A DNA stretch of 64,000 bases from Ktedonospora formicarum (lineage in GTDB: Bacteria; Chloroflexota; Ktedonobacteria; Ktedonobacterales; Ktedonobacteraceae), in the NCBI RefSeq assembly GCF_016587355.1, contig NZ_BNJF01000001.1:3811721-3875720 (forward strand), read 5' to 3'. The notes under the pieces are model-generated. The model searched no databases, was not told the origin of the DNA, and was given only the letters and a program-made list of their open reading frames with translations. Numbering within the stretch: position 1 is the first letter of the stretch; every line of letters starts with the position of its first letter. Positions 1 through 64,000 of the stretch are shown here, piece by piece. Position numbers and translations under genes: made by a program.

Positions 1-111
1 CTCGGCCAAGACCTAGCTCGTCCAGTTCCCTCCACGCTCCCCGCTTCCAGAGCAAAATTACCGCTCTCATTGCTACAGCGCGATCCATGCACCTGACATC
101 GTAATAGGAAC

Positions 112-1065
112 TCAAGCTGCTATCTCTTCCTCGTCTTTCAGGTCGTTCCATAATGCGTACCTGGGAATGTACGTCATCGGGACTATGATGTTTGCCTCAC
201 CATCGCGTTGCTTTTCGATGATAGCCTCCGCTACTTCACCCTCACTCATCGCATCAATTGGTGACTTCTCAGCGTATAACTCTGGCCGATGGAGCAGGAT
301 CAGATTGTCCGTGTCCTGCATAATCCTGTCAGAACCGTACAGGTCTGCCGCAGTGGGTCGAGGGTCTTTACGCTTCATGCTCTCGCGGTTCAACTGTGCC
401 AGGACGTACCCTGGAGCGTAGTTGCGAGCCAAGTCGTGTAACGCCCGTGATACCTGGCCTAGTGAGAAGGACTGATTACCAGTCTTGTTCGCTAGGTCGG
501 TTGGAACCAGACCGATGTGGTCTACCAACCAGAATCCGCAGGCCATGCCAGTCTTGCTCTTGACCGTCACGAAGTCACGAATCTTGTCTACGTTGTGTGC
601 GCCTCGCATGTAGACGATTGGAAGATCTTTGAGGATCTTGCCAGCCTTCTGTACCCTTCTGCGCTCCTCCGGTGAGTAGTAGCCACTGGAGAGGCTCTTG
701 ATTGGGACACCAGCAATCTGACCGATCAGACGCTTCATACATGTCTCAGGCTCCATCTCCAAGAGGCTGATGCGAACCTGCAAGCCTGGATACTCTTTCT
801 GGAATGTCCTGGCGACGTTGATCGCGACTGACATGCCAAAGGAGGATTTACCAACCCCTGACCGTCCAGCCACCACAGTGAGTTCGTTCGCCTCACCTGG
901 GATCTCGTCGCTCCTGAACCGGATGCCTCCGGTCTTCACATCGAGCCTTTCAAACCCGCTCCGGTAGCCCCACACATGTGTTGGATGCATGTAGCGGTAC
1001 TCTAGTGTTTCCAGCGTTCGGTCAATCGCGTCAGCCTGTGTCACCGCAAAGTCTGCTAGGCTCAT
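112..1065 (-). CDS. Phage DnaB-like replicative helicase (short form)
   Basis: This is a RecA-fold replicative helicase that would unwind phage DNA at the fork. A Walker A motif, AGRSGVGKS, lies near residues 66-74, followed by DnaB-like elements: a SLLEMEPE-type strand, the VDHIGLV Walker B region near residue 180, QLNRE, and a C-terminal LLHRPE segment. It has 317 residues, whereas bacterial DnaB has about 450, and it lacks the usual N-terminal DnaB domain. The ATG follows an AGGAGG site. It lies directly downstream of a winged-helix replication protein on the same strand, so the pair probably forms the phage replication module. The helicase-family call is strong; a dedicated loader was not seen. 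Confidence 0.88.
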   Translation of the reverse strand: MSLADFAVTQADAIDRTLETLEYRYMHPTHVWGYRSGFERLDVKTGGIRFRSDEIPGEANELTVVAGRSGVGKSSFGMSVAINVARTFQKEYPGLQVRISLLEMEPETCMKRLIGQIAGVPIKSLSSGYYSPEERRRVQKAGKILKDLPIVYMRGAHNVDKIRDFVTVKSKTGMACGFWLVDHIGLVPTDLANKTGNQSFSLGQVSRALHDLARNYAPGYVLAQLNRESMKRKDPRPTAADLYGSDRIMQDTDNLILLHRPELYAEKSPIDAMSEGEVAEAIIEKQRDGEANIIVPMTYIPRYALWNDLKDEEEIAA

Positions 1066-1075
1066 ACAACACCTC

Positions 1076-1876
1076 CTATTCTTCGTCGCCTAGTAGATCT
1101 GCAAGCGGCAGTTTGGGTATCGTTCTGACCAAGTGTCTGTACTTGTCGATAGTCTCTCGTGACTTCTGCGCCCTGATGCGGTCGATCTCCTCATCTGATA
1201 ACCCATCCTCATTCCCGTTCCAGGGCTTTCGCAACGATTGCTGCTGCTTCTGCACTGGTCGTGATTGTGGCTGTGGAGCCTCCGTTGTGCCTTCTGTTCG
1301 GACCATTGTTTTGATGTAGGCGAACATGTTTGGCCGATATTTCTCGACGTTACCGACTGAGTAACGACGGATCATGGTCAGAAGCAGTGTTGCTGGCCCC
1401 ATTCCCGATGCCGTGTTCTTCTCCGCAATCTCGGCCAGTTGCCTGCGCTGCTCCTTGTCGAAGGGCTTCTCTGTTGGTAGAACCGTGTTCATCACCCGCT
1501 CGATGAAGGCCATCAGCTTGAGTCTCCGTCTCGCATACGGACTGTGTGGCTGGTGTACCGAGCCAGTTGTGTCCATCGCATCGATGTACGCAGCGTCCTG
1601 ATCCAGAGGATCAATCTCAACCGGGTCTTCACCTATCCCTGGCTCCTGGGACACAGGCTCAGTCAGGCGATAGATGTACCCGGAAGGGCTGCGCGTCACC
1701 TCAACGAAACCAAGCTCGACAAGCTCATTACGAGCATTCCATACCGATGTGCGAGACGTACTGCCAAGTAACTCGCGGGCTTCGGTGTCAGAGAGCGCCA
1801 CCTCGGAGGGCGACAGCACCAGATGCAACAGCAGGACAGCAGCAGCGCGAGACTTAACTGCTGCAACGTTCATCAT
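1076..1876 (-). CDS. Winged-helix replication initiator-like protein
   Basis: It has 266 residues. The N-terminal ~75 residues look like a winged helix-turn-helix (SDTEARELLGSTSRTSVW, then a RNELVELGFVEV wing). The middle is acidic and the C-terminal part is helical and Gln/Arg-rich. The order N-terminal wHTH plus helical C-terminal domain immediately upstream of a DnaB-like helicase is typical of phage replication initiators or helicase loaders of the DnaD/O type; that role is inferred from context. The start is ATG ATG after AGAGGTG, so the second ATG (1873) is equally possible. It ends 10 bases before the helicase start, suggesting co-transcription. Confidence 0.65.
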   Translation of the reverse strand: MMNVAAVKSRAAAVLLLHLVLSPSEVALSDTEARELLGSTSRTSVWNARNELVELGFVEVTRSPSGYIYRLTEPVSQEPGIGEDPVEIDPLDQDAAYIDAMDTTGSVHQPHSPYARRRLKLMAFIERVMNTVLPTEKPFDKEQRRQLAEIAEKNTASGMGPATLLLTMIRRYSVGNVEKYRPNMFAYIKTMVRTEGTTEAPQPQSRPVQKQQQSLRKPWNGNEDGLSDEEIDRIRAQKSRETIDKYRHLVRTIPKLPLADLLGDEE

Positions 1877-1927
1877 CTAGCACCTCTTTCCGAGAGGGCC
1901 AACCGCAAAGCGGCCAGCCCGAACAAC

Positions 1928-2731
1928 TTACCAGCGAGCGCGACCACCAGAAGGGGCAGCAGAGAGATACTTCTCACGGATCTGTGCAGCAGTGATACCA
2001 GCGAAGGCATCGTTCACAGCTTGACGAGCATTCTGGGTGCTCATTGCCTTGATGTCTTCATCATTGATACCAACGCTATACAATTTCCTGACCTGTGGTA
2101 TAGAAATCTTGCCATCATGTTGTACAGGATTCTGCTCACCATTCGACTGCTGTACCTGCGCCTGTGGAATCTGTACGTATTGCTGCTGCTGGCGAGGAGC
2201 TTCGCTCTGGCGAGTTTGGTACTGCTGCTGTGGGCGAGCGGGAGCAGCTTCGACGACCTCAAAGCCTTCTGGAAGCTCTATACCCCAGGCTTGGTAGCAT
2301 TTTGCCAGAAGCACACTCTTGTCAACCACGAGGTTGTAGCCTTGATAGGCGTTGTCGAGTGTCGGAGCATCATAGAGATAGCGTCCCAGGCCATGTACTG
2401 AAGCTGCACGCTTGATTGCCTGAGCATACGCGCTTGTGGGTGATTTCAGATCACTGATGCCATGAACAGTCTTACCAGCGATGGTCAGAGGCACCAGCAG
2501 AGCCATCAGATTAACAGGCTCACCATCCTTGTTGGTGTACTCTGTCGACTGGATGACTTCAGGTTTGCCAACCTCCCACTCACCAGGGCAGTCCCGGTCA
2601 AGTCGGGTAAAATAGTCCCACAACTCCACGTACACCAGGGCGGTGCCACGACCACCAGCGCGGAAGTCAAGTTGCTCAAGCGCAAATGGCTGTGCGAGGC
2701 GACCCTGGATCTCGACGTAGTTGCTGCTCAT
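1928..2731 (-). CDS. Rad52/Sak-like single-strand annealing protein
   Basis: This is probably a phage recombinase that anneals complementary single strands in replication-linked recombination. The diagnostic stretch is KSPTSAYAQAIKRAASVHG followed by LGRYLYD (residues ~125-150), the signature of Rad52/Sak-type proteins. A VYVELWDYFTRLD segment precedes it. The last ~100 residues are Gln-rich linker and a small helical domain. I chose the ATG at 2731 (267 residues) because AGGAG sits 11 bases upstream in a leader sequence shared by five genes in this prophage. It lies upstream of the replication pair and downstream of an HTH gene. No exonuclease partner is visible in the window. Confidence 0.8.
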   Translation of the reverse strand: MSSNYVEIQGRLAQPFALEQLDFRAGGRGTALVYVELWDYFTRLDRDCPGEWEVGKPEVIQSTEYTNKDGEPVNLMALLVPLTIAGKTVHGISDLKSPTSAYAQAIKRAASVHGLGRYLYDAPTLDNAYQGYNLVVDKSVLLAKCYQAWGIELPEGFEVVEAAPARPQQQYQTRQSEAPRQQQQYVQIPQAQVQQSNGEQNPVQHDGKISIPQVRKLYSVGINDEDIKAMSTQNARQAVNDAFAGITAAQIREKYLSAAPSGGRARW

Positions 2732-2747
2732 AGTTGTGTTTTCTCCT
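2729..2747 (-). promoter_or_regulatory. Conserved ribosome-binding leader, copy 1 of 5
   Basis: The leader AGGAGAAAACACAACTATG precedes the annealing protein. Near-identical leaders lie before the genes starting at 5057, 6733, 8798 and 9887. Normal spacer sequence is not conserved like this, so the motif may be under selection or copied with the genes. Confidence 0.7.
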
Positions 2748-2777
2748 GTGTGTTTCAAATCTTCGCGTTTAACGTGT

Positions 2778-2902
2778 TTTGTCGATGTTTCTACATTCTG
2801 GCGATTTAAGAAGGGGTGGCTCTCACCACCCGACCTCTAAAGAATACCACAATGTCGAAACATTGTCAAGTCAATGATTAATCAATTTGTCGATGTTTCT
2901 AC
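2778..2902. repeat. 17-bp direct repeat pair around an early promoter
   Basis: TTTGTCGATGTTTCTAC occurs at 2778-2794 and again at 2886-2902. Related TGTCGA/TTCGACA words recur in other intergenic regions of the prophage (about 6793, 6827, 8850-8880, 9918, 11158, 11338). They may be binding sites for a common regulator. Confidence 0.6.
2841..2869 (-). promoter_or_regulatory. Promoter with internal operator for the annealing-protein transcript
   Basis: On the minus strand there is TTGACA (2864-2869), a 17-bp spacer and TATTCT (2841-2846). A perfect inverted repeat ACAATGT-TTCG-ACATTGT (2849-2866) occupies the spacer and overlaps the -35 box, as expected of a repressor site. The HTH gene just upstream is the obvious candidate regulator. 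A 17-bp sequence, TTTGTCGATGTTTCTAC, is repeated exactly at 2778-2794 and 2886-2902 on either side. Confidence 0.7.
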
Positions 2903-3276
2903 TAGGCCCGTAGACTCGCTTTTGCCCGCTCTACTGCCTGCTCCATCGCATCCAGAAAGATGTCCTTCTGTGTACCTTCAAGCTGTTCTGACACGCTCTG
3001 TGCCTCGGCCAGGAGTTGGGCTTCACGTGATGTAGCAGCAGTTGCGCCAATCACATCGATGCGAGCGGCCAGCGTGCTAAATGGGATGCGTAGGGCTTGT
3101 GCGTATGCAGCTAGGAGCGCAATGTCAATGGTGGTCGCGTTCCCGTTGATCAGGTAGCCAAGCTTCCCACGCGTCAGTTCAGGACCACCCCTGGATGCAA
3201 ACTCTTCCTGAGTGAGTTTATTCTCTCGCAGGTGGTCTATGACAATGCGCTGCAATGCGCGAATGTCTTGTCTCAT
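2902..3276 (-). CDS. XRE-family phage regulator
   Basis: This is a DNA-binding protein of the Cro/cI-like HTH family. The first ~60 residues contain HLRENKLTQEEFASRGG followed by LTRGKLGYLINGNATTID, a helix-turn-helix arrangement. The C-terminal half is helical. I chose the ATG at 3276 (124 residues) because GGAG lies 8 bases upstream; the open frame extends further but without a ribosome site. It is transcribed toward the annealing-protein gene, whose promoter holds a palindrome, and it faces a plus-strand gene at 3383. A GTGGG/CCCAC hairpin (3290-3306) lies in its own leader. It is probably an early-gene repressor; the target is inferred. Confidence 0.75.
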   Translation of the reverse strand: MRQDIRALQRIVIDHLRENKLTQEEFASRGGPELTRGKLGYLINGNATTIDIALLAAYAQALRIPFSTLAARIDVIGATAATSREAQLLAEAQSVSEQLEGTQKDIFLDAMEQAVERAKASLRA

Positions 3277-3382
3277 GTTCATCTCTCCAAGTGGGGCAAA
3301 GTCCCACAAATCTGCTATACTATAAGTAGTAGATAGTTCAACACAAAGGATACCACAGTATGTCTCGACCCTCAAACCCCCG

Positions 3383-3808
3383 ATGAATGTTACCTCAATC
3401 TCCCAACCCTCTGAAAAAACCAAGCGTGGCGTCGGACGACCGGAAAAGCTCGGAATGCCCCCGATCCCACAGGAGATCCTCGATGGAATGACCGAACTGG
3501 AGCAGCAACACTTCGAGCACTTCCGCCAGTCCTACTACGACGCATACAAGAAACGCTATGGAAAGATCACGCCCACTGCTGAGATCGGTATCACCCAGGC
3601 TGCACTCGATTACATTCACCTGTGGCGGCTCCAGGCGGAGCAGATCACCACAGGCAAACTGGTGTCCCAGGCGCGTCAGCACCCAGGCACCGGACTGCGA
3701 GCTTGGCTCCAAGCTGCCGGACTCAACGAGAAGGACATGATGGAGCCAGTCAAGCAGGAAGACGAGAAGTCAGCCAACCGCGCTGCTCTCCTTACTCTTT
3801 CGAGCTAA
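3383..3808 (+). CDS. Hypothetical protein, possibly small-terminase-like
   Basis: I do not recognise the family with confidence. The 141-residue product has a basic N-terminus (KTKRGVGRPEKLG), a helical ELEQQHFEHFRQSYYDAYKK segment, and a region of helices ending in an acidic tail. A helical, charged protein of this size could be a small terminase subunit, and none is seen beside the large subunit at 17.3 kb, but that link is a guess. It is the only plus-strand gene among minus-strand neighbours, divergent from the HTH gene, and overlaps the 3' end of the next minus-strand gene by 17 bases. The ribosome site is weak. Confidence 0.5.
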   Translation: MNVTSISQPSEKTKRGVGRPEKLGMPPIPQEILDGMTELEQQHFEHFRQSYYDAYKKRYGKITPTAEIGITQAALDYIHLWRLQAEQITTGKLVSQARQHPGTGLRAWLQAAGLNEKDMMEPVKQEDEKSANRAALLTLSS

Positions 3809-4067
3809 CAAGCAACTCAAGCAAATTAACAACCATAACTGCGAGGGGCCTATATGCCTCGTCAATATGCTCAGTCTGGAATAAGCCCAGATCGTTAGCC
3901 ATCCCTTCAATGTCTGAGCCATCCCAATAGTAACCTTCCAGAAAGTCCCGAATACTATTAACTGCACTCCTCCCGTCTTCGTCCAGATCCGTGGCTAAGG
4001 TCACTAGGAAGTTGCGGATTGTCTGAAAAGTGAGTTCGGTGCTTGCTGTTTTTGGATCGGTTGACAT
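3792..4067 (-). CDS. Small hypothetical protein, paralogue A
   Basis: A 91-residue acidic helical protein of unknown function. Its N-terminus, MSTDPKTASTELTF, is identical to that of the next gene, and the rest aligns along the length (RNFL/RNYL, IRDFLE, YYW, NDLG, YRPLA.MV..LLE.L.SS). The ATG at 4067 follows AAAGGAGA with good spacing. The pair is a tandem duplication with diverged bodies. Confidence 0.7.
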   Translation of the reverse strand: MSTDPKTASTELTFQTIRNFLVTLATDLDEDGRSAVNSIRDFLEGYYWDGSDIEGMANDLGLFQTEHIDEAYRPLAVMVVNLLELLVSSKE

Positions 4068-4080
4068 CAATATTCTCCTT

Positions 4081-4356
4081 TTACTCATTCGAGCTAGTAA
4101 GCATCTCAAGCAGACCAATCACCATGTTCGCAAGGGGTCTGTACACTGGTGGGATCTGGGTATCTCGATGTATGCCTAGGTCATTGATTATCATTTCAAT
4201 GGGTTCATTCTGCCAGTAATAGGTTTCCAGAAAGTCCCGAATGTCATCAATAACCCTCTTAGACATTCCATCCATCCCATACGTCACACCATCCAAGTAA
4301 TTGCGGATCTTCGTGAAAGTGAGTTCAGTGCTTGCTGTCTTAGGATCGGTTGACAT
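4081..4356 (-). CDS. Small hypothetical protein, paralogue B
   Basis: A 91-residue paralogue of the preceding gene, the same length and with the same first 14 residues. The start at 4356 follows AAGGAGA. The two genes share leader sequence as well as the coding start, which points to a recent duplication with conserved ends and faster change in the middle. Function is unknown. They sit between the HTH/terminase-like region and a DUF2786-type gene on the minus strand. Confidence 0.7.
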   Translation of the reverse strand: MSTDPKTASTELTFTKIRNYLDGVTYGMDGMSKRVIDDIRDFLETYYWQNEPIEMIINDLGIHRDTQIPPVYRPLANMVIGLLEMLTSSNE

Positions 4357-4367
4357 CAACATTCTCC

Positions 4368-5057
4368 TTAGCTAATCTTCTTACGAACCTGAGTACCACT
4401 GACGCCAGGGTTGATGGCGATAGAAGCACCAGCAGCACGCCCACGCTGGTACGCAGTATAGCTCGACGACACCCTCATATAGTTCTCTCGTGTAGAGCCG
4501 CCGAAGCGTTTCTGGACCTCTGTGGCAAGGGCTTGGCTATTGACCAGGATCAAGGCTTTGCAGTCTTTGTCTGCTTCTTCTTCCACACGCTCCAACCGTT
4601 TAATCACCTCAGAAGTTGCTCCGAGACGAAAGCCTGCCTTAAACTTGCGAATCGTGACGCGGGAATACGGATACTGCTCGTGATACTCCGTCCAGGCTTC
4701 ATCAGCGAGGCGGTCAATAGTGCGCGTCAGATAGGTATAGAGGTATTCTACCACCTCAATGTTGTGCTTACGACCCACCACATGAGCAATGCGCTTTTTG
4801 GTGTCGTAAATGACGCGACAGAGATTTGCCTTCCCAATGGCTGTGTAGAGCGCCAGCTTCCAGGTCGTGTTCGCGAACTTCTCGCGTTCCTGCCAGGAGT
4901 ATTCCGACTTCTTCTGCATTACCTCGTCAAGCGACACATTGTACTTGAGCAGCAACTCTGTTGCTTTCTCGGCAGCCAAAGCAGCCTCGTGCTCGTTACT
5001 GGAAGCTTTGAGGGCAAGCAGGTTGCGAATTTTCGTGATAATCTTCTCGGCAGCCAT
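4368..5057 (-). CDS. DUF2786-type phage protein
   Basis: A 229-residue protein starting IITKIRNLLALKASSNEHEA followed by ALAAEKATELLLKYN, the pattern of the DUF2786 N-terminal domain found in phage and plasmid proteins. The C-terminal part (YTYLTRTIDRLADEAW, then a basic GFRLGATSEVIKRL stretch) resembles the domain usually joined to it. The biochemical function of this family is not established. It begins with one of the five conserved leaders (AGGAGAAAACACAACATG), so it probably heads the transcript that includes the paralogue pair downstream. Confidence 0.75.
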   Translation of the reverse strand: MAAEKIITKIRNLLALKASSNEHEAALAAEKATELLLKYNVSLDEVMQKKSEYSWQEREKFANTTWKLALYTAIGKANLCRVIYDTKKRIAHVVGRKHNIEVVEYLYTYLTRTIDRLADEAWTEYHEQYPYSRVTIRKFKAGFRLGATSEVIKRLERVEEEADKDCKALILVNSQALATEVQKRFGGSTRENYMRVSSSYTAYQRGRAAGASIAINPGVSGTQVRKKIS

Positions 5058-5145
5058 GTTGTGTTTTCTCCTTTTTCTTCTCTGAGGGCCAGTTCCCCCA
5101 CTCCTAACGGTGCCACGCTATTGTGACACCATCAGGGTCGAGGAA

Positions 5146-5763
5146 TTAGCCTTTGGCTACATCGGGCAGCAACCACTGCTCGTCGTAGATCTGGTTGTTC
5201 CAGGCGTCTTCAATGCTCAGATTATCCCAAACGAACCGCTTTTCCGTGTTGGCTTTCAGTACCACGTAACCTGCATCGCCTTTGGAGTTGTGTCCGTAAC
5301 GATCCACGAGATCACTCTGGATATGAACCGCAACGGTTGATACCACCCCCTTGAGCTTGCTTGTCCAAATAGCGTGCTCCACATCGTAGCAGTTGCTCTC
5401 GATCATGTTCTTCAGGTGATTGCCATTCAGCACCGTGCTCGACGGGATGTAGAACAAGAGTTGCAACTGTTTTGTCTTCTGTGTATATGCGACTCCTTCA
5501 AACTGACCATAGGGACTCATTTTCATGTGGTCAATGACACTCGTTGCATATGCCTCCACACCCTGGTGTGTTTTAAGGTTCACAGGTGTGGGGGTTGGCG
5601 TTGGTGGTACTGGTGTGTCAGTGGGATATGGTGTGAGAGCGGCAAGACGTGCTGGTTCGATCACATTGGCGTTCACCCATCCAACGCATAGTCCGAGCAC
5701 GAACAGGACAACAATAACTCCCAGACAACCTAATACAAAATTCCTTAGAGTGTTTTCGCGCAA
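5146..5763 (-). CDS. Membrane-anchored phage protein with PT linker
   Basis: I chose a TTG start at 5763 because AAAGGAG lies 8 bases upstream; this gives 205 residues. There is one hydrophobic helix (NFVLGCLGVIVVLFVLGLCV), then a Thr/Pro linker (TPYPTDTPVPPTPTPTP) and a soluble ~140-residue domain with no recognised motif, presumably outside the membrane. The open frame continues upstream through operator-like repeats to an ATG at 5877, which lacks a ribosome site. Its upstream region is the left arm of a large inverted repeat with palindrome arrays, so expression is probably under that control. Confidence 0.65.
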   Translation of the reverse strand: MRENTLRNFVLGCLGVIVVLFVLGLCVGWVNANVIEPARLAALTPYPTDTPVPPTPTPTPVNLKTHQGVEAYATSVIDHMKMSPYGQFEGVAYTQKTKQLQLLFYIPSSTVLNGNHLKNMIESNCYDVEHAIWTSKLKGVVSTVAVHIQSDLVDRYGHNSKGDAGYVVLKANTEKRFVWDNLSIEDAWNNQIYDEQWLLPDVAKG

Positions 5764-5840
5764 AGTGCTATCTCCTTTAGCTTTTTCGGGGATGTTCCCC
5801 GTCTCTGACCACCCGCGATTGAGGTGGGCAAAGACGGAGA

Positions 5841-6033
5841 TGTTCATTCTGCTGAACATGTTTATCCTATTGAACATCGATGTTCATTTGAATGAACACG
5901 TACGTTCATTTCAGTGAACATCAGGGTCAGCAACGTTCATTTGAATGAACATGCTTGTCCGTACAGCAGCTCGACACCTTTAGACAATTAATAAACAATA
6001 GATAAATAAAGAGGGAAGGGGCATTGCCCCTCT
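5841..6033. repeat. Left arm of long inverted repeat with five 18-bp palindromes
   Basis: Five copies of YGTTCA-N6-TGAACA start at 5841, 5859, 5881, 5903 and 5934; the best is TGTTCATTTGAATGAACA. Next inward comes a conserved element beginning CTTGTCCGTACAGCAGC (5954) and ending TTTAGACAAT, flanked by TTGTC/GACAA arms. Then follow an AT-rich stretch and a GGGGC-ATT-GCCCC hairpin (6018-6030). The same series occurs inverted at 10877-11092. The spacing between palindromes (18, 22, 22, 31) is mirrored in the other arm (18, 22, 22, 30, plus one extra outer copy). It could be an operator array, an iteron origin or a recombination site. Confidence 0.9.
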
Positions 6034-6036
6034 GTC

Positions 6037-6174
6037 CTAGCGGCCATTCACCCCTGCGATTGACGGTACTCCACTCATAGCAATTCAATCGCTGGATAGG
6101 AGCTTTTAGAGACTGCTGAGAGGTACAATTTTAAACCTCAGCAATTATACCTCTCAGGAGTTTCAGGCCGCTAG
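6037..6174. other. Nested inverted repeats (candidate structured RNA or cruciform)
   Basis: CTAGCGGCC (6037-6045) pairs with GGCCGCTAG (6166-6174) and encloses two further perfect stems: GCGATTGA (6056-6063) with TCAATCGC (6085-6092), and CTGAGAGGTA (6116-6125) with TACCTCTCAG (6148-6157). This gives a three-way-junction shape of about 138 nt. It lies just after the stop of the minus-strand gene at 6179 and next to the inverted-repeat arm, so it could be a 3' UTR element, a free RNA or part of an origin. Confidence 0.6.
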
Positions 6175-6178
6175 TGCC

Positions 6179-6427
6179 CTACGAGAGAGCCGATGTGTAG
6201 CATCCAGAACAGATGAGTCCATGTAAGCTAATGGGGATCAGCGTATCTTGCCAGAAACTCTGGCCGCAGCAATCACACTGGCGAGGCATCATCGATGTGA
6301 TTGGCTCGCGTCCAGTGTAGCGCCGTGGTGTCATAATTGGGAGGCTCTGCTCTGCGATGCGTTTGGTGATCCTGCCCTCATGCAGGGCTGTTTTGATCTG
6401 TGCGACAGTCACGATTGGTCCTCTCAT
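6179..6427 (-). CDS. Small zinc-ribbon-like protein
   Basis: An 82-residue protein with CDCCGQSFW and, 23 residues later, CSGC, a four-cysteine arrangement that probably binds zinc. The N-terminal half is basic. The ATG follows AGGAGG with 8-base spacing. It is the last gene of the minus-strand run inside the inverted repeat. Function is unknown. Confidence 0.65.
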   Translation of the reverse strand: MRGPIVTVAQIKTALHEGRITKRIAEQSLPIMTPRRYTGREPITSMMPRQCDCCGQSFWQDTLIPISLHGLICSGCYTSALS

Positions 6428-6439
6428 CTTGCATACCTC

Positions 6440-6733
6440 CTAGCAGTTGTAGTACGCGACCCACGCGCATGACTCGGAACAAAACTCACTATCAGCATCA
6501 GCCGAGAGCGGATCACCGCAGCCAGCGCAGCAGCCTGCGTCGTCAATCTCTTCAAGCTCTGGCGCATCCGTGATGAGCACCAGGGGCAGGCCACAGGCTC
6601 GGCAGTGCAGGCGCTCAACGCCCTCATCAGTGGTGTACATTGGGCTGGTTGGACCGTCAGGTGCGCAGTGAGTGTGGTACATATGGCGATGGACTCTGAC
6701 GCCAGCCAGATCGATGAGTGTCCAGTGCAACAT
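6440..6733 (-). CDS. Small cysteine-rich zinc-finger-like protein
   Basis: A 97-residue protein with HCRACG, CCAGCGDPLS and FCSESCAW, which look like two zinc knuckles; the second resembles the 'CxxCG...FCSxxC' treble-clef pattern of small ribbon proteins. The middle is acidic. It starts with a conserved AGGAGAAAACACAAC leader and is preceded by a recognisable promoter. Function is unknown; nucleic-acid or protein binding is likely. Confidence 0.65.
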   Translation of the reverse strand: MLHWTLIDLAGVRVHRHMYHTHCAPDGPTSPMYTTDEGVERLHCRACGLPLVLITDAPELEEIDDAGCCAGCGDPLSADADSEFCSESCAWVAYYNC

Positions 6734-6781
6734 GTTGTGTTTTCTCCTTTTCAATCGTCGGAGGAATCGTCCGACAAGAAA

Positions 6782-6810
6782 ATATTAATATATCGACAAA
6801 TTAATGTTAA
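6782..6810 (-). promoter_or_regulatory. Promoter for the zinc-finger gene pair
   Basis: On the minus strand, TTAACA (6805-6810), 17 bp and TAATAT (6782-6787) form a good sigma-70-like promoter. TTTGTCGATAT falls inside the spacer. A GTCGGA/TCCGAC hairpin (6756-6774) lies between it and the start codon. Confidence 0.6.
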
Positions 6811-6831
6811 GTATTTATGGATAAGTTTCGA

Positions 6832-7047
6832 CTAAGATCTGCAATGTTTCTGCCAGGATCTCTGCTGGTAGAAGGGACCGTGATTCAACACGGCATAGAC
6901 GACACGGTGTGTTTGTGTGCGCTTGTCACAGGTCCAGCCCACAAAGCAGTTTCCCTGTTTGTCTCGCTGGATGCCACAGACTAGCTGGATATGCTTGCCA
7001 GGGAGCTTGTCGTAGATAACGCGAGCATGTACTTGTGAATTCGTCAT
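6832..7047 (-). CDS. Small hypothetical phage protein
   Basis: A 71-residue basic protein with KHIQLVCGIQRDKQGNCFVG and three later aromatic/His positions. No recognised domain. The start follows GAGGG with 7-base spacing, and it ends just before the promoter for the next gene. It is the last gene of the run 9096-6832, whose members abut or overlap and so are likely co-transcribed. Confidence 0.6.
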   Translation of the reverse strand: MTNSQVHARVIYDKLPGKHIQLVCGIQRDKQGNCFVGWTCDKRTQTHRVVYAVLNHGPFYQQRSWQKHCRS

Positions 7048-7050
7048 GGT

Positions 7051-7284
7051 CTAGCCCTCACTTTCCAGAATATTGATAAGTACCGATATTTCAGCGTGTG
7101 CTTCGATGTCACTCCGGCTCGCATACCTGGCCTGTCTGCTCTTGTAGAAGGCCATGACCTCCTCTGGAGAGAAACCCACGATCAGGTTATCCAGGCCAGT
7201 GCCAGCAGCCAGCCGAGTTCCAATAAGCTGGTGTTGGTCGAGAATGGTGGCACTAAGTTTGGCTTTGAATTGGCGATAGGTCAT
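7051..7284 (-). CDS. Small hypothetical phage protein
   Basis: A 77-residue, mostly helical protein (TYRQFKAKLSATILDQHQ, then GFSPEEVMAFYKSRQ). Its start overlaps the stop of the upstream gene by 4 bases (ATGA), a translational-coupling arrangement. A good AAGGAGG site precedes it. Function is unknown. Confidence 0.65.
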   Translation of the reverse strand: MTYRQFKAKLSATILDQHQLIGTRLAAGTGLDNLIVGFSPEEVMAFYKSRQARYASRSDIEAHAEISVLINILESEG

Positions 7285-7577
7285 GCGCAGTCCTCCTTAG
7301 CAATCCAGGTTGTCATAAGCTTCTGTTGTCTGAAATACGCTGCCCAGGCTTCTGGACTGTTCGGCACGAAGATGATAGGTGGCAGGAAGTCAGGTGACTC
7401 ATAGCACAGACCAGCCTCACAGCTACCGCACCAGGGAACATACAGGTCCAGTTCCCGGCGACAGAGTGCGCACCAGACATGATGTTCACACTCGTCACTG
7501 TCAAAGACAGGCGTCTCACCTTGAGGGCAGCAGTCAGGGCACCAGAACTTCCCCTGCCATTCATACGCGACGATCAT
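7281..7577 (-). CDS. Cysteine-rich zinc-binding-like protein
   Basis: A 98-residue protein with CPDCCPQGE, CALCRREL and CGSCEAGLC, enough paired cysteines for two zinc sites in a rubredoxin-like or double zinc-ribbon fold. The C-terminal part is helical and Trp-rich. It overlaps both neighbours by 4 bases. Function is unknown. It is the third small zinc-type protein in this 5-kb block. Confidence 0.65.
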   Translation of the reverse strand: MIVAYEWQGKFWCPDCCPQGETPVFDSDECEHHVWCALCRRELDLYVPWCGSCEAGLCYESPDFLPPIIFVPNSPEAWAAYFRQQKLMTTWIAKEDCA

Positions 7578-7789
7578 AGTTGCACCTCCAGTTCACTCCA
7601 GTCAGACAACGTAGGCTCGAAGCGGCCATCAGGCCAGAGAATCAGGTCATGCTCGAATCTGTATATCATGCCTCCGCCTTTGGCTCCGCTGATACGAATG
7701 TCAACCACGCGATGACCACGCACAAACAATGCTTTGTCATCCTCCAGGGCTTCAATGGCTTTACAGGCCAGTTTGAATAGGCGCTCCAT
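7574..7789 (-). CDS. Small hypothetical phage protein
   Basis: A 71-residue protein beginning MERLFKLACKAIEALEDD, then a beta-rich segment with GAKGGGMIYRF and WPDGRFEP. I chose the ATG at 7789 because AGGAGGA lies upstream; the longer open frame has no such site. It overlaps the cysteine-rich gene by 4 bases. No family recognised. Confidence 0.6.
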   Translation of the reverse strand: MERLFKLACKAIEALEDDKALFVRGHRVVDIRISGAKGGGMIYRFEHDLILWPDGRFEPTLSDWSELEVQL

Positions 7790-7790
7790 G

Positions 7791-8045
7791 TTATTTCTTC
7801 CTCCTGGGCAAGTTCTCGCCCTGCGTTTTTCCGTCCAGTTCAGACCATGACCACCAACGCAGTTTGGTCCCGTCAAGCTTCAATTCAGCCTTCACCGCTC
7901 CATACTCGTTTTTGGCGTCAGCCAGCAGGCGGTCAATACGAGTGCGTGTGTACTGCTTCTCTGGATTCGTGTTCTGGTGCCCCTCACAGTTATGCAGGCA
8001 ACCCCGATACCAGACCAGCACTGAATAGTTCATCTTGTCTTCCAT
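7791..8045 (-). CDS. Small hypothetical phage protein
   Basis: An 84-residue basic protein (NYSVLVWYRGCLHNCEGHQN, then a helix rich in Lys/Arg and a KLRWWSWSEL strand). The ATG at 8045 follows GGAGG with 8-base spacing. It lies one base from the next gene. Function is unknown. Confidence 0.6.
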   Translation of the reverse strand: MEDKMNYSVLVWYRGCLHNCEGHQNTNPEKQYTRTRIDRLLADAKNEYGAVKAELKLDGTKLRWWSWSELDGKTQGENLPRRKK

Positions 8046-8087
8046 CGCTTTATCCTCCAGGCCAGGGGCCGAAGCCCTTAGCGTCAA

Positions 8088-8798
8088 CTATTTGCCATGT
8101 AGGAGTGCCGCACAGACTGCCATCTGTGGTCGATTCTCAGTCGCGTAGACTGGTATCCAGACACTATCCTGCTTGTCGAAGCCGTGTGCTTGAGCGCAAT
8201 CAACACAGATGTCGATGTCGCTCGCAGTGTAGCCAATGATTTTCGCGTCACTCGTGGCACCTTCCCACATGTTCAACCCCTTGGACCAATGGACCTTGAT
8301 GTCCTGCCCGTTGTGCTGTATGAGGGGTAAAGCGGCACCCTCCTCCCAGACCAGGAAATACTCACCAATCACGCCATTGATGGACGCCTCCACATAGCCG
8401 CTTGTTTCTAGTTCCATCTCAGTCCCATGTACAATGGCAGAGAGCTTACTGGCAAAGTTCGCGTGGTAGCGTGTCAGTGTACGCAGGAAGGCCAGTTGAT
8501 TCTCAGGACCAGTGCAAGCGTCCAGTTCAGCCCTATATTGTTGGGCCAGATACTCCGTGTCACTGGTCACGCTATCCAGGTAGGGTAGGAACTTTGCGCC
8601 ATATTTCTTGGGCGAGAGAGCACGCTTGATGACTTCAGTCTGGTAGGTCAGGGAGATGACAGCCGCTCTGTCTTTCGCCAGCTTCACATGCTCCTCCCCA
8701 TATTCGGCGACCATTGCAGCCTTGCGACCAGTAATGATGAGCAGGCCAGTTTGCATTGACTTCAGTTCAGCTTTCAGTTCCTCACGAATGACGTTCAT
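8088..8798 (-). CDS. Hypothetical phage protein, 236 residues
   Basis: No family recognised. The first half is helical (EELKAELKSMQTGLLIITGR, later a YLAQQYRAELDAC helix) and the second half is beta-rich with aromatic residues (GEYFLVWEEGAALPLIQHNG). It carries the conserved leader (AGGAGAAAACACAATG) and a GGCGG/CCGCC hairpin in the 5' UTR, so it heads the transcript for the small genes downstream. It is one of the larger proteins of the inverted-repeat block. Confidence 0.6.
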   Translation of the reverse strand: MNVIREELKAELKSMQTGLLIITGRKAAMVAEYGEEHVKLAKDRAAVISLTYQTEVIKRALSPKKYGAKFLPYLDSVTSDTEYLAQQYRAELDACTGPENQLAFLRTLTRYHANFASKLSAIVHGTEMELETSGYVEASINGVIGEYFLVWEEGAALPLIQHNGQDIKVHWSKGLNMWEGATSDAKIIGYTASDIDICVDCAQAHGFDKQDSVWIPVYATENRPQMAVCAALLHGK

Positions 8799-8910
8799 TG
8801 TGTTTTCTCCTGTTCCGTGTTAGGCGGAAGAGAGTCACTCCCGCCCGTCGACAAAAAGTTATTATTTCGACAAAAAATAGTCAGCTATCTATTTTGATGT
8901 ATCTACAATT

Positions 8911-9096
8911 CTACACATGCAGAGTATGGGCCAGTGTCAGAAACCAGTGGACTATTTGCATCACGTGTTCATAGTCCCATCGAGCCAGGGTGTTAAACGC
9001 GTCAATCAAGGGGAGTAGAGAGACGTGACCGCCATAGAGGGCCAGTCCAACCACGATACAAACCAGTAGTGCCAGGGCGATAATAAAGCGTTTCAT
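8911..9096 (-). CDS. Small single-pass membrane protein
   Basis: A 61-residue protein starting MKRFIIALALLVCIVVGLAL, a clear membrane helix or signal anchor, followed by a short amphipathic tail (HVMQIVHWFLTLAHTLHV). A GAGGAGA site precedes the ATG. It lies between a tRNA-like element and the 236-residue gene. Function is unknown; the size would fit a toxin, spanin or regulator peptide. Confidence 0.55.
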   Translation of the reverse strand: MKRFIIALALLVCIVVGLALYGGHVSLLPLIDAFNTLARWDYEHVMQIVHWFLTLAHTLHV

Positions 9097-9141
9097 GTCA
9101 GTTTCTCCTCAGTTCAGAAATAGTCTGTGCAGGTTGCACAA

Positions 9142-9186
9142 AGGGGAGTAGGGAGTCGAACCCTGCCAGCTACCGCTAGCTCCCCT
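9142..9186 (-). ncRNA. Mini tRNA-like element lacking an anticodon arm
   Basis: On the minus strand, AGGGGAG and CTCCCCT form a perfect 7-bp acceptor. A GCTA-GCGG-TAGC hairpin sits at the D-arm position, and a GGGTTCGACTCCC T-arm core follows. Only 45 nt separate the ends, so the anticodon arm is missing. It lies just downstream of the gene at 9195. It may be a deleted tRNA, an aminoacyl-acceptor mimic or an integration-site relic. Confidence 0.5.
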
Positions 9187-9194
9187 ACGTCCGA

Positions 9195-9887
9195 TTAGTA
9201 CCAGCGACAGCTAATCTCTTTGTGGCTGGTATAGGCTTGACCGTCAGACTCACCACCAGCAATTCTGGCATTCTCCCACAGCATGGCAGCAGTCACGACA
9301 GGTGGGTACTCAGGATAGAGCGCCTGACACTCTGCCAGCATGCGCTTCTCAGTTGCGAGATAGTAGGTAACTTTGGCTTTGGTTTTGCCAGCCAGTTTTT
9401 CCTGGTCGATGCCAAGGCGCTTGCAATGCCATGTGTCAATCGTGAGCAGCTTTGTGTATAGAGGGTTGTAAATAAAGAGCGCCCAGGAAACCAGCTTGCA
9501 AGCCATGCCAGGGATAAGAGCAACCATTTTTTCGCGCCATGCCTGTTGGCTCTCTAGTGTGTTGCCAGCATCGAAGTTCAGAAGCCCTTGCTTGTGTAGG
9601 CTCTCCAGAGCGTATAGGCAGTCGATGTGAGATTGCATAAGGCCAGCAGGGAACTTGTTCCCAGGCTTGCGACCGAGTGTATCTTTCAGCTCCTCTTGAT
9701 CTTCTGGCAAGCCATTTTCCAGGTACTTTTCAGCCAGGATGCGAACATATTGACCGTTGATAGTGAGCTTTACACGCTTGCTCAGAGCACTTGCCCAGAA
9801 GGCGAGTAGCACGCTAGGCTCATTGTCGCCGTGTAGAATCTCGCTCATAGCTGTGTAGGTTTCTTGGATAGTGACTTGCGTTTTCAT
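9195..9887 (-). CDS. Hypothetical protein with HhH-GPD-like segment
   Basis: A 230-residue protein. The segment LIPGMACKLVSWALFIYNP, then LLTIDTWHCKRLGI (residues ~125-160), resembles the helix-hairpin-helix plus catalytic Asp motif of base-excision glycosylases (G-x-K-x-A...DxHxxR), but the hairpin is imperfect and the rest is not recognised. A distant DNA-glycosylase-like role is therefore only possible. It has a conserved leader (ATTGTTGTGTTTTCT on the plus strand) and its own promoter. Confidence 0.55.
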   Translation of the reverse strand: MKTQVTIQETYTAMSEILHGDNEPSVLLAFWASALSKRVKLTINGQYVRILAEKYLENGLPEDQEELKDTLGRKPGNKFPAGLMQSHIDCLYALESLHKQGLLNFDAGNTLESQQAWREKMVALIPGMACKLVSWALFIYNPLYTKLLTIDTWHCKRLGIDQEKLAGKTKAKVTYYLATEKRMLAECQALYPEYPPVVTAAMLWENARIAGGESDGQAYTSHKEISCRWY

Positions 9888-9940
9888 TGTTGTGTTTTCT
9901 TCCTGCTTGTTTTTGCTTCGACATTATCGCGTCTGTTGAT

Positions 9941-9969
9941 ATTGTAGATACTTAGATAAATTGTGTAAA
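9941..9969 (-). promoter_or_regulatory. Promoter for the 230-residue gene
   Basis: On the minus strand, TTTACA (9964-9969), a 17-bp spacer and TACAAT (9941-9946) form a clear sigma-70-like promoter. A TTCGACATTAT word lies just downstream at 9917-9927. Confidence 0.65.
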
Positions 9970-10259
9970 GCACATGATGAAACACGTTGCATGTATTTTG
10001 TTGAAGTTTCAACGTAAGCTCATAAAACCTATCTGATGAGAAATGCTGTGAGATGGCTCTGGAAGCGGTACTATTGAATTTTGATGAATTTTGGAAAGTC
10101 GTAAAAAGTCGTTTGGTGGGATGCAACATAGTGTCGCAAAAGTGTCTACCAGCTCATACTTTTTGCCCTTTTAATCTCTACTATAAACACACATAAAGCG
10201 GCTCTGGTAGTGGTACGAGGGGATGTATAGTTGTGAGTTGATATTTTGCTGCTCCTTAT

Positions 10260-10309
10260 ATGGGAAAGATAAAAGCGAATGAATATGGGAAAGATAAAAG
10301 CGAATGAAT
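10260..10309. repeat. Perfect tandem 25-bp duplication
   Basis: Two head-to-tail copies of a 25-bp unit beginning ATGGGAAAGATAAAAGCG, at 10260-10284 and 10285-10309, with no gap. Confidence 0.9.
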
Positions 10310-10536
10310 TGCGGGGTGGTGGGTGGAAAGATTGTAGCTTTGTAGTGAGTGGTATGTATGTGTAGTGTGTTGAATAGTTAGATACGCTATGTATCCCTGG
10401 TAGTGCTCTGGAGAGATGGTGGCTAGTGGGTAGTTACCTAGTGAGTATAAAGTGAGTAGGGATAGTGGGATGGTGTTATGCACCTATCCTCATTCGCTCT
10501 ATTCTGTGTGGTGGGTATTTATCTTTCTTCTGTTTA

Positions 10537-10634
10537 CAGAGATAGAGAGAGAAGTGAGAGAGAGAATAGAGAGATAGCTAGAGTGATTATGAGATAGAGA
10601 GATAGAGAGAAGAGAAGAAAAGAGCGATAGAGGC
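10537..10634. repeat. Purine-rich GA tract
   Basis: About 100 bases almost entirely of A and G on the plus strand, built of GAGATA/GAGA units with few interruptions. It is non-coding and close to the right arm of the inverted repeat. Confidence 0.8.
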
Positions 10635-10876
10635 AAGTAGCTATAGAACAAAGCTCTTATCATTCTCATTTGCACGCTATACCGCTATAGAAAAAGGAAG
10701 TGCGCAGGCCCGACAATGTCGCGAAAAGATGCAGAGGAAGTGCTCGCTCAAATCAACCCGCTCCCTGGAAACCTTTTCCGGCCAATTAACACTAATAAAA
10801 CTATATTATTTCCCCCATAACCCCTCAATTCTATCGCACCGAAGCGAAGCGGAGGTTGGGGTGAAGCCGTAGGCGA

Positions 10877-11092
10877 GGGGCAAAGCCCCTTACCTCCTTA
10901 TTAGTTATTTATTAGTTTATTTATTGTCTAAATATCTCGTGCTGCTGTACGGACAAGTGCGTTCATTCTACTGACATTAGAGAGAGCAGCGTTCATCCTA
11001 TTGAACATCGACGTTCATTTCAATGAACACCACTGTTCATTCTACTGAACATGTTCATTTTATTGAACACCCTGCGTTCATTTGATTGAACA
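10877..11092. repeat. Right arm of long inverted repeat with six 18-bp palindromes
   Basis: This is the inverted partner of 5841-6033. From the inside out it has a GGGGC-AAA-GCCCC hairpin (10877-10889), an AT-rich stretch with TTTATTGTCTAAA, the GCTGCTGTACGGACAAG element (10940-10956), then palindromes YGTTCA-N6-TGAACA starting at 10960 (degenerate right half), 10990, 11012, 11034, 11052 and 11075. It points toward the structured leader and membrane-protein gene at 11390, just as the left arm points toward the membrane protein at 5763. Confidence 0.9.
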
Positions 11093-11167
11093 TAGACAAA
11101 GTAATATAGTGAGTTTTTGTTGATAATGCAAAATTGGTTGAAAAAGTGGGGCAAACTTCGACAAATA

Positions 11168-11176
11168 TGATATAAT
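11168..11176 (+). promoter_or_regulatory. Extended -10 promoter for leader RNA
   Basis: TGATATAAT is a perfect extended -10 box; no good -35 is present, as is common for this class. Transcription would start near 11183, so the structured leader would be transcribed from its first bases. The palindrome array ends 76 bases upstream. Confidence 0.6.
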
Positions 11177-11182
11177 ATAGAT

Positions 11183-11336
11183 GTCACTAAAAATTTGAGA
11201 GCGCCTGTTCTCGATGCCTGGGTGGACTGATCCTCCGGCCACAACCGCTCGGAAGGACCAGACCCCACGGACCAACTGAGTTCCAGGCATGCAGAAGGGA
11301 CCAGAAGCAACTCCTACATCGTTCCTGGTCCCTTTT
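11183..11336 (+). ncRNA. Structured leader RNA ending in an intrinsic terminator
   Basis: ATGCCTGG (11214-11221) pairs with CCAGGCAT (11283-11290), enclosing a hairpin in which CTGATCCTCCGG (11227-11238) pairs with CTCGGAAGGACCAG (11248-11261). The next stem, AAGGGACCAG (11295-11304) with CTGGTCCCTT (11325-11334), runs into TTTT, a terminator. CTGGTCC of the terminator could instead pair with GGACCAG at 11255-11261, so two exclusive folds exist. It is either an attenuator for the membrane-protein gene at 11390 or a free phage small RNA. Confidence 0.6.
11295..11336 (+). terminator. Intrinsic terminator upstream of membrane-protein gene
   Basis: A 10-bp perfect stem, AAGGGACCAG/CTGGTCCCTT, with a 20-nt loop, followed by TTTT. 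It ends 53 bases before the downstream start, so gene expression would need readthrough or refolding. Confidence 0.75.
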
Positions 11337-11389
11337 GTCGATTACATCGACACTTCCAGAGTATCAGGGAGTGTCAAGGGGGAATGAAC

Positions 11390-12322
11390 GTGAAGTTTCT
11401 TTGGAAGAGCACTGAGCAGAAGCCGCAAGAAGCGGTGAAGCCAGCCGATGATGGCATGCACGACAATGTGAAAGCCACCTTCGTCAACTGGACTGCCACG
11501 ATTGTCCCGTTTGCACTCGGTCTATTACTTGCCATATCGAATGGTTATTTCTTCGCCGGGTTTCAAGACTTTCATCCTGGCGACGTTTCCAACTTCATTG
11601 CCTGGGGATCAGGGTTTGCTATCGAAGCAGCTACCCTGGCGGCAGTGTTCAATGCGAGCCTGCGACTGAAAGCAGGTGATAAGAAGGGTTTCCGAGCCTC
11701 TCTCGCAGTAGGGGTGCTCCTGGCACTCATCTCATTCACAGCGCAGTATGTGTTCTTGCAGATGTCACTCGCCAACGGTTTTCTGAGAGTCAACGACAGC
11801 GCCATTGATAAGATGCCGCTTTTCAGCATGCTGGTTGGCGTTGGTGGGTTTCAGGGACACGATGTTTTGTTCCTGATCCGAGCCAGTGCGTACCACGTTG
11901 CTGAATTTGCCTGCACGTTTCTGATCGCTGGCAAAGGAGTGACGCATTCAAAAAAATTAGAGTTACAGCGCCAGGACTTCGAGTCTTCAATGGCAGAGGC
12001 GCAGCAGCAGATGGTTCTCTCGTTCATGAAAGCGATTAACGAGAACATGACTGCAATGATGGCCTCGAACCAGAAGCTCCTGAGCCAGCAGTTCTCGCAG
12101 GTACTCACAGGCATTGAGCAACCAGTTCCAAGGGTGGAGCTTTCAGCAGCTTACGTCACTCCAGCCCCGCTCCCACAGATCGAGTCTCCGACGCAGACCA
12201 CATCTGAACTGAGTGCGGCAGCGATTGCCGAAGCACTGGCGGAACAGGCAAAAAAAGAGAGGGTTCTCTGGAAGCCACAGCCCCAACCGGAGAACCTGAG
12301 CAAACAGGGGCCAATCGAGTAA
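11390..12322 (+). CDS. Polytopic membrane protein (zero-frame product)
   Basis: I prefer GTG at 11390 (310 residues) because the AAGGGGG site overlaps the ATG at 11384 but is well spaced for the GTG. There are about four hydrophobic segments: TIVPFALGLLLAISNGYFF, an FAIEAATLAAVFN region, LAVGVLLALISFTAQYVFL, and VAEFACTFLIAG. A long cytoplasmic-type coiled tail rich in Gln/Met and Pro follows. Function is unknown. The run GC-AAAAAAA-GAG at 12248-12259 lies near the end, and the -1 frame there stays open to 12534. Confidence 0.7.
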   Translation: MKFLWKSTEQKPQEAVKPADDGMHDNVKATFVNWTATIVPFALGLLLAISNGYFFAGFQDFHPGDVSNFIAWGSGFAIEAATLAAVFNASLRLKAGDKKGFRASLAVGVLLALISFTAQYVFLQMSLANGFLRVNDSAIDKMPLFSMLVGVGGFQGHDVLFLIRASAYHVAEFACTFLIAGKGVTHSKKLELQRQDFESSMAEAQQQMVLSFMKAINENMTAMMASNQKLLSQQFSQVLTGIEQPVPRVELSAAYVTPAPLPQIESPTQTTSELSAAAIAEALAEQAKKERVLWKPQPQPENLSKQGPIE

Positions 12323-12534
12323 AGCGTACACCTGATGACGTGAAGCAGCTTCTCCTGGCCTACCTGGACGCTGGCGAAAGCTGGCCTGAAGAGGTGAATA
12401 CGGAGCTTCGGAAGTATTATCGGCGTACCTACCTCAATCCTAGAGGAAGTAAGCATACTCTATACCTGGCCTGGAGGCAGGAATGGGAAGAGTCACATGG
12501 AATCACCTACTTGCCTAATAAGCGAGTGAACTAA
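12250..12534 (+). CDS. Candidate -1 frameshift extension of the membrane protein
   Basis: The run A-AAA-AAA at 12250-12256 is a classic -1 slippery heptamer in register with the membrane-protein frame. From it the -1 frame is open with no stop through 12534, adding a domain with DDVKQLLLAYLDAGESW and LRKYYRRTYLNPRGSKH. The only internal start is GTG 12340, without a ribosome site. The added part is basic and helical and could bind nucleic acid. Frameshifting is inferred; a separate weakly translated gene from 12340 is the alternative. Confidence 0.5.
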   Translation, partial: KKREGSLEATAPTGEPEQTGANRVKRTPDDVKQLLLAYLDAGESWPEEVNTELRKYYRRTYLNPRGSKHTLYLAWRQEWEESHGITYLPNKRVN

Positions 12535-12540
12535 GAATGC

Positions 12541-12598
12541 TGACCTGAGCATGTCGTTAAACTGCTCCGTCGAATAGTGGGAGACGTTAAACTACCCC
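12541..12598 (+). repeat. Dispersed direct repeat R1 (with partial second copy)
   Basis: GACCTGAGCAT then GTCGTTAAACTGCTCC (12542-12568), with a shortened copy ACGTTAAACTACCCC (12584-12598). It belongs to a family with R2 (13078), R3 (13592) and R4 (16725), all in the same orientation. Confidence 0.8.
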
Positions 12599-12602
12599 GT
12601 AA

Positions 12603-12673
12603 TGTGGGTTGGTGCAACGGTAGCACAGCGGCCTCATAAGTCGCAAATTAGGGTTCGATTCCCTGATCCGCAA
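12603..12673 (+). tRNA. tRNA-Met-type (anticodon CAT)
   Basis: The acceptor TGTGGGT pairs with ATCCGCA, including two G-U pairs. The anticodon arm is GCGGC-CTCATAA-GTCGC with CAT at 12635-12637. The T arm is TAGGG-TTCGATT-CCCTG. The D arm is short. It is plausibly an elongator or initiator Met tRNA, or an Ile2 tRNA if the C is modified. No CCA is encoded. It is the first unit of a phage tRNA-like cluster. Confidence 0.75.
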
Positions 12674-12712
12674 TGGTGGTTTGTCAGTCTCCACATGAAA
12701 TAGGATGGACTA

Positions 12713-12796
12713 CTCACTGTGCCAGAGTCCGGCCTAATGGGCGTACCGAGAGTAGGTACGAGCGTGAGTACGAGGGTTCGAATCCCTCCAGTGAGT
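12713..12796 (+). tRNA. Class II tRNA, probably Leu (GAG)
   Basis: The perfect 7-bp acceptor is CTCACTG/CAGTGAG. A D arm CCA...TGG holds the conserved GG. The anticodon stem is GTACC/GGTAC with loop GAGAGTA. The variable region is long and the T arm GAGGG-TTCGAAT-CCCTC is perfect. The long variable arm fits a Leu, Ser or Tyr tRNA, and the loop position reads GAG (Leu). Position 33 is A, not the usual U, so activity is uncertain. Confidence 0.6.
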
Positions 12797-12797
12797 A

Positions 12798-12898
12798 TAG
12801 CAGCGTACCAGAGTGGACAAATGGGCGAGAGAGCACTTGCGTTTTGCGCGAGCAGCACTTGTGCGAAAGCTACGCAGGTTCGAATCCTGCCCTGTTAG
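12798..12898 (+). tRNA. Degenerate tRNA-like element
   Basis: The T arm GCAGG-TTCGAAT-CCTGC is perfect and an acceptor TAGCAGC/CCTGTTA is nearly complete (one mismatch, one G-U). The middle is 20-30 nt too long for a normal tRNA. CTTGC-GTTTTGC-GCGAG could be an anticodon arm reading TTT. It may be a pseudo-tRNA or an insertion-bearing copy. Confidence 0.4.
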
Positions 12899-13020
12899 GC
12901 ATAGCTTCGGGAACGATGGATGCCGAGCGGTACCTGCTCCCTTTCCGCGATATAAATGTGGGGGCTTTTCCTGGGCATGAAAGCAATAAAACTGCCCGGC
13001 ATGGCGGTAAAGTGCCTCCG

Positions 13021-13077
13021 GTGAGAACGCTGGCGAGGTGGTCCAGAGGTGTGTGGTTCGACTCCACTTGCTGCAAT
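13021..13077 (+). tRNA. tRNA remnant with T-arm core only
   Basis: GTGG-TTCGACT-CCAC (13053-13067) is a T-arm core followed by an acceptor-like TTGCTGCA. No convincing anticodon or 5' acceptor is found. It closes the tRNA-like cluster just before repeat R2. Confidence 0.3.
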
Positions 13078-13112
13078 TGACCTGGGTATAGTCGTTAAAC
13101 TGCCCTTCCCCC
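13078..13112 (+). repeat. Dispersed direct repeat R2
   Basis: GACCTGGGTATA then GTCGTTAAACTGCCC and a run of C. It lies between the tRNA cluster and the small membrane-protein gene. Confidence 0.85.
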
Positions 13113-13119
13113 ATAAAAA

Positions 13120-13152
13120 GAAAGGCCAGCCGGAGTGGCTGACCCTTCCTGA
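13120..13152 (-). terminator. Terminator of small membrane-protein gene
   Basis: On the minus strand, GTCAGCC-ACTCC-GGCTGGC forms a stem followed by TTTCTTTTT, a strong intrinsic terminator placed just after the stop at 13158. Confidence 0.75.
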
Positions 13153-13157
13153 TCTAT

Positions 13158-13505
13158 TCAATCTGCTTTGCTCTTGGTTTTCCGTGGGAGATGGTTTGCT
13201 ATTGCTTTCACACCATCCACTCCACAGTATGCCGCGATTATCCCCGCAATCAACACAAAAGCGTCTGGACTTTTCAAAAGAACGGCAAGTGTAAATCCAC
13301 CAATAAGCACAAGCAACATCAATATTGCTTTGAAGTCTTGTGGTAGGCATCGATACACTGCATCTTTGAGCGCCAGATCCTTCTTGCGTGCCTCCTCAAT
13401 TGCGGGAACAGCCAATTGGCTGATCAGTGCTTGCGATTCAGAGCGCGTTTTCGACCTCGTGCTCTTATCGCTGTTTCCATTTCTAGAAATCATGATTTTA
13501 CTCAT
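13158..13505 (-). CDS. Small two-helix membrane protein
   Basis: A 115-residue protein with a basic hydrophilic N-terminus, then two membrane helices (FKAILMLLVLIGGFTLAVLL and AFVLIAGIIAAYCGVDGV) and a Lys/Arg-rich end. Function is unknown. It lies alone between repeats R2 and R3, on the strand opposite to the late genes, as an independent cargo unit. The ATG at 13505 has a tight GGGAAG site; an in-frame ATG at 13493 is possible. It has its own terminator. Confidence 0.65.
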   Translation of the reverse strand: MSKIMISRNGNSDKSTRSKTRSESQALISQLAVPAIEEARKKDLALKDAVYRCLPQDFKAILMLLVLIGGFTLAVLLKSPDAFVLIAGIIAAYCGVDGVKAIANHLPRKTKSKAD

Positions 13506-13591
13506 CTTCCCAGAAAGGACCTAAAAATGTACCAAAGTGGAAATATATTAACACATCCAGATATATAATGCACCAAACAAGCTTTATTATT

Positions 13592-13625
13592 TAACCTGGG
13601 TATGTCGGTAAACTGCCTTTTCCCC
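13592..13625 (+). repeat. Dispersed direct repeat R3
   Basis: AACCTGGGTAT then GTCGGTAAACTGCC and TTTTCCCC. It separates the small membrane protein from the restriction-modification unit. Confidence 0.85.
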
Positions 13626-13649
13626 TTGCTCTGTAGTTCAGACTAGTCC

Positions 13650-13692
13650 TGCGCCTTTCTTGCTACCCTAGTTCGAGTTCAAGCGCAGGAGT
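13650..13692. other. Inverted repeat after restriction gene, with T-loop-like core
   Basis: TCCTGCGC and GCGCAGGA enclose CTAGTTCGAGTT, which resembles a tRNA T loop. It lies immediately 3' of the endonuclease gene. It could be a degenerate tRNA or a weak terminator without a U run. Confidence 0.4.
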
Positions 13693-13695
13693 CAC

Positions 13696-14838
13696 TCAGA
13701 CGTTCTCGTCTTCCTCAAGCTCTTCCACAGTCTGTTCTAACATGTGTATATATGGACCCAAGAACTTATCTCCGTTGAAATGGATGAGATGGTCGGGGGC
13801 GTCAGCAATCCAGACCTCAGTTTCCCACGCTATATTTTGCACCCATTTACGGAATGTTACCCGATCCAAAAAGGCTGTAATATAAACAATATCTGCTTTA
13901 CAGTCTTTTGTAAGCTGCTTCAGCTCAAGCAAGCGATTTTCCGATATTGGACCAGAACTGTGAACAGCCTCGATTAGGTATAGCCATTTCTTTGCCTCAG
14001 AATAAGCGACAATATCGGGCAGTTCCCCGTGACTTAACTCAAAAAAATTCAACTCCTTAAGCTTTTCGGTTTTCATGACTTGAAACTTATTCGCTGTATC
14101 ACCAATATACAGCACATCCGCTCCATAACCGTATCTAGGCAGCAGTTTTTGAATGACAGCTATTTGAAGTTGATTATGTTCACCAGGAGAGAGATCCATT
14201 TCAAATCCATCTGGCAAGGTTACGGGGAGTAGTTCCATCTGTCTAGTCGTATCTAGTCTTTCGGCGGCTGTTGTAATTTTTGCCGTTGCCTCTCGTAATC
14301 TCTCTTGCCATCCATCTATGCCTATACCCCGCAAACTTTCTGTAAGTATAGGGTTGATAGCATAGCCACGGCTTGGATCATTTCTTGCAAGTTGTTCATT
14401 TGTTCTTACGACGATACTGCCGATAATTGGTAATTTTAAGTCTGCTCTTCTAATATCGTCATAGGAGCCGGGGGAAATTTTCTCTTCAAAATATTCATTG
14501 ATGTACCTGATGATGTCACGGGTCTTCATATTTACACCATCATTTAAATCTTTAGTACCTCCCCACCCGCTAATTGTATTGACCTGAGCTGTCGCCAAGA
14601 CAGCCATCGCAGTCCTTTCCATCTTTCGCCAGCTACTATTCCCAAATGGAATACCAAGGATAGTCAATGCCTCTATAGCCTCAGTGATTAGGTGCTGTAT
14701 CTCTTCTTTTTTCGCTTTAAATTCCTTTGTCGGCTCTACCAACTTATTTCTCCTATCACGCTCAATTGGAGCCGTTGTTTCTCCGAACAAACTCGTTTGA
14801 ACCAAAGAGTCATGAGATATGTGTTTCTTTGAGGCCAT
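13696..14838 (-). CDS. BsuBI/PstI-type restriction endonuclease
   Basis: A 380-residue protein starting at 14838, chosen because GGAGAG lies 6 bases upstream. The N-terminal ~200 residues are helical (WRKMERTAMAVLATAQVN region) and resemble the DNA-binding part of this family. The C-terminal part has GELPDIVAYSEAKKWLYLIE, EAVHSSGPISENRL and AFLDRVTFRKWV, typical of BsuBI/PstI nucleases with a PD-(D/E)XK-like site (D in PDIVAY, E in LIEAV). It probably cuts unmethylated DNA. It lies 19 bases downstream of a C5 methyltransferase. The recognition site cannot be read from sequence; known relatives cut CTGCAG but usually pair with adenine methylases. Confidence 0.85.
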   Translation of the reverse strand: MASKKHISHDSLVQTSLFGETTAPIERDRRNKLVEPTKEFKAKKEEIQHLITEAIEALTILGIPFGNSSWRKMERTAMAVLATAQVNTISGWGGTKDLNDGVNMKTRDIIRYINEYFEEKISPGSYDDIRRADLKLPIIGSIVVRTNEQLARNDPSRGYAINPILTESLRGIGIDGWQERLREATAKITTAAERLDTTRQMELLPVTLPDGFEMDLSPGEHNQLQIAVIQKLLPRYGYGADVLYIGDTANKFQVMKTEKLKELNFFELSHGELPDIVAYSEAKKWLYLIEAVHSSGPISENRLLELKQLTKDCKADIVYITAFLDRVTFRKWVQNIAWETEVWIADAPDHLIHFNGDKFLGPYIHMLEQTVEELEEDENV

Positions 14839-14856
14839 TGTTCTCTCCAAGCACAT

Positions 14857-15864
14857 TCATTCGATTAGGTTCAATTGAACCAATGGTGCATGAGGTGTTT
14901 GATCCTCAACATCAGTTTTATCCAGGTAATTGATGAAGCTTTGAGCCAACTCATAGGCAAATAGTGGCGAAACTGCGTTCCCAATTTGATTAAACTGGCT
15001 CGTTTCAGAACCAACAAACTCGAACCAATCAGGAAAACTCTGCAATCTCGTAGCTTCACGAACGGTTAGCTGCCTACGTCGGCCATCTGCTAGTTTTACC
15101 CGATGCATATCGCTTGTGGAACCAGCCAGATTACGGCAAGTTAAAGTTCTCGCTGGCCTATCTAAATGTAGGTCACGTGGCGTAACGCAATGAGAAGCAG
15201 CCTCGTATATGGCGATATATTTGTCCATATTTGGTGTCAGGAAGCGAGGATTAGCCACTTCTTGGTTTATGAGATCACCAACAGCCTCACCAGCAGTACG
15301 GACCACCTTACTACGCTTTGGAAGTTGGTAACGGTTCTCACGTACTCCCACTACTACGAGACGTTCACGATTTTGAGGAACGCCGTAATGGGAAGCATTT
15401 AATAACTGGCATGTGACATGATACCCAAGGCTTCTGAGTTGATCTAATACTTCATGCAAATAAGATTTATTTTTGTACATCAAGCCCCGGACATTTTCAA
15501 ACATCCAAATTTCAGGTTGGACCTTTTTTATAGCTGCTATAAATGCTGGAAACCCATTGCGCGTATCACTTAATCCATGCTGCCGCCCACGAACGCTAAA
15601 TGGCTGGCATGGTGGGCCACCAATAACAATATCTACTTTTGGATAATCAGTATCGGCAGTGAGTAGTCGTTTTTCTGCTTGACCAAATAAATTCTTGGAA
15701 TAAGTAGCAACGCAATCCTCATCCATTTCAAAGCCAAGCGTTTCAAATCCAGCAGCTTCAAAACCCAACGCCAACCCGCCAGCACCTGAAAATAGATCAA
15801 GGACCAATTCTTCTCTAGCCTTTCGCGGCTGAAGCAAGGAGTTAATATGTTCTACATAGCTCAT
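14857..15864 (-). CDS. DNA (cytosine-5) methyltransferase
   Basis: A 335-residue enzyme that methylates C5 of cytosine to protect phage and host DNA from the neighbouring nuclease. Motif I is LDLFSGAGGLALGFEAAGF, motif IV GGPPCQPFS with the catalytic Cys, motif VI MFENVRG, motif VIII QNRERLVVVG, and motif X QIGNAVSPLFAYELA. The target-recognition region (about residues 185-270) is short. It lies directly upstream of the BsuBI/PstI-type nuclease on the same strand. Base composition is more A/T-rich than the flanking late genes, suggesting transfer as a unit. Confidence 0.92.
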   Translation of the reverse strand: MSYVEHINSLLQPRKAREELVLDLFSGAGGLALGFEAAGFETLGFEMDEDCVATYSKNLFGQAEKRLLTADTDYPKVDIVIGGPPCQPFSVRGRQHGLSDTRNGFPAFIAAIKKVQPEIWMFENVRGLMYKNKSYLHEVLDQLRSLGYHVTCQLLNASHYGVPQNRERLVVVGVRENRYQLPKRSKVVRTAGEAVGDLINQEVANPRFLTPNMDKYIAIYEAASHCVTPRDLHLDRPARTLTCRNLAGSTSDMHRVKLADGRRRQLTVREATRLQSFPDWFEFVGSETSQFNQIGNAVSPLFAYELAQSFINYLDKTDVEDQTPHAPLVQLNLIE

Positions 15865-15979
15865 AGGTCCATTTTACCAGCCACATGTCGGTATAGGCAA
15901 CTGAGACTTCGTATTTGTGTATTTCCGGCTATTTCCTTACTTAAGTACCCTGTCTTCACCCTTCTTCGGTAGGACATCG

Positions 15980-16198
15980 CTATTTCCCCTCCTCTTCCTC
16001 ATAATCTTCCAACAACTCAGTCGTCTTTACCCCTAATGCCTTTGCCACGCGATTGAGTGTGTCTAGAGACACGTCATGATACGGATTCTTGACCATTTTT
16101 TGAACCGTATTATAGGCCATCTCGGCCCGCCTGGATAGATCAGTTGGATTCAGCCCCTTCTCTTCAAGGACTTTATCGACTCGCAAGCGTGCAGGCAT
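15980..16198 (-). CDS. Small HTH regulator, controller-protein-like
   Basis: A 72-residue XRE protein: RVDKVLEEKGLNPTDLSRRAE, then AYNTVQKMVKNPYHDVSLDT and LNRVAKALGVKTTELLED. Size, fold and place (upstream of the methyltransferase, same strand) fit the controller (C) proteins that time restriction-modification expression. It has a good promoter of its own (TTGTGC, 17 bp, TATAGT). A divergent 28-bp palindrome at 16328 and an ACTTGAG word near its start are candidate targets. The controller role is inferred. Confidence 0.72.
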   Translation of the reverse strand: MPARLRVDKVLEEKGLNPTDLSRRAEMAYNTVQKMVKNPYHDVSLDTLNRVAKALGVKTTELLEDYEEEEGK

Positions 16199-16227
16199 TT
16201 CATCACTCCCCCTCTTAGTCTCAAGTA

Positions 16228-16256
16228 ACTATACCAATGAGGTGGCGTTAGCACAA
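16228..16256 (-). promoter_or_regulatory. Promoter of the small HTH regulator
   Basis: On the minus strand, TTGTGC (16251-16256), 17 bp and TATAGT (16228-16233). The word CTCAAGT (plus strand 16220-16226) sits at the expected start point and also occurs in the big palindrome at 16328. Confidence 0.65.
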
Positions 16257-16295
16257 GATTACTATACTGCCGTTACTGAAATACATGCAGTGTAA

Positions 16296-16324
16296 TTGAA
16301 GCTCTCAAATTCCTATGGTATAAT
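16296..16324 (+). promoter_or_regulatory. Promoter of the 114-residue gene
   Basis: TTGAAG (16296-16301), 17-bp spacer, TATAAT (16319-16324) with an upstream TGG giving an extended -10. Transcription would start inside the adjacent palindrome. Confidence 0.75.
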
Positions 16325-16327
16325 CAA

Positions 16328-16355
16328 ATCACTTGAGTGACGTCACTCAAGTGAT
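16328..16355. promoter_or_regulatory. Perfect 28-bp palindrome at a transcription start
   Basis: ATCACTTGAGTGAC joined to its exact reverse complement, with TGACGTCA at the centre. It lies 3 bases after the -10 box and before the ribosome site. It may be an operator, probably for the divergent HTH protein, or a 5' mRNA hairpin that hides or protects the leader. Confidence 0.85.
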
Positions 16356-16372
16356 GAATGGGAGGATACCTC

Positions 16373-16717
16373 ATGGCAGAGGGAGTGATAATCATGGGAG
16401 AGAAAGAGAAAGTTATACATGTAGCGAGGCTCATTAGAAGCAAGGTTATTGTGTCGTTTCTCGCTGTAAATGGGTGCCTCGTAACACATAAAGGTGGTAA
16501 ATCGACCGTTGTGTACCCTAAAGATGCCGAGTGGATATTACAGCGCGAAGACGACGAGATGAGTATGAGCAACGTGAAGTTTGTATCTGGTCAGCATTGC
16601 GTTGAGTTTCACCACAAAGAGAAAGATACCTATGAGGTCTGGCTAGATGCTGTCACCTTCTATACCTACCAGGACGAAATGTTTCCTGAAGTCAGTGGTA
16701 GAAATCTCTGGTACTAA
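16373..16717 (+). CDS. Hypothetical protein under palindrome control
   Basis: A 114-residue protein. I chose ATG 16373 because GGGAGG lies 7 bases upstream. It is beta-rich (KVIVSFLAVNGCLVTHKGGK, then VSGQHCVEFHH) with a short aromatic end. No family recognised. It is divergent from the controller-like gene and sits in the same R3-R4 unit as the restriction-modification genes, so it may be an accessory or anti-restriction component; this is only positional inference. Confidence 0.6.
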   Translation: MAEGVIIMGEKEKVIHVARLIRSKVIVSFLAVNGCLVTHKGGKSTVVYPKDAEWILQREDDEMSMSNVKFVSGQHCVEFHHKEKDTYEVWLDAVTFYTYQDEMFPEVSGRNLWY

Positions 16718-16724
16718 TCACATA

Positions 16725-16761
16725 TGACCTAGGGTATTGTCGTTAAACTGCCCTTTCCTCC
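16725..16761 (+). repeat. Dispersed direct repeat R4
   Basis: GACCTAGGGTATT then GTCGTTAAACTGCCC and TTTCCTCC. It closes the restriction-modification unit and lies before the receiver-like gene. Confidence 0.85.
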
Positions 16762-16786
16762 TTCAAAAGTGCCGAGTGGCCTACGA

Positions 16787-17221
16787 TTAAGTAGATCCCG
16801 CATCATTTCCTCGGTGGGATGTGCTATTTCTTCTCCGTAGGTGCAGCACTAAGCGAGCCAAAGTATCACGGTCGTAGGGACCACGAAACACCCGTACCCT
16901 CCTGGGTAGGGAATCAATGTAGCACCCATCGTGACAGAGCAGAACTTTGCGGGTGTAATACCGTAGATCAACCATATTCTGCTTTAGCTCAAGGTCGCAG
17001 ATGTCGAAAAAGCACTTCGCACCAGTACCATCAGGTAGATCATTGTCCACGATGAGAACATCTGGTGGCCCCTCATCCCGCAACATCCTCAAGGCGTCCT
17101 TCCGATTCGACACAACCAGGGGCCAGAATATCGTCTGCTCGATGATTAGTTCCCTCAAGATTTCCCGAAGTCTCGCATCTGGCTCGACAACGAGGGCAAT
17201 GTGTTGACGATATTGTGTCAT
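16787..17221 (-). CDS. Stand-alone receiver-like (REC) domain protein
   Basis: A 144-residue protein: HIALVVEPDARLREILREL, then PPDVLIVDNDLPDGTG (the phospho-acceptor Asp region), then RKVLLCHDG and VRVFRGPYDRDTL. The layout matches a CheY-like receiver domain, but the usual Lys before Pro near the C-terminus is Arg here (FRGPYD), so normal phospho-switching is doubtful. No output domain follows. The start at 17221 has GAGG upstream. It precedes the terminase divergently. Phage-encoded receiver domains are uncommon. Confidence 0.65.
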   Translation of the reverse strand: MTQYRQHIALVVEPDARLREILRELIIEQTIFWPLVVSNRKDALRMLRDEGPPDVLIVDNDLPDGTGAKCFFDICDLELKQNMVDLRYYTRKVLLCHDGCYIDSLPRRVRVFRGPYDRDTLARLVLHLRRRNSTSHRGNDAGST

Positions 17222-17277
17222 ATTTCGCCTCACTTACTAGAACATATGATCCAAAATCCCTCTAAAGAAAGTCTATC

Positions 17278-18714
17278 ATGCCCCGACATAGAGTGTCCAT
17301 CTCAGCCCAAGAGGTGACGGATGACCCCGTAGCCTTCTGTCGTGCCTTCCTCACGAAGCCAAACGGTGAGCCATTAGAGCCACATGCAGGCCAGATCGAG
17401 CTTCTGAGGCACGTCAAACCCCTTACCGTATGCTGCTGCGGTCGCCAATGGGGCAAATCTGTCGCCATGAGCATCTATGCCACATGGTTCGCGACTACAC
17501 ACTCCAATCGGCAGGTGTTTATCATTGCGCCAACCCTGGACCAGTCGAGGATTATTTTCAATGAGATCGCATCCCACTTCCGCACAGGACCGCTTGCCAG
17601 CCTTCTCGAAGGTAAAATTAATGAGTACCCCTTTCCTCGTATCAAGCTCGCCAACGGGACCGAGATACATGGGCGTGGGGCGAACAGTCCACAGTTCTTA
17701 CGCGGCAAAAAGTGTCACCTTGCTATTGTTGATGAAGCTGCATTTTGCAAGGACACAACACTGACCGATGTGGTCGAGCCATTCATGACTGTCACAGGCC
17801 AGGAGAAGGACTCTGGCATCATCTTCATCTCTACCCCCTTCGGCCTGGGAGCCTTCAAAGACTACTATGATGCCGCAGAGGTGGATGATACGGACACGAT
17901 GGTTCGGTTCCATTTCCCAAGCAGCAGCAACCCGCATGCTGATCCGCGTTTCTTAGAGCGAGTGAAAAAACGCTATGGCGAGGAGAGCATGACATGGCGA
18001 ACGGAGTACCTCGCTGAGTTTGTGGACGATGATCTGGCGGTCTTCCCGTCCAGCGTCATTCGTTGGGCTTACGAAAACTACCCCTACCTTGATAAAGATA
18101 CCGCACAACCCCTTTTCCCCTACTCTGCGGAAGAGAAACATCGTTATGTTCAGGGAGTTGACCTCGCGAACGTTCGTGACTGGTTTGTCTCAACTACCCT
18201 GGATGTTACCAATCCTACCCGCGTTCCACTGGTGAGTATGGTACGACTCCAGAAGCGAGGCTACACGGAGTACAAACGCATCATCCGTGAGCAACATACT
18301 ACCTATAATCGGGCTGAAACACTCATTGATGCTACCTCCCTTGGTGAGTCGGTAGTTGAAGACCTGCAAGACATCACGGCTGAAGGTTACAAATTTAGTA
18401 ACCAGAGTAAGTACGAGATCGTGCAGGAGCTTTCCCGCATGATGGCCGAGCGCCGACTCCTCATTCCTTACAATAGGGACATTATCTCGGAGCTTCAGAA
18501 CTTCACCTATGAGTTCACGGCCAATAAAAACCTCCGCATGGAAGCCAAAAAGGGCCACGATGACATTGTGATGTCCCTCGCCCTGGCGGCTCACCTTGCA
18601 CTTATCCCCCGGCGATTGGGTCTTATGATAGGCGTCAACTTCTCCAAGATTGCGCCAACAGCACAACCTGTGACAGGTGATCCCTTCGCCGACCTCTTCA
18701 AACTTGACGACTGA
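17278..18714 (+). CDS. terL: Terminase large subunit
   Basis: This is the packaging motor ATPase and nuclease. Walker A is GRQWGKS (residues 55-61) and Walker B is LAIVDEA (148-154). The C-terminal RNase H-like nuclease has GVDLANVRDW (metal-binding Asp) and GHDDIVMSLALA. At 478 residues it is a normal length. It opens the plus-strand late operon. No small terminase subunit is adjacent, which is unusual; a candidate may lie at 3383 or outside the window. Confidence 0.93.
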   Translation: MPRHRVSISAQEVTDDPVAFCRAFLTKPNGEPLEPHAGQIELLRHVKPLTVCCCGRQWGKSVAMSIYATWFATTHSNRQVFIIAPTLDQSRIIFNEIASHFRTGPLASLLEGKINEYPFPRIKLANGTEIHGRGANSPQFLRGKKCHLAIVDEAAFCKDTTLTDVVEPFMTVTGQEKDSGIIFISTPFGLGAFKDYYDAAEVDDTDTMVRFHFPSSSNPHADPRFLERVKKRYGEESMTWRTEYLAEFVDDDLAVFPSSVIRWAYENYPYLDKDTAQPLFPYSAEEKHRYVQGVDLANVRDWFVSTTLDVTNPTRVPLVSMVRLQKRGYTEYKRIIREQHTTYNRAETLIDATSLGESVVEDLQDITAEGYKFSNQSKYEIVQELSRMMAERRLLIPYNRDIISELQNFTYEFTANKNLRMEAKKGHDDIVMSLALAAHLALIPRRLGLMIGVNFSKIAPTAQPVTGDPFADLFKLDD

Positions 18715-18724
18715 AAGGCACCCT

Positions 18725-20230
18725 ATGTCCCTCATTAACAAAGCCTTTCGAGCAGTGTCAACCACGATTAAGAAGGCAAGTCGCGGGAGCCTGACGGATT
18801 ACGTTATTAACGCGCTGCCTGAGTATGGGCAACCACTGGTCGTCGCCGCCGATGCCTCTGGTCTGATCTCACCGCAGCGAATGCGCGAGATCGTGCGTAA
18901 GACTCCAACCGTTGCCGCCTGTATGAATGCGATTTTGGATTATTGTGCTAATGTGCAGATCCTCGTTCGCAACATCGATCCGGCCAAGCCTGCTGATCCG
19001 GTCAGGTCACAGATCGTGGAAGACTTGCTCCGTAGCCCCAACGACCTCGATACAGGCCGACACTTCATGAGCAAGATGATCTTCGATCTTGCAGTACTTG
19101 GTTGGGCAGGCATCGAGATGGAGATGAACCGATCCGGCAAGGCTGCGAAGCTGCATGTGGTCGATGGCGCTCGCCTCTATGTGGACTATGATGAGCATGG
19201 TGATGTCAAAGGCTACGATATGCTCGACATTCAGGGACTCCCAATCCACGGCACCGATGGTATCCACGCGTGGGAGCCTGACCAACTCGTCTACATGCGA
19301 CGTGACGCTGTATCGAACTCAGTCTATCCCCTCAAACGCCTGGAACAACTCTTCTCCTGCGCCATCATCGAAGACATGATGCTGGCCTTTATCGGCGGAA
19401 AGTTCACGGAATCCAATGTGCCATACGGTGTGTATGATTTGGGCGACGTGAGCGAAACCGAACTCAAGATGGCTGTGGACTACTGGAACAATCAGGCCAC
19501 GAGTAATCATCGCATCATCATGACAGGATCTCGCGGTGGTTCTACTTTCACACAGTTCGGCTACGCCTTGAAAGACCTGGATGCCACGAATCTCTTGGCT
19601 GACGTGCGCGGCAAGATCATGGCGATTTTGGGGGTGACACTCAACGAGCTTGGTGACGCGACTGATGTCAACAAGTCGAATGGGTACAACCTCTCGTACA
19701 CCTTCAAACGACGTGCGATTGAACCACTCCTCACTGAGATTACTTCCAGCCTCTCTGCTCGGCTTGTGCATCTAAATCTCGGCTTCAAAGACCTGGATCT
19801 CTACTTCGAAGAGATTGACTCCCGCGATGAGCTTCTGCAAGCGCAGATCGACGAGTTGAACTGGAAGATTGGCGTTTTCACGGTCAACCACATCAGGAAC
19901 CGCAAGGGCGAGCCAAGTGTCAAAGGTGGTGATGATGCTGTGGTCCAGGTTGGCACGACGATCATTCCTGTTGACCTCATTCGCGACTTCGCCCAGGCAC
20001 AGCTTGATGCAATCCAGGCAGAGGTCGAGGCCATGAATGCCAATACACAGTTGGCGAGAATCAACCCTCCTGCTCTCCAAGGCCCACAACCTCCTGGGGG
20101 CACCTCAATCCCTGATAGCCGAGGCTCCTCCAGAGTACGCATTTCCTATCCCTCCCCCAAATCAAACACTCCACAGCAAGCGCGAGGTCCAGTACAGGCC
20201 AACCGCAACGCAGGACTAACCCATGACTGA
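18725..20230 (+). CDS. Portal protein
   Basis: It forms the dodecameric ring through which DNA enters the head. The 501-residue product starts at 18725 after AAAGG. Helical N-terminal and core segments (RKTPTVAACMNAILDYCA; VDGARLYVDYDEHGDVKGYD; FTESNVPYGVYDLGDVSE; a TFKRRAIEPLLTEI helix) match SPP1/HK97-type portals. The C-terminus is Pro-rich. It lies 10 bases after terL and overlaps the protease gene by 8 bases. Confidence 0.88.
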   Translation: MSLINKAFRAVSTTIKKASRGSLTDYVINALPEYGQPLVVAADASGLISPQRMREIVRKTPTVAACMNAILDYCANVQILVRNIDPAKPADPVRSQIVEDLLRSPNDLDTGRHFMSKMIFDLAVLGWAGIEMEMNRSGKAAKLHVVDGARLYVDYDEHGDVKGYDMLDIQGLPIHGTDGIHAWEPDQLVYMRRDAVSNSVYPLKRLEQLFSCAIIEDMMLAFIGGKFTESNVPYGVYDLGDVSETELKMAVDYWNNQATSNHRIIMTGSRGGSTFTQFGYALKDLDATNLLADVRGKIMAILGVTLNELGDATDVNKSNGYNLSYTFKRRAIEPLLTEITSSLSARLVHLNLGFKDLDLYFEEIDSRDELLQAQIDELNWKIGVFTVNHIRNRKGEPSVKGGDDAVVQVGTTIIPVDLIRDFAQAQLDAIQAEVEAMNANTQLARINPPALQGPQPPGGTSIPDSRGSSRVRISYPSPKSNTPQQARGPVQANRNAGLTHD

Positions 20231-20948
20231 TGTAGCAATCCTCAAAAATGTCATTGCCATGCTCACCAATATGCTGGCCCACGAAGCCCATGAAGGCGAA
20301 GGAACACCAGAAGAACTTGGGATCACTGGCAATGGCGTCAAGAAGTCGATGGAAGACTTACTCCTCGAATGGTTCGGTCCCGAAGAAGTCCACAAATCCT
20401 ATAACCCGATTGAGAAAACCTTCGTCATCACCAAAGCATGGGAAGACGAGCAAGGACTCAACATTGAAGGATGGGTGAGTACCGATGACCCCGACCTGGA
20501 AAAGGACATCACTGAACCAGAAGCCTTCCAGAAGTCCATCGATGACTACTTCCGACGCTCCGCTCCCGTTTCCTACAACCATAAAACACAGGATATGCCA
20601 GTTGGACACTTACGCAAAGGTGCTCTGGTGCGAGATGGAAAGATCTTTCACGAAGTCTCTCACCCCTTTGATCCAGCAGATTTCGAGCATTTTCCGGGTA
20701 CTGGCACCGGCTTCTACGCCAGAGGTGTACTTACCGAGCCTACCGTCTCCGGTGCTGTCAGAAAGGGCAACATCGGTGGCTTCTCGTTTATTGGTAACGC
20801 CACCCACTATCAAAAGCTCCCCGGTGGTGGTCGGCGATTTACCGAAATCCATCCCCTTATCGAAACTACCGTTGCCCCCTATCCAGTCAACCAGAAGGCC
20901 GCGATCATTGCCGCCAAGGCATTCGGCCTAGAAGAGGAATCAGAATGA
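20223..20948 (+). CDS. Prohead maturation protease
   Basis: A 241-residue serine protease of the prohead type that processes scaffold or capsid. Candidate catalytic residues are His in SYNHKTQDMPVGH and Ser in IGGFSFIGN (about residues 115 and 185); DPDLEKDITEPEAF is typical. A helical N-terminal extension of about 70 residues precedes the core. It starts inside the portal gene and ends 4 bases inside the next frame. Confidence 0.85.
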   Translation: MTDVAILKNVIAMLTNMLAHEAHEGEGTPEELGITGNGVKKSMEDLLLEWFGPEEVHKSYNPIEKTFVITKAWEDEQGLNIEGWVSTDDPDLEKDITEPEAFQKSIDDYFRRSAPVSYNHKTQDMPVGHLRKGALVRDGKIFHEVSHPFDPADFEHFPGTGTGFYARGVLTEPTVSGAVRKGNIGGFSFIGNATHYQKLPGGGRRFTEIHPLIETTVAPYPVNQKAAIIAAKAFGLEEESE

Positions 20949-21325
20949 CCCCCGAAGATTTCGCACAGATGCTTGCTAAGGCTGTTACCCAGGCGAATAC
21001 CCCTGCTGCCCCTGCTGCCCCCGCTCCCACTCCTGAGCCTGTCCAGAAAGGTGCCTCGCTCGACGAGGTGAAAGACCTCCTGGTTGCCTCATTCACCGAG
21101 TTCAGCAAACAGATCGACACCAAAATTGAGAAAGCGACCACCTTCTCTCGTGAGGGGGTTGGCCGCGTAGGCACCGTAACTCCCCAGGACGAGCGCGATG
21201 CTGACCCGATTAAGTATCTGGTCAAGAAAGCTGCTGGCGATCCCAATGCTCTCGACGATGTTGACAAGGCACTGATCGGCGAACTGACCACCCGCGCTCT
21301 TAAAGAAGGTATGCTCTACGAATAG
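20945..21325 (+). CDS. Scaffold-like head protein
   Basis: A 126-residue protein with an Ala/Pro-rich linker (TPAAPAAPAPTPEP) and helical flanks (SLDEVKDLLVASFTEFSK). Position between protease and major capsid protein, length and helical composition fit a scaffold or capsid-delta-domain protein. Role is inferred from synteny. Confidence 0.6.
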   Translation: MTPEDFAQMLAKAVTQANTPAAPAAPAPTPEPVQKGASLDEVKDLLVASFTEFSKQIDTKIEKATTFSREGVGRVGTVTPQDERDADPIKYLVKKAAGDPNALDDVDKALIGELTTRALKEGMLYE

Positions 21326-21352
21326 TCTCCCCTCGAAAGGCTTCTCCCCCTC

Positions 21353-22306
21353 ATGACTCTCTCCACAGATGAACTGATCCGTAAAGCATCGGGTCAGACC
21401 TCCACCACGCAGTTACAAGCGCTCATTCCTCAGATTTGGGCATCTGTCATTGAAAAGAATCTGCGCCGCCGCGCTGTCTTCCAGCAGTCTATCGTTGAGA
21501 ATACGGACTTGCTTGCTCCTGATGCTGGCGATCAGGTCTACATCCCGATTCTGCCTGATCTGGCCGCGCTTGGAAGCTTGACTGAAGGCACAGATATTGT
21601 ACTGACACAGCTAAATGGTGCGACCTCAATCCCCCTGAAACCAAGTGAAGTTGGTATGGCTGTTGAGGTCACTCGCAAGGCCCTTGACCGCCTGAAATAT
21701 GACGGTGTCGCCGAGGTGATGGATCGCCTGAGTTACGCGATGAGCCTGAACATGGAAGGTGCGTTTGCCAATCTGTTTAATGCGACCGTACCTGGCACCT
21801 CGACCAAAATCAGCACCATCTACGCCAACAACAAAGCGACTGGCACCATTACCACGACTGACACATTCAGTGATCAGTTGATTCTGAATGGTGTCGCTGC
21901 CCTGGAGCAGGCAAACAACGTGCCATTTGACGATGGCTACTACCGCTTGTATATCTCTCCAACACAGTACACCGCATTGATGATGGACCAGAACACTCGT
22001 CAAGACTTGCGGTATGCTGCGCCTGAGAGGCTTCTGACGGGCGAGAAAGGTGCTCTGCATGGGTGTCGCGTCATTGTCACAAACTTCGTCCAGAACACGG
22101 CTGAAGGCTCTGGTGGTGCGGTTCCTGTCCAGAATGCGATGCTGCTGGCTCCTCGTTGGGCTGCGGTAGCCTGGAAGCGTCGTCCACAGCCAATCATCGA
22201 TCCAACGCTCTATGACATGGGTCGCCGACGCCGCTTCGGCATCCTGGCTGACTACGACGCGCAGTTGATCCATGCTGAGCGTGCAATGGTGCTCAAGAGC
22301 GCGTAG
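21353..22306 (+). CDS. Major capsid protein (HK97-fold)
   Basis: A 317-residue protein with LIPQIWASVIEKNLRRRAVF, then YIPILPDLAALGSLTEG, MAVEVTRKALDRL and DDGYYRLYISPTQYTALM, in the order of HK97-like coat proteins of related phages. It lies directly after the scaffold-like gene. It would assemble the icosahedral shell. No obvious protease-cleaved N-terminal extension is present. Confidence 0.87.
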   Translation: MTLSTDELIRKASGQTSTTQLQALIPQIWASVIEKNLRRRAVFQQSIVENTDLLAPDAGDQVYIPILPDLAALGSLTEGTDIVLTQLNGATSIPLKPSEVGMAVEVTRKALDRLKYDGVAEVMDRLSYAMSLNMEGAFANLFNATVPGTSTKISTIYANNKATGTITTTDTFSDQLILNGVAALEQANNVPFDDGYYRLYISPTQYTALMMDQNTRQDLRYAAPERLLTGEKGALHGCRVIVTNFVQNTAEGSGGAVPVQNAMLLAPRWAAVAWKRRPQPIIDPTLYDMGRRRRFGILADYDAQLIHAERAMVLKSA

Positions 22307-22315
22307 GAGTGAGTC

Positions 22316-22948
22316 ATGGCATGGACGAATAATCCGTATTGCCAACTCGCTGACGTAAAACTGGTATTGGGCTCGCAGTCCACGGCGAATGACGCATGGA
22401 TTACGAACGACCTAATACCAGAGGCACAGACGTGGATTGATGACGAGGTAGGCTATTCCTTCCAGACGGAAGGGACACCTGATGCACCAGTGACCAAGGT
22501 CTTCTCTGGCAACAACGACGATTTCCTCATGGTTGGTTGGGTACAGCAGGTGACGAAGGTGGTCCAGACTGGCTACGCTGAGTCGGTAGGCTACGATGGA
22601 TACTTCAATACGGTGCTTACCTCGCAGCAGGACATCACAGGCGATGTGGTGATCGGGCCAGAGAACTTTAATCCTGGCTGGAAGCTGGAGCGCATGTCGA
22701 TGGCCCCGTTCTATGCTGGTCGCCGCAACTATCAGATCACTGGTGTGTGGGGCTATGGCTCAATCCCGGTTGACATCACTCGCGCCTGTGCTCGCCTCGT
22801 GGCTTTTTACGTCAAGATGCGCGATACCAACTACTCCGACACCTTGATTGAGCAAGGAGCGGCTCGACAGAAATACACGAAGACTCTCCCCGACGACATC
22901 AACGACATCCTCAAGCATTACCGGAAACGGTTCTTCTATAGCCGATGA
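22316..22948 (+). CDS. Head-tail connector protein
   Basis: A 210-residue protein. Helical N-terminus (CQLADVKLVLGSQSTANDAW, ITNDLIPEAQTWIDDEVG) followed by a beta-rich core and a helical RACARLVAFYVKMRDTNY segment matches head completion/adaptor proteins that dock on the portal. Placed immediately after the capsid gene. Confidence 0.75.
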   Translation: MAWTNNPYCQLADVKLVLGSQSTANDAWITNDLIPEAQTWIDDEVGYSFQTEGTPDAPVTKVFSGNNDDFLMVGWVQQVTKVVQTGYAESVGYDGYFNTVLTSQQDITGDVVIGPENFNPGWKLERMSMAPFYAGRRNYQITGVWGYGSIPVDITRACARLVAFYVKMRDTNYSDTLIEQGAARQKYTKTLPDDINDILKHYRKRFFYSR

Positions 22949-22966
22949 GAAAGCAGACCGCCTACG

Positions 22967-23431
22967 ATGGACATCGAGTTTTTGGACAATAACAATCTCA
23001 TTGGGAAGGATCTTGGGCGCGAACTCCTGACTGGCATCTACGCTGATGTGTCTACCTTGGGGAAGACCATCGGCCAGCGCATTATGGATCGCACCCCGCA
23101 GCGTGCTGGCTCTTTGGTGGCTGACGAGATCACCGAGATCAACACAGATATCAACGATCCCCTCCTGGCTCGCTGGTACACAGGCCAGACGCATCAGGTC
23201 GCAACATCTGGTCACACCTACGCGCAGTTCGTTGAAGGTCCACCGATGCCCACTGGTACTGATCCCATCGATGTTGGTGGTGTGAATGGTATGTGGGCGA
23301 CTCCACTCTATGTTCAAGGCTACTACGGTGCCAACATGTATGGCGAAGCGGCGACGGGTGACGACATGGACTACATCACCAACTGGTTCGAAGCTGGCAT
23401 CCAGAACGGCATTGAAAGGATGCTCGGCTGA
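22967..23431 (+). CDS. HK97 gp10-like tail/head completion protein
   Basis: A 154-residue protein. The start (LLTGIYADVSTLGKTIGQRI, then DRTPQRAGSLVADE) resembles gp10-type proteins, with a GHTYAQFVEGPPMPTG loop. The ribosome site is weak. It overlaps the next gene by one base (ATGA-type). Role in joining head and tail is inferred from order. Confidence 0.7.
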   Translation: MDIEFLDNNNLIGKDLGRELLTGIYADVSTLGKTIGQRIMDRTPQRAGSLVADEITEINTDINDPLLARWYTGQTHQVATSGHTYAQFVEGPPMPTGTDPIDVGGVNGMWATPLYVQGYYGANMYGEAATGDDMDYITNWFEAGIQNGIERMLG

Positions 23432-23868
23432 TGTACGAACCGCAAGACGTAATCTCCCCTATTATCAGTGCTATCGCCGACATTGTTCACACACAGATCT
23501 CCGGTGTGTCCCAGGTCTATGAGCAACCTCCCGATGGACCTCCAGAAGATGGCACTGTCGAAATCCCTCTCTCCAACTACAAGATTGCTGATGATACCAA
23601 CGGCAAGCTCTGTACGCATTTTACCTTCGGCCTCAGACACTTCGTCGTTCGCGGCTCCTTCCCTGAGAACGTCCTGGCTGCATACGCCTACTGGTGGCCT
23701 TACATGCAAGCCTTCTCCAGGTGGTCAAACCAATCCTTGGGTGGACGTGCGCGATTGATGACCGTCACCAACGGTGGCGTCACGCAGTTTGTGCAAGCTG
23801 GTCAGGTGTTCGTGTGCCTCATCGTGAACCTCGAAGTGCAATACGAGTTCAACATCCCTACTGATTAG
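23431..23868 (+). CDS. Tail terminator-like protein
   Basis: A 145-residue protein between the gp10-like gene and the tail tube gene, the usual place of the tail terminator/completion protein that caps the growing tube. The sequence has VISPIISAIADIVHTQISGV and HFTFGLRHFVVRGSFP but no firm motif. Call rests on synteny. Confidence 0.6.
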   Translation: MYEPQDVISPIISAIADIVHTQISGVSQVYEQPPDGPPEDGTVEIPLSNYKIADDTNGKLCTHFTFGLRHFVVRGSFPENVLAAYAYWWPYMQAFSRWSNQSLGGRARLMTVTNGGVTQFVQAGQVFVCLIVNLEVQYEFNIPTD

Positions 23869-23882
23869 GAGTTCCCCCTTCC

Positions 23883-24863
23883 ATGCCTCAGTCCCTTAGT
23901 AAACGTTCATATCTAGGAGTAGGCCGCGAATCGTTCCCAGGTACAGCCACCTCTGCTCCTACGGTATTCCACCCCACGAAATCCACCATGAAGGGCACGA
24001 AGAAGCGTGAGCAACTGAAAGAGGAACGTGGCAACCGCGACGGCGTGTACGGTATCGTTGACACCACACGTGAAGGTGCCATTGATCCCAAAGGCCCGTT
24101 CTACGTCGACACCAGCCCCTACTTCATGCTCTCTGCCTTCGGTGCGCTTGCCACCTCGCAGCCTGATGCAACCAATGTGCCGAGTCTCTACAAGCACGAC
24201 ATCACCCTTGCTGATCAGCCTCCGACCCTAACCCTCTTTAAGAACTATGATGCCGCTCTCTACGTTGGTGCATCAGCAGCCGTGGAGAAGTGGACGCTCA
24301 AGTTCGCGAGTGAAGGCAAGACCATTGAGGAAGACACGTCTTTCAAGCACCTGTATCCAGTCAAGTATGCTGGCGTCACGCTCTCACCGCAATTCTCTGA
24401 TGTGCAGCCATTCGCTGGCTATGCGCCAACTATCACACTGGCCGGGGTACAGACGCTCGACATCGACGATCTGACCATTGAGTTTGACCAGAAGTTGACG
24501 CTCTGGTATCCGATTGGTGGCTCGGCTGACTTCGCAGCGATCTACTACGGTGAGCGTAACGTCAAGGTCGAGTTTACCGCACGCTTCGATACCGACACTC
24601 TCTACAACCACTTCTTCAATGACCAGCGCCAGGACGACAGCTTTGTGCTCAATGTCAAGGGCAAGCAGCTTGGCTCCCACTCCGGCACGAACTACTATGA
24701 AGAATTGAACATCTCCGTTCCGGTGATCAGCTATGACTCGATGGAACACGACCTCTCGAAGGACAACGTGTTGATCAAGGCAAAAAGCACCGCTATTAGC
24801 AACGGAACCGAACCTCTCATCTCTGCCTACGTGCAGAACCTCGTCACCAGCTACACCTTATAA
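23883..24863 (+). CDS. Major tail tube protein
   Basis: A 326-residue beta-rich protein (FYVDTSPYFMLSAFGALATS; ITLAGVQTLDIDDLTIEFDQ; DRFDTDTLYNHFF-like region). Length, beta content and position before the tail chaperone pair and tape measure identify it as the tail tube subunit. The start follows a GGAGTTCC site. Confidence 0.8.
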   Translation: MPQSLSKRSYLGVGRESFPGTATSAPTVFHPTKSTMKGTKKREQLKEERGNRDGVYGIVDTTREGAIDPKGPFYVDTSPYFMLSAFGALATSQPDATNVPSLYKHDITLADQPPTLTLFKNYDAALYVGASAAVEKWTLKFASEGKTIEEDTSFKHLYPVKYAGVTLSPQFSDVQPFAGYAPTITLAGVQTLDIDDLTIEFDQKLTLWYPIGGSADFAAIYYGERNVKVEFTARFDTDTLYNHFFNDQRQDDSFVLNVKGKQLGSHSGTNYYEELNISVPVISYDSMEHDLSKDNVLIKAKSTAISNGTEPLISAYVQNLVTSYTL

Positions 24864-24875
24864 GGAAACCCCCGC

Positions 24876-25286
24876 ATGAGTGAACAATTTCTTTTTGATG
24901 ATTTCTTTGTTGCCCAGGATGCCAGTGATGAGGGCGAGCTAATCGAAGTCGAGATCAATGACCGTCTGGTTCCCGTTTACATCAAGCGTGGTCTGTCCTT
25001 CGAGGATAAGGCTGCGGCCAAGGCTGTTGGCGTGAAGCAGCGAGTGAAGCCTAATGGCGAGGTGGAGATTGTCTCGATGGACGAAGCTGCCTTCGCTGTG
25101 GAACTGCTCTATCGCTGCATTGTCTCCTGGCCCTTTGTCTACAGCTCCGGTCGCAAGGTTCCTGTCTCGCGTGAGAACATCCGGCTCATGCTCTCTGAGG
25201 GAGCCGAGGCAGTGGCACAGGTACTCCTCCAGCGCATCAATAAGAAGCGCGAGGCCAAGCAGCCTTTTACGACGCCTTCCGAGTAG
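24876..25286 (+). CDS. Tail assembly chaperone (gpG-like)
   Basis: A 136-residue acidic helical protein (FDDFFVAQDASDEGELIEVE; DEAAFAVELLYRCIVSWPFV). Position directly before the tape measure is that of the lambda gpG chaperone, which coats the tape measure during tail assembly. Near its end the sequence CCT-TTT-AC offers a -1 slip, and the -1 frame stays open to 25573. Confidence 0.8.
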   Translation: MSEQFLFDDFFVAQDASDEGELIEVEINDRLVPVYIKRGLSFEDKAAAKAVGVKQRVKPNGEVEIVSMDEAAFAVELLYRCIVSWPFVYSSGRKVPVSRENIRLMLSEGAEAVAQVLLQRINKKREAKQPFTTPSE

Positions 25287-25573
25287 AGCTTCGCCGAACA
25301 CTCCTCAAGGAAGGCACCCCCAATCCGACCATCCCGTCAGACTCCTTTGGGTTTCGACTCCAATGCTACGAGCAATTCGGCTGGACCCCCGCAGATGTCC
25401 TCAAGATTCCAGAGGGCGAGGCCGAATTACTCAGCATTTACTTCGAGGAGACAGCGGCTCACCAGTATCGGCAAAACCAAGAAATGAAGCGAAGATCGAA
25501 CGGTTCGTCAGGTCGGGCGAACGAAATAACTGATCTTGTGATTGAAGACGAAGAGGACGACTATGGCGAATAA
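25265..25573 (+). CDS. Tail chaperone -1 frameshift extension (gpT-like)
   Basis: In the -1 frame, translation continues as FYDAFRVELRRTLLKEGTPN and on to a C-terminal EDEEDDYGE, ending at TAA 25571-25573. There is no start codon with a ribosome site for this part, and its overlap with the tape-measure start is typical. The slip probably uses the T run CCTTTTAC (25263-25270): Phe TTT re-pairs with TTT one base back. This matches the conserved G/GT frameshift of long-tailed phages. Confidence 0.85.
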   Translation, partial: FYDAFRVELRRTLLKEGTPNPTIPSDSFGFRLQCYEQFGWTPADVLKIPEGEAELLSIYFEETAAHQYRQNQEMKRRSNGSSGRANEITDLVIEDEEDDYGE

Positions 25574-28571
25574 CGCAAGTATTGGTCTGCGTGTCTACCT
25601 CCAAGATGATGTGACCAGTGGGCTTGCGAAGTTCTCAACGAGCTTGATGGACACCAAGGATGCTGTCAGCCAACTTATCCCCCAGGTCATGACCTTTGGT
25701 GATGCTCTCCTTGATTTAGGTGAGGCGGTGATTGGCACCACTGACATTCTGGCGAAGTTCCGCACCACCGTCGCTGGTATCCGCACCAATATGAACAATG
25801 CGGAAGATTCATTCACGTCAATGGGTGAGGTGGCGATAGGAACTGGTGACATTCTCACAGACATGGGCACCAAGGCAATCCAGGCGTCTGAGGACATGCA
25901 AGAGCTTGGCATGACCATGATTGGTACGAAGGACATCGCCAATAACCTCGCCACAGCCGCGAAGAATGCAGCGAATAGTCTTCAGGAGGAAAGCGACACA
26001 TCCAAACCTGCTGGTGATAACGCATTCGCGCTTGCAATGGGTTTACAGCAGGCATCGCAGTACATGAGCGAGTTCGGAAAGACCCTGGACAAGACGGTTC
26101 TCAGTTCTGGTGATTTAGAGGATGCGTTCATTCGCGCTCAGATTGCGACCAAGGCAACAGGTGAAGATGTACAGACCTTGAATGAGGCCATCGTTAACCT
26201 GTCGGACCAGGGCATGTACTCAACGCAGCAGGTGTCCGAAGGCTTCCAGCAGATGGGTGAGCGTGGATATGACACGGCTCAGATTGTCAAAGATGGTCTT
26301 GGTGTGGCCGTGATGAACCTCGCTGAAGTTACCAAGTCGGATATGTTGACATCTGCTGACCTCCTGACCACGGCTCTGCGTGACTTTGGAGCCAGTGCGA
26401 AGGATGGGGAGAAGTACGCCAGTGCGCTCACCTATGCATTCTTCAACGGTATCCCTGATGTCAATGGGATGATCTCTGCCCTTCAGCGTGTTGGTCCATC
26501 AGCCTCGGCGCTTCACATCCCATTCGAGGATGTCATGTCCTCACTGATCTACCTGTCTCAGCATGGTATGCCCGATGTGAGTCAGGCAGGTACAGCCCTC
26601 AACTATATGCTGGCTGCTCTCTCTGCTCCGACTGGTGTGGCTGCAACCACCCTCAAGGATCTTGGTGTGAGCATGTACGACGTGAAGGGACACCTCAAAG
26701 ATCTGCCGACGATGGTCAGTGATCTGTTTGCAGCCCTTAACAAGCAGTCAGATTCCAAAGCCGCTGAAGATCTGCGAAGTATTCTCAACATTCGATCTGG
26801 TCAGGCTGGCAAGATCATGGGGAATAACACAAACATCAAGAGCGACCTACAGCAGGGAGCGAAAGATGTGAAGAATGCAGAGAATGCAGATTACATGATG
26901 AGTCAGGTGGACAAAGTTCGCGCAGACTTCAACCAGTCGCTCGCTCGCTTGCAGTCAACTTGGAACTCTACCTGGGGCATGTTGCTGCTTCCGGTCGTGA
27001 AGTGGCTGACCCCAATACTCGATGGCCTCAACAAACTTGTCTCAGAACTCAATCAAGCCAACCCACAGGTCAAGACGTTCATCGCCATCTTCGCCGGGAT
27101 TATGGCTGTCGCATTCCCGATTGGTGCTGTGCTTCTCGGTATTGTGGCACTGGTCATATTCCTGGGTGTGTCCGTAGCATCCACTGTGGGAATCATTTTT
27201 CTCGTAGTCATTGCGGTGGCAGCAGCAGTAGCAGCAGTCATTGCTTGGTGGGGGCCAATCTCAAGCTTCTTCGTGGGCTTGTGGAACAACATCAAGGCTA
27301 TAACCGCATCAGTGATTGCTTGGTTCCAATCCGCTTGGTCAAATGTGGCTGCTTGGTTCGGTGGTATCTGGAGCGGTGCTCAGTCAGCAACCGCATCAGT
27401 GATCGCTTGGTTCCGATCTGCTTGGTCAGGTACGGTTAGCTGGCTGTCTGGTATCTGGCGTGGAGTGCAAGGCGCGTGGTCATCATCGATGACTGCGATA
27501 GGCAACGTACTCAAGGCAGTGTGGGGAGGCATATCAGTAGCCCTTAAGGTCGTGATGGCTGCGGTCGTGAAGACCTTCATGACACCTGTGACTGCGATGC
27601 AATGGCTCTACAACCACAACTATTACGTGCAAGGATTTGTTGATTCTGTAGTGAACTTCTTCAAGTGGTTGTGGCAGCAGACAGTCATCATCTGGAATGG
27701 ACTGATTGGTTTTCTGACCAAGACGCTTCCTGCGGCACTCAAGGTAGCGTTCACTGCGACGGTCAATTTTCTGCGCACATGGTTGATCACTCCATTTCTC
27801 AACCTCATGAATACCATATGGGGTGGGGTCCAGACTGCGTGGACTGCGACGACCAACTTCTTCACGAAGACACTGCCTCCAATCCTCAAAAATGCATTTA
27901 CCTCTATCACAAGCTTCGTGAACACATGGCTGGTCATTCCTCTGAAGAACCTGCTAGGGCTTCTCGGAGGGATCGCCAAGTCAGGGTGGGATGCAGCAGT
28001 CGGTGCCTTCAACTGGTTCAAAGGTTGGGTAGGCTCATGGGCACCAGGAGTGCTCAACAGTATCCGACAGAGCTTTGCCAATTTTGGAAACTTCATCCAC
28101 ACATGGATTGTCGTCCCTGTCCAAAATCTTGGAGGGCAGATGCTCCAGTCAGGTATCAATTTGATGCGTATGATGGCAAACGGTATCGCCTCTGGAGCAG
28201 GTTGGGTCTATGACCAAATAGCGAATATCGCAAAAGGCATCTGGGCCAAACTTGGTTTCCACTCCCCGACGAAAGAGGGACCGCTCTCTGACTCGGACAC
28301 CTACATGCCGAACATGATGCGAATGTTTGCCTCTGGTATCACGCAACATGCACATCTCGTTCATAACGCGGTCAATCATGTTGCAGGTGGTATTGCGACT
28401 GGCATCAACACGCCTACCGTCGCTCGCCTCAATCAGCTCGGCACTCAGAGTCAGCAAGGCCAAGTGACCAACATCGCCCTCAATGTGGACGGAAAGACGG
28501 TCGGCACTGCGGTGTTCAACCATTTGACTGGACAGATGCAACTCAACGGACTCAACCGAGCCTGGAGATAA
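25563..28571 (+). CDS. Tail tape measure protein
   Basis: A 1002-residue protein that sets tail length. The ATG at 25563 has GAGG 6 bases upstream. N-terminal coiled/helical repeats include DTKDAVSQLIPQVMTFGDAL. The centre (about 500-560) holds a strongly hydrophobic stretch of several membrane helices. Trp-rich repeats follow (AWFQSAWSNVAAWFGGIWSG and its near copy). The tail ends in GTAVFNHLTGQMQLNGL. By the usual 0.15 nm per residue it would predict a tail of about 150 nm. Confidence 0.93.
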   Translation: MANNASIGLRVYLQDDVTSGLAKFSTSLMDTKDAVSQLIPQVMTFGDALLDLGEAVIGTTDILAKFRTTVAGIRTNMNNAEDSFTSMGEVAIGTGDILTDMGTKAIQASEDMQELGMTMIGTKDIANNLATAAKNAANSLQEESDTSKPAGDNAFALAMGLQQASQYMSEFGKTLDKTVLSSGDLEDAFIRAQIATKATGEDVQTLNEAIVNLSDQGMYSTQQVSEGFQQMGERGYDTAQIVKDGLGVAVMNLAEVTKSDMLTSADLLTTALRDFGASAKDGEKYASALTYAFFNGIPDVNGMISALQRVGPSASALHIPFEDVMSSLIYLSQHGMPDVSQAGTALNYMLAALSAPTGVAATTLKDLGVSMYDVKGHLKDLPTMVSDLFAALNKQSDSKAAEDLRSILNIRSGQAGKIMGNNTNIKSDLQQGAKDVKNAENADYMMSQVDKVRADFNQSLARLQSTWNSTWGMLLLPVVKWLTPILDGLNKLVSELNQANPQVKTFIAIFAGIMAVAFPIGAVLLGIVALVIFLGVSVASTVGIIFLVVIAVAAAVAAVIAWWGPISSFFVGLWNNIKAITASVIAWFQSAWSNVAAWFGGIWSGAQSATASVIAWFRSAWSGTVSWLSGIWRGVQGAWSSSMTAIGNVLKAVWGGISVALKVVMAAVVKTFMTPVTAMQWLYNHNYYVQGFVDSVVNFFKWLWQQTVIIWNGLIGFLTKTLPAALKVAFTATVNFLRTWLITPFLNLMNTIWGGVQTAWTATTNFFTKTLPPILKNAFTSITSFVNTWLVIPLKNLLGLLGGIAKSGWDAAVGAFNWFKGWVGSWAPGVLNSIRQSFANFGNFIHTWIVVPVQNLGGQMLQSGINLMRMMANGIASGAGWVYDQIANIAKGIWAKLGFHSPTKEGPLSDSDTYMPNMMRMFASGITQHAHLVHNAVNHVAGGIATGINTPTVARLNQLGTQSQQGQVTNIALNVDGKTVGTAVFNHLTGQMQLNGLNRAWR
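27300..27430 (+). repeat. Internal repeat in tape measure gene
   Basis: About 42 bp around ACCGCATCAGTGATTGCTTG (27303) recur near 27391 with a few changes, encoding two TASVIAWFQSAW/TASVIAWFRSAW units. Such units may change tail length by recombination. Confidence 0.75.
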
Positions 28572-28577
28572 ACCCTC

Positions 28578-30167
28578 ATGCCTATCATCACCTCTCCTTT
28601 TAGCCCAAGAGGCATGACGCAAGGTGGACTCAAGGTGACGCTTGCAGGGGTGGACATTACCGCGTATGTCGACGAGTCGAGTATCGATCTCAAGGACACC
28701 TTGGGCCAGGGCGCTGGCTCTGGCTCAGGGGCCAGTCCTCGTGCGAGTACCTTCTCGATGAAGTCCACACTTGGTCCCGCTGCCTCTGCTGTTGGTTCCG
28801 GTACGCGACCAACCAAACCAACGCTCGTGCGCAATGGTGAGCTTGTCATCTACGATGCGAATGGGAATCGCATCTTTGGAGGCTATCTCACCAAGATCAC
28901 CGACCAGACGGACTACACAACGGTCTACACCCAACTTGAAGGGGTAGACTACTGGCAGACCTTTGCTCGCATTATTGTCAATGAGATCTATTCTGGCATG
29001 TCGGATGTACAGATCATCTCTGCCTTGCTCCAGAAGTATGCGCCACAAATAAATATCAAAACTTTGCCACTAGCAGGTGGAATGCAGTTCTCCAGCAAGA
29101 ACTACCGCAACATGACGCTGCTGAACGCGCTGCAAGACGTGATCGACTCGACAGGCTATCAAGCATGGATCGACCCGTACAAGAACTTCCACTACTGCTC
29201 ACCGGGGCAGTCGAGTACAGCCCCTTTCTCCCTCTCGGATCACCCGGACTTCAAATCATCCTTCCAGGTTGGCGTGGACTCCTATGAGATTGATGATACG
29301 GCTGCAATCAATCGCGTCTTTTTCTACGGTGGAAGGAAACCATCAAATGACTTCGTCCAAGACCTCTCTACACAGGCTAATGGCAACAATACCACATTCG
29401 TCCTGGCGTACTACCCTCGATCCGCAAGCGACGGAGCGGTTCATGTCTATATCAATGGCGTGGAGAAAGCACTTGGCTACGTTGCTGGTTCTACGGATGC
29501 CGATAAGTTCAAGAGCGAGGGAGGAACCGCAGATGTACTTCTCAATGCTGATGCACACACTCTGACCTTCGATATGGCTCCAGTAGTAGTCTCGACGGTT
29601 ACCTGTAAATACCGCTATCAACTTCCTCTGGTGGTGGTCCTTCCTGATCCCGTTTCAGTGAAATACTACGGTGGTTACCTCGATGGCACGCTCTCCGATG
29701 AAACGGTGGTGGATGTGCAGGTTGCTGTTCAGCGAGCGAAGGTACTGCTCTTGGAGCAAGCGTATGGCCTCAAGACGCTGAAGCTGCGGTGCTGGCGGTC
29801 AGGATTACAATCCGGCATGATCCTGCGTGTCGATCACTCCATTCGTGGTATCCATGACTCCTTTGTCATCCAAGAGGTGGATACCAAACCGCTTGGGAAC
29901 GGCTTCTTTGAATACGACGTGACCTGCGGAGCCTGGAACTGGAGCATGGTGGATGTACTGAACCACCTGATTGCTTCTGCACAGCCGCAAGATGACTCCA
30001 CAATGGAAGACACAACCGCAATCGATGACCAGGAGCAAAACGAGAATTTCCATGTCAGCTTCTCGGTAGCCGCAATCCCCAAAAACCACGGAGGCTACTA
30101 CGCCCACGACTCGGCCCTTGGCGATGGTCATGACGCCTACTGTGGCTTCTCCTCGATAAGTAGTTAA
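28578..30167 (+). CDS. Tail protein, distal/baseplate-hub-like
   Basis: A 529-residue protein, right after the tape measure. It has beta-rich segments (GGLKVTLAGVDITAYVDES; GGYLTKITDQTDYTTVYTQL; STGYQAWIDPYKNFHY) like the hub/distal-tail proteins of long-tailed phages, and an acidic linker near the C-terminus. Exact role is inferred. Confidence 0.7.
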   Translation: MPIITSPFSPRGMTQGGLKVTLAGVDITAYVDESSIDLKDTLGQGAGSGSGASPRASTFSMKSTLGPAASAVGSGTRPTKPTLVRNGELVIYDANGNRIFGGYLTKITDQTDYTTVYTQLEGVDYWQTFARIIVNEIYSGMSDVQIISALLQKYAPQINIKTLPLAGGMQFSSKNYRNMTLLNALQDVIDSTGYQAWIDPYKNFHYCSPGQSSTAPFSLSDHPDFKSSFQVGVDSYEIDDTAAINRVFFYGGRKPSNDFVQDLSTQANGNNTTFVLAYYPRSASDGAVHVYINGVEKALGYVAGSTDADKFKSEGGTADVLLNADAHTLTFDMAPVVVSTVTCKYRYQLPLVVVLPDPVSVKYYGGYLDGTLSDETVVDVQVAVQRAKVLLLEQAYGLKTLKLRCWRSGLQSGMILRVDHSIRGIHDSFVIQEVDTKPLGNGFFEYDVTCGAWNWSMVDVLNHLIASAQPQDDSTMEDTTAIDDQEQNENFHVSFSVAAIPKNHGGYYAHDSALGDGHDAYCGFSSISS

Positions 30168-30175
30168 GGACACCC

Positions 30176-30883
30176 ATGAACGATTTGAAACTCGCCTGCA
30201 AGTGGACGGTGCTTGAGCGCGAGTGGCTTCCAATTTCTCGACGTGACATCTGGATACCACGACTCACCCGCAAGAACCTGTTCACCAACTACGGGCTATC
30301 TGCTCTGGCCTCTGCTCCCTCTGGCAACTATGTCGCTCCCGTGTACCTCGCGATTGAGAGCTTCTTCTCCCCTCTGAACGGACCTGTTAATCCTGGTGAT
30401 ATGTCTCTCTCGATCAACACTCCCGTTGATCAATCTGGTGACACGCAGGTAGTGGTAGACATTGGGAGTCCTAACCAGGAGGTAGTGAGCTTTAGTTCGG
30501 TGAGTGGCACGAGTGCCCCCTATACCTACAATCTCACTACTCCCTTTCAATACTCCCATCCGGCAGGAGCAAAGGTAGTTCGACAGGTGAACGTGAATGA
30601 CACGATCTCCAACCTGACGACTGAGGTACAGTACGATCCGGTGGGTAGCCCAGGATTGCGGCTGGCCTCTGGTGCTGGCTACTCCCTTGGGAACGGGCAG
30701 TACACCATTCAGTTCTACTTCACCTCAACAATGGCAGTCGCATACCTTGCTACCTGTGGCCTCACAGACTCCACCACGATTGGACAGGGCAACCTCCACA
30801 ACCACTTTGTCCTGGGCTATGACCACTCGCTCGGCACCAATGATGTGCAGATCAATGGCAACCTCACCATCGTCAATAGTTAG
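30176..30883 (+). CDS. Tail-associated structural protein
   Basis: A 235-residue Ser/Thr/Asn-rich, beta-type protein (SINTPVDQSGDTQVVVDIGS, YSHPAGAKVVRQVNVND). No enzyme motif. Placed between two large tail genes with short spacings, so it is probably a tail or fibre-attachment protein. Confidence 0.6.
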   Translation: MNDLKLACKWTVLEREWLPISRRDIWIPRLTRKNLFTNYGLSALASAPSGNYVAPVYLAIESFFSPLNGPVNPGDMSLSINTPVDQSGDTQVVVDIGSPNQEVVSFSSVSGTSAPYTYNLTTPFQYSHPAGAKVVRQVNVNDTISNLTTEVQYDPVGSPGLRLASGAGYSLGNGQYTIQFYFTSTMAVAYLATCGLTDSTTIGQGNLHNHFVLGYDHSLGTNDVQINGNLTIVNS

Positions 30884-30891
30884 GAATAGAC

Positions 30892-32349
30892 ATGGCACTT
30901 ACAGTTCGACAAAACGGGACGGGTCCATCCAACCTCATCTCGGCTGATTGGTTTAACGACTTCTACAAGTTGTTTACCGGGCAGATGGCAGATCAGCCGA
31001 TCACCTTCAAACCGAATGTTACCCTCCGGGCAATTAGTGCTGCTCCTTCTGCGCCAACCCTCACAGCATCATCTGGCACAGGCTTGGGAATCGGAGTGTA
31101 CAAGTATGCGGTGACCTTCATTTCAGCCGATGGTGGAGAAACACTCCCAAGTACAACCGCAAGCATTACGACAACGAGCGGAAACCAAAGCGCCTTCCTC
31201 ACCCCCCCCATTGGTCCGGCAGGAGCGACAGGACGTAATATCTACCGAACGAAAGTTGGAGGTACAGCACTCTTTCGCGTAGCTCAGCTTAATGACAATA
31301 CCTCAACAACGTACACAGATACGCTCGCAGATGCTTCTGTAGGCCCCGCCGCTCCCACGCATCCATCCTTTGGTGGCGCTCTCAAGTTTCAAGATGCCAA
31401 TGGGAATACCAACCTGACGATCTACTCCGATGGATCTCTCGTATCAGCAGGAGGCACCACCAACCTCTCTGGCTTGCTTGTAACGGATGGGTTGCTCGGC
31501 AAATCAACTCCTGGCGACATCATCGATATGGGAGGAACCAACACACTCTACATTAAAGGTCCAGGTGCTATCACCTTCCAACCCAATGCAGGAAACTCGG
31601 TAGCAGGTATAAATGGGAACGGTTTGTGGATTGGTGGTGTCAGCCTGGGTGACAGTGGTGGCAACCTCTTAGTGCCTGGAATCTCCTCCGGTTCACCGAG
31701 TAATGGCTTCACCTTTGGTCGTAACTCTGGATCAACGACCAGCTTCATCAACCACATCAACTCCGGTGGTGGGTTTGGCTTCAAGATCAATGGCTCTGCG
31801 AAGGCGCAGATCTTGAACAACGGAAACTTTGTCATCGCTGGTAACACCTACTATACAGCGCAATCCACGATTTTCTACACCGCAGGCGGCGCGTTTGCTG
31901 GTCTGGACTTCTCAGAGGTCTATCAGGTTGATCAGGAATATGCTATTGGCACCGTTGTCTGCCCCCAGGATGTTGCCACACCTATTGCTTACGATGGTAC
32001 ACCGCAATCTGGTCTGCCTCTGATGTCACAATGCACACATGAGAAGTGTGCTCTCGCTGGTGTCATCGTTCTCGTTCCCGGCTATTGCGCTGGCATGCCA
32101 AACTATCCAGGCATGGGCGACGACTATGACAGCAGCAAACCACTGAAGCAAGCAATCGCACAAGTTGGTCGTATCTTTGCCAACGCAACTGGCACCATCT
32201 CTGGTCGTCAGTATGTCACCTCAAATGGAGACGGAACCGTCCGAGCGATGGAATCTGGTGAATCTGGTATGTCCCTCGGCATCGCACTCTCCCCCACCGT
32301 CTCTGGTTTAGTTCCTATCCTCGTTCGCCCTACATTCGTCACCGTCTAA
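30892..32349 (+). CDS. Tail fibre/receptor-binding-like protein
   Basis: A 485-residue protein rich in Gly, Ser, Thr and Asn, with fibronectin-like first third (APSAPTLTASSGTGLGIGVY) and many GGTNxxx turns. The C-terminal part (DFSEVYQVDQEYAIGTVVCP ... ISGRQYVTSNGDGTV) resembles autocleaving or chaperone-like tails seen in fibre proteins such as the peptidase G2 group, but no catalytic pair was assigned. It is the likely host-recognition protein. Confidence 0.65.
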   Translation: MALTVRQNGTGPSNLISADWFNDFYKLFTGQMADQPITFKPNVTLRAISAAPSAPTLTASSGTGLGIGVYKYAVTFISADGGETLPSTTASITTTSGNQSAFLTPPIGPAGATGRNIYRTKVGGTALFRVAQLNDNTSTTYTDTLADASVGPAAPTHPSFGGALKFQDANGNTNLTIYSDGSLVSAGGTTNLSGLLVTDGLLGKSTPGDIIDMGGTNTLYIKGPGAITFQPNAGNSVAGINGNGLWIGGVSLGDSGGNLLVPGISSGSPSNGFTFGRNSGSTTSFINHINSGGGFGFKINGSAKAQILNNGNFVIAGNTYYTAQSTIFYTAGGAFAGLDFSEVYQVDQEYAIGTVVCPQDVATPIAYDGTPQSGLPLMSQCTHEKCALAGVIVLVPGYCAGMPNYPGMGDDYDSSKPLKQAIAQVGRIFANATGTISGRQYVTSNGDGTVRAMESGESGMSLGIALSPTVSGLVPILVRPTFVTV

Positions 32350-32359
32350 GGAGCCTCCC

Positions 32360-32560
32360 TTGAAACAGCACCTCACTCTCACCTCCCTCAAGCAAGTACA
32401 GGAGTTAGCCGTCCTCTCCAAGCACTACGAGGCCATGCTCCAAACAATCCAAGCTTCACTCGTCAAGGTCGTTCAAGATGACACAGGCATTGACGTGTCG
32501 AGCGGTGAGTGGCATCTCGATACCGACACAGGAGCAATTGAGCATGGCACCGCAGATTAA
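32360..32560 (+). CDS. Small hypothetical phage protein
   Basis: A 66-residue helical protein (TSLKQVQELAVLSKHYEAML) starting at TTG 32360 with AAGGAG 6 bases upstream. It ends inside the next gene (overlap 17 bases). Function is unknown. Confidence 0.6.
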   Translation: MKQHLTLTSLKQVQELAVLSKHYEAMLQTIQASLVKVVQDDTGIDVSSGEWHLDTDTGAIEHGTAD

Positions 32561-32825
32561 TCCTGACAACTACCAAGAGATAAGGCAAATCGTCGTGGAC
32601 GCAATTGAACCCCTCAAGGAGCAACTCGATAGGATCTATGAGTCCTTGAAAGACGACTACGCCCGCAAGGATGTGATTGAACCACAGATAGATGCACTGC
32701 GCAATGAGGTCAAGAGCCTGAAAGAGCAGGTCATTGGTACTCCACAGAAGCTTCTTATGTACGCAGGCTCTCTCGCTGCCCTCATTTGGACCCTCATAAA
32801 CATCTTTCAGTACCTCCATAAGTAA
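32544..32825 (+). CDS. Holin-like protein with coiled coil and one membrane helix
   Basis: A 93-residue protein starting at 32544 (AGGAG upstream). It has an acidic coiled coil (VVDAIEPLKEQLDRIYESLK, ALRNEVKSLKEQVIG) then a membrane helix LLMYAGSLAALIWTLINIF. Placed before the endolysin, it fits a lysis-cassette membrane protein (holin or holin helper); role inferred. Confidence 0.65.
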   Translation: MAPQINPDNYQEIRQIVVDAIEPLKEQLDRIYESLKDDYARKDVIEPQIDALRNEVKSLKEQVIGTPQKLLMYAGSLAALIWTLINIFQYLHK

Positions 32826-32834
32826 AGGAGTCCC

Positions 32835-33950
32835 ATGTCCATCATCCAAATGCCCACAAGCAACTTCTGGAAGGACCGCTCTGGCTACAAGCCGAAGTGG
32901 TTGATCGTGCATGGCACTGCTGGTGGCTCTAGCGCAAAGAATATCGCGCAGGGCTTCATCAACAGCCAGGGCACCAACAACCCGGTGTCTGTCCACTACG
33001 TGATCGGCCAGGACGGAACCATCGTGCAGTGTGTGCAAGAGAAGGATGCCGCCTGGGGAAATGGCGTCATTGATGCTGGCGCTGATTCCTGGTGGTCGAG
33101 TGCCCTCAATCCTAACCTCGTAACCATCTCGATTGAGCATGTGAAGCCGGACACCCAGAATGCTTCGGCCCTTACACCTGCGCAGCAAGCTGCATCCTTC
33201 TCCCTCATTCGTGAAATCTGCCAGCGCAATGGCCTCCCAATGAGGAAAGCAGACAAGAATGGCGGGATTACAGGCCACTTCTCTATTGCCCCCATCAACC
33301 GCGCTCATTGCCCCGGCACCTACCCCTGGCAAGACCTCTTCAACTACCTCAAAGGAGACGACATGCTTCAAATTACTGATGCCTTCGCTGCGGCCTACTT
33401 TAAGCAGGTAGCCACAAATCCTCTTCGCTGGCAATGCAACAACGGCTATGCTGTCCTGGGAGGCATCCTTGATTTCTATCGCAAGATTAATGGTGCCCCT
33501 CGACTTCCAAAGGGAAATGAACAGTACAACATTCCTGGCGTTGTGTGGCAGTTGTTTGAGGGTGGGATTATTGTGTACGATCCAGAGGGCAAGCTAGATA
33601 AGTTCCACACACCATTCCCTCCCTGCTACCTCCTCAAGCTGGACAGCGATCTGGCGAAGCAAGTCCTGGGTGCAGGTAACACGACTGATCTCCAGAACCA
33701 ACTGAACGCAGCCAACACGGCACTAGCGAATGAGAAGCAGACTGCGACATCCCTCCAGACGGAATTAAATACGGCAAAGACACAGCTTGATGCGGCCAAT
33801 AAGGCTGCTACTCAGGCGACTGCTGACAAGAACGCCGCACTGGCCCAGGTTGCCGATCTTCAGAATCAGATTGCCAACGCCCCTGACAAAACCGAAATCC
33901 TCAACGACCTCATCTCAGCTCTCCAGGCTGCTGCTAAGAACATCGCATAG
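32835..33950 (+). CDS. Endolysin: N-acetylmuramoyl-L-alanine amidase
   Basis: It breaks the bond between muramic acid and the peptide stem. The amidase-2 domain covers about residues 15-175: WLIVHGTAGGSSAKNIAQGF, SVHYVIGQDGTIVQCV, NLVTISIEHV, and GHFSIAPINRAHCPG, giving zinc ligands H26, H148 and C159. The C-terminal half has a linker region and a long coiled coil (QNQLNAANTALANEKQTATS). Length 371 is larger than simple amidases. It lies between two holin-like genes. Confidence 0.92.
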   Translation: MSIIQMPTSNFWKDRSGYKPKWLIVHGTAGGSSAKNIAQGFINSQGTNNPVSVHYVIGQDGTIVQCVQEKDAAWGNGVIDAGADSWWSSALNPNLVTISIEHVKPDTQNASALTPAQQAASFSLIREICQRNGLPMRKADKNGGITGHFSIAPINRAHCPGTYPWQDLFNYLKGDDMLQITDAFAAAYFKQVATNPLRWQCNNGYAVLGGILDFYRKINGAPRLPKGNEQYNIPGVVWQLFEGGIIVYDPEGKLDKFHTPFPPCYLLKLDSDLAKQVLGAGNTTDLQNQLNAANTALANEKQTATSLQTELNTAKTQLDAANKAATQATADKNAALAQVADLQNQIANAPDKTEILNDLISALQAAAKNIA

Positions 33951-33959
33951 GAGTACATC

Positions 33960-34331
33960 ATGCAACTTAACGATTGGGAACTTACCCTTATTGTCCAGTG
34001 CGTCTTCCCCTTCATCACTTCCCTGATCCTTCCCCTTGGTGCGTGGTTCTATCATTGGCTCCTCTCGAAGCTGCCTGCCAATCAGCAGAGTGTGGTCGAG
34101 GCAAATGTTGAGAAGGCTGTGAAGGCTGTCGAGCAGGCGCAGTCCCTTGTTCCTGGCGCAGTGAAGAAAGAGTATGCGACCAACCTGACGAACGCATTGC
34201 TCAAGACTGCTGGTGTGAAGGCCACTCCTGAGCAGGTTGATACGCTGATTGAGGCTGCTGTCTACCAGTTCAACGTCAATCGCCCCAAGCAGGTGACTGC
34301 TGCAATTCCTGCTGTTCCCTCAAACAAATAA
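33960..34331 (+). CDS. LLH-type holin
   Basis: A 123-residue protein with one N-terminal membrane helix (LIVQCVFPFITSLILPLGAW FY) and a helical C-terminal domain (VEANVEKAVKAVEQAQSLVP, NALLKTAGVKATPEQVDTLI), the pattern of LLH-type phage holins. It lies just after the endolysin, so together they form the lysis cassette. Confidence 0.8.
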   Translation: MQLNDWELTLIVQCVFPFITSLILPLGAWFYHWLLSKLPANQQSVVEANVEKAVKAVEQAQSLVPGAVKKEYATNLTNALLKTAGVKATPEQVDTLIEAAVYQFNVNRPKQVTAAIPAVPSNK

Positions 34332-34387
34332 GTTTACTTGCGTTGCTGCCTGCTATTGTGTAGTATTACCTCTACAAGGAGGTACAT

Positions 34388-34612
34388 ATGAAGAAAAAAG
34401 AGCTACCCTACTCACCACAACAGCCTGGACAACCTCAACAGATAACACAGTTCTACCACAAAACTTTAGGAAAGCTCGCGGCTGATAACTTCGAGAAGGA
34501 CTGCCGAGAGATGGAGGCTGATGGGTGGCGATTGGTGTTTGCGACACCTCTTGGTCACGGTTCTGGCTCAGTAGGCACTGATAGCCCTATCGTCGCCATC
34601 TACCAAAAATAA
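34388..34612 (+). CDS. Small hypothetical phage protein
   Basis: A 74-residue protein with an N-terminal Pro/Gln-rich stretch and a compact end, EADGWRLVFATPLGHGSG, resembling small DUF4177-like proteins. A GGAGG site precedes it. It is the last gene of the plus-strand operon before a two-way terminator. Confidence 0.6.
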   Translation: MKKKELPYSPQQPGQPQQITQFYHKTLGKLAADNFEKDCREMEADGWRLVFATPLGHGSGSVGTDSPIVAIYQK

Positions 34613-34618
34613 AAAGAA

Positions 34619-34656
34619 AAGACCCCTGCCCACATGTTGGGTAAGGGGTCATCGTA
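34619..34656. terminator. Bidirectional terminator between late operon and lysogeny genes
   Basis: GACCCC-TGCCCACATGTTGGGTAA-GGGGTC forms a stem with an inner CCCA/TGGG stem, flanked by A-rich and T-rich runs. It separates converging transcripts. Confidence 0.75.
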
Positions 34657-34659
34657 TTT

Positions 34660-34872
34660 CTAGTTCATCCAGTCTTCCCACTGGTTATCGATCTCCTCGG
34701 CAATGTAGACCAACCGATAAATGTTCTCGCCTATGTCTTTGAAGCCGAGAGCAGTCGGTCCATTCTTCCAGCGATAGGTAAGATCGTATTCACCAGGAAC
34801 TTCAACCAGATTGTCTTGTGTCTTGATGAAACCCTCTATCGCTGACTTCTGAAACGTGTCATCTCCGTTCAT
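34660..34872 (-). CDS. Small hypothetical protein beside repressor
   Basis: A 70-residue acidic protein (GFIKTQDNLVEVPGEYDLTY, NIYRLVYIAEEIDNQWEDW). It lies 9 bases after the repressor stop on the same strand, so it is probably co-transcribed with it in the lysogen. Function is unknown. Confidence 0.6.
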   Translation of the reverse strand: MNGDDTFQKSAIEGFIKTQDNLVEVPGEYDLTYRWKNGPTALGFKDIGENIYRLVYIAEEIDNQWEDWMN

Positions 34873-34880
34873 GGCTCCTC

Positions 34881-35297
34881 CTAGATGCTTTTCAATACCG
34901 CTTCAATCACACTACGAGCCTGAGCCTGCTTTTGTGCCGGAAGTGTCGAAATCAGAGCCGTAAGAGGATCACTCGACTCCTGGGAGAGTCCACGTCTGGC
35001 ATTGGGGTACTTGTCAGGCCAGTGTTTCATTGTTTTCTCAACCTCTTCGGTGAGTCCGAGCAGTTTACAGACTTGATAGAGATCTATGTCAAGGATAAGC
35101 ATTACCTTCAAGAAGTAGCCATACGGCATTCCAGCAGGTGCGGTCCTTGAGAGAACGCTCACCTTATCTGGCGCAATGTTTGCATTCTCTGCCGCTTCCT
35201 TGCGTGTCCAATCAAATGCTCTTAGTCGGTCGTTTACCAGTTGCGCGAGAGCTTCCTGCTGCTCCGGTGTAAAAACGATGTCCTTCTCGTAAGCCAT
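34881..35297 (-). CDS. Phage lysogeny repressor (HTH, cI-like)
   Basis: A 138-residue protein with an N-terminal HTH (RLRAFDWTRKEAAENANIAP then DKVSVLSRTAPAGMPYGY) and a short acidic C-terminal helical part, no peptidase domain. It is divergent from the integrase. The two promoters are back to back with their -35 boxes forming an inverted sequence, the usual design for a lysogeny switch. It is transcribed from TTGACA, 17 bp, TACTAT. Confidence 0.72.
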   Translation of the reverse strand: MAYEKDIVFTPEQQEALAQLVNDRLRAFDWTRKEAAENANIAPDKVSVLSRTAPAGMPYGYFLKVMLILDIDLYQVCKLLGLTEEVEKTMKHWPDKYPNARRGLSQESSDPLTALISTLPAQKQAQARSVIEAVLKSI

Positions 35298-35347
35298 CTA
35301 TCGCAACACCTTTCTCGATTACTTGTGCTAAATGTTGAATCGTAGAC

Positions 35348-35409
35348 ATAGTAGCAGGTAGGATACTGTTTGTCAATGGTTTGACTTTTGAGTTCCCCTC
35401 CAGTATACT
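35348..35409. promoter_or_regulatory. Divergent repressor/integrase promoters
   Basis: Minus strand: TTGACA (35371-35376), 17 bp, TACTAT (35348-35353), driving the repressor. Plus strand: TTGACT (35381-35386), 17 bp, TATACT (35404-35409), driving the integrase. The two -35 boxes join as GTCAA-TGGT-TTGAC, a likely operator shared by both. Confidence 0.8.
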
Positions 35410-35432
35410 CGATATATCGATACAAAGCGATA
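35410..35432 (+). promoter_or_regulatory. Palindromic site at the integrase start point
   Basis: CGATATATCG (35410-35419) is a perfect palindrome just after the -10 box, and TATCG/CGATA arms (35415-35419, 35428-35432) overlap it. It is a candidate repressor site on the integrase leader. Confidence 0.6.
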
Positions 35433-35446
35433 TAGAAGGAGTATAT

Positions 35447-37162
35447 ATGACTCAATATGAATTGCCAGATTTGACACAAACCTCGCCGGTGTATGCCATT
35501 GGCTATGCCCGTATTTCTGGTGATAAACAAAAGGATGGAGCTTCGCTTGAAACCCAGACAGCCGCTATGCGTCGTTATTGTGCCGAGCGTGGGTGGGTGC
35601 TGCTCGATGTGGCTCAGGAGGTCTACAGTGGGTACTATCTCATGGAGAGGAAAGTTCTGAGCGAGCAGGTACGCACTGTTGTCCGTGAGCGGCAAGCACA
35701 TGTCGTGATTGTCAACAGCTTTGACCGTCTCTCGCGTGACCAGACCCATTCAGCCGTACTGTATCATGAGATGATGGAGAATGGGGTACATCTGGTAAGT
35801 GTGACTGAGGAACTGGACAATTCTCCATTTGGGACGTTTCTTCGCCAAGCTATCAGCTTTGCTGCTGAGTTAGAGCGACAGAAGATCATCGAGCGTGCGG
35901 CTCGTGGGACACAGAACCGGGTGGATAAGGGGGAGATGATCGGTGCTGGTGTGCCGAAGTATGGGTACTCCTGGGGAGAGAACAACAAGTGCTACGTCAT
36001 CAATGAAGATGAGGCAAAGATTGTGCGTGAGATCTTCGAGCGATATGTGACACATGGTCAGTCGCTTCGTGCCATCGCAAAGTGGCTCAATGAGGAGAAG
36101 ATTCCAACGCGACATATGAGGCGTGGAAAAACGGATGAGTCTGGTTCTTGGTTTGCGTCCACACTGAGAAACATGATTGCGAGTGAGGAGTACCGTGGTA
36201 TTGGCTATAATCGCACCCTGAAGTGGGTAAGGGTTGATGGTCGCCGCAAACGGACAGAACACCCCAATCCAACGCTCTTGCCTGATGGTGTGGTTCCTCG
36301 CCTCATCTCTGACGATATGTGGTACGCTGCCCAGGCCAAGCGAGCAGTCGCCAAGGTTGAGTCACCTCGCAATAATCGGGAGCCAGAAGAGTGTCTGCTC
36401 CGTGGTGGTTTTATCATCTGTGGATACTGCAATCGCGTCATGCAGGTCGCTCGCGCTCGAAACTACTACGATAAATCGAGAGGGAGAACAAAGCACCGAA
36501 AGGCACAGTACGTCTGTAATTCTGGTGGTGAACTTCCTGGTCGTTGTTCCAGACGTGCATCGATGATGATCGATTTTATTGATAACGAGGTGTGGGTTGC
36601 AGTCAAGGAACTGCTCGAAAATCTTGATCGCGTGCGGGAAGTGCTGACTGCTCCGGTTGTCAACGGTGTTGCGGCTCACCTCTTGAGTGTGGAGAGCCAG
36701 ATCGCGGATACCAAGGCAGAGATTGCTCGGCGCGTTCAGGATATGGCAGGATTCACCGGGTACGCTCGTGAACTTACTGTTGCGGAGATCAATCGACTTG
36801 AAAAGCAACTGAAAGACCTGGATGGAATGAGATTGCAAGCTATTCCAGAGGCGAAGCAAGAAGAGAGCGTCCAGAGAGATATTGAAGCCTTTCTCTCCTG
36901 GTGTCTTACCTTCAAGGGGAACTACGATGCAGCCACGTATGAGGAGCGGCGTAGAGCGTTACGCCACCTGGGTGTGAGGGTCTTAGTGTACCAGGAATCG
37001 GACCCGGATCGTCCCAGGTATAAGATCACTGGTAAACCAGAGTTGTTCGCTCGCCTGCACCTGAAGAAGGAGGAGACGGATGGGAAGCAAGCGACCGATT
37101 CTGTACATACTTCCTCGCAGATCGCCACGCGATATCCTTTGCCTACGAGTCGGGCGATGTAG
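35447..37162 (+). CDS. int: Large serine integrase
   Basis: This site-specific recombinase integrates and excises the prophage. The N-terminal resolvase domain has [12 protein letters not shown] (catalytic Ser24) then [15 protein letters not shown] recombinase DNA-binding domain follows ([29 protein letters not shown]). A zinc ribbon [11 protein letters not shown]...CNSGG and a coiled coil complete it. The start at 35447 follows AGAAGGAG. It is 571 residues long. The stop codon lies in host mutS sequence, so the last ~18 residues are coded by host DNA in this arrangement and would change on excision. Confidence 0.93.
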
Positions 37163-37404
37163 CCATCTGCCGCATGATGTGGGATGCCAGCCATGGGTGA
37201 CTTTTGCCCACGCCCAAAGTCGCGACGGGTCAGGGCAATCTCTAGCTCACGCGCCACAATTTCGGCGTCGTCGTCAAACATCTCATAGAAGTCGCCCATG
37301 CGGAAAAAAAGGATCGCGTCGGGATGCTGGCGCTTGATGTTGAGATATTGGCTGCGTACCGGGCTATGATTATCGGTCTCTTTTGCGAACTCTTCGAATA
37401 GCAC
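36922..37404 (-). pseudogene. mutS: mutS, 5' fragment interrupted by the prophage
   Basis: The GTG at 37404 has AAGGAG 6 bases upstream and gives [20 protein letters not shown], then [16 protein letters not shown] and [16 protein letters not shown], the conserved mismatch-binding N-terminal domain of MutS including the Phe-x-Glu motif (F in FYEMF). After about 98 residues it enters phage DNA and ends at 36922 with an unrelated 60-residue tail. The rest of mutS should lie beyond the other prophage end. The host is predicted to be mismatch-repair deficient while lysogenic. Confidence 0.92.
37088..37112. other. Phage-host junction (attR region) within mutS
   Basis: The MutS protein match holds through [10 protein letters not shown] (minus strand, to about 37,100) and then stops. 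The crossover is therefore near GTACATACTTCCTCG (37102-37116) or just left of it. The exact core, usually two bases for serine integrases, needs the left junction, which is outside the window. Confidence 0.75.
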
Positions 37405-37438
37405 TGCTCTCTCCTTACCTCCTGTGCTCACGCCTCTC

Positions 37439-37467
37439 AGTATAAGACTATTCCTTGGATGCGTCAA
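37439..37467 (-). promoter_or_regulatory. mutS promoter
   Basis: On the minus strand, TTGACG (37462-37467), 17 bp, TATACT (37439-37444). It is intact and would drive transcription into the prophage, antisense to the integrase end. Confidence 0.7.
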
Positions 37468-37591
37468 TTTGGCGGAAGAGCGGTAGGAAATGCAGAGCTC
37501 GGAAAGTGTGATGGTTGTGCTCGAAGCGCTCTAGAAAAGCAGGTAGAGAGTTAAAAAGTTCGAAGATGTGGGCAATTTTGTGCTATGCTAC

Positions 37592-37619
37592 TTGTCACTG
37601 GCGATGGTTGGATTATAAT
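37592..37619 (+). promoter_or_regulatory. Promoter of LapA-like gene
   Basis: TTGTCA (37592-37597), 16 bp, TATAAT (37614-37619) on the plus strand, with the start codon 29 bases downstream. Confidence 0.7.
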
Positions 37620-37648
37620 ATGTATATATTTTGAGTGAGGAGGGCATC

Positions 37649-38056
37649 TTGTTCTACCTTGTATTAGTGATGATCGTGCTTGTGGGCGGAGTGATTGCGC
37701 TGATTGCCGTCCAGAACCTGGGTAATCCCATCGCGTTAGAGGTGCTCATCTGGCAATCGCCGGCACTTCCGATTGGTTTTATCCTGTTGGGTGTGTTTCT
37801 GCTGGGCGCAATCCTGCTCTACCTGGCAAGTGTCGGATCTGCTGTCTCTGACCGTGAGCAGATCAAGCGGTTGCGCAAGCGTGTCAAGGAGCTTGAACAG
37901 CAGGCAAATCAGAATCAGAATCAGAATCAGAATCAGCCGCCAATACCACCCAATCCAATGCAATCACCTCAGGGGCCTGCTGCCGCTCGCTCGCAGATGC
38001 AATCGCCATCATCTATGATGCATATGCCCGGCATGTCTGGACCACTCCAAAAATAG
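37649..38056 (+). CDS. LapA-domain (DUF1049) membrane protein
   Basis: A 135-residue protein with two membrane helices (FYLVLVMIVLVGGVIALIAV; FILLGVFLLGAILLYLASVG) then a coiled basic helix. This is the LapA/DUF1049 fold. The C-terminal tail has a (NQ)n run coded by a pure AATCAG hexamer repeat at about 37,907-37,934, a likely slippage site. TTG at 37649 has AGGAGG upstream; an in-frame TTG at 37631 is possible. Confidence 0.75.
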   Translation: MFYLVLVMIVLVGGVIALIAVQNLGNPIALEVLIWQSPALPIGFILLGVFLLGAILLYLASVGSAVSDREQIKRLRKRVKELEQQANQNQNQNQNQPPIPPNPMQSPQGPAAARSQMQSPSSMMHMPGMSGPLQK

Positions 38057-38058
38057 AT

Positions 38059-38091
38059 CTAAAGAGTTCTATTCTGAGCATGGAACTCTTT
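38059..38091 (+). terminator. Hairpin after LapA-like gene
   Basis: CTAAAGAGTTC and GAACTCTTTAG form an 11-bp stem just after the stop. It is a likely transcript end, though the U run is short. Confidence 0.6.
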
Positions 38092-38122
38092 AGATTGGGC
38101 ACTTCTCAGCGCGAAAGCGCTT

Positions 38123-38188
38123 CGCAGGGGTCATGGGATGCGAACTAGAAACCTCAAGCTATCTAGTTCGCATCCCATGACCCCTGCG
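38123..38188. repeat. 27-bp perfect inverted repeat
   Basis: Arms at 38123-38149 and 38162-38188, identical in reverse complement over 27 bp, separated by a 12-base loop AACCTCAAGCTA. It has no gene. It could be a small non-autonomous mobile element or a very strong hairpin. Confidence 0.85.
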
Positions 38189-38251
38189 AGTTACTACAAG
38201 GCGATAAAACGTCCTACTGTAGCAATTAGAAGGCATGAGCCCAGCATATCG

Positions 38252-38277
38252 GCGCAAAGCTTTAGCTTTGCGCCGTG
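38252..38277. terminator. Intergenic hairpin, probable terminator
   Basis: GGCGCAAAGCT-TT-AGCTTTGCGCC is an 11-bp perfect stem near the 3' end of the minus-strand gene at 38288. Confidence 0.55.
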
Positions 38278-38287
38278 TCCCGCTATC

Positions 38288-39247
38288 CTAATTATTCCAG
38301 ATCTGTCCAAGTACTTTGCGGACGAGGTCTGGTAAATCCTTCGTGCCTGTATTTACCTCCTCTTCCGGCGGACCTTTCTCTTCAGGCTTTTTTTTTTGAA
38401 CCGTACTGCTCTGATCTGGCTCTGTTTCATGGGGAGTGTTAGCTTCACCCGCCTGCTCTGGCTGTTCAATAGGTGAATCTTCCTGTTGTGGTTGTGAGCC
38501 TAGTGGAATTGTTGGTTCGTCTTCAATTGGGCGCTGCTCTGGTGCGACTGTCGATTGAGTTGGTAGGGCGGGCTGGGTCTCGGTTATCTTCTCCTCCTGA
38601 GTCTTGTGGTGGTGTTTGCGCAGGTCCTGCTGTGTCTCTTCATCCTCGTTTTCTATTGATGGTTGGGTTATTTCATCTTTACCTACCTCTGATTCAATAG
38701 GGGATGACTCTTCCGGCGCTTCGACCTCGTCAGCGATGGTCTCAGATGCGGATTCATGTGTCTCTTCTTTCTGTGTATCGCTGAGGTCTCTCTGAACAGT
38801 TTGTAGCTCGCTCTCTTCCTGCGTATTGCTACCGATCTCTATTAGTTCAGGCTGTACGTCTGCCTCTTCAGTCTCTAGTGGCGTCTCTATGCTGGTGAAT
38901 GATGGGATAGTGCTGGCTTCTTCGATTGGAAGCCCCTCTTTATCAGCGGCAGGGAGGTCTTCTCTTACTTCCGCTTCATCATACGATACTTCCACCGTCT
39001 GTTCTGGTTCTGGCTGGACAAGTGTATGTGCTTCAGTGGCTGTCTCGTCTTGTTCTGGAAGTGTTGGTATGCTTGCCTCGCCTTGCTCAGAGTCTGTGGC
39101 TATGCTCGGTTGTGACTCGTTCTCTGGCGTTTCAACTTGCTCCGCTTCAGCGTTTGCTATGGGCGCAACAGGCTCCTCTGGCACTTCTTGAGGGATGGCC
39201 TCTTCAGAGGATATCGCCTTGACCTCTATAGGCTCTTCGGGCGCCAC
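38288..39247 (-). CDS. Pro/Glu-rich protein, 3' part of a frameshifted gene
   Basis: About 319 residues rich in Glu, Pro, Ser and Thr (EEPVAPIANAEAEQVETPEN etc.), with low-complexity repeats and a basic GPPEEEVNTGTKDLPDL end. No fold recognised. Its frame is joined to the preceding frame across a C6 run on the minus strand (about 39256-39261). Reading through with a -1 shift gives ELPP-LEQVAPEEP with matching composition, so these are probably one gene of about 580 codons. It may be an extracellular or cell-envelope disordered protein. Confidence 0.6.
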   Translation of the reverse strand: MAPEEPIEVKAISSEEAIPQEVPEEPVAPIANAEAEQVETPENESQPSIATDSEQGEASIPTLPEQDETATEAHTLVQPEPEQTVEVSYDEAEVREDLPAADKEGLPIEEASTIPSFTSIETPLETEEADVQPELIEIGSNTQEESELQTVQRDLSDTQKEETHESASETIADEVEAPEESSPIESEVGKDEITQPSIENEDEETQQDLRKHHHKTQEEKITETQPALPTQSTVAPEQRPIEDEPTIPLGSQPQQEDSPIEQPEQAGEANTPHETEPDQSSTVQKKKPEEKGPPEEEVNTGTKDLPDLVRKVLGQIWNN

Positions 39248-39999
39248 TTGCTCAAGGGGGGAAGCTCCTTCGTGATGGATTTTTTGGGCGCGACCTGTTC
39301 GGAAGCGGCTTGTGGTTCACTTGATAGAGACGGCCCAGGTTCAAGCGTAGCTGTTGGAGCCGGTTCAGGCTGTGAGGTAGGCTCTGCCTCTCCCTCCAGA
39401 AGCTCTTCCTCGTGCATAAGCCTTTGAAGCAACTGTTCTTCGCTGGTCAGAATGATTCCAGGTGTTGGCGGCATGGAGAGTTCCGCGGATTGGCTGGCCT
39501 CCTGGGCGCCCTGCTCATCACTCATTGATTCTAGCCAGTCATACGCGCCTTCCAGGGCGTTCTCGCACCAGCGTGTGTAGTCGCCGCGAATCAGGTCCAT
39601 CTTTTCACAACGCTCAAGGAGTTGTGCGGTATGATCGAGCCAGATATCGCCTCGGTCAAGCATTCGATCCAGCAGCAGCAAGTTTTCTACACCGCTTGCT
39701 TGCAAGCGTGCCAGGACTGAAAGAGCGATAGGGGATGGTTGAACCATCTCAATTAAAGACGAGTTCTCTTCCACCTGTTGCTCTATAGAGGCGAGTTCTT
39801 GTTGAAGCTGGGCTATACGTTGTTGCAGGGACCAGAGCTGATAGCTTTGCGTGAACTGCTCAACCTGTGAAGGGTTCAGGCGCGCGAAAATAGTATGTAG
39901 CGCTTCGGGATAGCGTGTAAATGTGCCTTTTGTCTCTGAATCCCCCCATGTGGATCCTGCTGGGTGTACTGTAACTGGTCTCTGTTGCTGGTCACTCAT
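39226..39999 (-). CDS. Coiled-coil protein, 5' part of frameshifted gene
   Basis: About 257 residues: a helical first two-thirds (LWSLQQRIAQLQQELASIEQ, MLDRGDIWLDHTAQLLERCE) then an acidic Pro-rich tail. AGGAGG lies upstream. The frame ends KSITKELPPLSKWRPKSL, but a -1 shift at the C6 run gives a continuous Pro/Glu-rich product (see next entry at 38288). The gene lies 8 bases after the upstream gene on the same strand. Confidence 0.65.
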   Translation of the reverse strand: MSDQQQRPVTVHPAGSTWGDSETKGTFTRYPEALHTIFARLNPSQVEQFTQSYQLWSLQQRIAQLQQELASIEQQVEENSSLIEMVQPSPIALSVLARLQASGVENLLLLDRMLDRGDIWLDHTAQLLERCEKMDLIRGDYTRWCENALEGAYDWLESMSDEQGAQEASQSAELSMPPTPGIILTSEEQLLQRLMHEEELLEGEAEPTSQPEPAPTATLEPGPSLSSEPQAASEQVAPKKSITKELPPLSKWRPKSL

Positions 40000-40007
40000 C
40001 CCCTTCT

Positions 40008-40697
40008 CTACCTCCTCTCATTGTTCGTGGGTGGGGCGTTAGGCGACATCGTCTCGCGGTGCCAGCGCTGTGCCCAGCGCTTGACAAGCTGATTGACGCG
40101 CTCGCTCTGTTGATCAACGGGGAGCGTGTTTGGTGTTTCTGTAGGAGCGGGTGTTGCTATCTTTGAGGGTGCCTCATATACATGAGAAGGCGCGCTTTCT
40201 GGCTTGCCAGGCGCGGTGGGTATGGGCCTGGTTGGCGTCTGCTCTAGTTGTGGCGTTTGCGCTATTTGTGGTTCTGGAATGACCTGCTCAGCCGGACTCG
40301 TTTGTGCCGTGGGAACGGGTGCTTCGCCCCAGATGGCGAGTGATGGTGTGTTCGCCGCCCGTTGAAGTGGCTGTTGTGCGACCGGTTCTGGAGCAACTTC
40401 CTTAGTCTCTGACTGGTTGGCCGCAGGGGGCGTATGTGACGCAGAGGTCTTACGCATCTCAGATATTGGCTGTGCCTGTTGCTCAATGGCGGCGATGGCG
40501 CGTGCATGCTGATGTTCTGCTAGCAATGCTCTGACCAGCGGATTACTTGTTGCTGGCTCACCATAGCGCGCGAGCGCCTGCTCATATTGATCGGCTTCCT
40601 TAAAGAGGTGCTGCAGGCGCTGCCGCAGTTGTTTCTGCTGTTCCTGCAATTGCTGGCCTACTTCGCGATAATAAAGCCATTGCCTGTATTGACCCAT
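40008..40697 (-). CDS. Coiled-coil, Pro/Ala-rich protein
   Basis: A 229-residue protein with an N-terminal coiled coil (YYREVGQQLQEQQKQLRQRL) and a long disordered Pro/Ala/Gln middle, then an HRETMSPNAPP end. It has no recognised domain and belongs with the next two frames as a small cluster. A promoter with TTGAAA, 17 bp and TATTTT (40714-40742 on the plus-strand scale) lies upstream. Confidence 0.6.
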   Translation of the reverse strand: MGQYRQWLYYREVGQQLQEQQKQLRQRLQHLFKEADQYEQALARYGEPATSNPLVRALLAEHQHARAIAAIEQQAQPISEMRKTSASHTPPAANQSETKEVAPEPVAQQPLQRAANTPSLAIWGEAPVPTAQTSPAEQVIPEPQIAQTPQLEQTPTRPIPTAPGKPESAPSHVYEAPSKIATPAPTETPNTLPVDQQSERVNQLVKRWAQRWHRETMSPNAPPTNNERR

Positions 40698-40713
40698 ACG
40701 TCATATGCCCCAC

Positions 40714-40742
40714 AAAATAAACAGTACTGAACAATTTTTCAA
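40714..40742 (-). promoter_or_regulatory. Promoter of the Pro-rich gene cluster
   Basis: On the minus strand, TTGAAA (40737-40742), 17 bp, TATTTT (40714-40719), about 20 bp before the start at 40697. The rest of the 40,743-40,985 gap shows no gene. Confidence 0.55.
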
Positions 40743-40985
40743 GAGGTGCCTCATAGTTTATTGCCACAAATGCAGTATAGCATCCTAGCTAAACAGGGAG
40801 CAAGCAGGGTGAAAGTGCGCCATGACCTATCAGATTGAAGCAACACCTCAGAATCAGCCAGATAAATTTCCTACGCTGGCAGTGGGTATGCTCTGGCTAT
40901 ACATCAAGCGTGCGAAGGCCCATACAACGCTTTCTGTGAGTGCGGGAAAGGCACTTGGGAGCGTAAAGTTATTGTGTATCTTGCG

Positions 40986-41033
40986 AAAAGGCCCAGAAAA
41001 TTGTAGCGCACGCCACAATTTTCTGGGCCTTTT
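40986..41033. terminator. Strong bidirectional terminator
   Basis: A 19-bp perfect inverted repeat, AAAAGGCCCAGAAAATTGT and its complement, with a 10-base loop. It ends with a T run on each side, at the 3' end of the FtsW/RodA gene. Confidence 0.9.
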
Positions 41034-41060
41034 CCGCTTTTTAGATTCTAACGTCAGACT

Positions 41061-42482
41061 TTATTGCCCGCCATCGCGCTCGACGGCAGTGTTATGCGAG
41101 ATTCGTAAGAGGATGCCGACAATAATGAAGTTCGCAATGACTGAGCTACCACCCTGACTCAGGAAGGGCAGCGGAATACCTGTCAATGGCATCAGCTTCA
41201 GGTTACCAGCGATAATAACAAGTGTCTGAACGGCGAAGATTGTTGTCAGCCCCGCAGCCAGGAGTTGCTGGAATGGCTCGGTGGCCTCCATGGCGATGCG
41301 ATAGCCACGATGAATGACCAGTAAATACAGACCCAGTATCGCGAAGAGCCCTATCAGCCCCAATTCCTCGCCTAGCCCGGAGAACATCAGGTCAGACTCT
41401 ACGACTGGAATAAAGAATTTACCAGCAGGATGACCCAGGCCGAAGCCCGCGCCAAAGAGACCGCCACTGGAGAGACCAACCAGGCCCTGCATTATCTGGT
41501 AACCTGGGCCGTCAGCAAAATCGATTTGTTGCTGAGTCCAGGTGCGCCAACCTACAACGTCGAAGGACACGACAGCAAAGCGGTCGCGAACGTAGGAGGG
41601 GAGAAGCGCAAAGCCGATAAAGCCGAGCACGACGAAGGCCCCAAGCGCCACCAGGACATAGGTCAGGCGACCACTGGCAAGATAGGTCAGAGAGAGGAAG
41701 GTCGAATAGATCAACAGGGCTAGGCCCAGGTCCTTTGCGATCAGAAAGATCATCAAGGCCAGTCCGAGCATAGTAAGCAATGGACCAAGCTGGCGCAGAG
41801 GTGGCAGACGAAGCTTGCCCAGGCGCAGATAGCCTTTCGCCAGGATATCGCGGTTATCATTGAGATAGGCCGCGAAGAAGATAACCAGCGTAATTTTCAG
41901 TAGCTCTGAGGGCTGAAGGCCAGTGCCGCCTACACCCAGAGAGTCGCGGGTAGGACCGCCACCATGGCTAAGAATACCGTTGATTAAGGCTGGAAGTGCC
42001 AGCACAAAGCTGACTAAAGCCCAGCTATACTTATAGCGTCCCAGCCAGTTCACATTGCGTAACACTGCTAAAGTGATACAGCAGAGACCCATGCCAATCA
42101 CGACCCACATCAACTGGCGTGATCCCAGCGAGTCAATAGGTATAGGCAGATCGGGCCCAACGCGGGTGGCGAAGAGCACGCCTATGCCACTCAAGAGGCC
42201 AACAAGGGGCAGTAGGACCTGGTCAGCTTTACGAAAAAAGATATTGAAGACCAGATGCACTACGATCAAAGCCGCGATCAAACCGAGTACTGGGATCAAA
42301 CCCTGAATAGGTGGCAGTTCCTTCGTGCTAAAGTTTGTATTCGAGTTGAGCGCGTCTGTCTTAATCGAGTTGGCGAGAAGGAGTTGAGTCATGATCAGCA
42401 GCATGATCGCGCTGGGTATAATTAGCAGGCTCAACTCTTTCCAGCGATAGCCGGATAACCTGCCCGGTGATGTGCTTGCCAT
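41061..42482 (-). CDS. FtsW/RodA/SpoVE family glycosyltransferase
   Basis: A 473-residue SEDS protein with about ten membrane helices. It would polymerise lipid II for peptidoglycan in septum or side wall. Motifs include GGGPTRDSLGVGGTGLQPSE, then LLTMLGLALMIFLIAKDLG and GQGLVGLSSGGLFGAGFG-type residues (IMQGLVGLSSGGLFGAGFG LGHP) and LTGIPLPFLSQGGSSV. It lies upstream of two FHA-domain genes, a pairing seen in several bacteria where phospho-signalling tunes wall growth. Confidence 0.92.
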   Translation of the reverse strand: MASTSPGRLSGYRWKELSLLIIPSAIMLLIMTQLLLANSIKTDALNSNTNFSTKELPPIQGLIPVLGLIAALIVVHLVFNIFFRKADQVLLPLVGLLSGIGVLFATRVGPDLPIPIDSLGSRQLMWVVIGMGLCCITLAVLRNVNWLGRYKYSWALVSFVLALPALINGILSHGGGPTRDSLGVGGTGLQPSELLKITLVIFFAAYLNDNRDILAKGYLRLGKLRLPPLRQLGPLLTMLGLALMIFLIAKDLGLALLIYSTFLSLTYLASGRLTYVLVALGAFVVLGFIGFALLPSYVRDRFAVVSFDVVGWRTWTQQQIDFADGPGYQIMQGLVGLSSGGLFGAGFGLGHPAGKFFIPVVESDLMFSGLGEELGLIGLFAILGLYLLVIHRGYRIAMEATEPFQQLLAAGLTTIFAVQTLVIIAGNLKLMPLTGIPLPFLSQGGSSVIANFIIVGILLRISHNTAVERDGGQ

Positions 42483-42604
42483 TCTTTTTCAACACCTCTC
42501 TATTCGAAAACCTGAGCGCGTAAGCGACGCGGGTTTTGTATAAACGCTTAAACAAACTGCCTGAAAAGAACTGGCTCTGTGGGATGCGGTGCGAGTACGC
42601 GCGC

Positions 42605-43048
42605 TCATTGGGTTAACTTAAATTGGATATAGCCAACGCTGACGATATCACCAGCGCGAGCGGTCAGTGCTTCGCGCGCGGGCTGATTATTGACATAGGT
42701 TCCGTTGGCGCTGCCTGCGTCCTGCACGTACCAGACACCATTGCGCAACCAGAGCCGGGAATGTTCGGCGGATACCACCTGATCTGAGATCTGAATGGTA
42801 TTGGTGGGTCCGCGCCCGATGCTGGTTTGTGGCTCCAGGGCAAAGCGCGTTCCTGGCATCAGGCTACTGGGACCACTATTGACCACAACGAGGTGCCCAA
42901 GCGCCTTTGAACGTCCTGCCCCACTGCCACCTCCCGACTTCCGCAGATCGCGTGTAATTGCCAGTACCACCTGCATTAAGAAAAGGTAGAGCAGGATGAC
43001 CAGCAGGATACGTAATATGAATAAGAACGAATCAATCTGTAATGGCAT
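42605..43048 (-). CDS. FHA-domain membrane protein
   Basis: A 147-residue protein. One N-terminal membrane helix (FLFILRILLVILLYLFLMQV) precedes an FHA domain (ALEPQTSIGRGPTNTIQISD, VSAEHSRLW, GSANGTYVNNQP), which binds phosphothreonine. It sits between ftsW-type and DUF3662/FHA genes, as in wall-regulation clusters. Confidence 0.88.
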   Translation of the reverse strand: MPLQIDSFLFILRILLVILLYLFLMQVVLAITRDLRKSGGGSGAGRSKALGHLVVVNSGPSSLMPGTRFALEPQTSIGRGPTNTIQISDQVVSAEHSRLWLRNGVWYVQDAGSANGTYVNNQPAREALTARAGDIVSVGYIQFKLTQ

Positions 43049-43060
43049 GTGGCGGGAATC

Positions 43061-43954
43061 TCACCTTCTCTCAAATTGGAAATCGTAGCTACCAATGGTG
43101 AAGGTATCACCTGGGCGTAGCACGTGTTGTCGCATATGTGGGGTATGATTGATTGTAATGCCATTGGTACTGCCGAGGTCAAAGATGGCAAAATGACCGT
43201 CTTGGAATTTAATCTGAGCGTGATAGCGAGAGACTCGTTTATCTTCAACGATGATATCGTTACTTAGCTGGCGACCGATATTGACCACCGGCTTTTCAAT
43301 GCGGTAGATTTGCTGTCCTGCCTGAGGCAGGCGAATCGTAAGCCACGCTGGAGGCATCGCCTGCTGGGGTACTTGTGGCGCGGGCGTGGGTGGTGGATAA
43401 TTCGGGAAATTGGGGTTACTGCCCTGACCGTGAGCAGGCGGCGCGGGTTGCGCTGGCTGTGCGGGCGAAGATGTGATCCCAGGAAGCTGTTGTCCCTGGG
43501 GGAGCGCGGCACGAATCTGCGCGAGTTGTTCTGCGCTTAGAGCCTGTGTTGCCATGGCGCCACCCGCTTGTCCATCCGCGATCTCAGCTTCAATGCGTAC
43601 GTCGCTTACCGCGAGTTCGCTAGAGGCATGAAGGCGAATCACTGGCATGGTGCGCAGAGTATAGCGCCGATGACGCGCGAACTCGACCAGGTGATTCTGC
43701 CAGTCACGGATGAGCATCGCCTGGCTGGCTGTGAATTGCTGGTGGTCTTTAATGCTCAGGTAGATGTCATAGATGTTGGGCGCGAGACGGCGTCCCTCGC
43801 CTTGCAGGAGGGTATTGTCTTCCATTGCGCGCTCTAGATGGCGTTGCAGCTCAACTGGCTCCAATCGCGAAGGAAAGAGGCGGGCAAAGGGCCGCTCAAT
43901 CATGCGCTGCATGAATGATTCGAATTTATTCAGTGGATTCTGGCGAGCATTCAA
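43061..43954 (-). CDS. FhaA-like protein (DUF3662 + FHA)
   Basis: A 297-residue cytoplasmic protein. The N-terminal ~120 residues (FESFMQRMIERPFARLFPSR, LEPVELQRHLERAMEDNTLL) match the DUF3662 domain. A Pro/Gln linker leads to an FHA domain (VNIGRQLSNDIIVEDKRVSR, FDLGSTNGITINHT). It probably couples Ser/Thr-kinase signals to cell wall enzymes. It overlaps the next gene by 4 bases. Confidence 0.88.
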   Translation of the reverse strand: MNARQNPLNKFESFMQRMIERPFARLFPSRLEPVELQRHLERAMEDNTLLQGEGRRLAPNIYDIYLSIKDHQQFTASQAMLIRDWQNHLVEFARHRRYTLRTMPVIRLHASSELAVSDVRIEAEIADGQAGGAMATQALSAEQLAQIRAALPQGQQLPGITSSPAQPAQPAPPAHGQGSNPNFPNYPPPTPAPQVPQQAMPPAWLTIRLPQAGQQIYRIEKPVVNIGRQLSNDIIVEDKRVSRYHAQIKFQDGHFAIFDLGSTNGITINHTPHMRQHVLRPGDTFTIGSYDFQFERR

Positions 43955-44910
43955 TGGCTCACACTCCTGATCGCTAAGATGTGTCGCGCTTGCTGGCTAT
44001 CCATCGCAATCTGAGCTTTTAAGGCATCAATACCAGGGAAACGCTGTTCGCCACGCAAGCGGGCAATAAACTCTATTACAATATAGGTATCATATAAGTC
44101 GCGACTGATATCAAGTAAATGGGCTTCAATCAGACGTTCTTTCCCATTAAACGTTGGACGTATACCAATATTGACTACACCGTTATAAACGGGGGACATT
44201 GCTTGCTCGTCACTTTCTGCCTTCTGCTGCACCTGGACACGCACGGCATAGACGCCATTGGCGGGTATCAGCTTGTGAGCTTCCGGGCGCAAATTGGCCG
44301 TTGGGAAGCCGAGCAGACGACCTCGTTCGTCGCCATGCACTACGATCCCATCGACGCGCACAGGGTGTCCAAGCAATTCGTTGGCTTCCGCTACCTGACC
44401 TTCCTTAATGAGCGCGCGGATACGCGTGCTGCTAATGCGTTCGCGCTCTGCCTCTTGGAGGGTTACAGCTCGCACTTCAATGTTGTGGCGCTGACCATAT
44501 TCCTGTAGGAAGGCGACATTTCCCATTCGCTTATGCCCCAGGCTGAAGTCGGAGCCAACTACTAGCGCTTTGATATTAAAGTGCTGACAGAGAAGATCCA
44601 TGAATTCCTCGGCGGTAAGTGCCGCGACCTCGGGCGTAAAGTGAATTACGATGGTATCTTCAACCGTGCCGATATGCAGAGCTATCTGAAGCTTCTCCTC
44701 CAGCGTTGTCAACCATTGCACATCGATGTCTGGTCGCACGACCATCAGCGTATGTGGCGTAAAGGTGACTAACACCGGCTTGCAGTGATGCGCTTGCGCG
44801 ACTGTTTGAAGCTCCTGCAAGAGGCGTTGATGACCTAAATGGATGCCATCGAAATTGCCAATGGTGATGGCAATAGGCTCTGTACTAGCGAGTGTCGTTG
44901 TGTATTTCAT
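43951..44910 (-). CDS. ribF: Riboflavin kinase / FAD synthetase
   Basis: A 319-residue bifunctional enzyme making FMN and FAD. The N-terminal adenylyltransferase has IGNFDGIHLGHQRLL (HIGH-type motif) and VVGSDFSLGHKRMG. The C-terminal kinase has RGRLLGFPTANLRP and YNGVVNIGIRPTF. It closes the nusA operon side and overlaps the FhaA gene by 4 bases. Confidence 0.94.
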   Translation of the reverse strand: MKYTTTLASTEPIAITIGNFDGIHLGHQRLLQELQTVAQAHHCKPVLVTFTPHTLMVVRPDIDVQWLTTLEEKLQIALHIGTVEDTIVIHFTPEVAALTAEEFMDLLCQHFNIKALVVGSDFSLGHKRMGNVAFLQEYGQRHNIEVRAVTLQEAERERISSTRIRALIKEGQVAEANELLGHPVRVDGIVVHGDERGRLLGFPTANLRPEAHKLIPANGVYAVRVQVQQKAESDEQAMSPVYNGVVNIGIRPTFNGKERLIEAHLLDISRDLYDTYIVIEFIARLRGEQRFPGIDALKAQIAMDSQQARHILAIRSVSH

Positions 44911-45090
44911 ATTTAATTACGTATATATTTGAGATTATTCCTGGTGTATACGCATAAACGTACATCGTGCTTCGCAATATGACGCACAGTATCCCTATAG
45001 TACCACAGCCTAATTTCGTGAGGCAATAAGGATAGCCATAGCGATTGAAGTACATTCTTATAAAGCGTGTACTTGCGCTATTGAGCCCGG

Positions 45091-45986
45091 CTATGATGGG
45101 GTGGCAAAGACCTTTCTGGGTTGCCAGCGTGACTGCTCCTCATCCCAGGAGGCGATTGCCAGAAATCGACCCTCATTATCATATATACGTGCCAGGGAGA
45201 GAGGTAGTTGTGCTGGCTCTATCTGTACCTGAAAGGCATTGCCGTGGAGCACCTGTTGCGTCTGTTCGGCGGTAAGCGTAATGGCGGGATACTGATTCAA
45301 CACGCGATCCGATGCGCAGAGCAGGGTATGAACAGTTCCCTCGGTGACGGCGTTCTCAAGCAACTCAAGCGTTACGCTCTCCTCAAGCGGAAAGGGACCG
45401 CTGCGTGTGCGTATCAGTCCTCCCAGGTGTGCGCCGCAGCCCAGGCGTTCCCCAGATCGTACGCGAGCGAGCGAATATACGTTCCTTTGCTGCACGCGAC
45501 CTCCAGTGTCAGGCGAGGTGATTCCCAGTTCAGAATCTCCAGCCGTTCAAGTGTTACCGGGCGTGCTTGAAGTTCAATTTCGCTGCCAGCTCGCGCCAGT
45601 TTATAGGCAGGCTGACCCTTGATCTTAATCGCCGAATAACGGGGAGGAAATTGCATTTGCGCGCCGAGAAAGGTTGACAGCACACGCTCAATCTCCTCAC
45701 GTGTCAGGTTTGAGGTATCGCCAGTGCGCAGGATCTGTCCCTCGGTATCGTAGGTATCGGTCACGATTCCAAAGATAACCTCCGCCCGGTATGCCTTGCC
45801 ACTCTCGCTGAGATACTCGGCGACGCGTGTACCTAAACCAACACAGATGGGCAGAACGCCGCTGGCGGCAGGGTCAAGCGTGCCAGCATGACCGACACGC
45901 CTCTGCTTGAGTAGCTTGCGCACGCGTGCCACCACGTCGTGCGAGGTCATGCCTAGCGGTTTGTTTATGTTGAGTATTCCGTCCAT
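45091..45986 (-). pseudogene. truB: truB, tRNA pseudouridine-55 synthase, frameshifted
   Basis: The first frame (45986-45414) gives INKPLGMTSHDVVARVRKLL, then VGHAGTLDPAASGVLPI with the catalytic Asp and KGTYIRSLAYDLG. It then runs out as NAWAAAHTWED. The second frame (to 45091) continues the real protein as ERLGCGAHLGGLIRTRSGPF and the PUA-like end. A single lost base in GGGG (near 45445-45448) explains the shift: one more G restores GERLGCGAHL. It may be a sequencing error, a phase-variable site or a true mutation. The full protein would be about 299 residues. Confidence 0.88.
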
Positions 45987-46005
45987 AGTTCCCCTCTCAA
46001 GTTGC

Positions 46006-47055
46006 TCAGGATTGAGCGGTATCGGTAGGGGAGGCGAGTCGGCGGCACTCCTCTTCCAGCAGTGCTACCACTTCTGCTATGGCCTCTGTTAGCGGTCGAT
46101 TGATCGTTGCTCCAGCAGCACGGGGATGTCCACCACCTCCCAGACGCACACAGAAGGACGCGGCATCAAAGGGCTCATAGGTGCGCAGGCTCAGGCGTGT
46201 TGTTTGTGGCTCGCCGTAGCTTTTAAAGAAAGCCGCGACCATCACCCCTTCAACGTCGCGCATAGTGCCAACACACCCATCATCCATGTCCTTTGTCGCG
46301 CCAGCTATCGTCAGGGTCTCATCATTGGCATATGACCAGATTAGACGACCCTCGCAGGCTGTCTGGGCCTGTTTGGTGACTTCAGCTTGTAGGCGGAGCT
46401 TCGCCAGTGGATGAGTGCGGAAGAGCGGCTTGACCGTGACTTCCGGGCTGGCTCCAGCTTCCAGCAAGACCGCCGCAGCTTCCATCGTTCGCGCGGATGT
46501 GTTGGAGTATTGGAAGGAGCCGGTATCGGTAATCATTCCTGTGAGCAAGCATTGCGCGGCATCCTGGGTCAGTGGGAGCTGTGTCTCTTGCTGGAAGAGC
46601 ACCAGGAGTTCGGCGGTTGCGGCTGATACTGTATCGATGATGCTAACCTGTCCACAACCATTACTGCTCACATGGTGATCCAGATTCAGAATCGGCACGC
46701 GCGCGAGAAAGTCCTGATGGCGTTCGGCGAGCGCGCCATAGCGATAGAGTTCACCAGCATCCAGGGCGATGACCAGGTCAAAACGCTCATCGCCAAGCGA
46801 GGTCTGAAAGCGCCCATAGCCGGGTAAGAAGCGGAAGTCGGGCGGAACCGGGTCGATACAGACTGGTACACACTCTTTCCCTAGCTGATCTAGCATCAAT
46901 GTCAGGCCCAGCGCGGACCCCAGGCAATCGCCATCAGGTCGCTCATGAGCGAGGAGCGCGATCCGTCGAGCAGGCTGGATTAGCGCCATAGCTTGTTGTA
47001 CGCGTAGGGCGTCAATATGCCCAAGCAGGGCGGGATGAATAGTCATCTGACTCAT
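46006..47055 (-). CDS. nrnA: DHH-family phosphoesterase (NrnA-like)
   Basis: A 349-residue bifunctional oligoribonuclease and pAp phosphatase. HERPDGDCLGSALGL and LDLDHHVSSNGCG-type residues (NLDHHVSSNGCG) carry the DHH metal site. The C-terminal DHHA1 domain has RLGGGGHPRAAGATI. It lies between rbfA and truB, the usual place in many Gram-positive type operons. It starts at the rbfA stop (1-base overlap). Confidence 0.93.
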   Translation of the reverse strand: MSQMTIHPALLGHIDALRVQQAMALIQPARRIALLAHERPDGDCLGSALGLTLMLDQLGKECVPVCIDPVPPDFRFLPGYGRFQTSLGDERFDLVIALDAGELYRYGALAERHQDFLARVPILNLDHHVSSNGCGQVSIIDTVSAATAELLVLFQQETQLPLTQDAAQCLLTGMITDTGSFQYSNTSARTMEAAAVLLEAGASPEVTVKPLFRTHPLAKLRLQAEVTKQAQTACEGRLIWSYANDETLTIAGATKDMDDGCVGTMRDVEGVMVAAFFKSYGEPQTTRLSLRTYEPFDAASFCVRLGGGGHPRAAGATINRPLTEAIAEVVALLEEECRRLASPTDTAQS

Positions 47056-47447
47056 TATTCCTCGGATGTAGAAGTAGGTGCCTGCGCGTCCCGTTGTTGG
47101 TCCTCGGCTACCACTTGATTGATTAGTGAAAGCATGCGAGCACCCTCGGCGATGGAGTGATCCAGCTTAAAAACGAGATCTGGCATGTAGCGCAGGGTGA
47201 TGCGCTCAGCGATTTCGTGGCGCAGGAAGCCTGCCGCGTTGACGAGCCCTTTGATGGTCGCCTGCTGTTCCTCAGGTGTTCCCATGACGCTGACCATGAC
47301 TTTCGCGTGACGCAGGTCTCCACTAACCTCGACGTGGGTAATGCTCGCGAAGCCAACGCGAGGATCTTTGACTCGCGTGCGGATCAGGTCGCTTAGTTCG
47401 GCGGCGATCAATTCGCCGAGTCGCTCTTGACGATGTGGATTAGCCAT
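47055..47447 (-). CDS. rbfA: Ribosome-binding factor A
   Basis: A 130-residue 30S maturation factor that binds near the 16S rRNA 5' end. It has HRQERLGELIAAELSDLIRT, FASITHVEVSGDLRHAKVMV and an RYMPDLVFKLDHSIAEG end typical of the KH-like fold. It lies downstream of infB in the usual operon order. Confidence 0.92.
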   Translation of the reverse strand: MANPHRQERLGELIAAELSDLIRTRVKDPRVGFASITHVEVSGDLRHAKVMVSVMGTPEEQQATIKGLVNAAGFLRHEIAERITLRYMPDLVFKLDHSIAEGARMLSLINQVVAEDQQRDAQAPTSTSEE

Positions 47448-47544
47448 ATCTCAACCCATCCTCTTTCTCTTTGAAGCGCTTCCGCGCTCCATCTTGCAGG
47501 GTCCAGGTGGAAGTGCTTGGAGGTGATATATCCCGATTGCCGGG

Positions 47545-47588
47545 AATGGGCGCTACGAAGAGCCGCGCGGCTCTTCGTAGCGCCCATT
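47545..47588. repeat. 44-bp perfect palindrome between infB and rbfA
   Basis: The sequence AATGGGCGCTACGAAGAGCC (47545-47564) is mirrored exactly, giving 22-bp arms with no loop bases. No U run follows, so it is not a simple terminator. It may be an RNA processing/stability hairpin or a cruciform. No gene lies in this gap. Confidence 0.85.
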
Positions 47589-47681
47589 TGTGAACGCAAG
47601 GTGTCGGATAACGTAGAGCGCATCCTGGTCCGCAAATGGTTCAGATGTGGCCTTCCGTGTTCCGATACCTCGCGTTGATAT

Positions 47682-50324
47682 TTACGCTTGCGAGCCAGGC
47701 AGAACACGCTCCTGGTTAAAGGCTTCGATGATGTCTCCAACCTCAACAGCGGAGAAGTCCTCAAGGACGATACCGCACTCGTAGCCGGTAAGCACCTCGC
47801 GCACGTCGTCTTTCCCACGGCGGAGCGACGCAATCTTCCCTTCAAAGGCCTTCTCTTTGTTACGTATGATTCGAGCCTGTGAAGAGCGCGTGATCTTGCC
47901 ATCGGTGATACGGCAACCAGCGATGACTGTGTTGCGACCAGACTTAAAGGTCTGCATCACTTCGGCATGACCCTCGATCACTTCGCGATACTGCGGCTCA
48001 AGCATACCGGTGAGCGCGGCCTGAATGTCGTCGATCAGCTTATAGATGATGTTGTAGTAGCGGATGTCCACGCCCTCTTTTTGCGCCTCGCGTAGAGCCG
48101 CGCCGTCGGGCTTGACGTTGAAGGCGATGACGATGGCACCCGAAGCCGCCGCCAGGTGGACGTCCGTCTCGCTGACGTTACCGATGCCCTCACGGATCAG
48201 GCGTACCTTCAGGTTCTCCTCACCCAGTTTGGAGAGAGAGCCCTTGATGGCTTCGGCGGAACCCTGTACATCGCTCTTTAGAACAACATTAAGTTCCTTG
48301 ACTGTGCCTTCCTGCATCTGTGTGTAGAGCGTATCCAGGCTGACCTGGCCAAGATTATTAGTCTCACCACGGCGCTGTTCAAGCTCTTTCTGAGCCTGCT
48401 GGCGGGCCGTCTTCTCATCCTCAAGCACTTCCAGGTGGTCACCAGCCTGAGGTACTTCGGGGAGACCCATAATGCTCACAGGTGTGCTTGGTGGTGCTTT
48501 CTGAACGCGCTTACCGCGGTCGTTGAACATCGCGCGCACCTTACCTGAGATTGGGCCGACGACGATATTATCGCCCATCTTGAGGGTGCCCTGCTGTACC
48601 AGAACAGTAGCCGAGGGGCCGCTGCTCTTCTCCAACTTGGCTTCGATGATGACACCCGTGGCTGGCAGATTGGGATTAGCCTTCAGGTCCTGCAACTCGG
48701 CGACGAGCAGAATGTAATCGAGCAGTTCGTCGATACCCTCACCCTTCTTTGCCGAGATAGGTACACAGATGATATCGCCACCATATTCCTCGATGAGCAC
48801 ATCGTTCTCGACGAGTTGCTGCTTGACGCGATCCGGGTTGGCGTTGGGTCGATCAATCTTGTTGAGCGCGATAATGATAGGCATCTTCGCGGCGCGCGCG
48901 TGATCGATAGCCTCGCGCGTCTGTGGCATGACACCGTCATCGGCGGCTACAACGATAATGGCTACGTGCGCGACCTGAGCACCGCGAGCGCGCATAGCGG
49001 TAAACGCTTCGTGGCCCGGTGTATCCAGGAAGGTGATCTTCTTGTCGTTGACCTCTACCTGATAGGCACCGATATGCTGTGTGATGCCACCTGCCTCACC
49101 TGCCGCAACCTTTGTCTTGCGGATGACATCAAGGAGGGAGGTCTTACCATGGTCAACATGGCCCATGATTGTAACCACAGGAGGCGTAATGACCATATTC
49201 TTGTCGTCACGTGTTGCCATGGCCTCGCTAGCCGACATCGTGCTACGTGTGCCAGTGGGAGCTGTGATCTCTGCCTGAGAAGGCTCAAAACCAAGATCCT
49301 GCGCCACAAGCGAGGCCTTCTCGTACTCAACCACCTGGTTAATGCTTGCGAAGACGCTATGCTTGATCAACTGGCGAATGATCTCGTTTGACGTGACATC
49401 AAGCATATCGGCCAGATCCTTGACGATGATCTGAGGCGGAATCGAGACTGGCCCTGTGACTTTCTCCTTGACCACAGTCGCACGGCGCTCAGTAGAGCGA
49501 TGCGAGGATGATCCAGAACTTTTTCCGCCGGGTCGGTTGCCACCACCTGGGCGCGAAGGGCGCGAGGGGCCAGATGAAGGTCCACGATGCTGCGAAGGGC
49601 CGCCACGTCCTGGGCCTGAGCGATAAGCTGGCGCACGCCCACGATCGCCACCGCTACGCTCTCCGCCACCGCTACGCTCTCCGCCACCTCGCTCATTCTC
49701 GCTGCGGTTGCGATCTCCTCGTTCGCGGTCTTTTTGCTCGCGTTCGATAACGGGCGCACCTCCCGCACGACCAGGACCGCCACTTTGTGGGCGATAGGGT
49801 CCTGGGCCACCGGGGCGATTGCCAGAGAATTGGCCAGGTCCTTGAGGGCGATTACCGGAGTACGGCCCTGAACCTTGAGGACGTCCGCCCGCATAGGGTC
49901 CTGGGCCACCAGGGCGATTGCCAGAGAATTGGCCAGGTCCTTGAGGACGACTGCTAGGGCCATAGGGGCGATTGCCGGGACCGTGCTGTCCGGGGCCTTG
50001 AGGACGACCACCAGGGCCAGAGGGTCGACCGCCAGGGCCGTGTTGACCAGGGCCAGAGGGTCGACTGCCAGGGCCACGATGAGGGGCCGCAGGACGGGTA
50101 TCGGCTGTGGCTGAAGAATTTGCGCTTGTATCTTTATCGTCTGTTGTACGTGTAGTTGTCTGTGAGGCATTGGGCGAACGGCGTCGCGGAGCTGCCTTTG
50201 GCTCCTGTTCATGACTGCCTGGTGCAGTGCTTTCGGATTTTGAGTGGCCACTGCTATTTCTGGTTCTAGCGGTAGTCTCTTTGGCCTGCTCGGTTCCATC
50301 TGTGAAATCAGATGTGTCTCTCAT
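47682..50324 (-). CDS. infB: Translation initiation factor IF-2
   Basis: An 880-residue GTPase that brings fMet-tRNA to the small subunit. The N-terminal ~270 residues are a Gly/Pro/Arg-rich disordered region with repeated [14 protein letters not shown] units. Then come [20 protein letters not shown], the G domain [35 protein letters not shown], and the C-terminal domains II-IV. The repeats make the DNA highly GC-rich and self-similar (two 52-bp copies near 49799 and 49889). It is longer than average because of the repeats. Confidence 0.95.
49799..49941 (-). repeat. In-frame repeats in infB
   Basis: Two near-identical ~52-bp copies (49799-49850 and 49889-49941) coding for [14 protein letters not shown]-type units. 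They may expand or contract in the population. Confidence 0.8.
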
Positions 50325-50388
50325 GAAGAAGACTCCCTTCTATCATCTGATGCGCCCGAAGGCGACGGAAATCTCTCTTCACAGCCAT

Positions 50389-50440
50389 AAAAAAGGTCTG
50401 TCGCCCTTCCTTGAATATGGAGGAGAGGGGTGACAGACCC
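50389..50440 (-). terminator. Leader terminator upstream of infB
   Basis: On the minus strand, GGTCTGTC-ACCC and GGGC-GACAGACC form a stem followed by TTTTTT, ending about 65 bases before the infB start. It stands in a position to attenuate infB transcription. Confidence 0.8.
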
Positions 50441-50860
50441 TCGTTGGTGCAGTACCAGGCACGTTTCAGTCTGCGCTTATTTAATCATAGCTGATCACTC
50501 CGCAAACATTCGCTGCTATAACTGCCCTGTAGACGAGGGGCTGTGTCTCTAAGAAGAGTAGAGATAAAACAACACATTGTTCAATCCCCATCTGACCACC
50601 GACCGGGTCAGATGTCAGTATTGAAACCCTATCCACACCTTGTGGAGGAAGGGACGACTAAAGTCTTATCGAACCCCAACGCCGCTCTCGCGGCTTGTAC
50701 TGAGGCACTCAGGGGTTCAAATAAGGAGTAAGAAGAACAGTGAACAGTACATACTGAACACTAGTTGATTGCGCTTTAAAATTGACTGCTTAAGTATAGC
50801 CTACTCTACAGATCCTTGCAAATGGTAGTTGTTATTACAGGACTTCCCTGAAGAAAAGGA
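50440..50860 (-). ncRNA. Highly structured leader RNA before infB
   Basis: On the minus strand three strong structures occur. (1) GAACCCC/GGGGTTC (50671-50718) encloses TGAG/CTCA and GCCGC-GAGA-GCGGC stems. (2) CCCT/AGGG with TCCAC/GTGGA (50627-50653). (3) TTCAAT/ATTGAA enclosing CATCTGACC/GGTCAGATG (50580-50625). The GAGA loop is a GNRA type. With the terminator at 50389 the layout suits a regulatory RNA. No known family was recognised. No ylxQ gene is present here. Confidence 0.65.
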
Positions 50861-50875
50861 TTGGTAATGAGCAGA

Positions 50876-51232
50876 TTAGGCTCTGGGTTCTGCTATCTTT
50901 TTGCGTGCGACCTGCTCTTCATTGGAAGAGGGAAGCTCCTCTGGCAAGGTGGCGATGAATGCCTCCAGGCCAGTGCGGTCCTCTTCCGAGATGGTCTCTA
51001 TCTTTAGCACCTGTTCCAGTCGTTTGCCCTTCATGATTTGCCGCCAGCAAGAGAGGCGGGCACAGAGATAGGCTCCTCTGCCCGACTTCTTGCCAGTCGC
51101 GTCGATAAGGACATGACCATCTGGTGTGCGTACGACACGCAATAGTTCCCGCTTAGATTTATTGTCATGGCAGGAGACACACGTGCGCAAAGGAACATGC
51201 TTATGTGGTTTGGGTTGGTTAGCCTTTGCCAT
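50876..51232 (-). CDS. YlxR-family protein
   Basis: A 118-residue RNA-binding protein of the DUF448 group: KHVPLRTCVSCHDNKSKREL, then RVVRTPDGHVLIDATGKKSG and RGAYLCARLSCW. It lies between nusA and infB as in most bacteria. A C-terminal acidic helix extends the domain. Function is unclear; roles in RNA binding and operon regulation are reported for the family. Confidence 0.88.
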   Translation of the reverse strand: MAKANQPKPHKHVPLRTCVSCHDNKSKRELLRVVRTPDGHVLIDATGKKSGRGAYLCARLSCWRQIMKGKRLEQVLKIETISEEDRTGLEAFIATLPEELPSSNEEQVARKKIAEPRA

Positions 51233-51341
51233 AAAGCAGTGCGACCTCCTTACTAGTATACTGTCTCTGACGAAGATGTTCTCTCATTCGGGGAGACCAC
51301 CAGAAGGGGCGCCGAATGGAGTTTATAATTTGTAGCGAGCG

Positions 51342-52472
51342 CTAGCGATTACCGCGTGAACGCCGTCCAGAGCGTTCATGACGTGAAGCGCTGATTTCCT
51401 GTGACTCAACAGGTTCCTCATAGACTTCGCCCTCGGCGGGTTTGGTCACATCAACACGCCATCCGGTCAGTTTAGCTGCCAGGCGTGCGTTCTGCCCATC
51501 CTTACCAATCGCCAGAGAGAGCTGACGTTCGAGCACTGTAACAATCGCCGTATGATCGAAATCTCGCAATTCTACTTTCAATGGCTTGACAGGGCTAAGA
51601 GCATTACCTACAAAGGTTGCCGGGTCCGGGCTCCACTGGATGATATCAATCTTCTCATCATTTAGCTCATGTACGATATTATTAATTCGTTGTCCACGCA
51701 CTCCTACACAAGAGCCAATGGGATCCAGCCCTTCTTGACGCGCGTAGACGGCGACCTTGGCGCGGCTACCAGGCTCTCGCGCGATGGCTTTGATCTCGAC
51801 CGCTCCGTCATAAATCTCTGGCACCTCGTTCTCAAAGAGGCGACGAACCAGGTCCCGGTGTGTGCGAGAAACCAGAATTTGTAGCATTCGACCCTGTATG
51901 CGCCGCACATCATAAACATAGAGACGCATACGTTGCTTGGGGTGATAGCGCTCGCCTGGAATCTCCTCACTGTTAGGCATCAGCCCTTCAACTCTATCGA
52001 CCTTGTCCAGGTCGAAGTCGACGACCCAGCCGCGAGCGGGTTCCTTGCGTGTGAGGGTGCCAAGGCGAATTTCTCCTACCCAGCCTTTGACTTGCTCATA
52101 GAGGTGCTCATGTTCTGCCTCGCGGATGCGTTGCAGAATCACTTGTTTGGCGGTCTGCGTTGGAATACGCGAGAAGATGAACGAAGAGTCTACATCGATA
52201 AATTGCCCGAGCGCGGCATTGGGGATCAACTGTTGGGCCTCCGCCAGCGATACCTCTTCGTTCGCATCATGGACCTGGGCCACTACACGTTTCGACGCCC
52301 AGACGTGGACATCACCATTCTTGTCCACCTCGATGCGCACATTCTCGCCGCCTCCGAAGCTCTTACGATATGCTGCTAAGAGGGCGTTTGCGACAGTCTC
52401 CATTACCACTTCGCGGGGTAGTCCCTTCTCGGCAATTAATTGCGCGATAGCCGCCTGAAATTCGGTCCTCAT
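51342..52472 (-). CDS. nusA: Transcription factor NusA
   Basis: A 376-residue factor for pausing, termination and antitermination. I start at 52472 because GGAGGAG lies 8 bases upstream. It has the N-terminal polymerase-binding domain (IAQLIAEKGLPREVVMETVA), an S1 domain (RGWVVDFDLDKVDRVEGLMP), and two KH domains (AVYARQEGLDPIGSCVGVRG, QLSLAIGKDGQNARLAAKLT). The C-terminal tail is short and basic. Confidence 0.95.
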   Translation of the reverse strand: MRTEFQAAIAQLIAEKGLPREVVMETVANALLAAYRKSFGGGENVRIEVDKNGDVHVWASKRVVAQVHDANEEVSLAEAQQLIPNAALGQFIDVDSSFIFSRIPTQTAKQVILQRIREAEHEHLYEQVKGWVGEIRLGTLTRKEPARGWVVDFDLDKVDRVEGLMPNSEEIPGERYHPKQRMRLYVYDVRRIQGRMLQILVSRTHRDLVRRLFENEVPEIYDGAVEIKAIAREPGSRAKVAVYARQEGLDPIGSCVGVRGQRINNIVHELNDEKIDIIQWSPDPATFVGNALSPVKPLKVELRDFDHTAIVTVLERQLSLAIGKDGQNARLAAKLTGWRVDVTKPAEGEVYEEPVESQEISASRHERSGRRSRGNR

Positions 52473-52551
52473 ATGCCTTACTCCTCCCGCTGGTGCCCAG
52501 TCGATGCATGTAATTGTTACGTGTGCAAGAGAAAACGTCCCTGGCAAGCAG

Positions 52552-52575
52552 AAAAGTGGGAATCAACCCACTTTT
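52552..52575 (-). promoter_or_regulatory. Hairpin in nusA leader
   Basis: AAAAGTGGG-TTGATT-CCCACTTTT on the minus strand, about 80 bases before the nusA start. A stem followed by TTTT resembles a terminator and could provide NusA-sensitive attenuation. Confidence 0.6.
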
Positions 52576-52603
52576 CGCAAAAAAATTTCTCAGTTCTTTT
52601 TGT

Positions 52604-52632
52604 ATTATAGCATGGAATTTGAGCACTGTAAA
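52604..52632 (-). promoter_or_regulatory. nusA operon promoter
   Basis: On the minus strand, TTTACA (52627-52632), 17 bp, TATAAT (52604-52609). The region 52,633-52,874 between this and the next gene holds no other clear gene. Confidence 0.75.
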
Positions 52633-52874
52633 TGAGCATATTAGCTTGCTCACTCTATAGAACGTACGTTGTGTGGCGTTTTATTCCATGCTGTCGTTTT
52701 GACCTCTCTGAGCAAGGGATGGCGCGTCACTTGTGATATACTCCCTAGTAGATAGCTTAACTATACATGGTCTTATGCGAAAACCAACTCTCATGCGAGG
52801 GCACGGCGCCGCTGGCGCACTCAGGTTTTCTCATAAGGAGTACATGATCGTTGCGAACGAAGGAGCACCTTACT

Positions 52875-54020
52875 ATGACTGTGTCGCATGTCAGCGAAGA
52901 CGAGCAGGCACTTGTGGAGGCGATTCGCGAGATTGCCAGGGAGCGCGTGGCTCCCCGTGCCGCCGAGATAGATCGTAGCGGGGAATTTCCCTGGGATATG
53001 AAAGAGTTGCTGGCGAGCCATGATATTCTGGCAATGCCGTTCCCCGAGGAGTATGGCGGCATTGGCGCGAGCGAGTTGACGATCTCAATGGCGATTGAAG
53101 AGCTCTCGCGTTGTTGCGCTACGACCGGGCTGATCCTGGCGGTGCAGCAGCTTGGCTCAATGCCTATCCTCCTGGCGGGCAACGATGAGCAGAAACGCCA
53201 GTATTTCCCCAAACTGGCGAGTGGTGAGTGGCTGGCGGCCTTTGGCCTGACCGAGGCTGGTTCGGGATCGGATGCGGCAGCCATGCAGACCTTTGCTGTC
53301 CGCAAGGGCGATAGCTACATTCTGAATGGTTCCAAGCGCTTTATTACGAATGGCGGATTGGCCCAGGTCAACACTATTTTTGCCATTACCGATCCTGAGA
53401 AGGGGACACGTGGGATTAGCGCCTTTATTGTGGAGAAGGATTTCCCAGGTTTCTCAGTCGGGCGTATCGAAGATAAGATGGGCATTAAGGGATCGCAAAC
53501 GGCGGAACTGATCTTCGACGATTGTGAGGTTCCCGCCGCAAACCTGCTGGGGAACGAGGGGGAAGGCTTCAAGATTGCTATGCGCACTCTGGATCGCACG
53601 CGTATTGGTATCGGTGCGCAGGCTCTTGGTATCGCTCAAGGCGCGTTAGATCTGGCTGTGTCTTACGCGAAGCAGCGCGTTCAATTTAAGCGACCTATCG
53701 CGGAGAATCAGGGCATCCAGTTTATTCTGGCTGATATGGCAACGAAGGTTGAGGCTGCTCGCCTGCTCGTCTATCATGCCTCTGAACTGGTAGATCAGGA
53801 GGATGTCCACTTCAGCAAATACTCCTCGATGGCGAAGATGTTCGCCTCGGATGCTGCGATGGCGGTCACGAATGACGCCATTCAGGTGCTTGGTGGCTAT
53901 GGGTACATGAAAGAGTATCCTGCCGAGCGTATGATGCGCGATGCCAAAATTACCCAGATTTATGAAGGGACGAACCAGATCCAGCGCCTCGTTATCGCGC
54001 GTGCGCTCCTGATGGAGTAA
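52875..54020 (+). CDS. Acyl-CoA dehydrogenase
   Basis: A 381-residue flavoprotein that makes the first double bond of fatty-acyl-CoA. The start has AAGGAG upstream. Motifs are LTEAGSGSDAAAMQTFAVRK, FITNGGLAQV, ERGMSFxxRT-type FxDRTRIGIGAQALGIAQGA, and the C-terminal QVLGGYGYMKEYPAERMMRD (Glu in YxxERMMRDAKI) and YEGTNQIQRLVIAR. Electrons would go to EtfAB, coded 7-9 kb away, then to the HdrD-like membrane protein. Confidence 0.93.
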   Translation: MTVSHVSEDEQALVEAIREIARERVAPRAAEIDRSGEFPWDMKELLASHDILAMPFPEEYGGIGASELTISMAIEELSRCCATTGLILAVQQLGSMPILLAGNDEQKRQYFPKLASGEWLAAFGLTEAGSGSDAAAMQTFAVRKGDSYILNGSKRFITNGGLAQVNTIFAITDPEKGTRGISAFIVEKDFPGFSVGRIEDKMGIKGSQTAELIFDDCEVPAANLLGNEGEGFKIAMRTLDRTRIGIGAQALGIAQGALDLAVSYAKQRVQFKRPIAENQGIQFILADMATKVEAARLLVYHASELVDQEDVHFSKYSSMAKMFASDAAMAVTNDAIQVLGGYGYMKEYPAERMMRDAKITQIYEGTNQIQRLVIARALLME

Positions 54021-54107
54021 TTTATCGCGGATCAATGAGCAGATGTGGAGCCAGGTGTGGTAGCGGGAACGCGTGCCAGCCTGGCTCGTTTTATTGAGGA
54101 AATGATT

Positions 54108-54992
54108 ATGCCTTCCTTTAACTTTGATTCGCTCGCGGCGATCTATGATGCCACCCGTGGCTATCCCGATGAAGTCGCCACGCATATTGCGGGCGTACTC
54201 GATGAGACAGTGACGGCCTCGACGCGCACCCGTTTTCTGGAAATTGGCGTGGGAACAGGGCGCATTGCTCTCCCATTGGCGGCACGAGGACGAGTCTATA
54301 CCGGCATCGATATTTCGACACAGATGCTATCACATCTGGAAGAGAAGCTTCGTGCGGCGCATTGGGACACGGTGGAGGCTCCCTGGGGCGCGTGTGGGGA
54401 TGAGGTGGAGGCTCCTGAGTGGGTGAGGCGTTTCCGCCACACGAAGCCGGAGGCCAGTATGCGTCTCGCGGTGGCGGACGTTCATCAGATGCCCTTGCGT
54501 GATGCTTCCTTTGATGTGGTGATCGCGGTCCATGTGCTGCATCTGGTTGAGAATTGGCGGCGCGTGCTGGAAGAGGTGCGGCGCGTGCTGACACCGGGTG
54601 GCATGTTTCTGCATTGTGCTGATTCGCGCGGTGAATCGGGTGTCCAGGAGGTACGCTCGCAGTGGCGGCGTATCCTGCTGGAACTGGGTCATGATGAGCA
54701 GCGTCTCTATCGCCCAAGTGAAGAGGCACTGGATGAGGTATGTGCCTCCTGGGGCTGGCAAGTGGAACGCTGGAATGCCATTACCTGGGAGCGCAGTCAG
54801 TCTCCCCGTCAGGTGCTTGCCGGCATTCTTCGGCGCGATTGGTCCAGTATGCGCCGCGTACCCAATGATCTCTTCGCTGAAGGGTGTAAGCGCCTGGAGC
54901 GTTGGGCAGCCGCGCGCTATGGTGCTCAGATGGACACTCCACTCAAGGATGAGCGGCACTTTGTGATCAGTCGCTATCGCGTCAAGGGATAG
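54108..54992 (+). CDS. SAM-dependent methyltransferase
   Basis: A 294-residue class I methyltransferase. It has FLEIGVGTGRIALPLAARGR (motif I), TGIDISTQMLSHLEEKL and FDVVIAVHVLHLVENWRRVL, and LTPGGMFLHCADSRG. GAGG lies 8 bases upstream of 54108. Substrate unknown. It lies 87 bases after the acyl-CoA dehydrogenase stop. Confidence 0.85.
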   Translation: MPSFNFDSLAAIYDATRGYPDEVATHIAGVLDETVTASTRTRFLEIGVGTGRIALPLAARGRVYTGIDISTQMLSHLEEKLRAAHWDTVEAPWGACGDEVEAPEWVRRFRHTKPEASMRLAVADVHQMPLRDASFDVVIAVHVLHLVENWRRVLEEVRRVLTPGGMFLHCADSRGESGVQEVRSQWRRILLELGHDEQRLYRPSEEALDEVCASWGWQVERWNAITWERSQSPRQVLAGILRRDWSSMRRVPNDLFAEGCKRLERWAAARYGAQMDTPLKDERHFVISRYRVKG

Positions 54993-55002
54993 GGGATTAT
55001 AT

Positions 55003-55467
55003 ATGGAGTTGGTTCTCCTCGTTGGTTTGCCAGGGGCGGGCAAGAGTACCTTCTATCAGCAACATTTCGCCGCCACCCATGCCCTTGTGAGTAAAGATCT
55101 ACTGCGCACAAATCGGCAACCGGCGCGGCGTCAACTCCAACTTATCGAAGAAGCGCTTCAGGAAGGACGCTCGCTTGTAGTAGATAATACCAATGCCTCG
55201 CGCGCGGAACGCGCTGATGTAATTGCTTTGGGGAAAAGCCTGGGAGCGCACATCGTAGGTTATTATCTCGCTTCAGATGTGGCAAGCTGTCGCGAGCGCA
55301 ACGCGCGTCGTGAAGGACGCCAGCGTGTGCCTGATGTCGCGATCTTTGCCATTCTCAAGCGCCTGGAGCGCCCCGACTATAGTGAGGGCTTTGAGGAACT
55401 CTATTATGTGCGTAATAACGAGGAGGCGGGCTTTGCTCTAAGTGATTGGACATCTGAAGATCTGTGA
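55003..55467 (+). CDS. P-loop kinase-like protein
   Basis: A 154-residue protein with LVGLPGAGKSTFYQQHF (Walker A) and LVVDNTNASRAERADVIALG (Walker B/lid). The fold matches polynucleotide-kinase-like or AAA_33 ATPases that phosphorylate nucleic acids or small substrates. It lies 10 bases after the methyltransferase gene. Confidence 0.8.
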   Translation: MELVLLVGLPGAGKSTFYQQHFAATHALVSKDLLRTNRQPARRQLQLIEEALQEGRSLVVDNTNASRAERADVIALGKSLGAHIVGYYLASDVASCRERNARREGRQRVPDVAIFAILKRLERPDYSEGFEELYYVRNNEEAGFALSDWTSEDL

Positions 55468-55860
55468 GTGGATTATATTTACATGTCTCAATACCTTGGC
55501 TCTATCCCCAAACGTAAGCAGTCCAACTCTCTCTTGTTTATCGAAGCTTATTCGTAATGTTCATCTTATTTCGAAATTCGAATTCGAATGTTTGCCAGAA
55601 CATCATCGTGCTGTTTCTCTTATTTCGAATTCGATTTTTCGAAAATAAAAAGATTTCTTTAATTTCGAAAAGATCGAAACTCGAACTCGAAATTCGAGGG
55701 TTACGGAAGGTTAACGTTTCAAATAGTATATTTTAGGGGACGAATTTTATCAATATAGTTGTAAGATTTTGTGGAAATTCTTTCTACCATTTTGGACGTT
55801 AAATGTTGCTATATTCTTTTGGGGAAAGTACATGCTGCTTTTGCATGTTTGTGGGAGAAG
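55468..55860. other. AT-rich intergenic region with TTCGAA cluster
   Basis: No gene seen. Six TTCGAA sites fall between 55571 and 55668, with further TTCGA words. Composition is clearly AT-rich against the GC-rich flanks. The end of this stretch joins a methyltransferase remnant. Confidence 0.7.
55571..55701. repeat. Cluster of TTCGAA palindromes
   Basis: TTCGAA occurs at 55571, 55578, 55584, 55624, 55638 and 55663, with TTCGA and TCGAA words between them. Density is far above chance. Confidence 0.8.
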
Positions 55861-56084
55861 GTCTGCAAGCATCCTTTGAATGGGAACTCTTCACGCCGGA
55901 GGAGTTCAGTACCTTCGCCGCCTCCTGTGGCTTCCGCACCATCCAGACCTGCACATGGTCCGATGAGGCACGCCTGCCTACGGCGGACATCCCTCGCTTT
56001 CAGATTGTGCTAGAGAAGGTCGGATATCGCCAGCGAGTGGAGCAGGTACCTGAGCTATATCAGGTACCTGTCCCTGGCTTTTAG
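55803..56084 (+). pseudogene. C-terminal remnant of a methyltransferase
   Basis: The frame ends ASFEWELFTPEEFSTFAASC, GFRTIQTCTWSDEARLPTAD and PRFQIVLEK, the usual C-terminal end of small SAM methyltransferases. The motif I region is missing; upstream is AT-rich non-coding DNA. It is probably a decayed copy left by recombination, perhaps linked to the AT-rich insertion before it. It overlaps the 3' end of the CBS-domain gene by 4 bases. Confidence 0.7.
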
Positions 56085-57388
56085 GAGCCTTTGGTTTTGG
56101 CGAGGACCTTATCGATACGCCTGCCATCCATGTCAACGATCTCAAAGGTGTAGCCATCGATCTCGGTTTTGTCGCCTACGGCGGGGATGCGCCCCATGTG
56201 AGCCAGGATCATGCCCGCCAGTGTCTTGTAGCTAAGATGTGATTCCTCTGGTGCTTGAGGCATATCAAGTTTCTCACGTGCTCGCTGCTGGTCGACCATA
56301 GCGTTGATGAGCCAGCTTCCATCCTCACGTTGCGTAAAATCAACCTCTTCCGGCTCGTCGTATTCGTCCTGTATTTCGCCAACCAGTTCTTCGAGCACAT
56401 CTTCGAGTGTAACGAGGCCCGTGACCTGGCTGTACTCGTCAATTACGATGGCGAGATGGACACCCTTGCGGCGGAAGACATTAAGCAGATCATCGACATA
56501 CTGATATTCGAAGATAAAAAACGGTGGGCGTGCTAGCTTTACCAGATCAGGCTGCTCGTCCTCGGAGCGCTTGCGGAGTAGATCTTTGGCGTAGAGCACA
56601 CCAACGATGTTATCCAGGGTCTCTTCATAAAGCGGCAGGCGCGTATAGCCAGAGCTCAGGAAGGTCTCGATGACCTGATCCAGGGGTGTGCCAACCTCAA
56701 TTGCGACGATCTCGGTGCGCGGTATCATAACCGTGTTTACGGCGCGGTCGGAGAAGCGAAAGATACGGCTAATAAACTCCTCTTCGTTGCTCTCTACTGT
56801 TCCGCTTACCGCGCCCTCGCGTGCCAGATACACAATGTCCTCTTCTGTTATCTCTTGCTTGTGCGGTTTATATTGTCCGATGAGGCGCAAGATGATGTTG
56901 GCCGAGAAGGTCAGGAAGCCAACGATAGGTCCCGCGATGACCGAGAGCCTGGTCATGAATGGAGCGGCGGCATTGGCGATGCGTTCCGCCGATTGAAGCG
57001 CGATACGCTTGGGAACCAGTTCGCCAATGAGGAGTGAGAAATAGGTGATGAGGATTACCACCAGGACAAGTGAGATGGTGTCGGCATAGGGTCCCACATA
57101 GGGGAGGGGGCGTAGCCACGCGCTCAAGATAGCGCTAATGCTTGCGCCACCATAGGCCGCCGAGAGGGTACTGATAAGGGTAATGCCAATCTGGACGGTT
57201 GCCAGAAAGCGTTCTGGATCTTCCGAGAGTTTGAGTGCCTGCTGAGCGCTGGCCTTGCCTGCGTCTGCCTGCTGCTGAAGTCGTCCCCGACGAGCCGAGA
57301 CGACCGCGATTTCGGAGGCGGCGAAGAAGCCATTCGCCAGAATCAAGATAAAGATGATGAGTACTTCTACACCAGGAAAGCCAGCCAT
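56081..57388 (-). CDS. CorC/HlyC-type CBS-domain membrane protein
   Basis: A 435-residue protein with an N-terminal DUF21 membrane domain (VLIIFILILANGFFAASEIA; ISLVLVVILITYFSLLIGEL), two CBS domains (MIPRTEIVAIEVGTPLDQVI; LAIVIDEYSQVTGLVTLEDV) and the C-terminal CorC/HlyC domain (KTALAGMILAHMGRIP-type region KTLAGMILAHMGRIPAVGD). It is likely a magnesium or cobalt transporter/regulator. Length is normal. Confidence 0.9.
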   Translation of the reverse strand: MAGFPGVEVLIIFILILANGFFAASEIAVVSARRGRLQQQADAGKASAQQALKLSEDPERFLATVQIGITLISTLSAAYGGASISAILSAWLRPLPYVGPYADTISLVLVVILITYFSLLIGELVPKRIALQSAERIANAAAPFMTRLSVIAGPIVGFLTFSANIILRLIGQYKPHKQEITEEDIVYLAREGAVSGTVESNEEEFISRIFRFSDRAVNTVMIPRTEIVAIEVGTPLDQVIETFLSSGYTRLPLYEETLDNIVGVLYAKDLLRKRSEDEQPDLVKLARPPFFIFEYQYVDDLLNVFRRKGVHLAIVIDEYSQVTGLVTLEDVLEELVGEIQDEYDEPEEVDFTQREDGSWLINAMVDQQRAREKLDMPQAPEESHLSYKTLAGMILAHMGRIPAVGDKTEIDGYTFEIVDMDGRRIDKVLAKTKGS

Positions 57389-57597
57389 AATAGTTCTACT
57401 TCCTTCATGTGTTCAATGTGCCGCAAGGAGGGGTGTTTTCTTTGCTACTTGTCTGGTCTCCATTTTAGCATAGATATAAGGGTGGCTTCTTCGTCTTTTG
57501 CCTTGCGTTGCTCAGAAAAGTCAGAACAGCGGATACGTTGCTGATGTCGTTCGCAATGCATCCGCTGTTCTGACCTTGAAAATGGGTAATGGGCCCT

Positions 57598-59727
57598 CTA
57601 CTTCGTGGCTGGCTCCTTGCTATCGATAGCCTGGGCGAGGATTTCAGAAATGTCCTCGATTTTGAGCTTCTCTTCGGCCTCGACACCCTTGACACCATCC
57701 TCAAACATGGTGATACAGAAGGGACAGGCCGCTGCTACGACTTCAGCCTTGGTTTCCAGGGCTTGATTGATACGGGTCTGGTTGACGCGAGTGCCAACTT
57801 TCTCCTCCATCCAGGCGCGACCGCCGCCGCCGCCACAACAGAAGCTCTTGTTGCGGTTACGCTCCATTTCCGTGATGCCATTGCCGTTGAGTACTGTTAG
57901 TACGCGGCGTGGCTCGTTGTAGGTGTCGTTATAGCGACCGATGTAGCAGGGATCGTGATAGGTCAGCTTGCGCTTATCGAAGTGCTCAGGTAGATCGAGC
58001 TTGCCTTCTGAGAGCAGCTTATCGATAAATACTGTATGATGAACGACATTGTAGTCGCCGCCAAGCTGTGTGTATTCATTCTTCATCGTATTGAAGCAGT
58101 GTGGGCAGGCGGTAATGATTGTGCGCTGCTTCGGCTCGCTCGGCGTGCCTTCATCGCTCTTGGCTGACTGGTTAAAGCCATAGCCGTTGAGAGTCTCGAT
58201 ATTCTGCATCGCCTGCATCTGCCAGAGGTATTCGTTGCCAATACGGCGCGCGGGATCGCCTGTGCATGACTCCTCTGGTCCCAGGATGGCGAAGTTGACC
58301 TTCGCGGCGAGCAGGACCTTGGCGACCGAGGTGGCGACCTTTTTGTTACGCTGATCGAATGATCCCATACAGCCGACCCAGTAGAGCACATCGGCTTCGG
58401 GATTCTCGGCGAGCAGGGGGATACCCAGTCCCGCCGCCCATTCGGCGCGCTTATCGTTGCTGATCTCCCACGGGTTGCCGTTGCGCTCAATATTATTGAA
58501 GAGTGAGGTAACCTCCTGCGGGAAGTCACTCTCCTCCATAACGAGACTGCGGCGCATGTCAACGATCTTTGGCACATGCTCGATAGAGACGGGACAAATC
58601 TCCATGCAAGCCATACAGGTCGTGCATGACCAGAGTGCCTCCTGTGAAATGATGCCCCCGATCATCGGCTCATGATGTGCCTCTTTTTCTTCAACCGTCT
58701 TGTCGGCTTTGACGCCCGCGACACCCAGTTTGCTGTAGAGTGAATCCTTGCCGAGGATTTCGCCACTACGAACGAAGAGGGCTTCCTTCGCGCCCAGAAT
58801 GATCTCTTTCGGGAGGAGAGGCTTACCCGTGTTGGTGGCGGGACAGACTGTATTGCAGCGTCCGCACTCGGTACAGGCATAGCCATCGAGCAACTGCTTC
58901 CAGGTAAATTGCTCTACCTTGGAGACTCCATAGTCATCGCGCTCCTCCAAGTTTTCTAGCAAGGGGAGTTCGCCCTTGGGCTTGTAGCTCTGGAAGAAGA
59001 CATTGAAAGGGGTTGCCAGCAGATGCAGGTGCTTAGAGCGTGGCAGGTAGATCAGAAAGCTTAGGACAACCGCGATATGTATCCACCAGGAGACACGATA
59101 GGCGAGGGTTGCCGCTCCGGTTCCCATGGGATTGAAGAGCGGGCTGAGGAAGGCAGCGAGCGGCGTCCAGGCCGCGCCCCCTGTTGCTACATAGTTGAAG
59201 CATTCTACCAGGGTCAGGGTGAAGATAACCAGGAAGATCAGGCCCAGGATGATATAGCCATCCCAGGGACCATGAAGCGCGCTCTGAAGTTGTTTAGGAT
59301 GGAAGACCGCGCGCCGGATAGCGAAGAGCACCAGGGCCAGCATGACGAAGACAATGAAGAAGTCAAGGATGCTGGCGAATACGGGACTATTGCCAAGGAA
59401 TGGGATTGAGATGTTGTACGCGTTGACGATCAGTTCGAGCAGGCCGAACTGAATGACAATGAAGCCCCAGAATGTAAAGAAGTGGGCGATACCAGGAATT
59501 GGATCGCGCAGCACACCGCTCTGTCCAAGCACCACCTTGAAGATCGAACCGACGCGTGCTCCAATGCGGTCGAAGCGATTATCTGGTTGAGCTTTTACCA
59601 GCAGAGTGACCAGTTCACCGGCGCGCAGGGCGAAGAGTCCGAGTGCCGCCAGGAAGAGCACCGTGAAGATGAGAGCGCCGATCCATCCCCCTGTGGGTAA
59701 GATCGCTGGGGGAGTCATAATTCGCAC
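57598..59727 (-). CDS. HdrD-like Fe-S oxidoreductase with membrane domain
   Basis: A 709-residue protein. Five to six N-terminal membrane helices resemble the NarI-type cytochrome subunit. Next are two 4Fe-4S motifs (CTECGRCNTVCPATNTGKP; CTTCMACMEICPVSIEHVP) and two CCG-type cysteine domains (YWVGCMGSFDQRN; TACPHCFNTMKNEY; FCCGGGGGRAWMEE). It would pass electrons from EtfAB to menaquinone. It lies downstream of etfA on the same strand. Confidence 0.88.
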   Translation of the reverse strand: MRIMTPPAILPTGGWIGALIFTVLFLAALGLFALRAGELVTLLVKAQPDNRFDRIGARVGSIFKVVLGQSGVLRDPIPGIAHFFTFWGFIVIQFGLLELIVNAYNISIPFLGNSPVFASILDFFIVFVMLALVLFAIRRAVFHPKQLQSALHGPWDGYIILGLIFLVIFTLTLVECFNYVATGGAAWTPLAAFLSPLFNPMGTGAATLAYRVSWWIHIAVVLSFLIYLPRSKHLHLLATPFNVFFQSYKPKGELPLLENLEERDDYGVSKVEQFTWKQLLDGYACTECGRCNTVCPATNTGKPLLPKEIILGAKEALFVRSGEILGKDSLYSKLGVAGVKADKTVEEKEAHHEPMIGGIISQEALWSCTTCMACMEICPVSIEHVPKIVDMRRSLVMEESDFPQEVTSLFNNIERNGNPWEISNDKRAEWAAGLGIPLLAENPEADVLYWVGCMGSFDQRNKKVATSVAKVLLAAKVNFAILGPEESCTGDPARRIGNEYLWQMQAMQNIETLNGYGFNQSAKSDEGTPSEPKQRTIITACPHCFNTMKNEYTQLGGDYNVVHHTVFIDKLLSEGKLDLPEHFDKRKLTYHDPCYIGRYNDTYNEPRRVLTVLNGNGITEMERNRNKSFCCGGGGGRAWMEEKVGTRVNQTRINQALETKAEVVAAACPFCITMFEDGVKGVEAEEKLKIEDISEILAQAIDSKEPATK

Positions 59728-59876
59728 CTCCGTCTAGAGTATGGACGGGCGGTTGCCGTAATGCCGGACGCCAACCAGTGGAGTCGCCCGTATAGGAGAA
59801 CCGCTCACCGTTGAGCAGAAAAAACAAAGATGGAAGTTCAACGCGCATCCGCAAGACGCGCGTTGAACAGGTTAGA

Positions 59877-60842
59877 CTAGGCTTTGCGACGCTTGACCTC
59901 TGCCGTCAGTTGCGGAAGGATGGTCAGGGCATCCCCAACAATGCCAAGGTCGGCAACCGAGAAGATAGGAGCATTCTCATCCTTATTGATGGCGACGATA
60001 TACTTGGCTCCCTTCATGCCTGCCAGATGTTGGATCGCGCCACTGATACCGGCGGCGACATAAAGGGTTGGTTTAACCGTCTTACCTGTCTGCCCGATCT
60101 GGTAGCTATAGGGCAGCCATCCGGCATCCACAATGGCACGTGTTGCGCCTGGAGCGCCACCAAGGGCAGCCGCCAATTCCTCGACGAGGTGGTAGTTCTC
60201 AGCCTTGCCCAGACCACGACCACCACTTACGATCACACTGGCATCTTCAAGGGCTGGACCTTCGCTGGCGACCTCAACGCTATCGATGACCTTGATGGCC
60301 TGTGCCTCGGCACTAAAGCCACCATTGAGGGTCTCGATTTCGGGGGTGCGCCCTTCGAATTGCTCGATAGAGAAGGCTTTAGGGCGCGTCAGGACGATGC
60401 CTGGACCCTGGTAGGGATGGGTAGCGGTCACGACATTCTCGCCGCCCCAGGGAACTGTGACTCGGATCTCCTCGCCCTCGAAGGCAAGATCGGTCGCATC
60501 AGTAATCAGGCCCAGATTATTGCGTACCATTAGACGCGCCGCGATATCGCGCAGGTCATAGGTTGTTGCCAGCAGCAGCAGGCGCGGCTGATGCTCATTG
60601 ATGAGCGTGCTCAGGGTCTCGACTGCCGGAAGGGTCAGATAGTTGTCATAGGTCGCGTCGTCATGTGCATAGACCTTCTCCGCGCCATATGCACCCAACG
60701 TTGGCGCAATCGCAGCGGCACCGGCCCCCAGGACGATAGCTTCAGCGCGACCAAGCTTTGCGGCCTTGCCCAGTACCTCAAGTGTTGAGCGGACAGGCTG
60801 CCCGTTCTCTAGTTCGACCAGAACCCAAATTATATTAGACAT
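59877..60842 (-). CDS. etfA: Electron transfer flavoprotein alpha subunit
   Basis: A 321-residue FAD protein. The C-terminal FAD motif is [40 protein letters not shown] and [19 protein letters not shown]. The N-terminal half matches the alpha fold. It accepts electrons from acyl-CoA dehydrogenase and passes them to the HdrD-like protein. Confidence 0.95.
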
Positions 60843-60862
60843 CTTACACTCCTCCCTGAACC

Positions 60863-61648
60863 CTAAAGCAACTGGTAGCGCTGCAAGAAATCAGCGATAC
60901 GCTGGGCCGCGCTGCCATCGTCTTTGACTATCTGACCAGCGGCGCGGGCCTCGGCCTGCCCAACGGCGAGCACGCGCTCACGCGCTCCAGCCTCGCCGAC
61001 CTGTGTGGCCTCAAGGCCCAGTTCGGCAACGGTCAGGCGGGTAAAGGGTTTCTTCTTCGCGCCCATAATGCCCTTCATGGTGGGATAAATCGCCTCGAAG
61101 GAGCCGCTAGCGATAGTCACAACGGCGGGGAGAGAGCTTTCAATAGTCTTATAGCCAGTGGGGACAACACGCTTGATGATGGCCTTCTGACCTTCAACCT
61201 GAATTTCGCGCGCGAAGGTTAACTGGGGGAGACCCAGGAACTCCGCGATAGCGCCAGGGACCATGCCTGTATAGCCGTCGGTACTCTCGGTAGAGCAGAA
61301 GACGAGATCAGCGCCCTCTTTCTGAATGGCGCTTGCCAGTACACGGGCAGTAGCTAGCGCGTCTGAGCCAGCCAGGGTGGGGTCGGTAATCAGGATTGCC
61401 CGGTCGGCACCCATCGCCAGGGCGCGGCGCATGCCGTCCTGGGCCGACTCTGGTCCCATGCTCAGAGCAATGACCTCGCTCCCACCAAGCGTATCGCGGA
61501 GCTTGATGGCGGCTGAAATCGTGCTCTCGTCGCCAGGATCAAGTACAAGGGAGACACCTGTGCGTACGAGTCGTTTGGTATTGGGATCAATCTTGCTAAC
61601 TGTGGTATTGGGGTCGGGTACTTGCTTTATGCAAACGATAATCTTCAT
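60863..61648 (-). CDS. etfB: Electron transfer flavoprotein beta subunit
   Basis: A 261-residue protein with MKIIVCIKQVPDPNTTVSKI, VLDPGDESTISAAIKLRD and STDGYTGMVPGAIAEFLGLP, all standard for EtfB. It is followed by etfA with a 20-base gap, making one operon with the HdrD-like gene. Confidence 0.95.
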   Translation of the reverse strand: MKIIVCIKQVPDPNTTVSKIDPNTKRLVRTGVSLVLDPGDESTISAAIKLRDTLGGSEVIALSMGPESAQDGMRRALAMGADRAILITDPTLAGSDALATARVLASAIQKEGADLVFCSTESTDGYTGMVPGAIAEFLGLPQLTFAREIQVEGQKAIIKRVVPTGYKTIESSLPAVVTIASGSFEAIYPTMKGIMGAKKKPFTRLTVAELGLEATQVGEAGARERVLAVGQAEARAAGQIVKDDGSAAQRIADFLQRYQLL

Positions 61649-61897
61649 TGTGTATGTCCACCTCGCCTATTTAAGATACTCCTTATAAGAGAACCTGAAC
61701 GCGCCAGCGCTAGCCGCGAGAGCAGCGTTGGTTCCTATATAAGACCATAATGTGTGACGTGGAGAAAAGAAAACTACATTGTTCCCTTGGCTATCCTATT
61801 GTACCTGTCGCAAAAAGAGAGTGTCAACGTTGCTAGCTAACGCTCAAGGTGTTTTGAGCTTTAGCTTGAGTTAAAAGGGGAACAGAGCTCATCCTGG

Positions 61898-62572
61898 CTA
61901 CCGTCGTGTGCGCTGTCGCCTGACCGCCAGGGCCGTAATGACCGCGACCAGTCCAGCGATACAGAGGGGCAAACCGATAGATATGCCTAGCTTCTGAATG
62001 AATAAGACGCCTATGATCTCAAGGATCAGACCACCGACGAAGAGTAGGGTAATACCCAGAGACGAGCTTTCAAAGCTGGTACGAACTTCCTGCCGTTCGT
62101 AGCGAGTCTCCTGCCTGGGGTGTTCCGCCTCTTCCGTGGATGTGCCTTCGCCTGCGGCTGACTCATCCTCAATGTTGGCACGAGCGTGCAACAACTCGTA
62201 CAGCTTCTCGGCGTGCCGTCGCGTGGTGCGGAGATAGACCTTGTGCTCGCCGTCGCTAAGCAATAATTCACGGAAGAGTGGCTCATAGCTCTTCTGGCGG
62301 AACTCGACCCTGGTCAGCTTGTCCAGGTTGAGCGAGTCGAGGAAGAGATGCTCGCGAGGAAAGCTTTTGTAATAATAGCCCATGACGCGCTGGTTGGTGA
62401 GCACGATATCGCAGGCCGTGCTGTAGTTGACCTCTCCGTTATCCCAGAAGCCGGGGGCTGAGAAGAGCACACTCTCTCCCTCCTGCAAATGCTTCTGAAG
62501 ACCCTTTGGCCCTTTGACGCTTGCGCGCGTCTGGCTTATCTCCTGTGGCAAGGAAGCGTACACCCTTTCCAT
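61898..62572 (-). CDS. Membrane protein with PH-like domain
   Basis: A 224-residue protein. The first ~110 residues (LQKHLQEGESVLFSAPGFWD, DIVLTNQRVMGYYYKSFPRE, EHKVYLRTTRRHAEKLYELL) look like a bacterial PH domain. An acidic linker leads to two membrane helices (ITLLFVGGLILEIIGVLFIQ; IGLPLCIAGLVAVITALAVR). Function unknown. No signal peptide. Confidence 0.65.
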   Translation of the reverse strand: MERVYASLPQEISQTRASVKGPKGLQKHLQEGESVLFSAPGFWDNGEVNYSTACDIVLTNQRVMGYYYKSFPREHLFLDSLNLDKLTRVEFRQKSYEPLFRELLLSDGEHKVYLRTTRRHAEKLYELLHARANIEDESAAGEGTSTEEAEHPRQETRYERQEVRTSFESSSLGITLLFVGGLILEIIGVLFIQKLGISIGLPLCIAGLVAVITALAVRRQRTRR

Positions 62573-62670
62573 TGAAATGTTGAGGCATTCTGGCTGTTAT
62601 CTTCGTCTCTACTTTTAAGAGTACCTAACAGGCGCAATTATAGCACACAACCAGGGAAGGAGCACAGTTG

Positions 62671-63216
62671 ATGTCTGAAGAGAGAGTGCAAATCCGTCCA
62701 GCGCGGCTTGAAGATGCGTCTGGCATCGCACATGTCCATGTTGATAGCTGGCGCACGACATATCGTGGCCTGATTCCTGATGCTTATCTGGATGGTTTAT
62801 CGTATTATAACCGGGAACAGGAGCGCCGTCGTATTCTCCAGGCTCAGCAGGATGGCCGCTCCCAGTCTTCTACCATTGTTGCCACCGAAGCTGAAACTGG
62901 GAGGATCGTTGGTTTCGTGAATGGAGGGAGGGATCGTACTGGTATCTCTGGCTATGCTGGAGAGCTGTATGCCATCTATTTATTGGAGGAGGTCCAGGGA
63001 ATGGGCCTCGGTCGTCGCCTGACACGCGCCCTGGTTGTTGAACTGCTGCGGCTTGGTATTACATCTATGACAGTTGTGGTGTTGGCTGAGAATCCCGCGC
63101 ATTATTTCTATGAGGCGCTGGGTGCGCGTTTGCTCCGTGAGCAAGAAGACGAGATTGGTGGCAAGCGACTTGCTGAGCGAGTCTATGGCTGGGCAGACAT
63201 CCGCCCATTACTTTAG
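62671..63216 (+). CDS. GNAT-family N-acetyltransferase
   Basis: A 181-residue acetyltransferase. The start at 62671 has GAAGGAG upstream. It has VQIRPARLEDASGIAHVHVD, ELYAIYLLEEVQGMGLGRRL (acetyl-CoA-binding motif A) and LAENPAHYFYEALGARLL. Substrate unknown. Confidence 0.88.
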   Translation: MSEERVQIRPARLEDASGIAHVHVDSWRTTYRGLIPDAYLDGLSYYNREQERRRILQAQQDGRSQSSTIVATEAETGRIVGFVNGGRDRTGISGYAGELYAIYLLEEVQGMGLGRRLTRALVVELLRLGITSMTVVVLAENPAHYFYEALGARLLREQEDEIGGKRLAERVYGWADIRPLL

Positions 63217-63443
63217 GACATGGGGAAAGAAGCTTATACTTTTCTTATAGCTAAGATGGACAAAGGCGCGCTGAGAAGCGACCTGTGCTTCTGGTTTTGC
63301 TTTGCCCATCTTATGACTACAATAGAGATAAGCAAGTATCTGGGCATAGTTCCTATGGCGTCAAAGACAGAGAACCAGTGAGAGCTAGAACGGAACAAAT
63401 CTTAGCAATTTGTAGTGCTTGAAAAATAACAGGGGAAATCGAC

Positions 63444-64000
63444 ATGGGAGATTTACTGGCTGCACGTGCCCAAATGGGTACCTCGTTGGCCTTTCATATC
63501 ATCTTCTCAGTGCTGGGTGTGGGCTTGCCGCTGCTCCTCTGCATCTCCGAGGGGTTGGCGCTGAAAACAAAGAATCCAACCTATATGTTGCTGACACGGC
63601 GTTGGGCGAAAGCGGCGGCGATTCTCTTCGCCATTGGAGCTGTCTCGGGAACGATCCTCTCCTTTGAGTTGGGATTACTCTGGCCGTCATATATCGCCTT
63701 CGCTGGCAAGGTGGTTGGTATTCCTTTTATGCTAGAGGGCTTTGCCTTTTTCCTGGAGGCCATCTTCCTTGGTCTGTATCTCTATGGATGGGATCATCTT
63801 TCACCGCGAGCTCACTGGCTTTGCTCCTTCCCAATCTGGATCAGTGGTTTGCTCTCAGCCTGGTTTATTGTTAGCGCCAATTCATGGATGAATACACCGG
63901 CTGGCTTTGTCTTTAAAGATGGAATAGCAGTTGATGTACGACCATTTCAGGCCATTTTTAACCCCAGCACACCCTTTGAAACTGTGCATATGATGCTGGC
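63444..64000 (+). CDS. cydA: Cytochrome bd oxidase subunit I, partial
   Basis: The first 185 codons of CydA; it continues past the window end. AGGGGA precedes the ATG. GDLLAARAQMGTSLAFHIIF (with the first haem-ligand His), ILSFELGLLWPSYIAFAGKV and FAFFLEAIFLGLYLYGWDHL match the quinol oxidase subunit I. The gene would provide oxygen reduction at low O2, accepting electrons from menaquinol. Confidence 0.93.
   Translation, partial: MGDLLAARAQMGTSLAFHIIFSVLGVGLPLLLCISEGLALKTKNPTYMLLTRRWAKAAAILFAIGAVSGTILSFELGLLWPSYIAFAGKVVGIPFMLEGFAFFLEAIFLGLYLYGWDHLSPRAHWLCSFPIWISGLLSAWFIVSANSWMNTPAGFVFKDGIAVDVRPFQAIFNPSTPFETVHMML

Follow-up and report, generated by a model that had tools for sequence, protein, structure and literature searches.

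A serine-integrase prophage in mutS of Ktedonospora formicarum and its predicted in-frame MutS chimera

The window analyzed in this work, a stretch of 64,000 nucleotides of Ktedonospora formicarum (C1:3811721-3875720 of the 10.67-Mb genome, C1 being contig NZ_BNJF01000001.1), carries the 5′ end of a mutS gene that breaks off at the edge of a prophage (Table 1). This fragment starts with a GTG at 37404, preceded by an RBS-like aaggagag, and comprises about 97 codons of domain I up to ...GYRVAICE at the att core (37114-37118). From there, its frame continues in phage DNA until a stop at 36922. MutS_I was its single Pfam match (116 bits), and comparison with the uninterrupted mutS of three congeners gave 86-87% amino acid identity over 120 residues. 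Judged by these matches, the fragment is the authentic host 5′ end of mutS. Together with the promoter-like site TTGACG-17-TATACT, which matches the consensus at 10 of 12 positions and is a consensus match only, it is now parted from the remainder of the gene. An earlier, sequence-only reading of this DNA had described a retained mutS promoter and start, about 98 codons that then run into phage DNA and a large serine integrase ending at the junction. These features were all found again, the promoter as such a consensus match and the integrase as a frame (35447-37162, plus strand) that overlaps the junction.

The integrase gave Pfam matches to PF00239 (95 bits), PF07508 (74 bits) and PF13408 (26.7 bits, with a cut-off of 25.3). 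Its 3′ end crosses attR, and in the lysogen the last ~15 residues are hence encoded by host DNA; for the circular phage we computed a different 28-residue tail, ending in ...SSLVCTENDEFLFVVMPNRELLFPSWAA. As the integrase frame thus crosses attP, integration would alter the integrase C-terminus, too. Between the att sites, packaging, head, tail, lysis and replication functions are all represented, also including a DNA polymerase and a primase, and the DnaB-like helicase is part of a leftward replication module that is directed at the mutS gene of the left prophage end. This gene content points to a temperate tailed phage with a large serine integrase, for which recombination and excision are predicted. 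The prophage also contains a DNA methyltransferase beside a restriction-endonuclease-like gene (window 13696-15864, minus strand; PHROG 116 and 1639), possibly a restriction-modification pair.

Table 1. Features of the mutS junction and of the prophage part inside the window (window positions; L007, left-flank sequence numbering)
Feature	Position	Strand	Remarks
Prophage, part inside the window	1..37118	.	whole prophage C1:3802674-3848838, 46,160 bp
DnaB-like replicative helicase	112..1065 (L007:17833-18786)	-	PHROG 19
Terminase large subunit	17278..18714	+	PHROG 2; 86% identical in sister prophage
Portal protein	18677..20230	+	PHROG 12
Major head protein	21353..22306	+	PHROG 1357
Tail tape measure protein	25542..28571	+	PHROG 58
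Endolysin / amidase	32835..33950	+	PHROG 1794
Holin	33960..34331	+	PHROG 6918
138-aa ORF adjoining integrase	34881..35297	-	87.7% aa identity in G015
Large serine integrase, 571 aa in lysogen	35447..37162	+	Resolvase, Recombinase, Zn_ribbon_recom
Phage half of attP, TTCTGTACATACT	37099..37111	.	perfect 13-bp inverted repeat with left-end copy, 8-bp spacer
attR core CTCGC (GCGAG in mutS sense), central dinucleotide GA	37114..37118	.	junctions and empty-site relatives compared
Orphaned host mutS 5′ end	37114..37404	-	MutS_I only; 86-87% aa identity to congeners
Promoter-like site of host mutS, TTGACG-17-TATACT	37439..37467	-	10/12, consensus match only

The left end of the prophage is located 9.05 kb beyond the window border, at C1:3802674-3802678. 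Here, the flank holds a second mutS frame (C1:3800178-3803021, minus strand), which is complete with 947 amino acids, MutS domains I-V and its own start. The first 87 residues of this left-end MutS are 71% identical to the right-hand fragment. The left gene thus is complete but has a different N-terminus, from which it follows that the locus contains two mutS 5′ ends and one body. When the left-end MutS was compared with 29 family genomes, residues 116-946 matched one mutS per genome and correspond to the host mutS, with 90% identity in congeners. In contrast, residues 2-87 showed just 65-74% identity to relatives (70-72% to congeners), and no match was found in these genomes for the 28 residues 88-115. 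In relatives, the empty site is uninterrupted and reads ...VAICEQVSDPALSKG..., and synteny is kept on both flanks, with transketolase and transaldolase-type genes on the left and an FtsW-like gene and others on the right. The diverged residues 2-87 and the unmatched stretch behind them hence indicate that a spare mutS 5′ end, whose frame reads through attP, was brought along by the phage. This phage-supplied 5′ end has its own ATG and ribosome-binding site, a strong RBS-like GGAGGAGG.

The lysogen would accordingly encode a full-length chimeric MutS with phage residues 1-~114 followed by the host remainder, whose expression and activity are predicted. Integration had been proposed to remove mutS; this does not agree with an intact 947-aa ORF, the first ~114 codons of which are phage-supplied, so that integration swaps the 5′ end and does not switch the gene off. 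It had also been expected that the left end would encode MutS from residue ~99. The host body is indeed located there, but as part of a complete frame and not headless, and we therefore discarded a simple split of the gene.

Comparison of both junctions with the empty-site relatives corroborated a split of mutS itself through site-specific recombination of the phage. The attR core is common to attL at the left prophage end. We also considered the 13-bp TTCTGTACATACT match as crossover core; its copies, however, are opposite in orientation, and a join at this site puts mutS out of frame. On sequence grounds, these copies are the arms of attP, and GCGAG is the crossover core. Joining the phage sides yields an attP of TTCTGTACATACTAGC-GA-GGAAGTATGTACAGAA, predicted to contain ...TTCTGTACATACTAGCGAGGAAGTATGTACAGAA..., and joining the host sides yields an attB of GATCTGC-GA-GCAGGTC, predicted to contain ...GATCTGCGAGCAGGTC.... 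Serine-integrase sites are expected to be quasi-symmetric about a central dinucleotide. Both sites are symmetric about the same non-palindromic GA that attL and attR have in common, attP at 14 of 16 and attB at 7 of 10 positions, and for either site this centre ranks above all others among the 14 tested. Misassembly would not produce such symmetry. Moreover, an in silico join of the host flanks gave a 948-aa MutS that aligns end-to-end with its congeners (89.6% identity, one 1-aa gap), in support of the earlier claim that excision should rebuild mutS; precise excision is predicted to restore the host gene exactly.

In an alignment with MutS chains of the PDB, phage residues 2-87 correspond to E. 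coli 11-96, and the host sequence resumes at ~94. The extra 28 residues (DQAAQEGKSSSRLGMTTNKNSSFSVHTS) are therefore located in domain I between CEQ(I/V) and GDP, and relative to its congeners the chimera has a 28-31-residue insertion. The attP-encoded part of this linker is read in frame, and the remainder probably forms a hydrophilic, flexible spacer. As an insertion within domain I, the linker could harm mismatch binding of the chimera. The phage-replaced portion of MutS, ~114 codons, includes the F-x-E mismatch-binding motif. Just upstream of the phage-supplied start lies a terminator-like hairpin typical of a strong terminator (L007 9088-9067), and no convincing sigma-70-type promoter was found on the minus strand between this hairpin and the start.

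We consider it very probable that a serine-integrase phage is inserted in domain I of mutS and that its spare 5′ end is fused in frame with the interrupted gene. The sequence comparisons strongly support the anatomy of the locus, the chimera with its continuous frame, the source of either half and the att symmetry; from them we infer integrase action at this site, excision, and expression and activity of the chimera. The temperate tailed phage would integrate in the domain-I coding region of mutS at the conserved motif VAICEQVSDP (E. coli ~91-98) and carry, across attP, a homologous mutS 5′ end with ATG and RBS plus an attP-encoding linker. With the spare 5′ end in this position, recombination at the 5-bp GCGAG, with the crossover at GA, would fuse phage codons 1-~114 in frame, and host codons would supply the rest of MutS. 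In the lysogen, the chimera would thus be composed of a phage mismatch-binding half-domain, 28 extra residues and the host remainder, and the host promoter and 5′ end would be orphaned at the other junction upon integration. Excision would restore the native mutS and leave no scar. The spare 5′ end likely renders integration harmless, and the most likely role of the device is to make insertion into a conserved gene tolerable, while mutS, as long as the phage is integrated, would be given expression signals and an N-terminus of phage origin.

Lysogeny might do more than that if exchange of the mismatch-recognition half-domain and of the expression signals changed the specificity, level or timing of MutS. 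We regard this as unlikely, but as a prediction it is possible that the phage changes mismatch repair in lysogens. If true, the phage would edit the mutation spectrum of its host, for example coupled to the leftward replication module, which goes beyond mere insertion tolerance. We give little credit to a mismatch-repair switch, as put forward in the sequence-only reading, in which integration breaks mutS, excision restores it and mutator and wild-type states alternate. SpyCI in the mutL gene of Streptococcus pyogenes operates in this way (PMC3430984), and in the present locus, too, the host promoter and start are cut off from the gene body and excision would rebuild mutS. In active lysogeny of the comK or SpyCI-mutL type, however, integration inactivates the host gene, whereas here the left end encodes a complete, putatively active MutS with its own start in the integrated state, which argues against an on/off control by integration. 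In addition, a second full-length mutS is intact directly upstream of mutL (L008 3956-6670 = C1:3914955-3917669), the very observation that the sequence-only reading had named as speaking against its switch. This mutL-linked MutS has 904 amino acids and is ~45% identical, and both types occur in most family genomes. Loss of activity of the chimera thus would not necessarily result in a mutator.

The phage mutS 5′ piece might also act mainly as a separate protein of the free phage, a domain-I fragment of ~179 amino acids that could, for example, compete with host MutS, and its fusion would then be incidental. In the circular phage, the frame would indeed comprise 179 amino acids, the N-terminal piece has the look of a constrained sequence, and Bacteroides phage B124-14 has a stand-alone MutS domain-I protein of ~81 amino acids, encoded beside a DNA invertase gene (L039 2492-2737). 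We nevertheless judge this quite improbable because the piece lies directly beside attP, and its in-frame fusion to the rest of the host gene falls precisely on the homologous position. Moreover, a sister prophage is devoid of both the piece and the integrase, so that the piece appears to travel with the attachment module. Hardly any weight remains for tandem mutS paralogues that predate the phage, one of which was hit and lost its remainder by deletion while the other stayed intact. Two different mutS N-termini flanking the prophage would fit such a history, and a separate mutS paralogue in the genome makes duplication conceivable. Relatives, however, have one mutS at this locus, and identity within the mosaic left gene changes abruptly at the att core (90% after it, 70% before); on these two grounds we ruled out the paralogues. 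Besides, a palindromic attP arises solely if both junctions are exact crossover products.

In a phylogenetic tree, the host fragment grouped inside the host-genus clade, whereas the phage copy fell outside the mutS clade of the order on a long branch (0.56; support 86/86, to be taken as rough). The phage copy was therefore probably captured from a related mutS long ago. Compared with the host copy, the phage piece showed a pN of 0.205 and a pS of 0.85, the latter saturated, and it has stayed protein-like, with no stop and the GDFYE motif kept. A second phage with an integrase-attP-mutS 5′ module was not found in scans of IMG/VR, INPHARED and GTDB, where pattern scans reach close relatives only, and IMG/VR contigs related by terminase or polymerase, mostly fragments, contained no mutS piece and no PF07508 recombinase. 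The module hence stands as a single instance.

A colinear sister prophage is located at another locus of congener G015 (C1:~4636000-4680000; L118-L120), the own mutS of which is intact. Most of its proteins are 60-90% identical, the terminase 86%, and nucleotide homology stops at prophage positions 1214 and 44344, so that it is without exactly the integrase, attP and the mutS 5′ piece. The 138-aa ORF adjoining the integrase, for which we found no Pfam or PHROG match, is the last gene common to both prophages and thus marks the edge of this module. At its left end, the sister prophage has a different serine recombinase of 693 amino acids, whose gene and a cysteine-synthase-like gene overlap at their 3′ ends; the sister prophage may use another gene-end target. 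From this it follows that the spare mutS 5′ end moves together with the integration module; by this comparison, it is not a general gene of the phage lineage. A second, more distant related prophage, with a terminase 62% identical, lies in the same genome as the prophage in mutS (G000 C1:~3062900-3101000; L124-L126).

Hundreds of Beta- and Gammaproteobacteria have been described to contain mobile elements within mutS that provide both a new start and a promoter (Chu et al. 2017, PMC5296598), and the novelty that had been claimed for a phage split of mutS was thus overstated. Examples are found in Vibrio splendidus 12B01, E. coli 536, P. putida F1 and B. multivorans CF2; excision results in a frameshift in V. 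splendidus and in an intact mutS in the other three species (PMC5296598). Like the prophage studied here, these elements lie within the mutS coding sequence, orphan the host start and provide a new in-frame start that keeps mutS open. Upon their excision the host gene is rejoined, as is predicted for the present prophage. They also supply a promoter; at the present locus, a terminator-like stem precedes the start and no minus-strand sigma-70 match was seen. Their insertion site is the HTPMMQQ motif, at the very N-terminus of MutS (PMC5296598), and the site at VAICEQVSDP lies ~85 residues further in. In E. coli 536, ~15 codons are exchanged and the integrase is of the tyrosine-integrase type (Arm-DNA-bind_3 and Phage_int_M), in contrast to the large serine integrase, the ~114 replaced codons, the added 28-aa linker and the host outside the Proteobacteria in the present case. 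As both site and integrase family differ, the present case looks like an independent origin and suggests that a serine-integrase phage of a non-proteobacterial host separately gained a mutS insertion with a spare 5′ end. New here are the mutS site, the serine integrase, the amount of the mismatch-binding domain that is replaced and the host group.

The same principle has been found in other genes for SXT in prfC and IMEVchUSA3 in dusA (PMC8409611). These are non-phage elements, and in the dusA case 35 residues are replaced and no linker is added. SpyCI silences mutL and its operon upon integration, the one known rescue being a cryptic promoter after decay (PMC3430984). Like the present prophage, it is phage-like and sits in a gene of mismatch repair, and it excises precisely, as the prophage would; unlike the prophage, SpyCI causes loss of function on integration and has no spare coding sequence. 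The attP-bearing gene of mycobacteriophage BPs encodes the repressor, that of the present phage the integrase. In the integration-dependent systems of BPs, attP is located within a gene that belongs to the phage's lysogeny module, so that integration changes the gene product (PMC4557955); in the present phage, the same would apply to the integrase.

As the replaced portion, previously a few residues, now covers most of the mismatch-binding domain, an effect of the phage on MutS becomes directly testable. The locus further offers a defined integrase whose att sites lie in a conserved motif, and it cautions that a half gene next to a prophage border is not necessarily a broken gene. Other candidates for a split mutS in the phylum, short frames in G196, G012, G097 and G013, were rejected as they lie at contig ends. 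In two related genomes, the orthologous mutS is broken by frame changes or a stop (G007 C1:4292709-4295440, G009 C1:3854078-3856808), possibly owing to natural loss or sequencing error.
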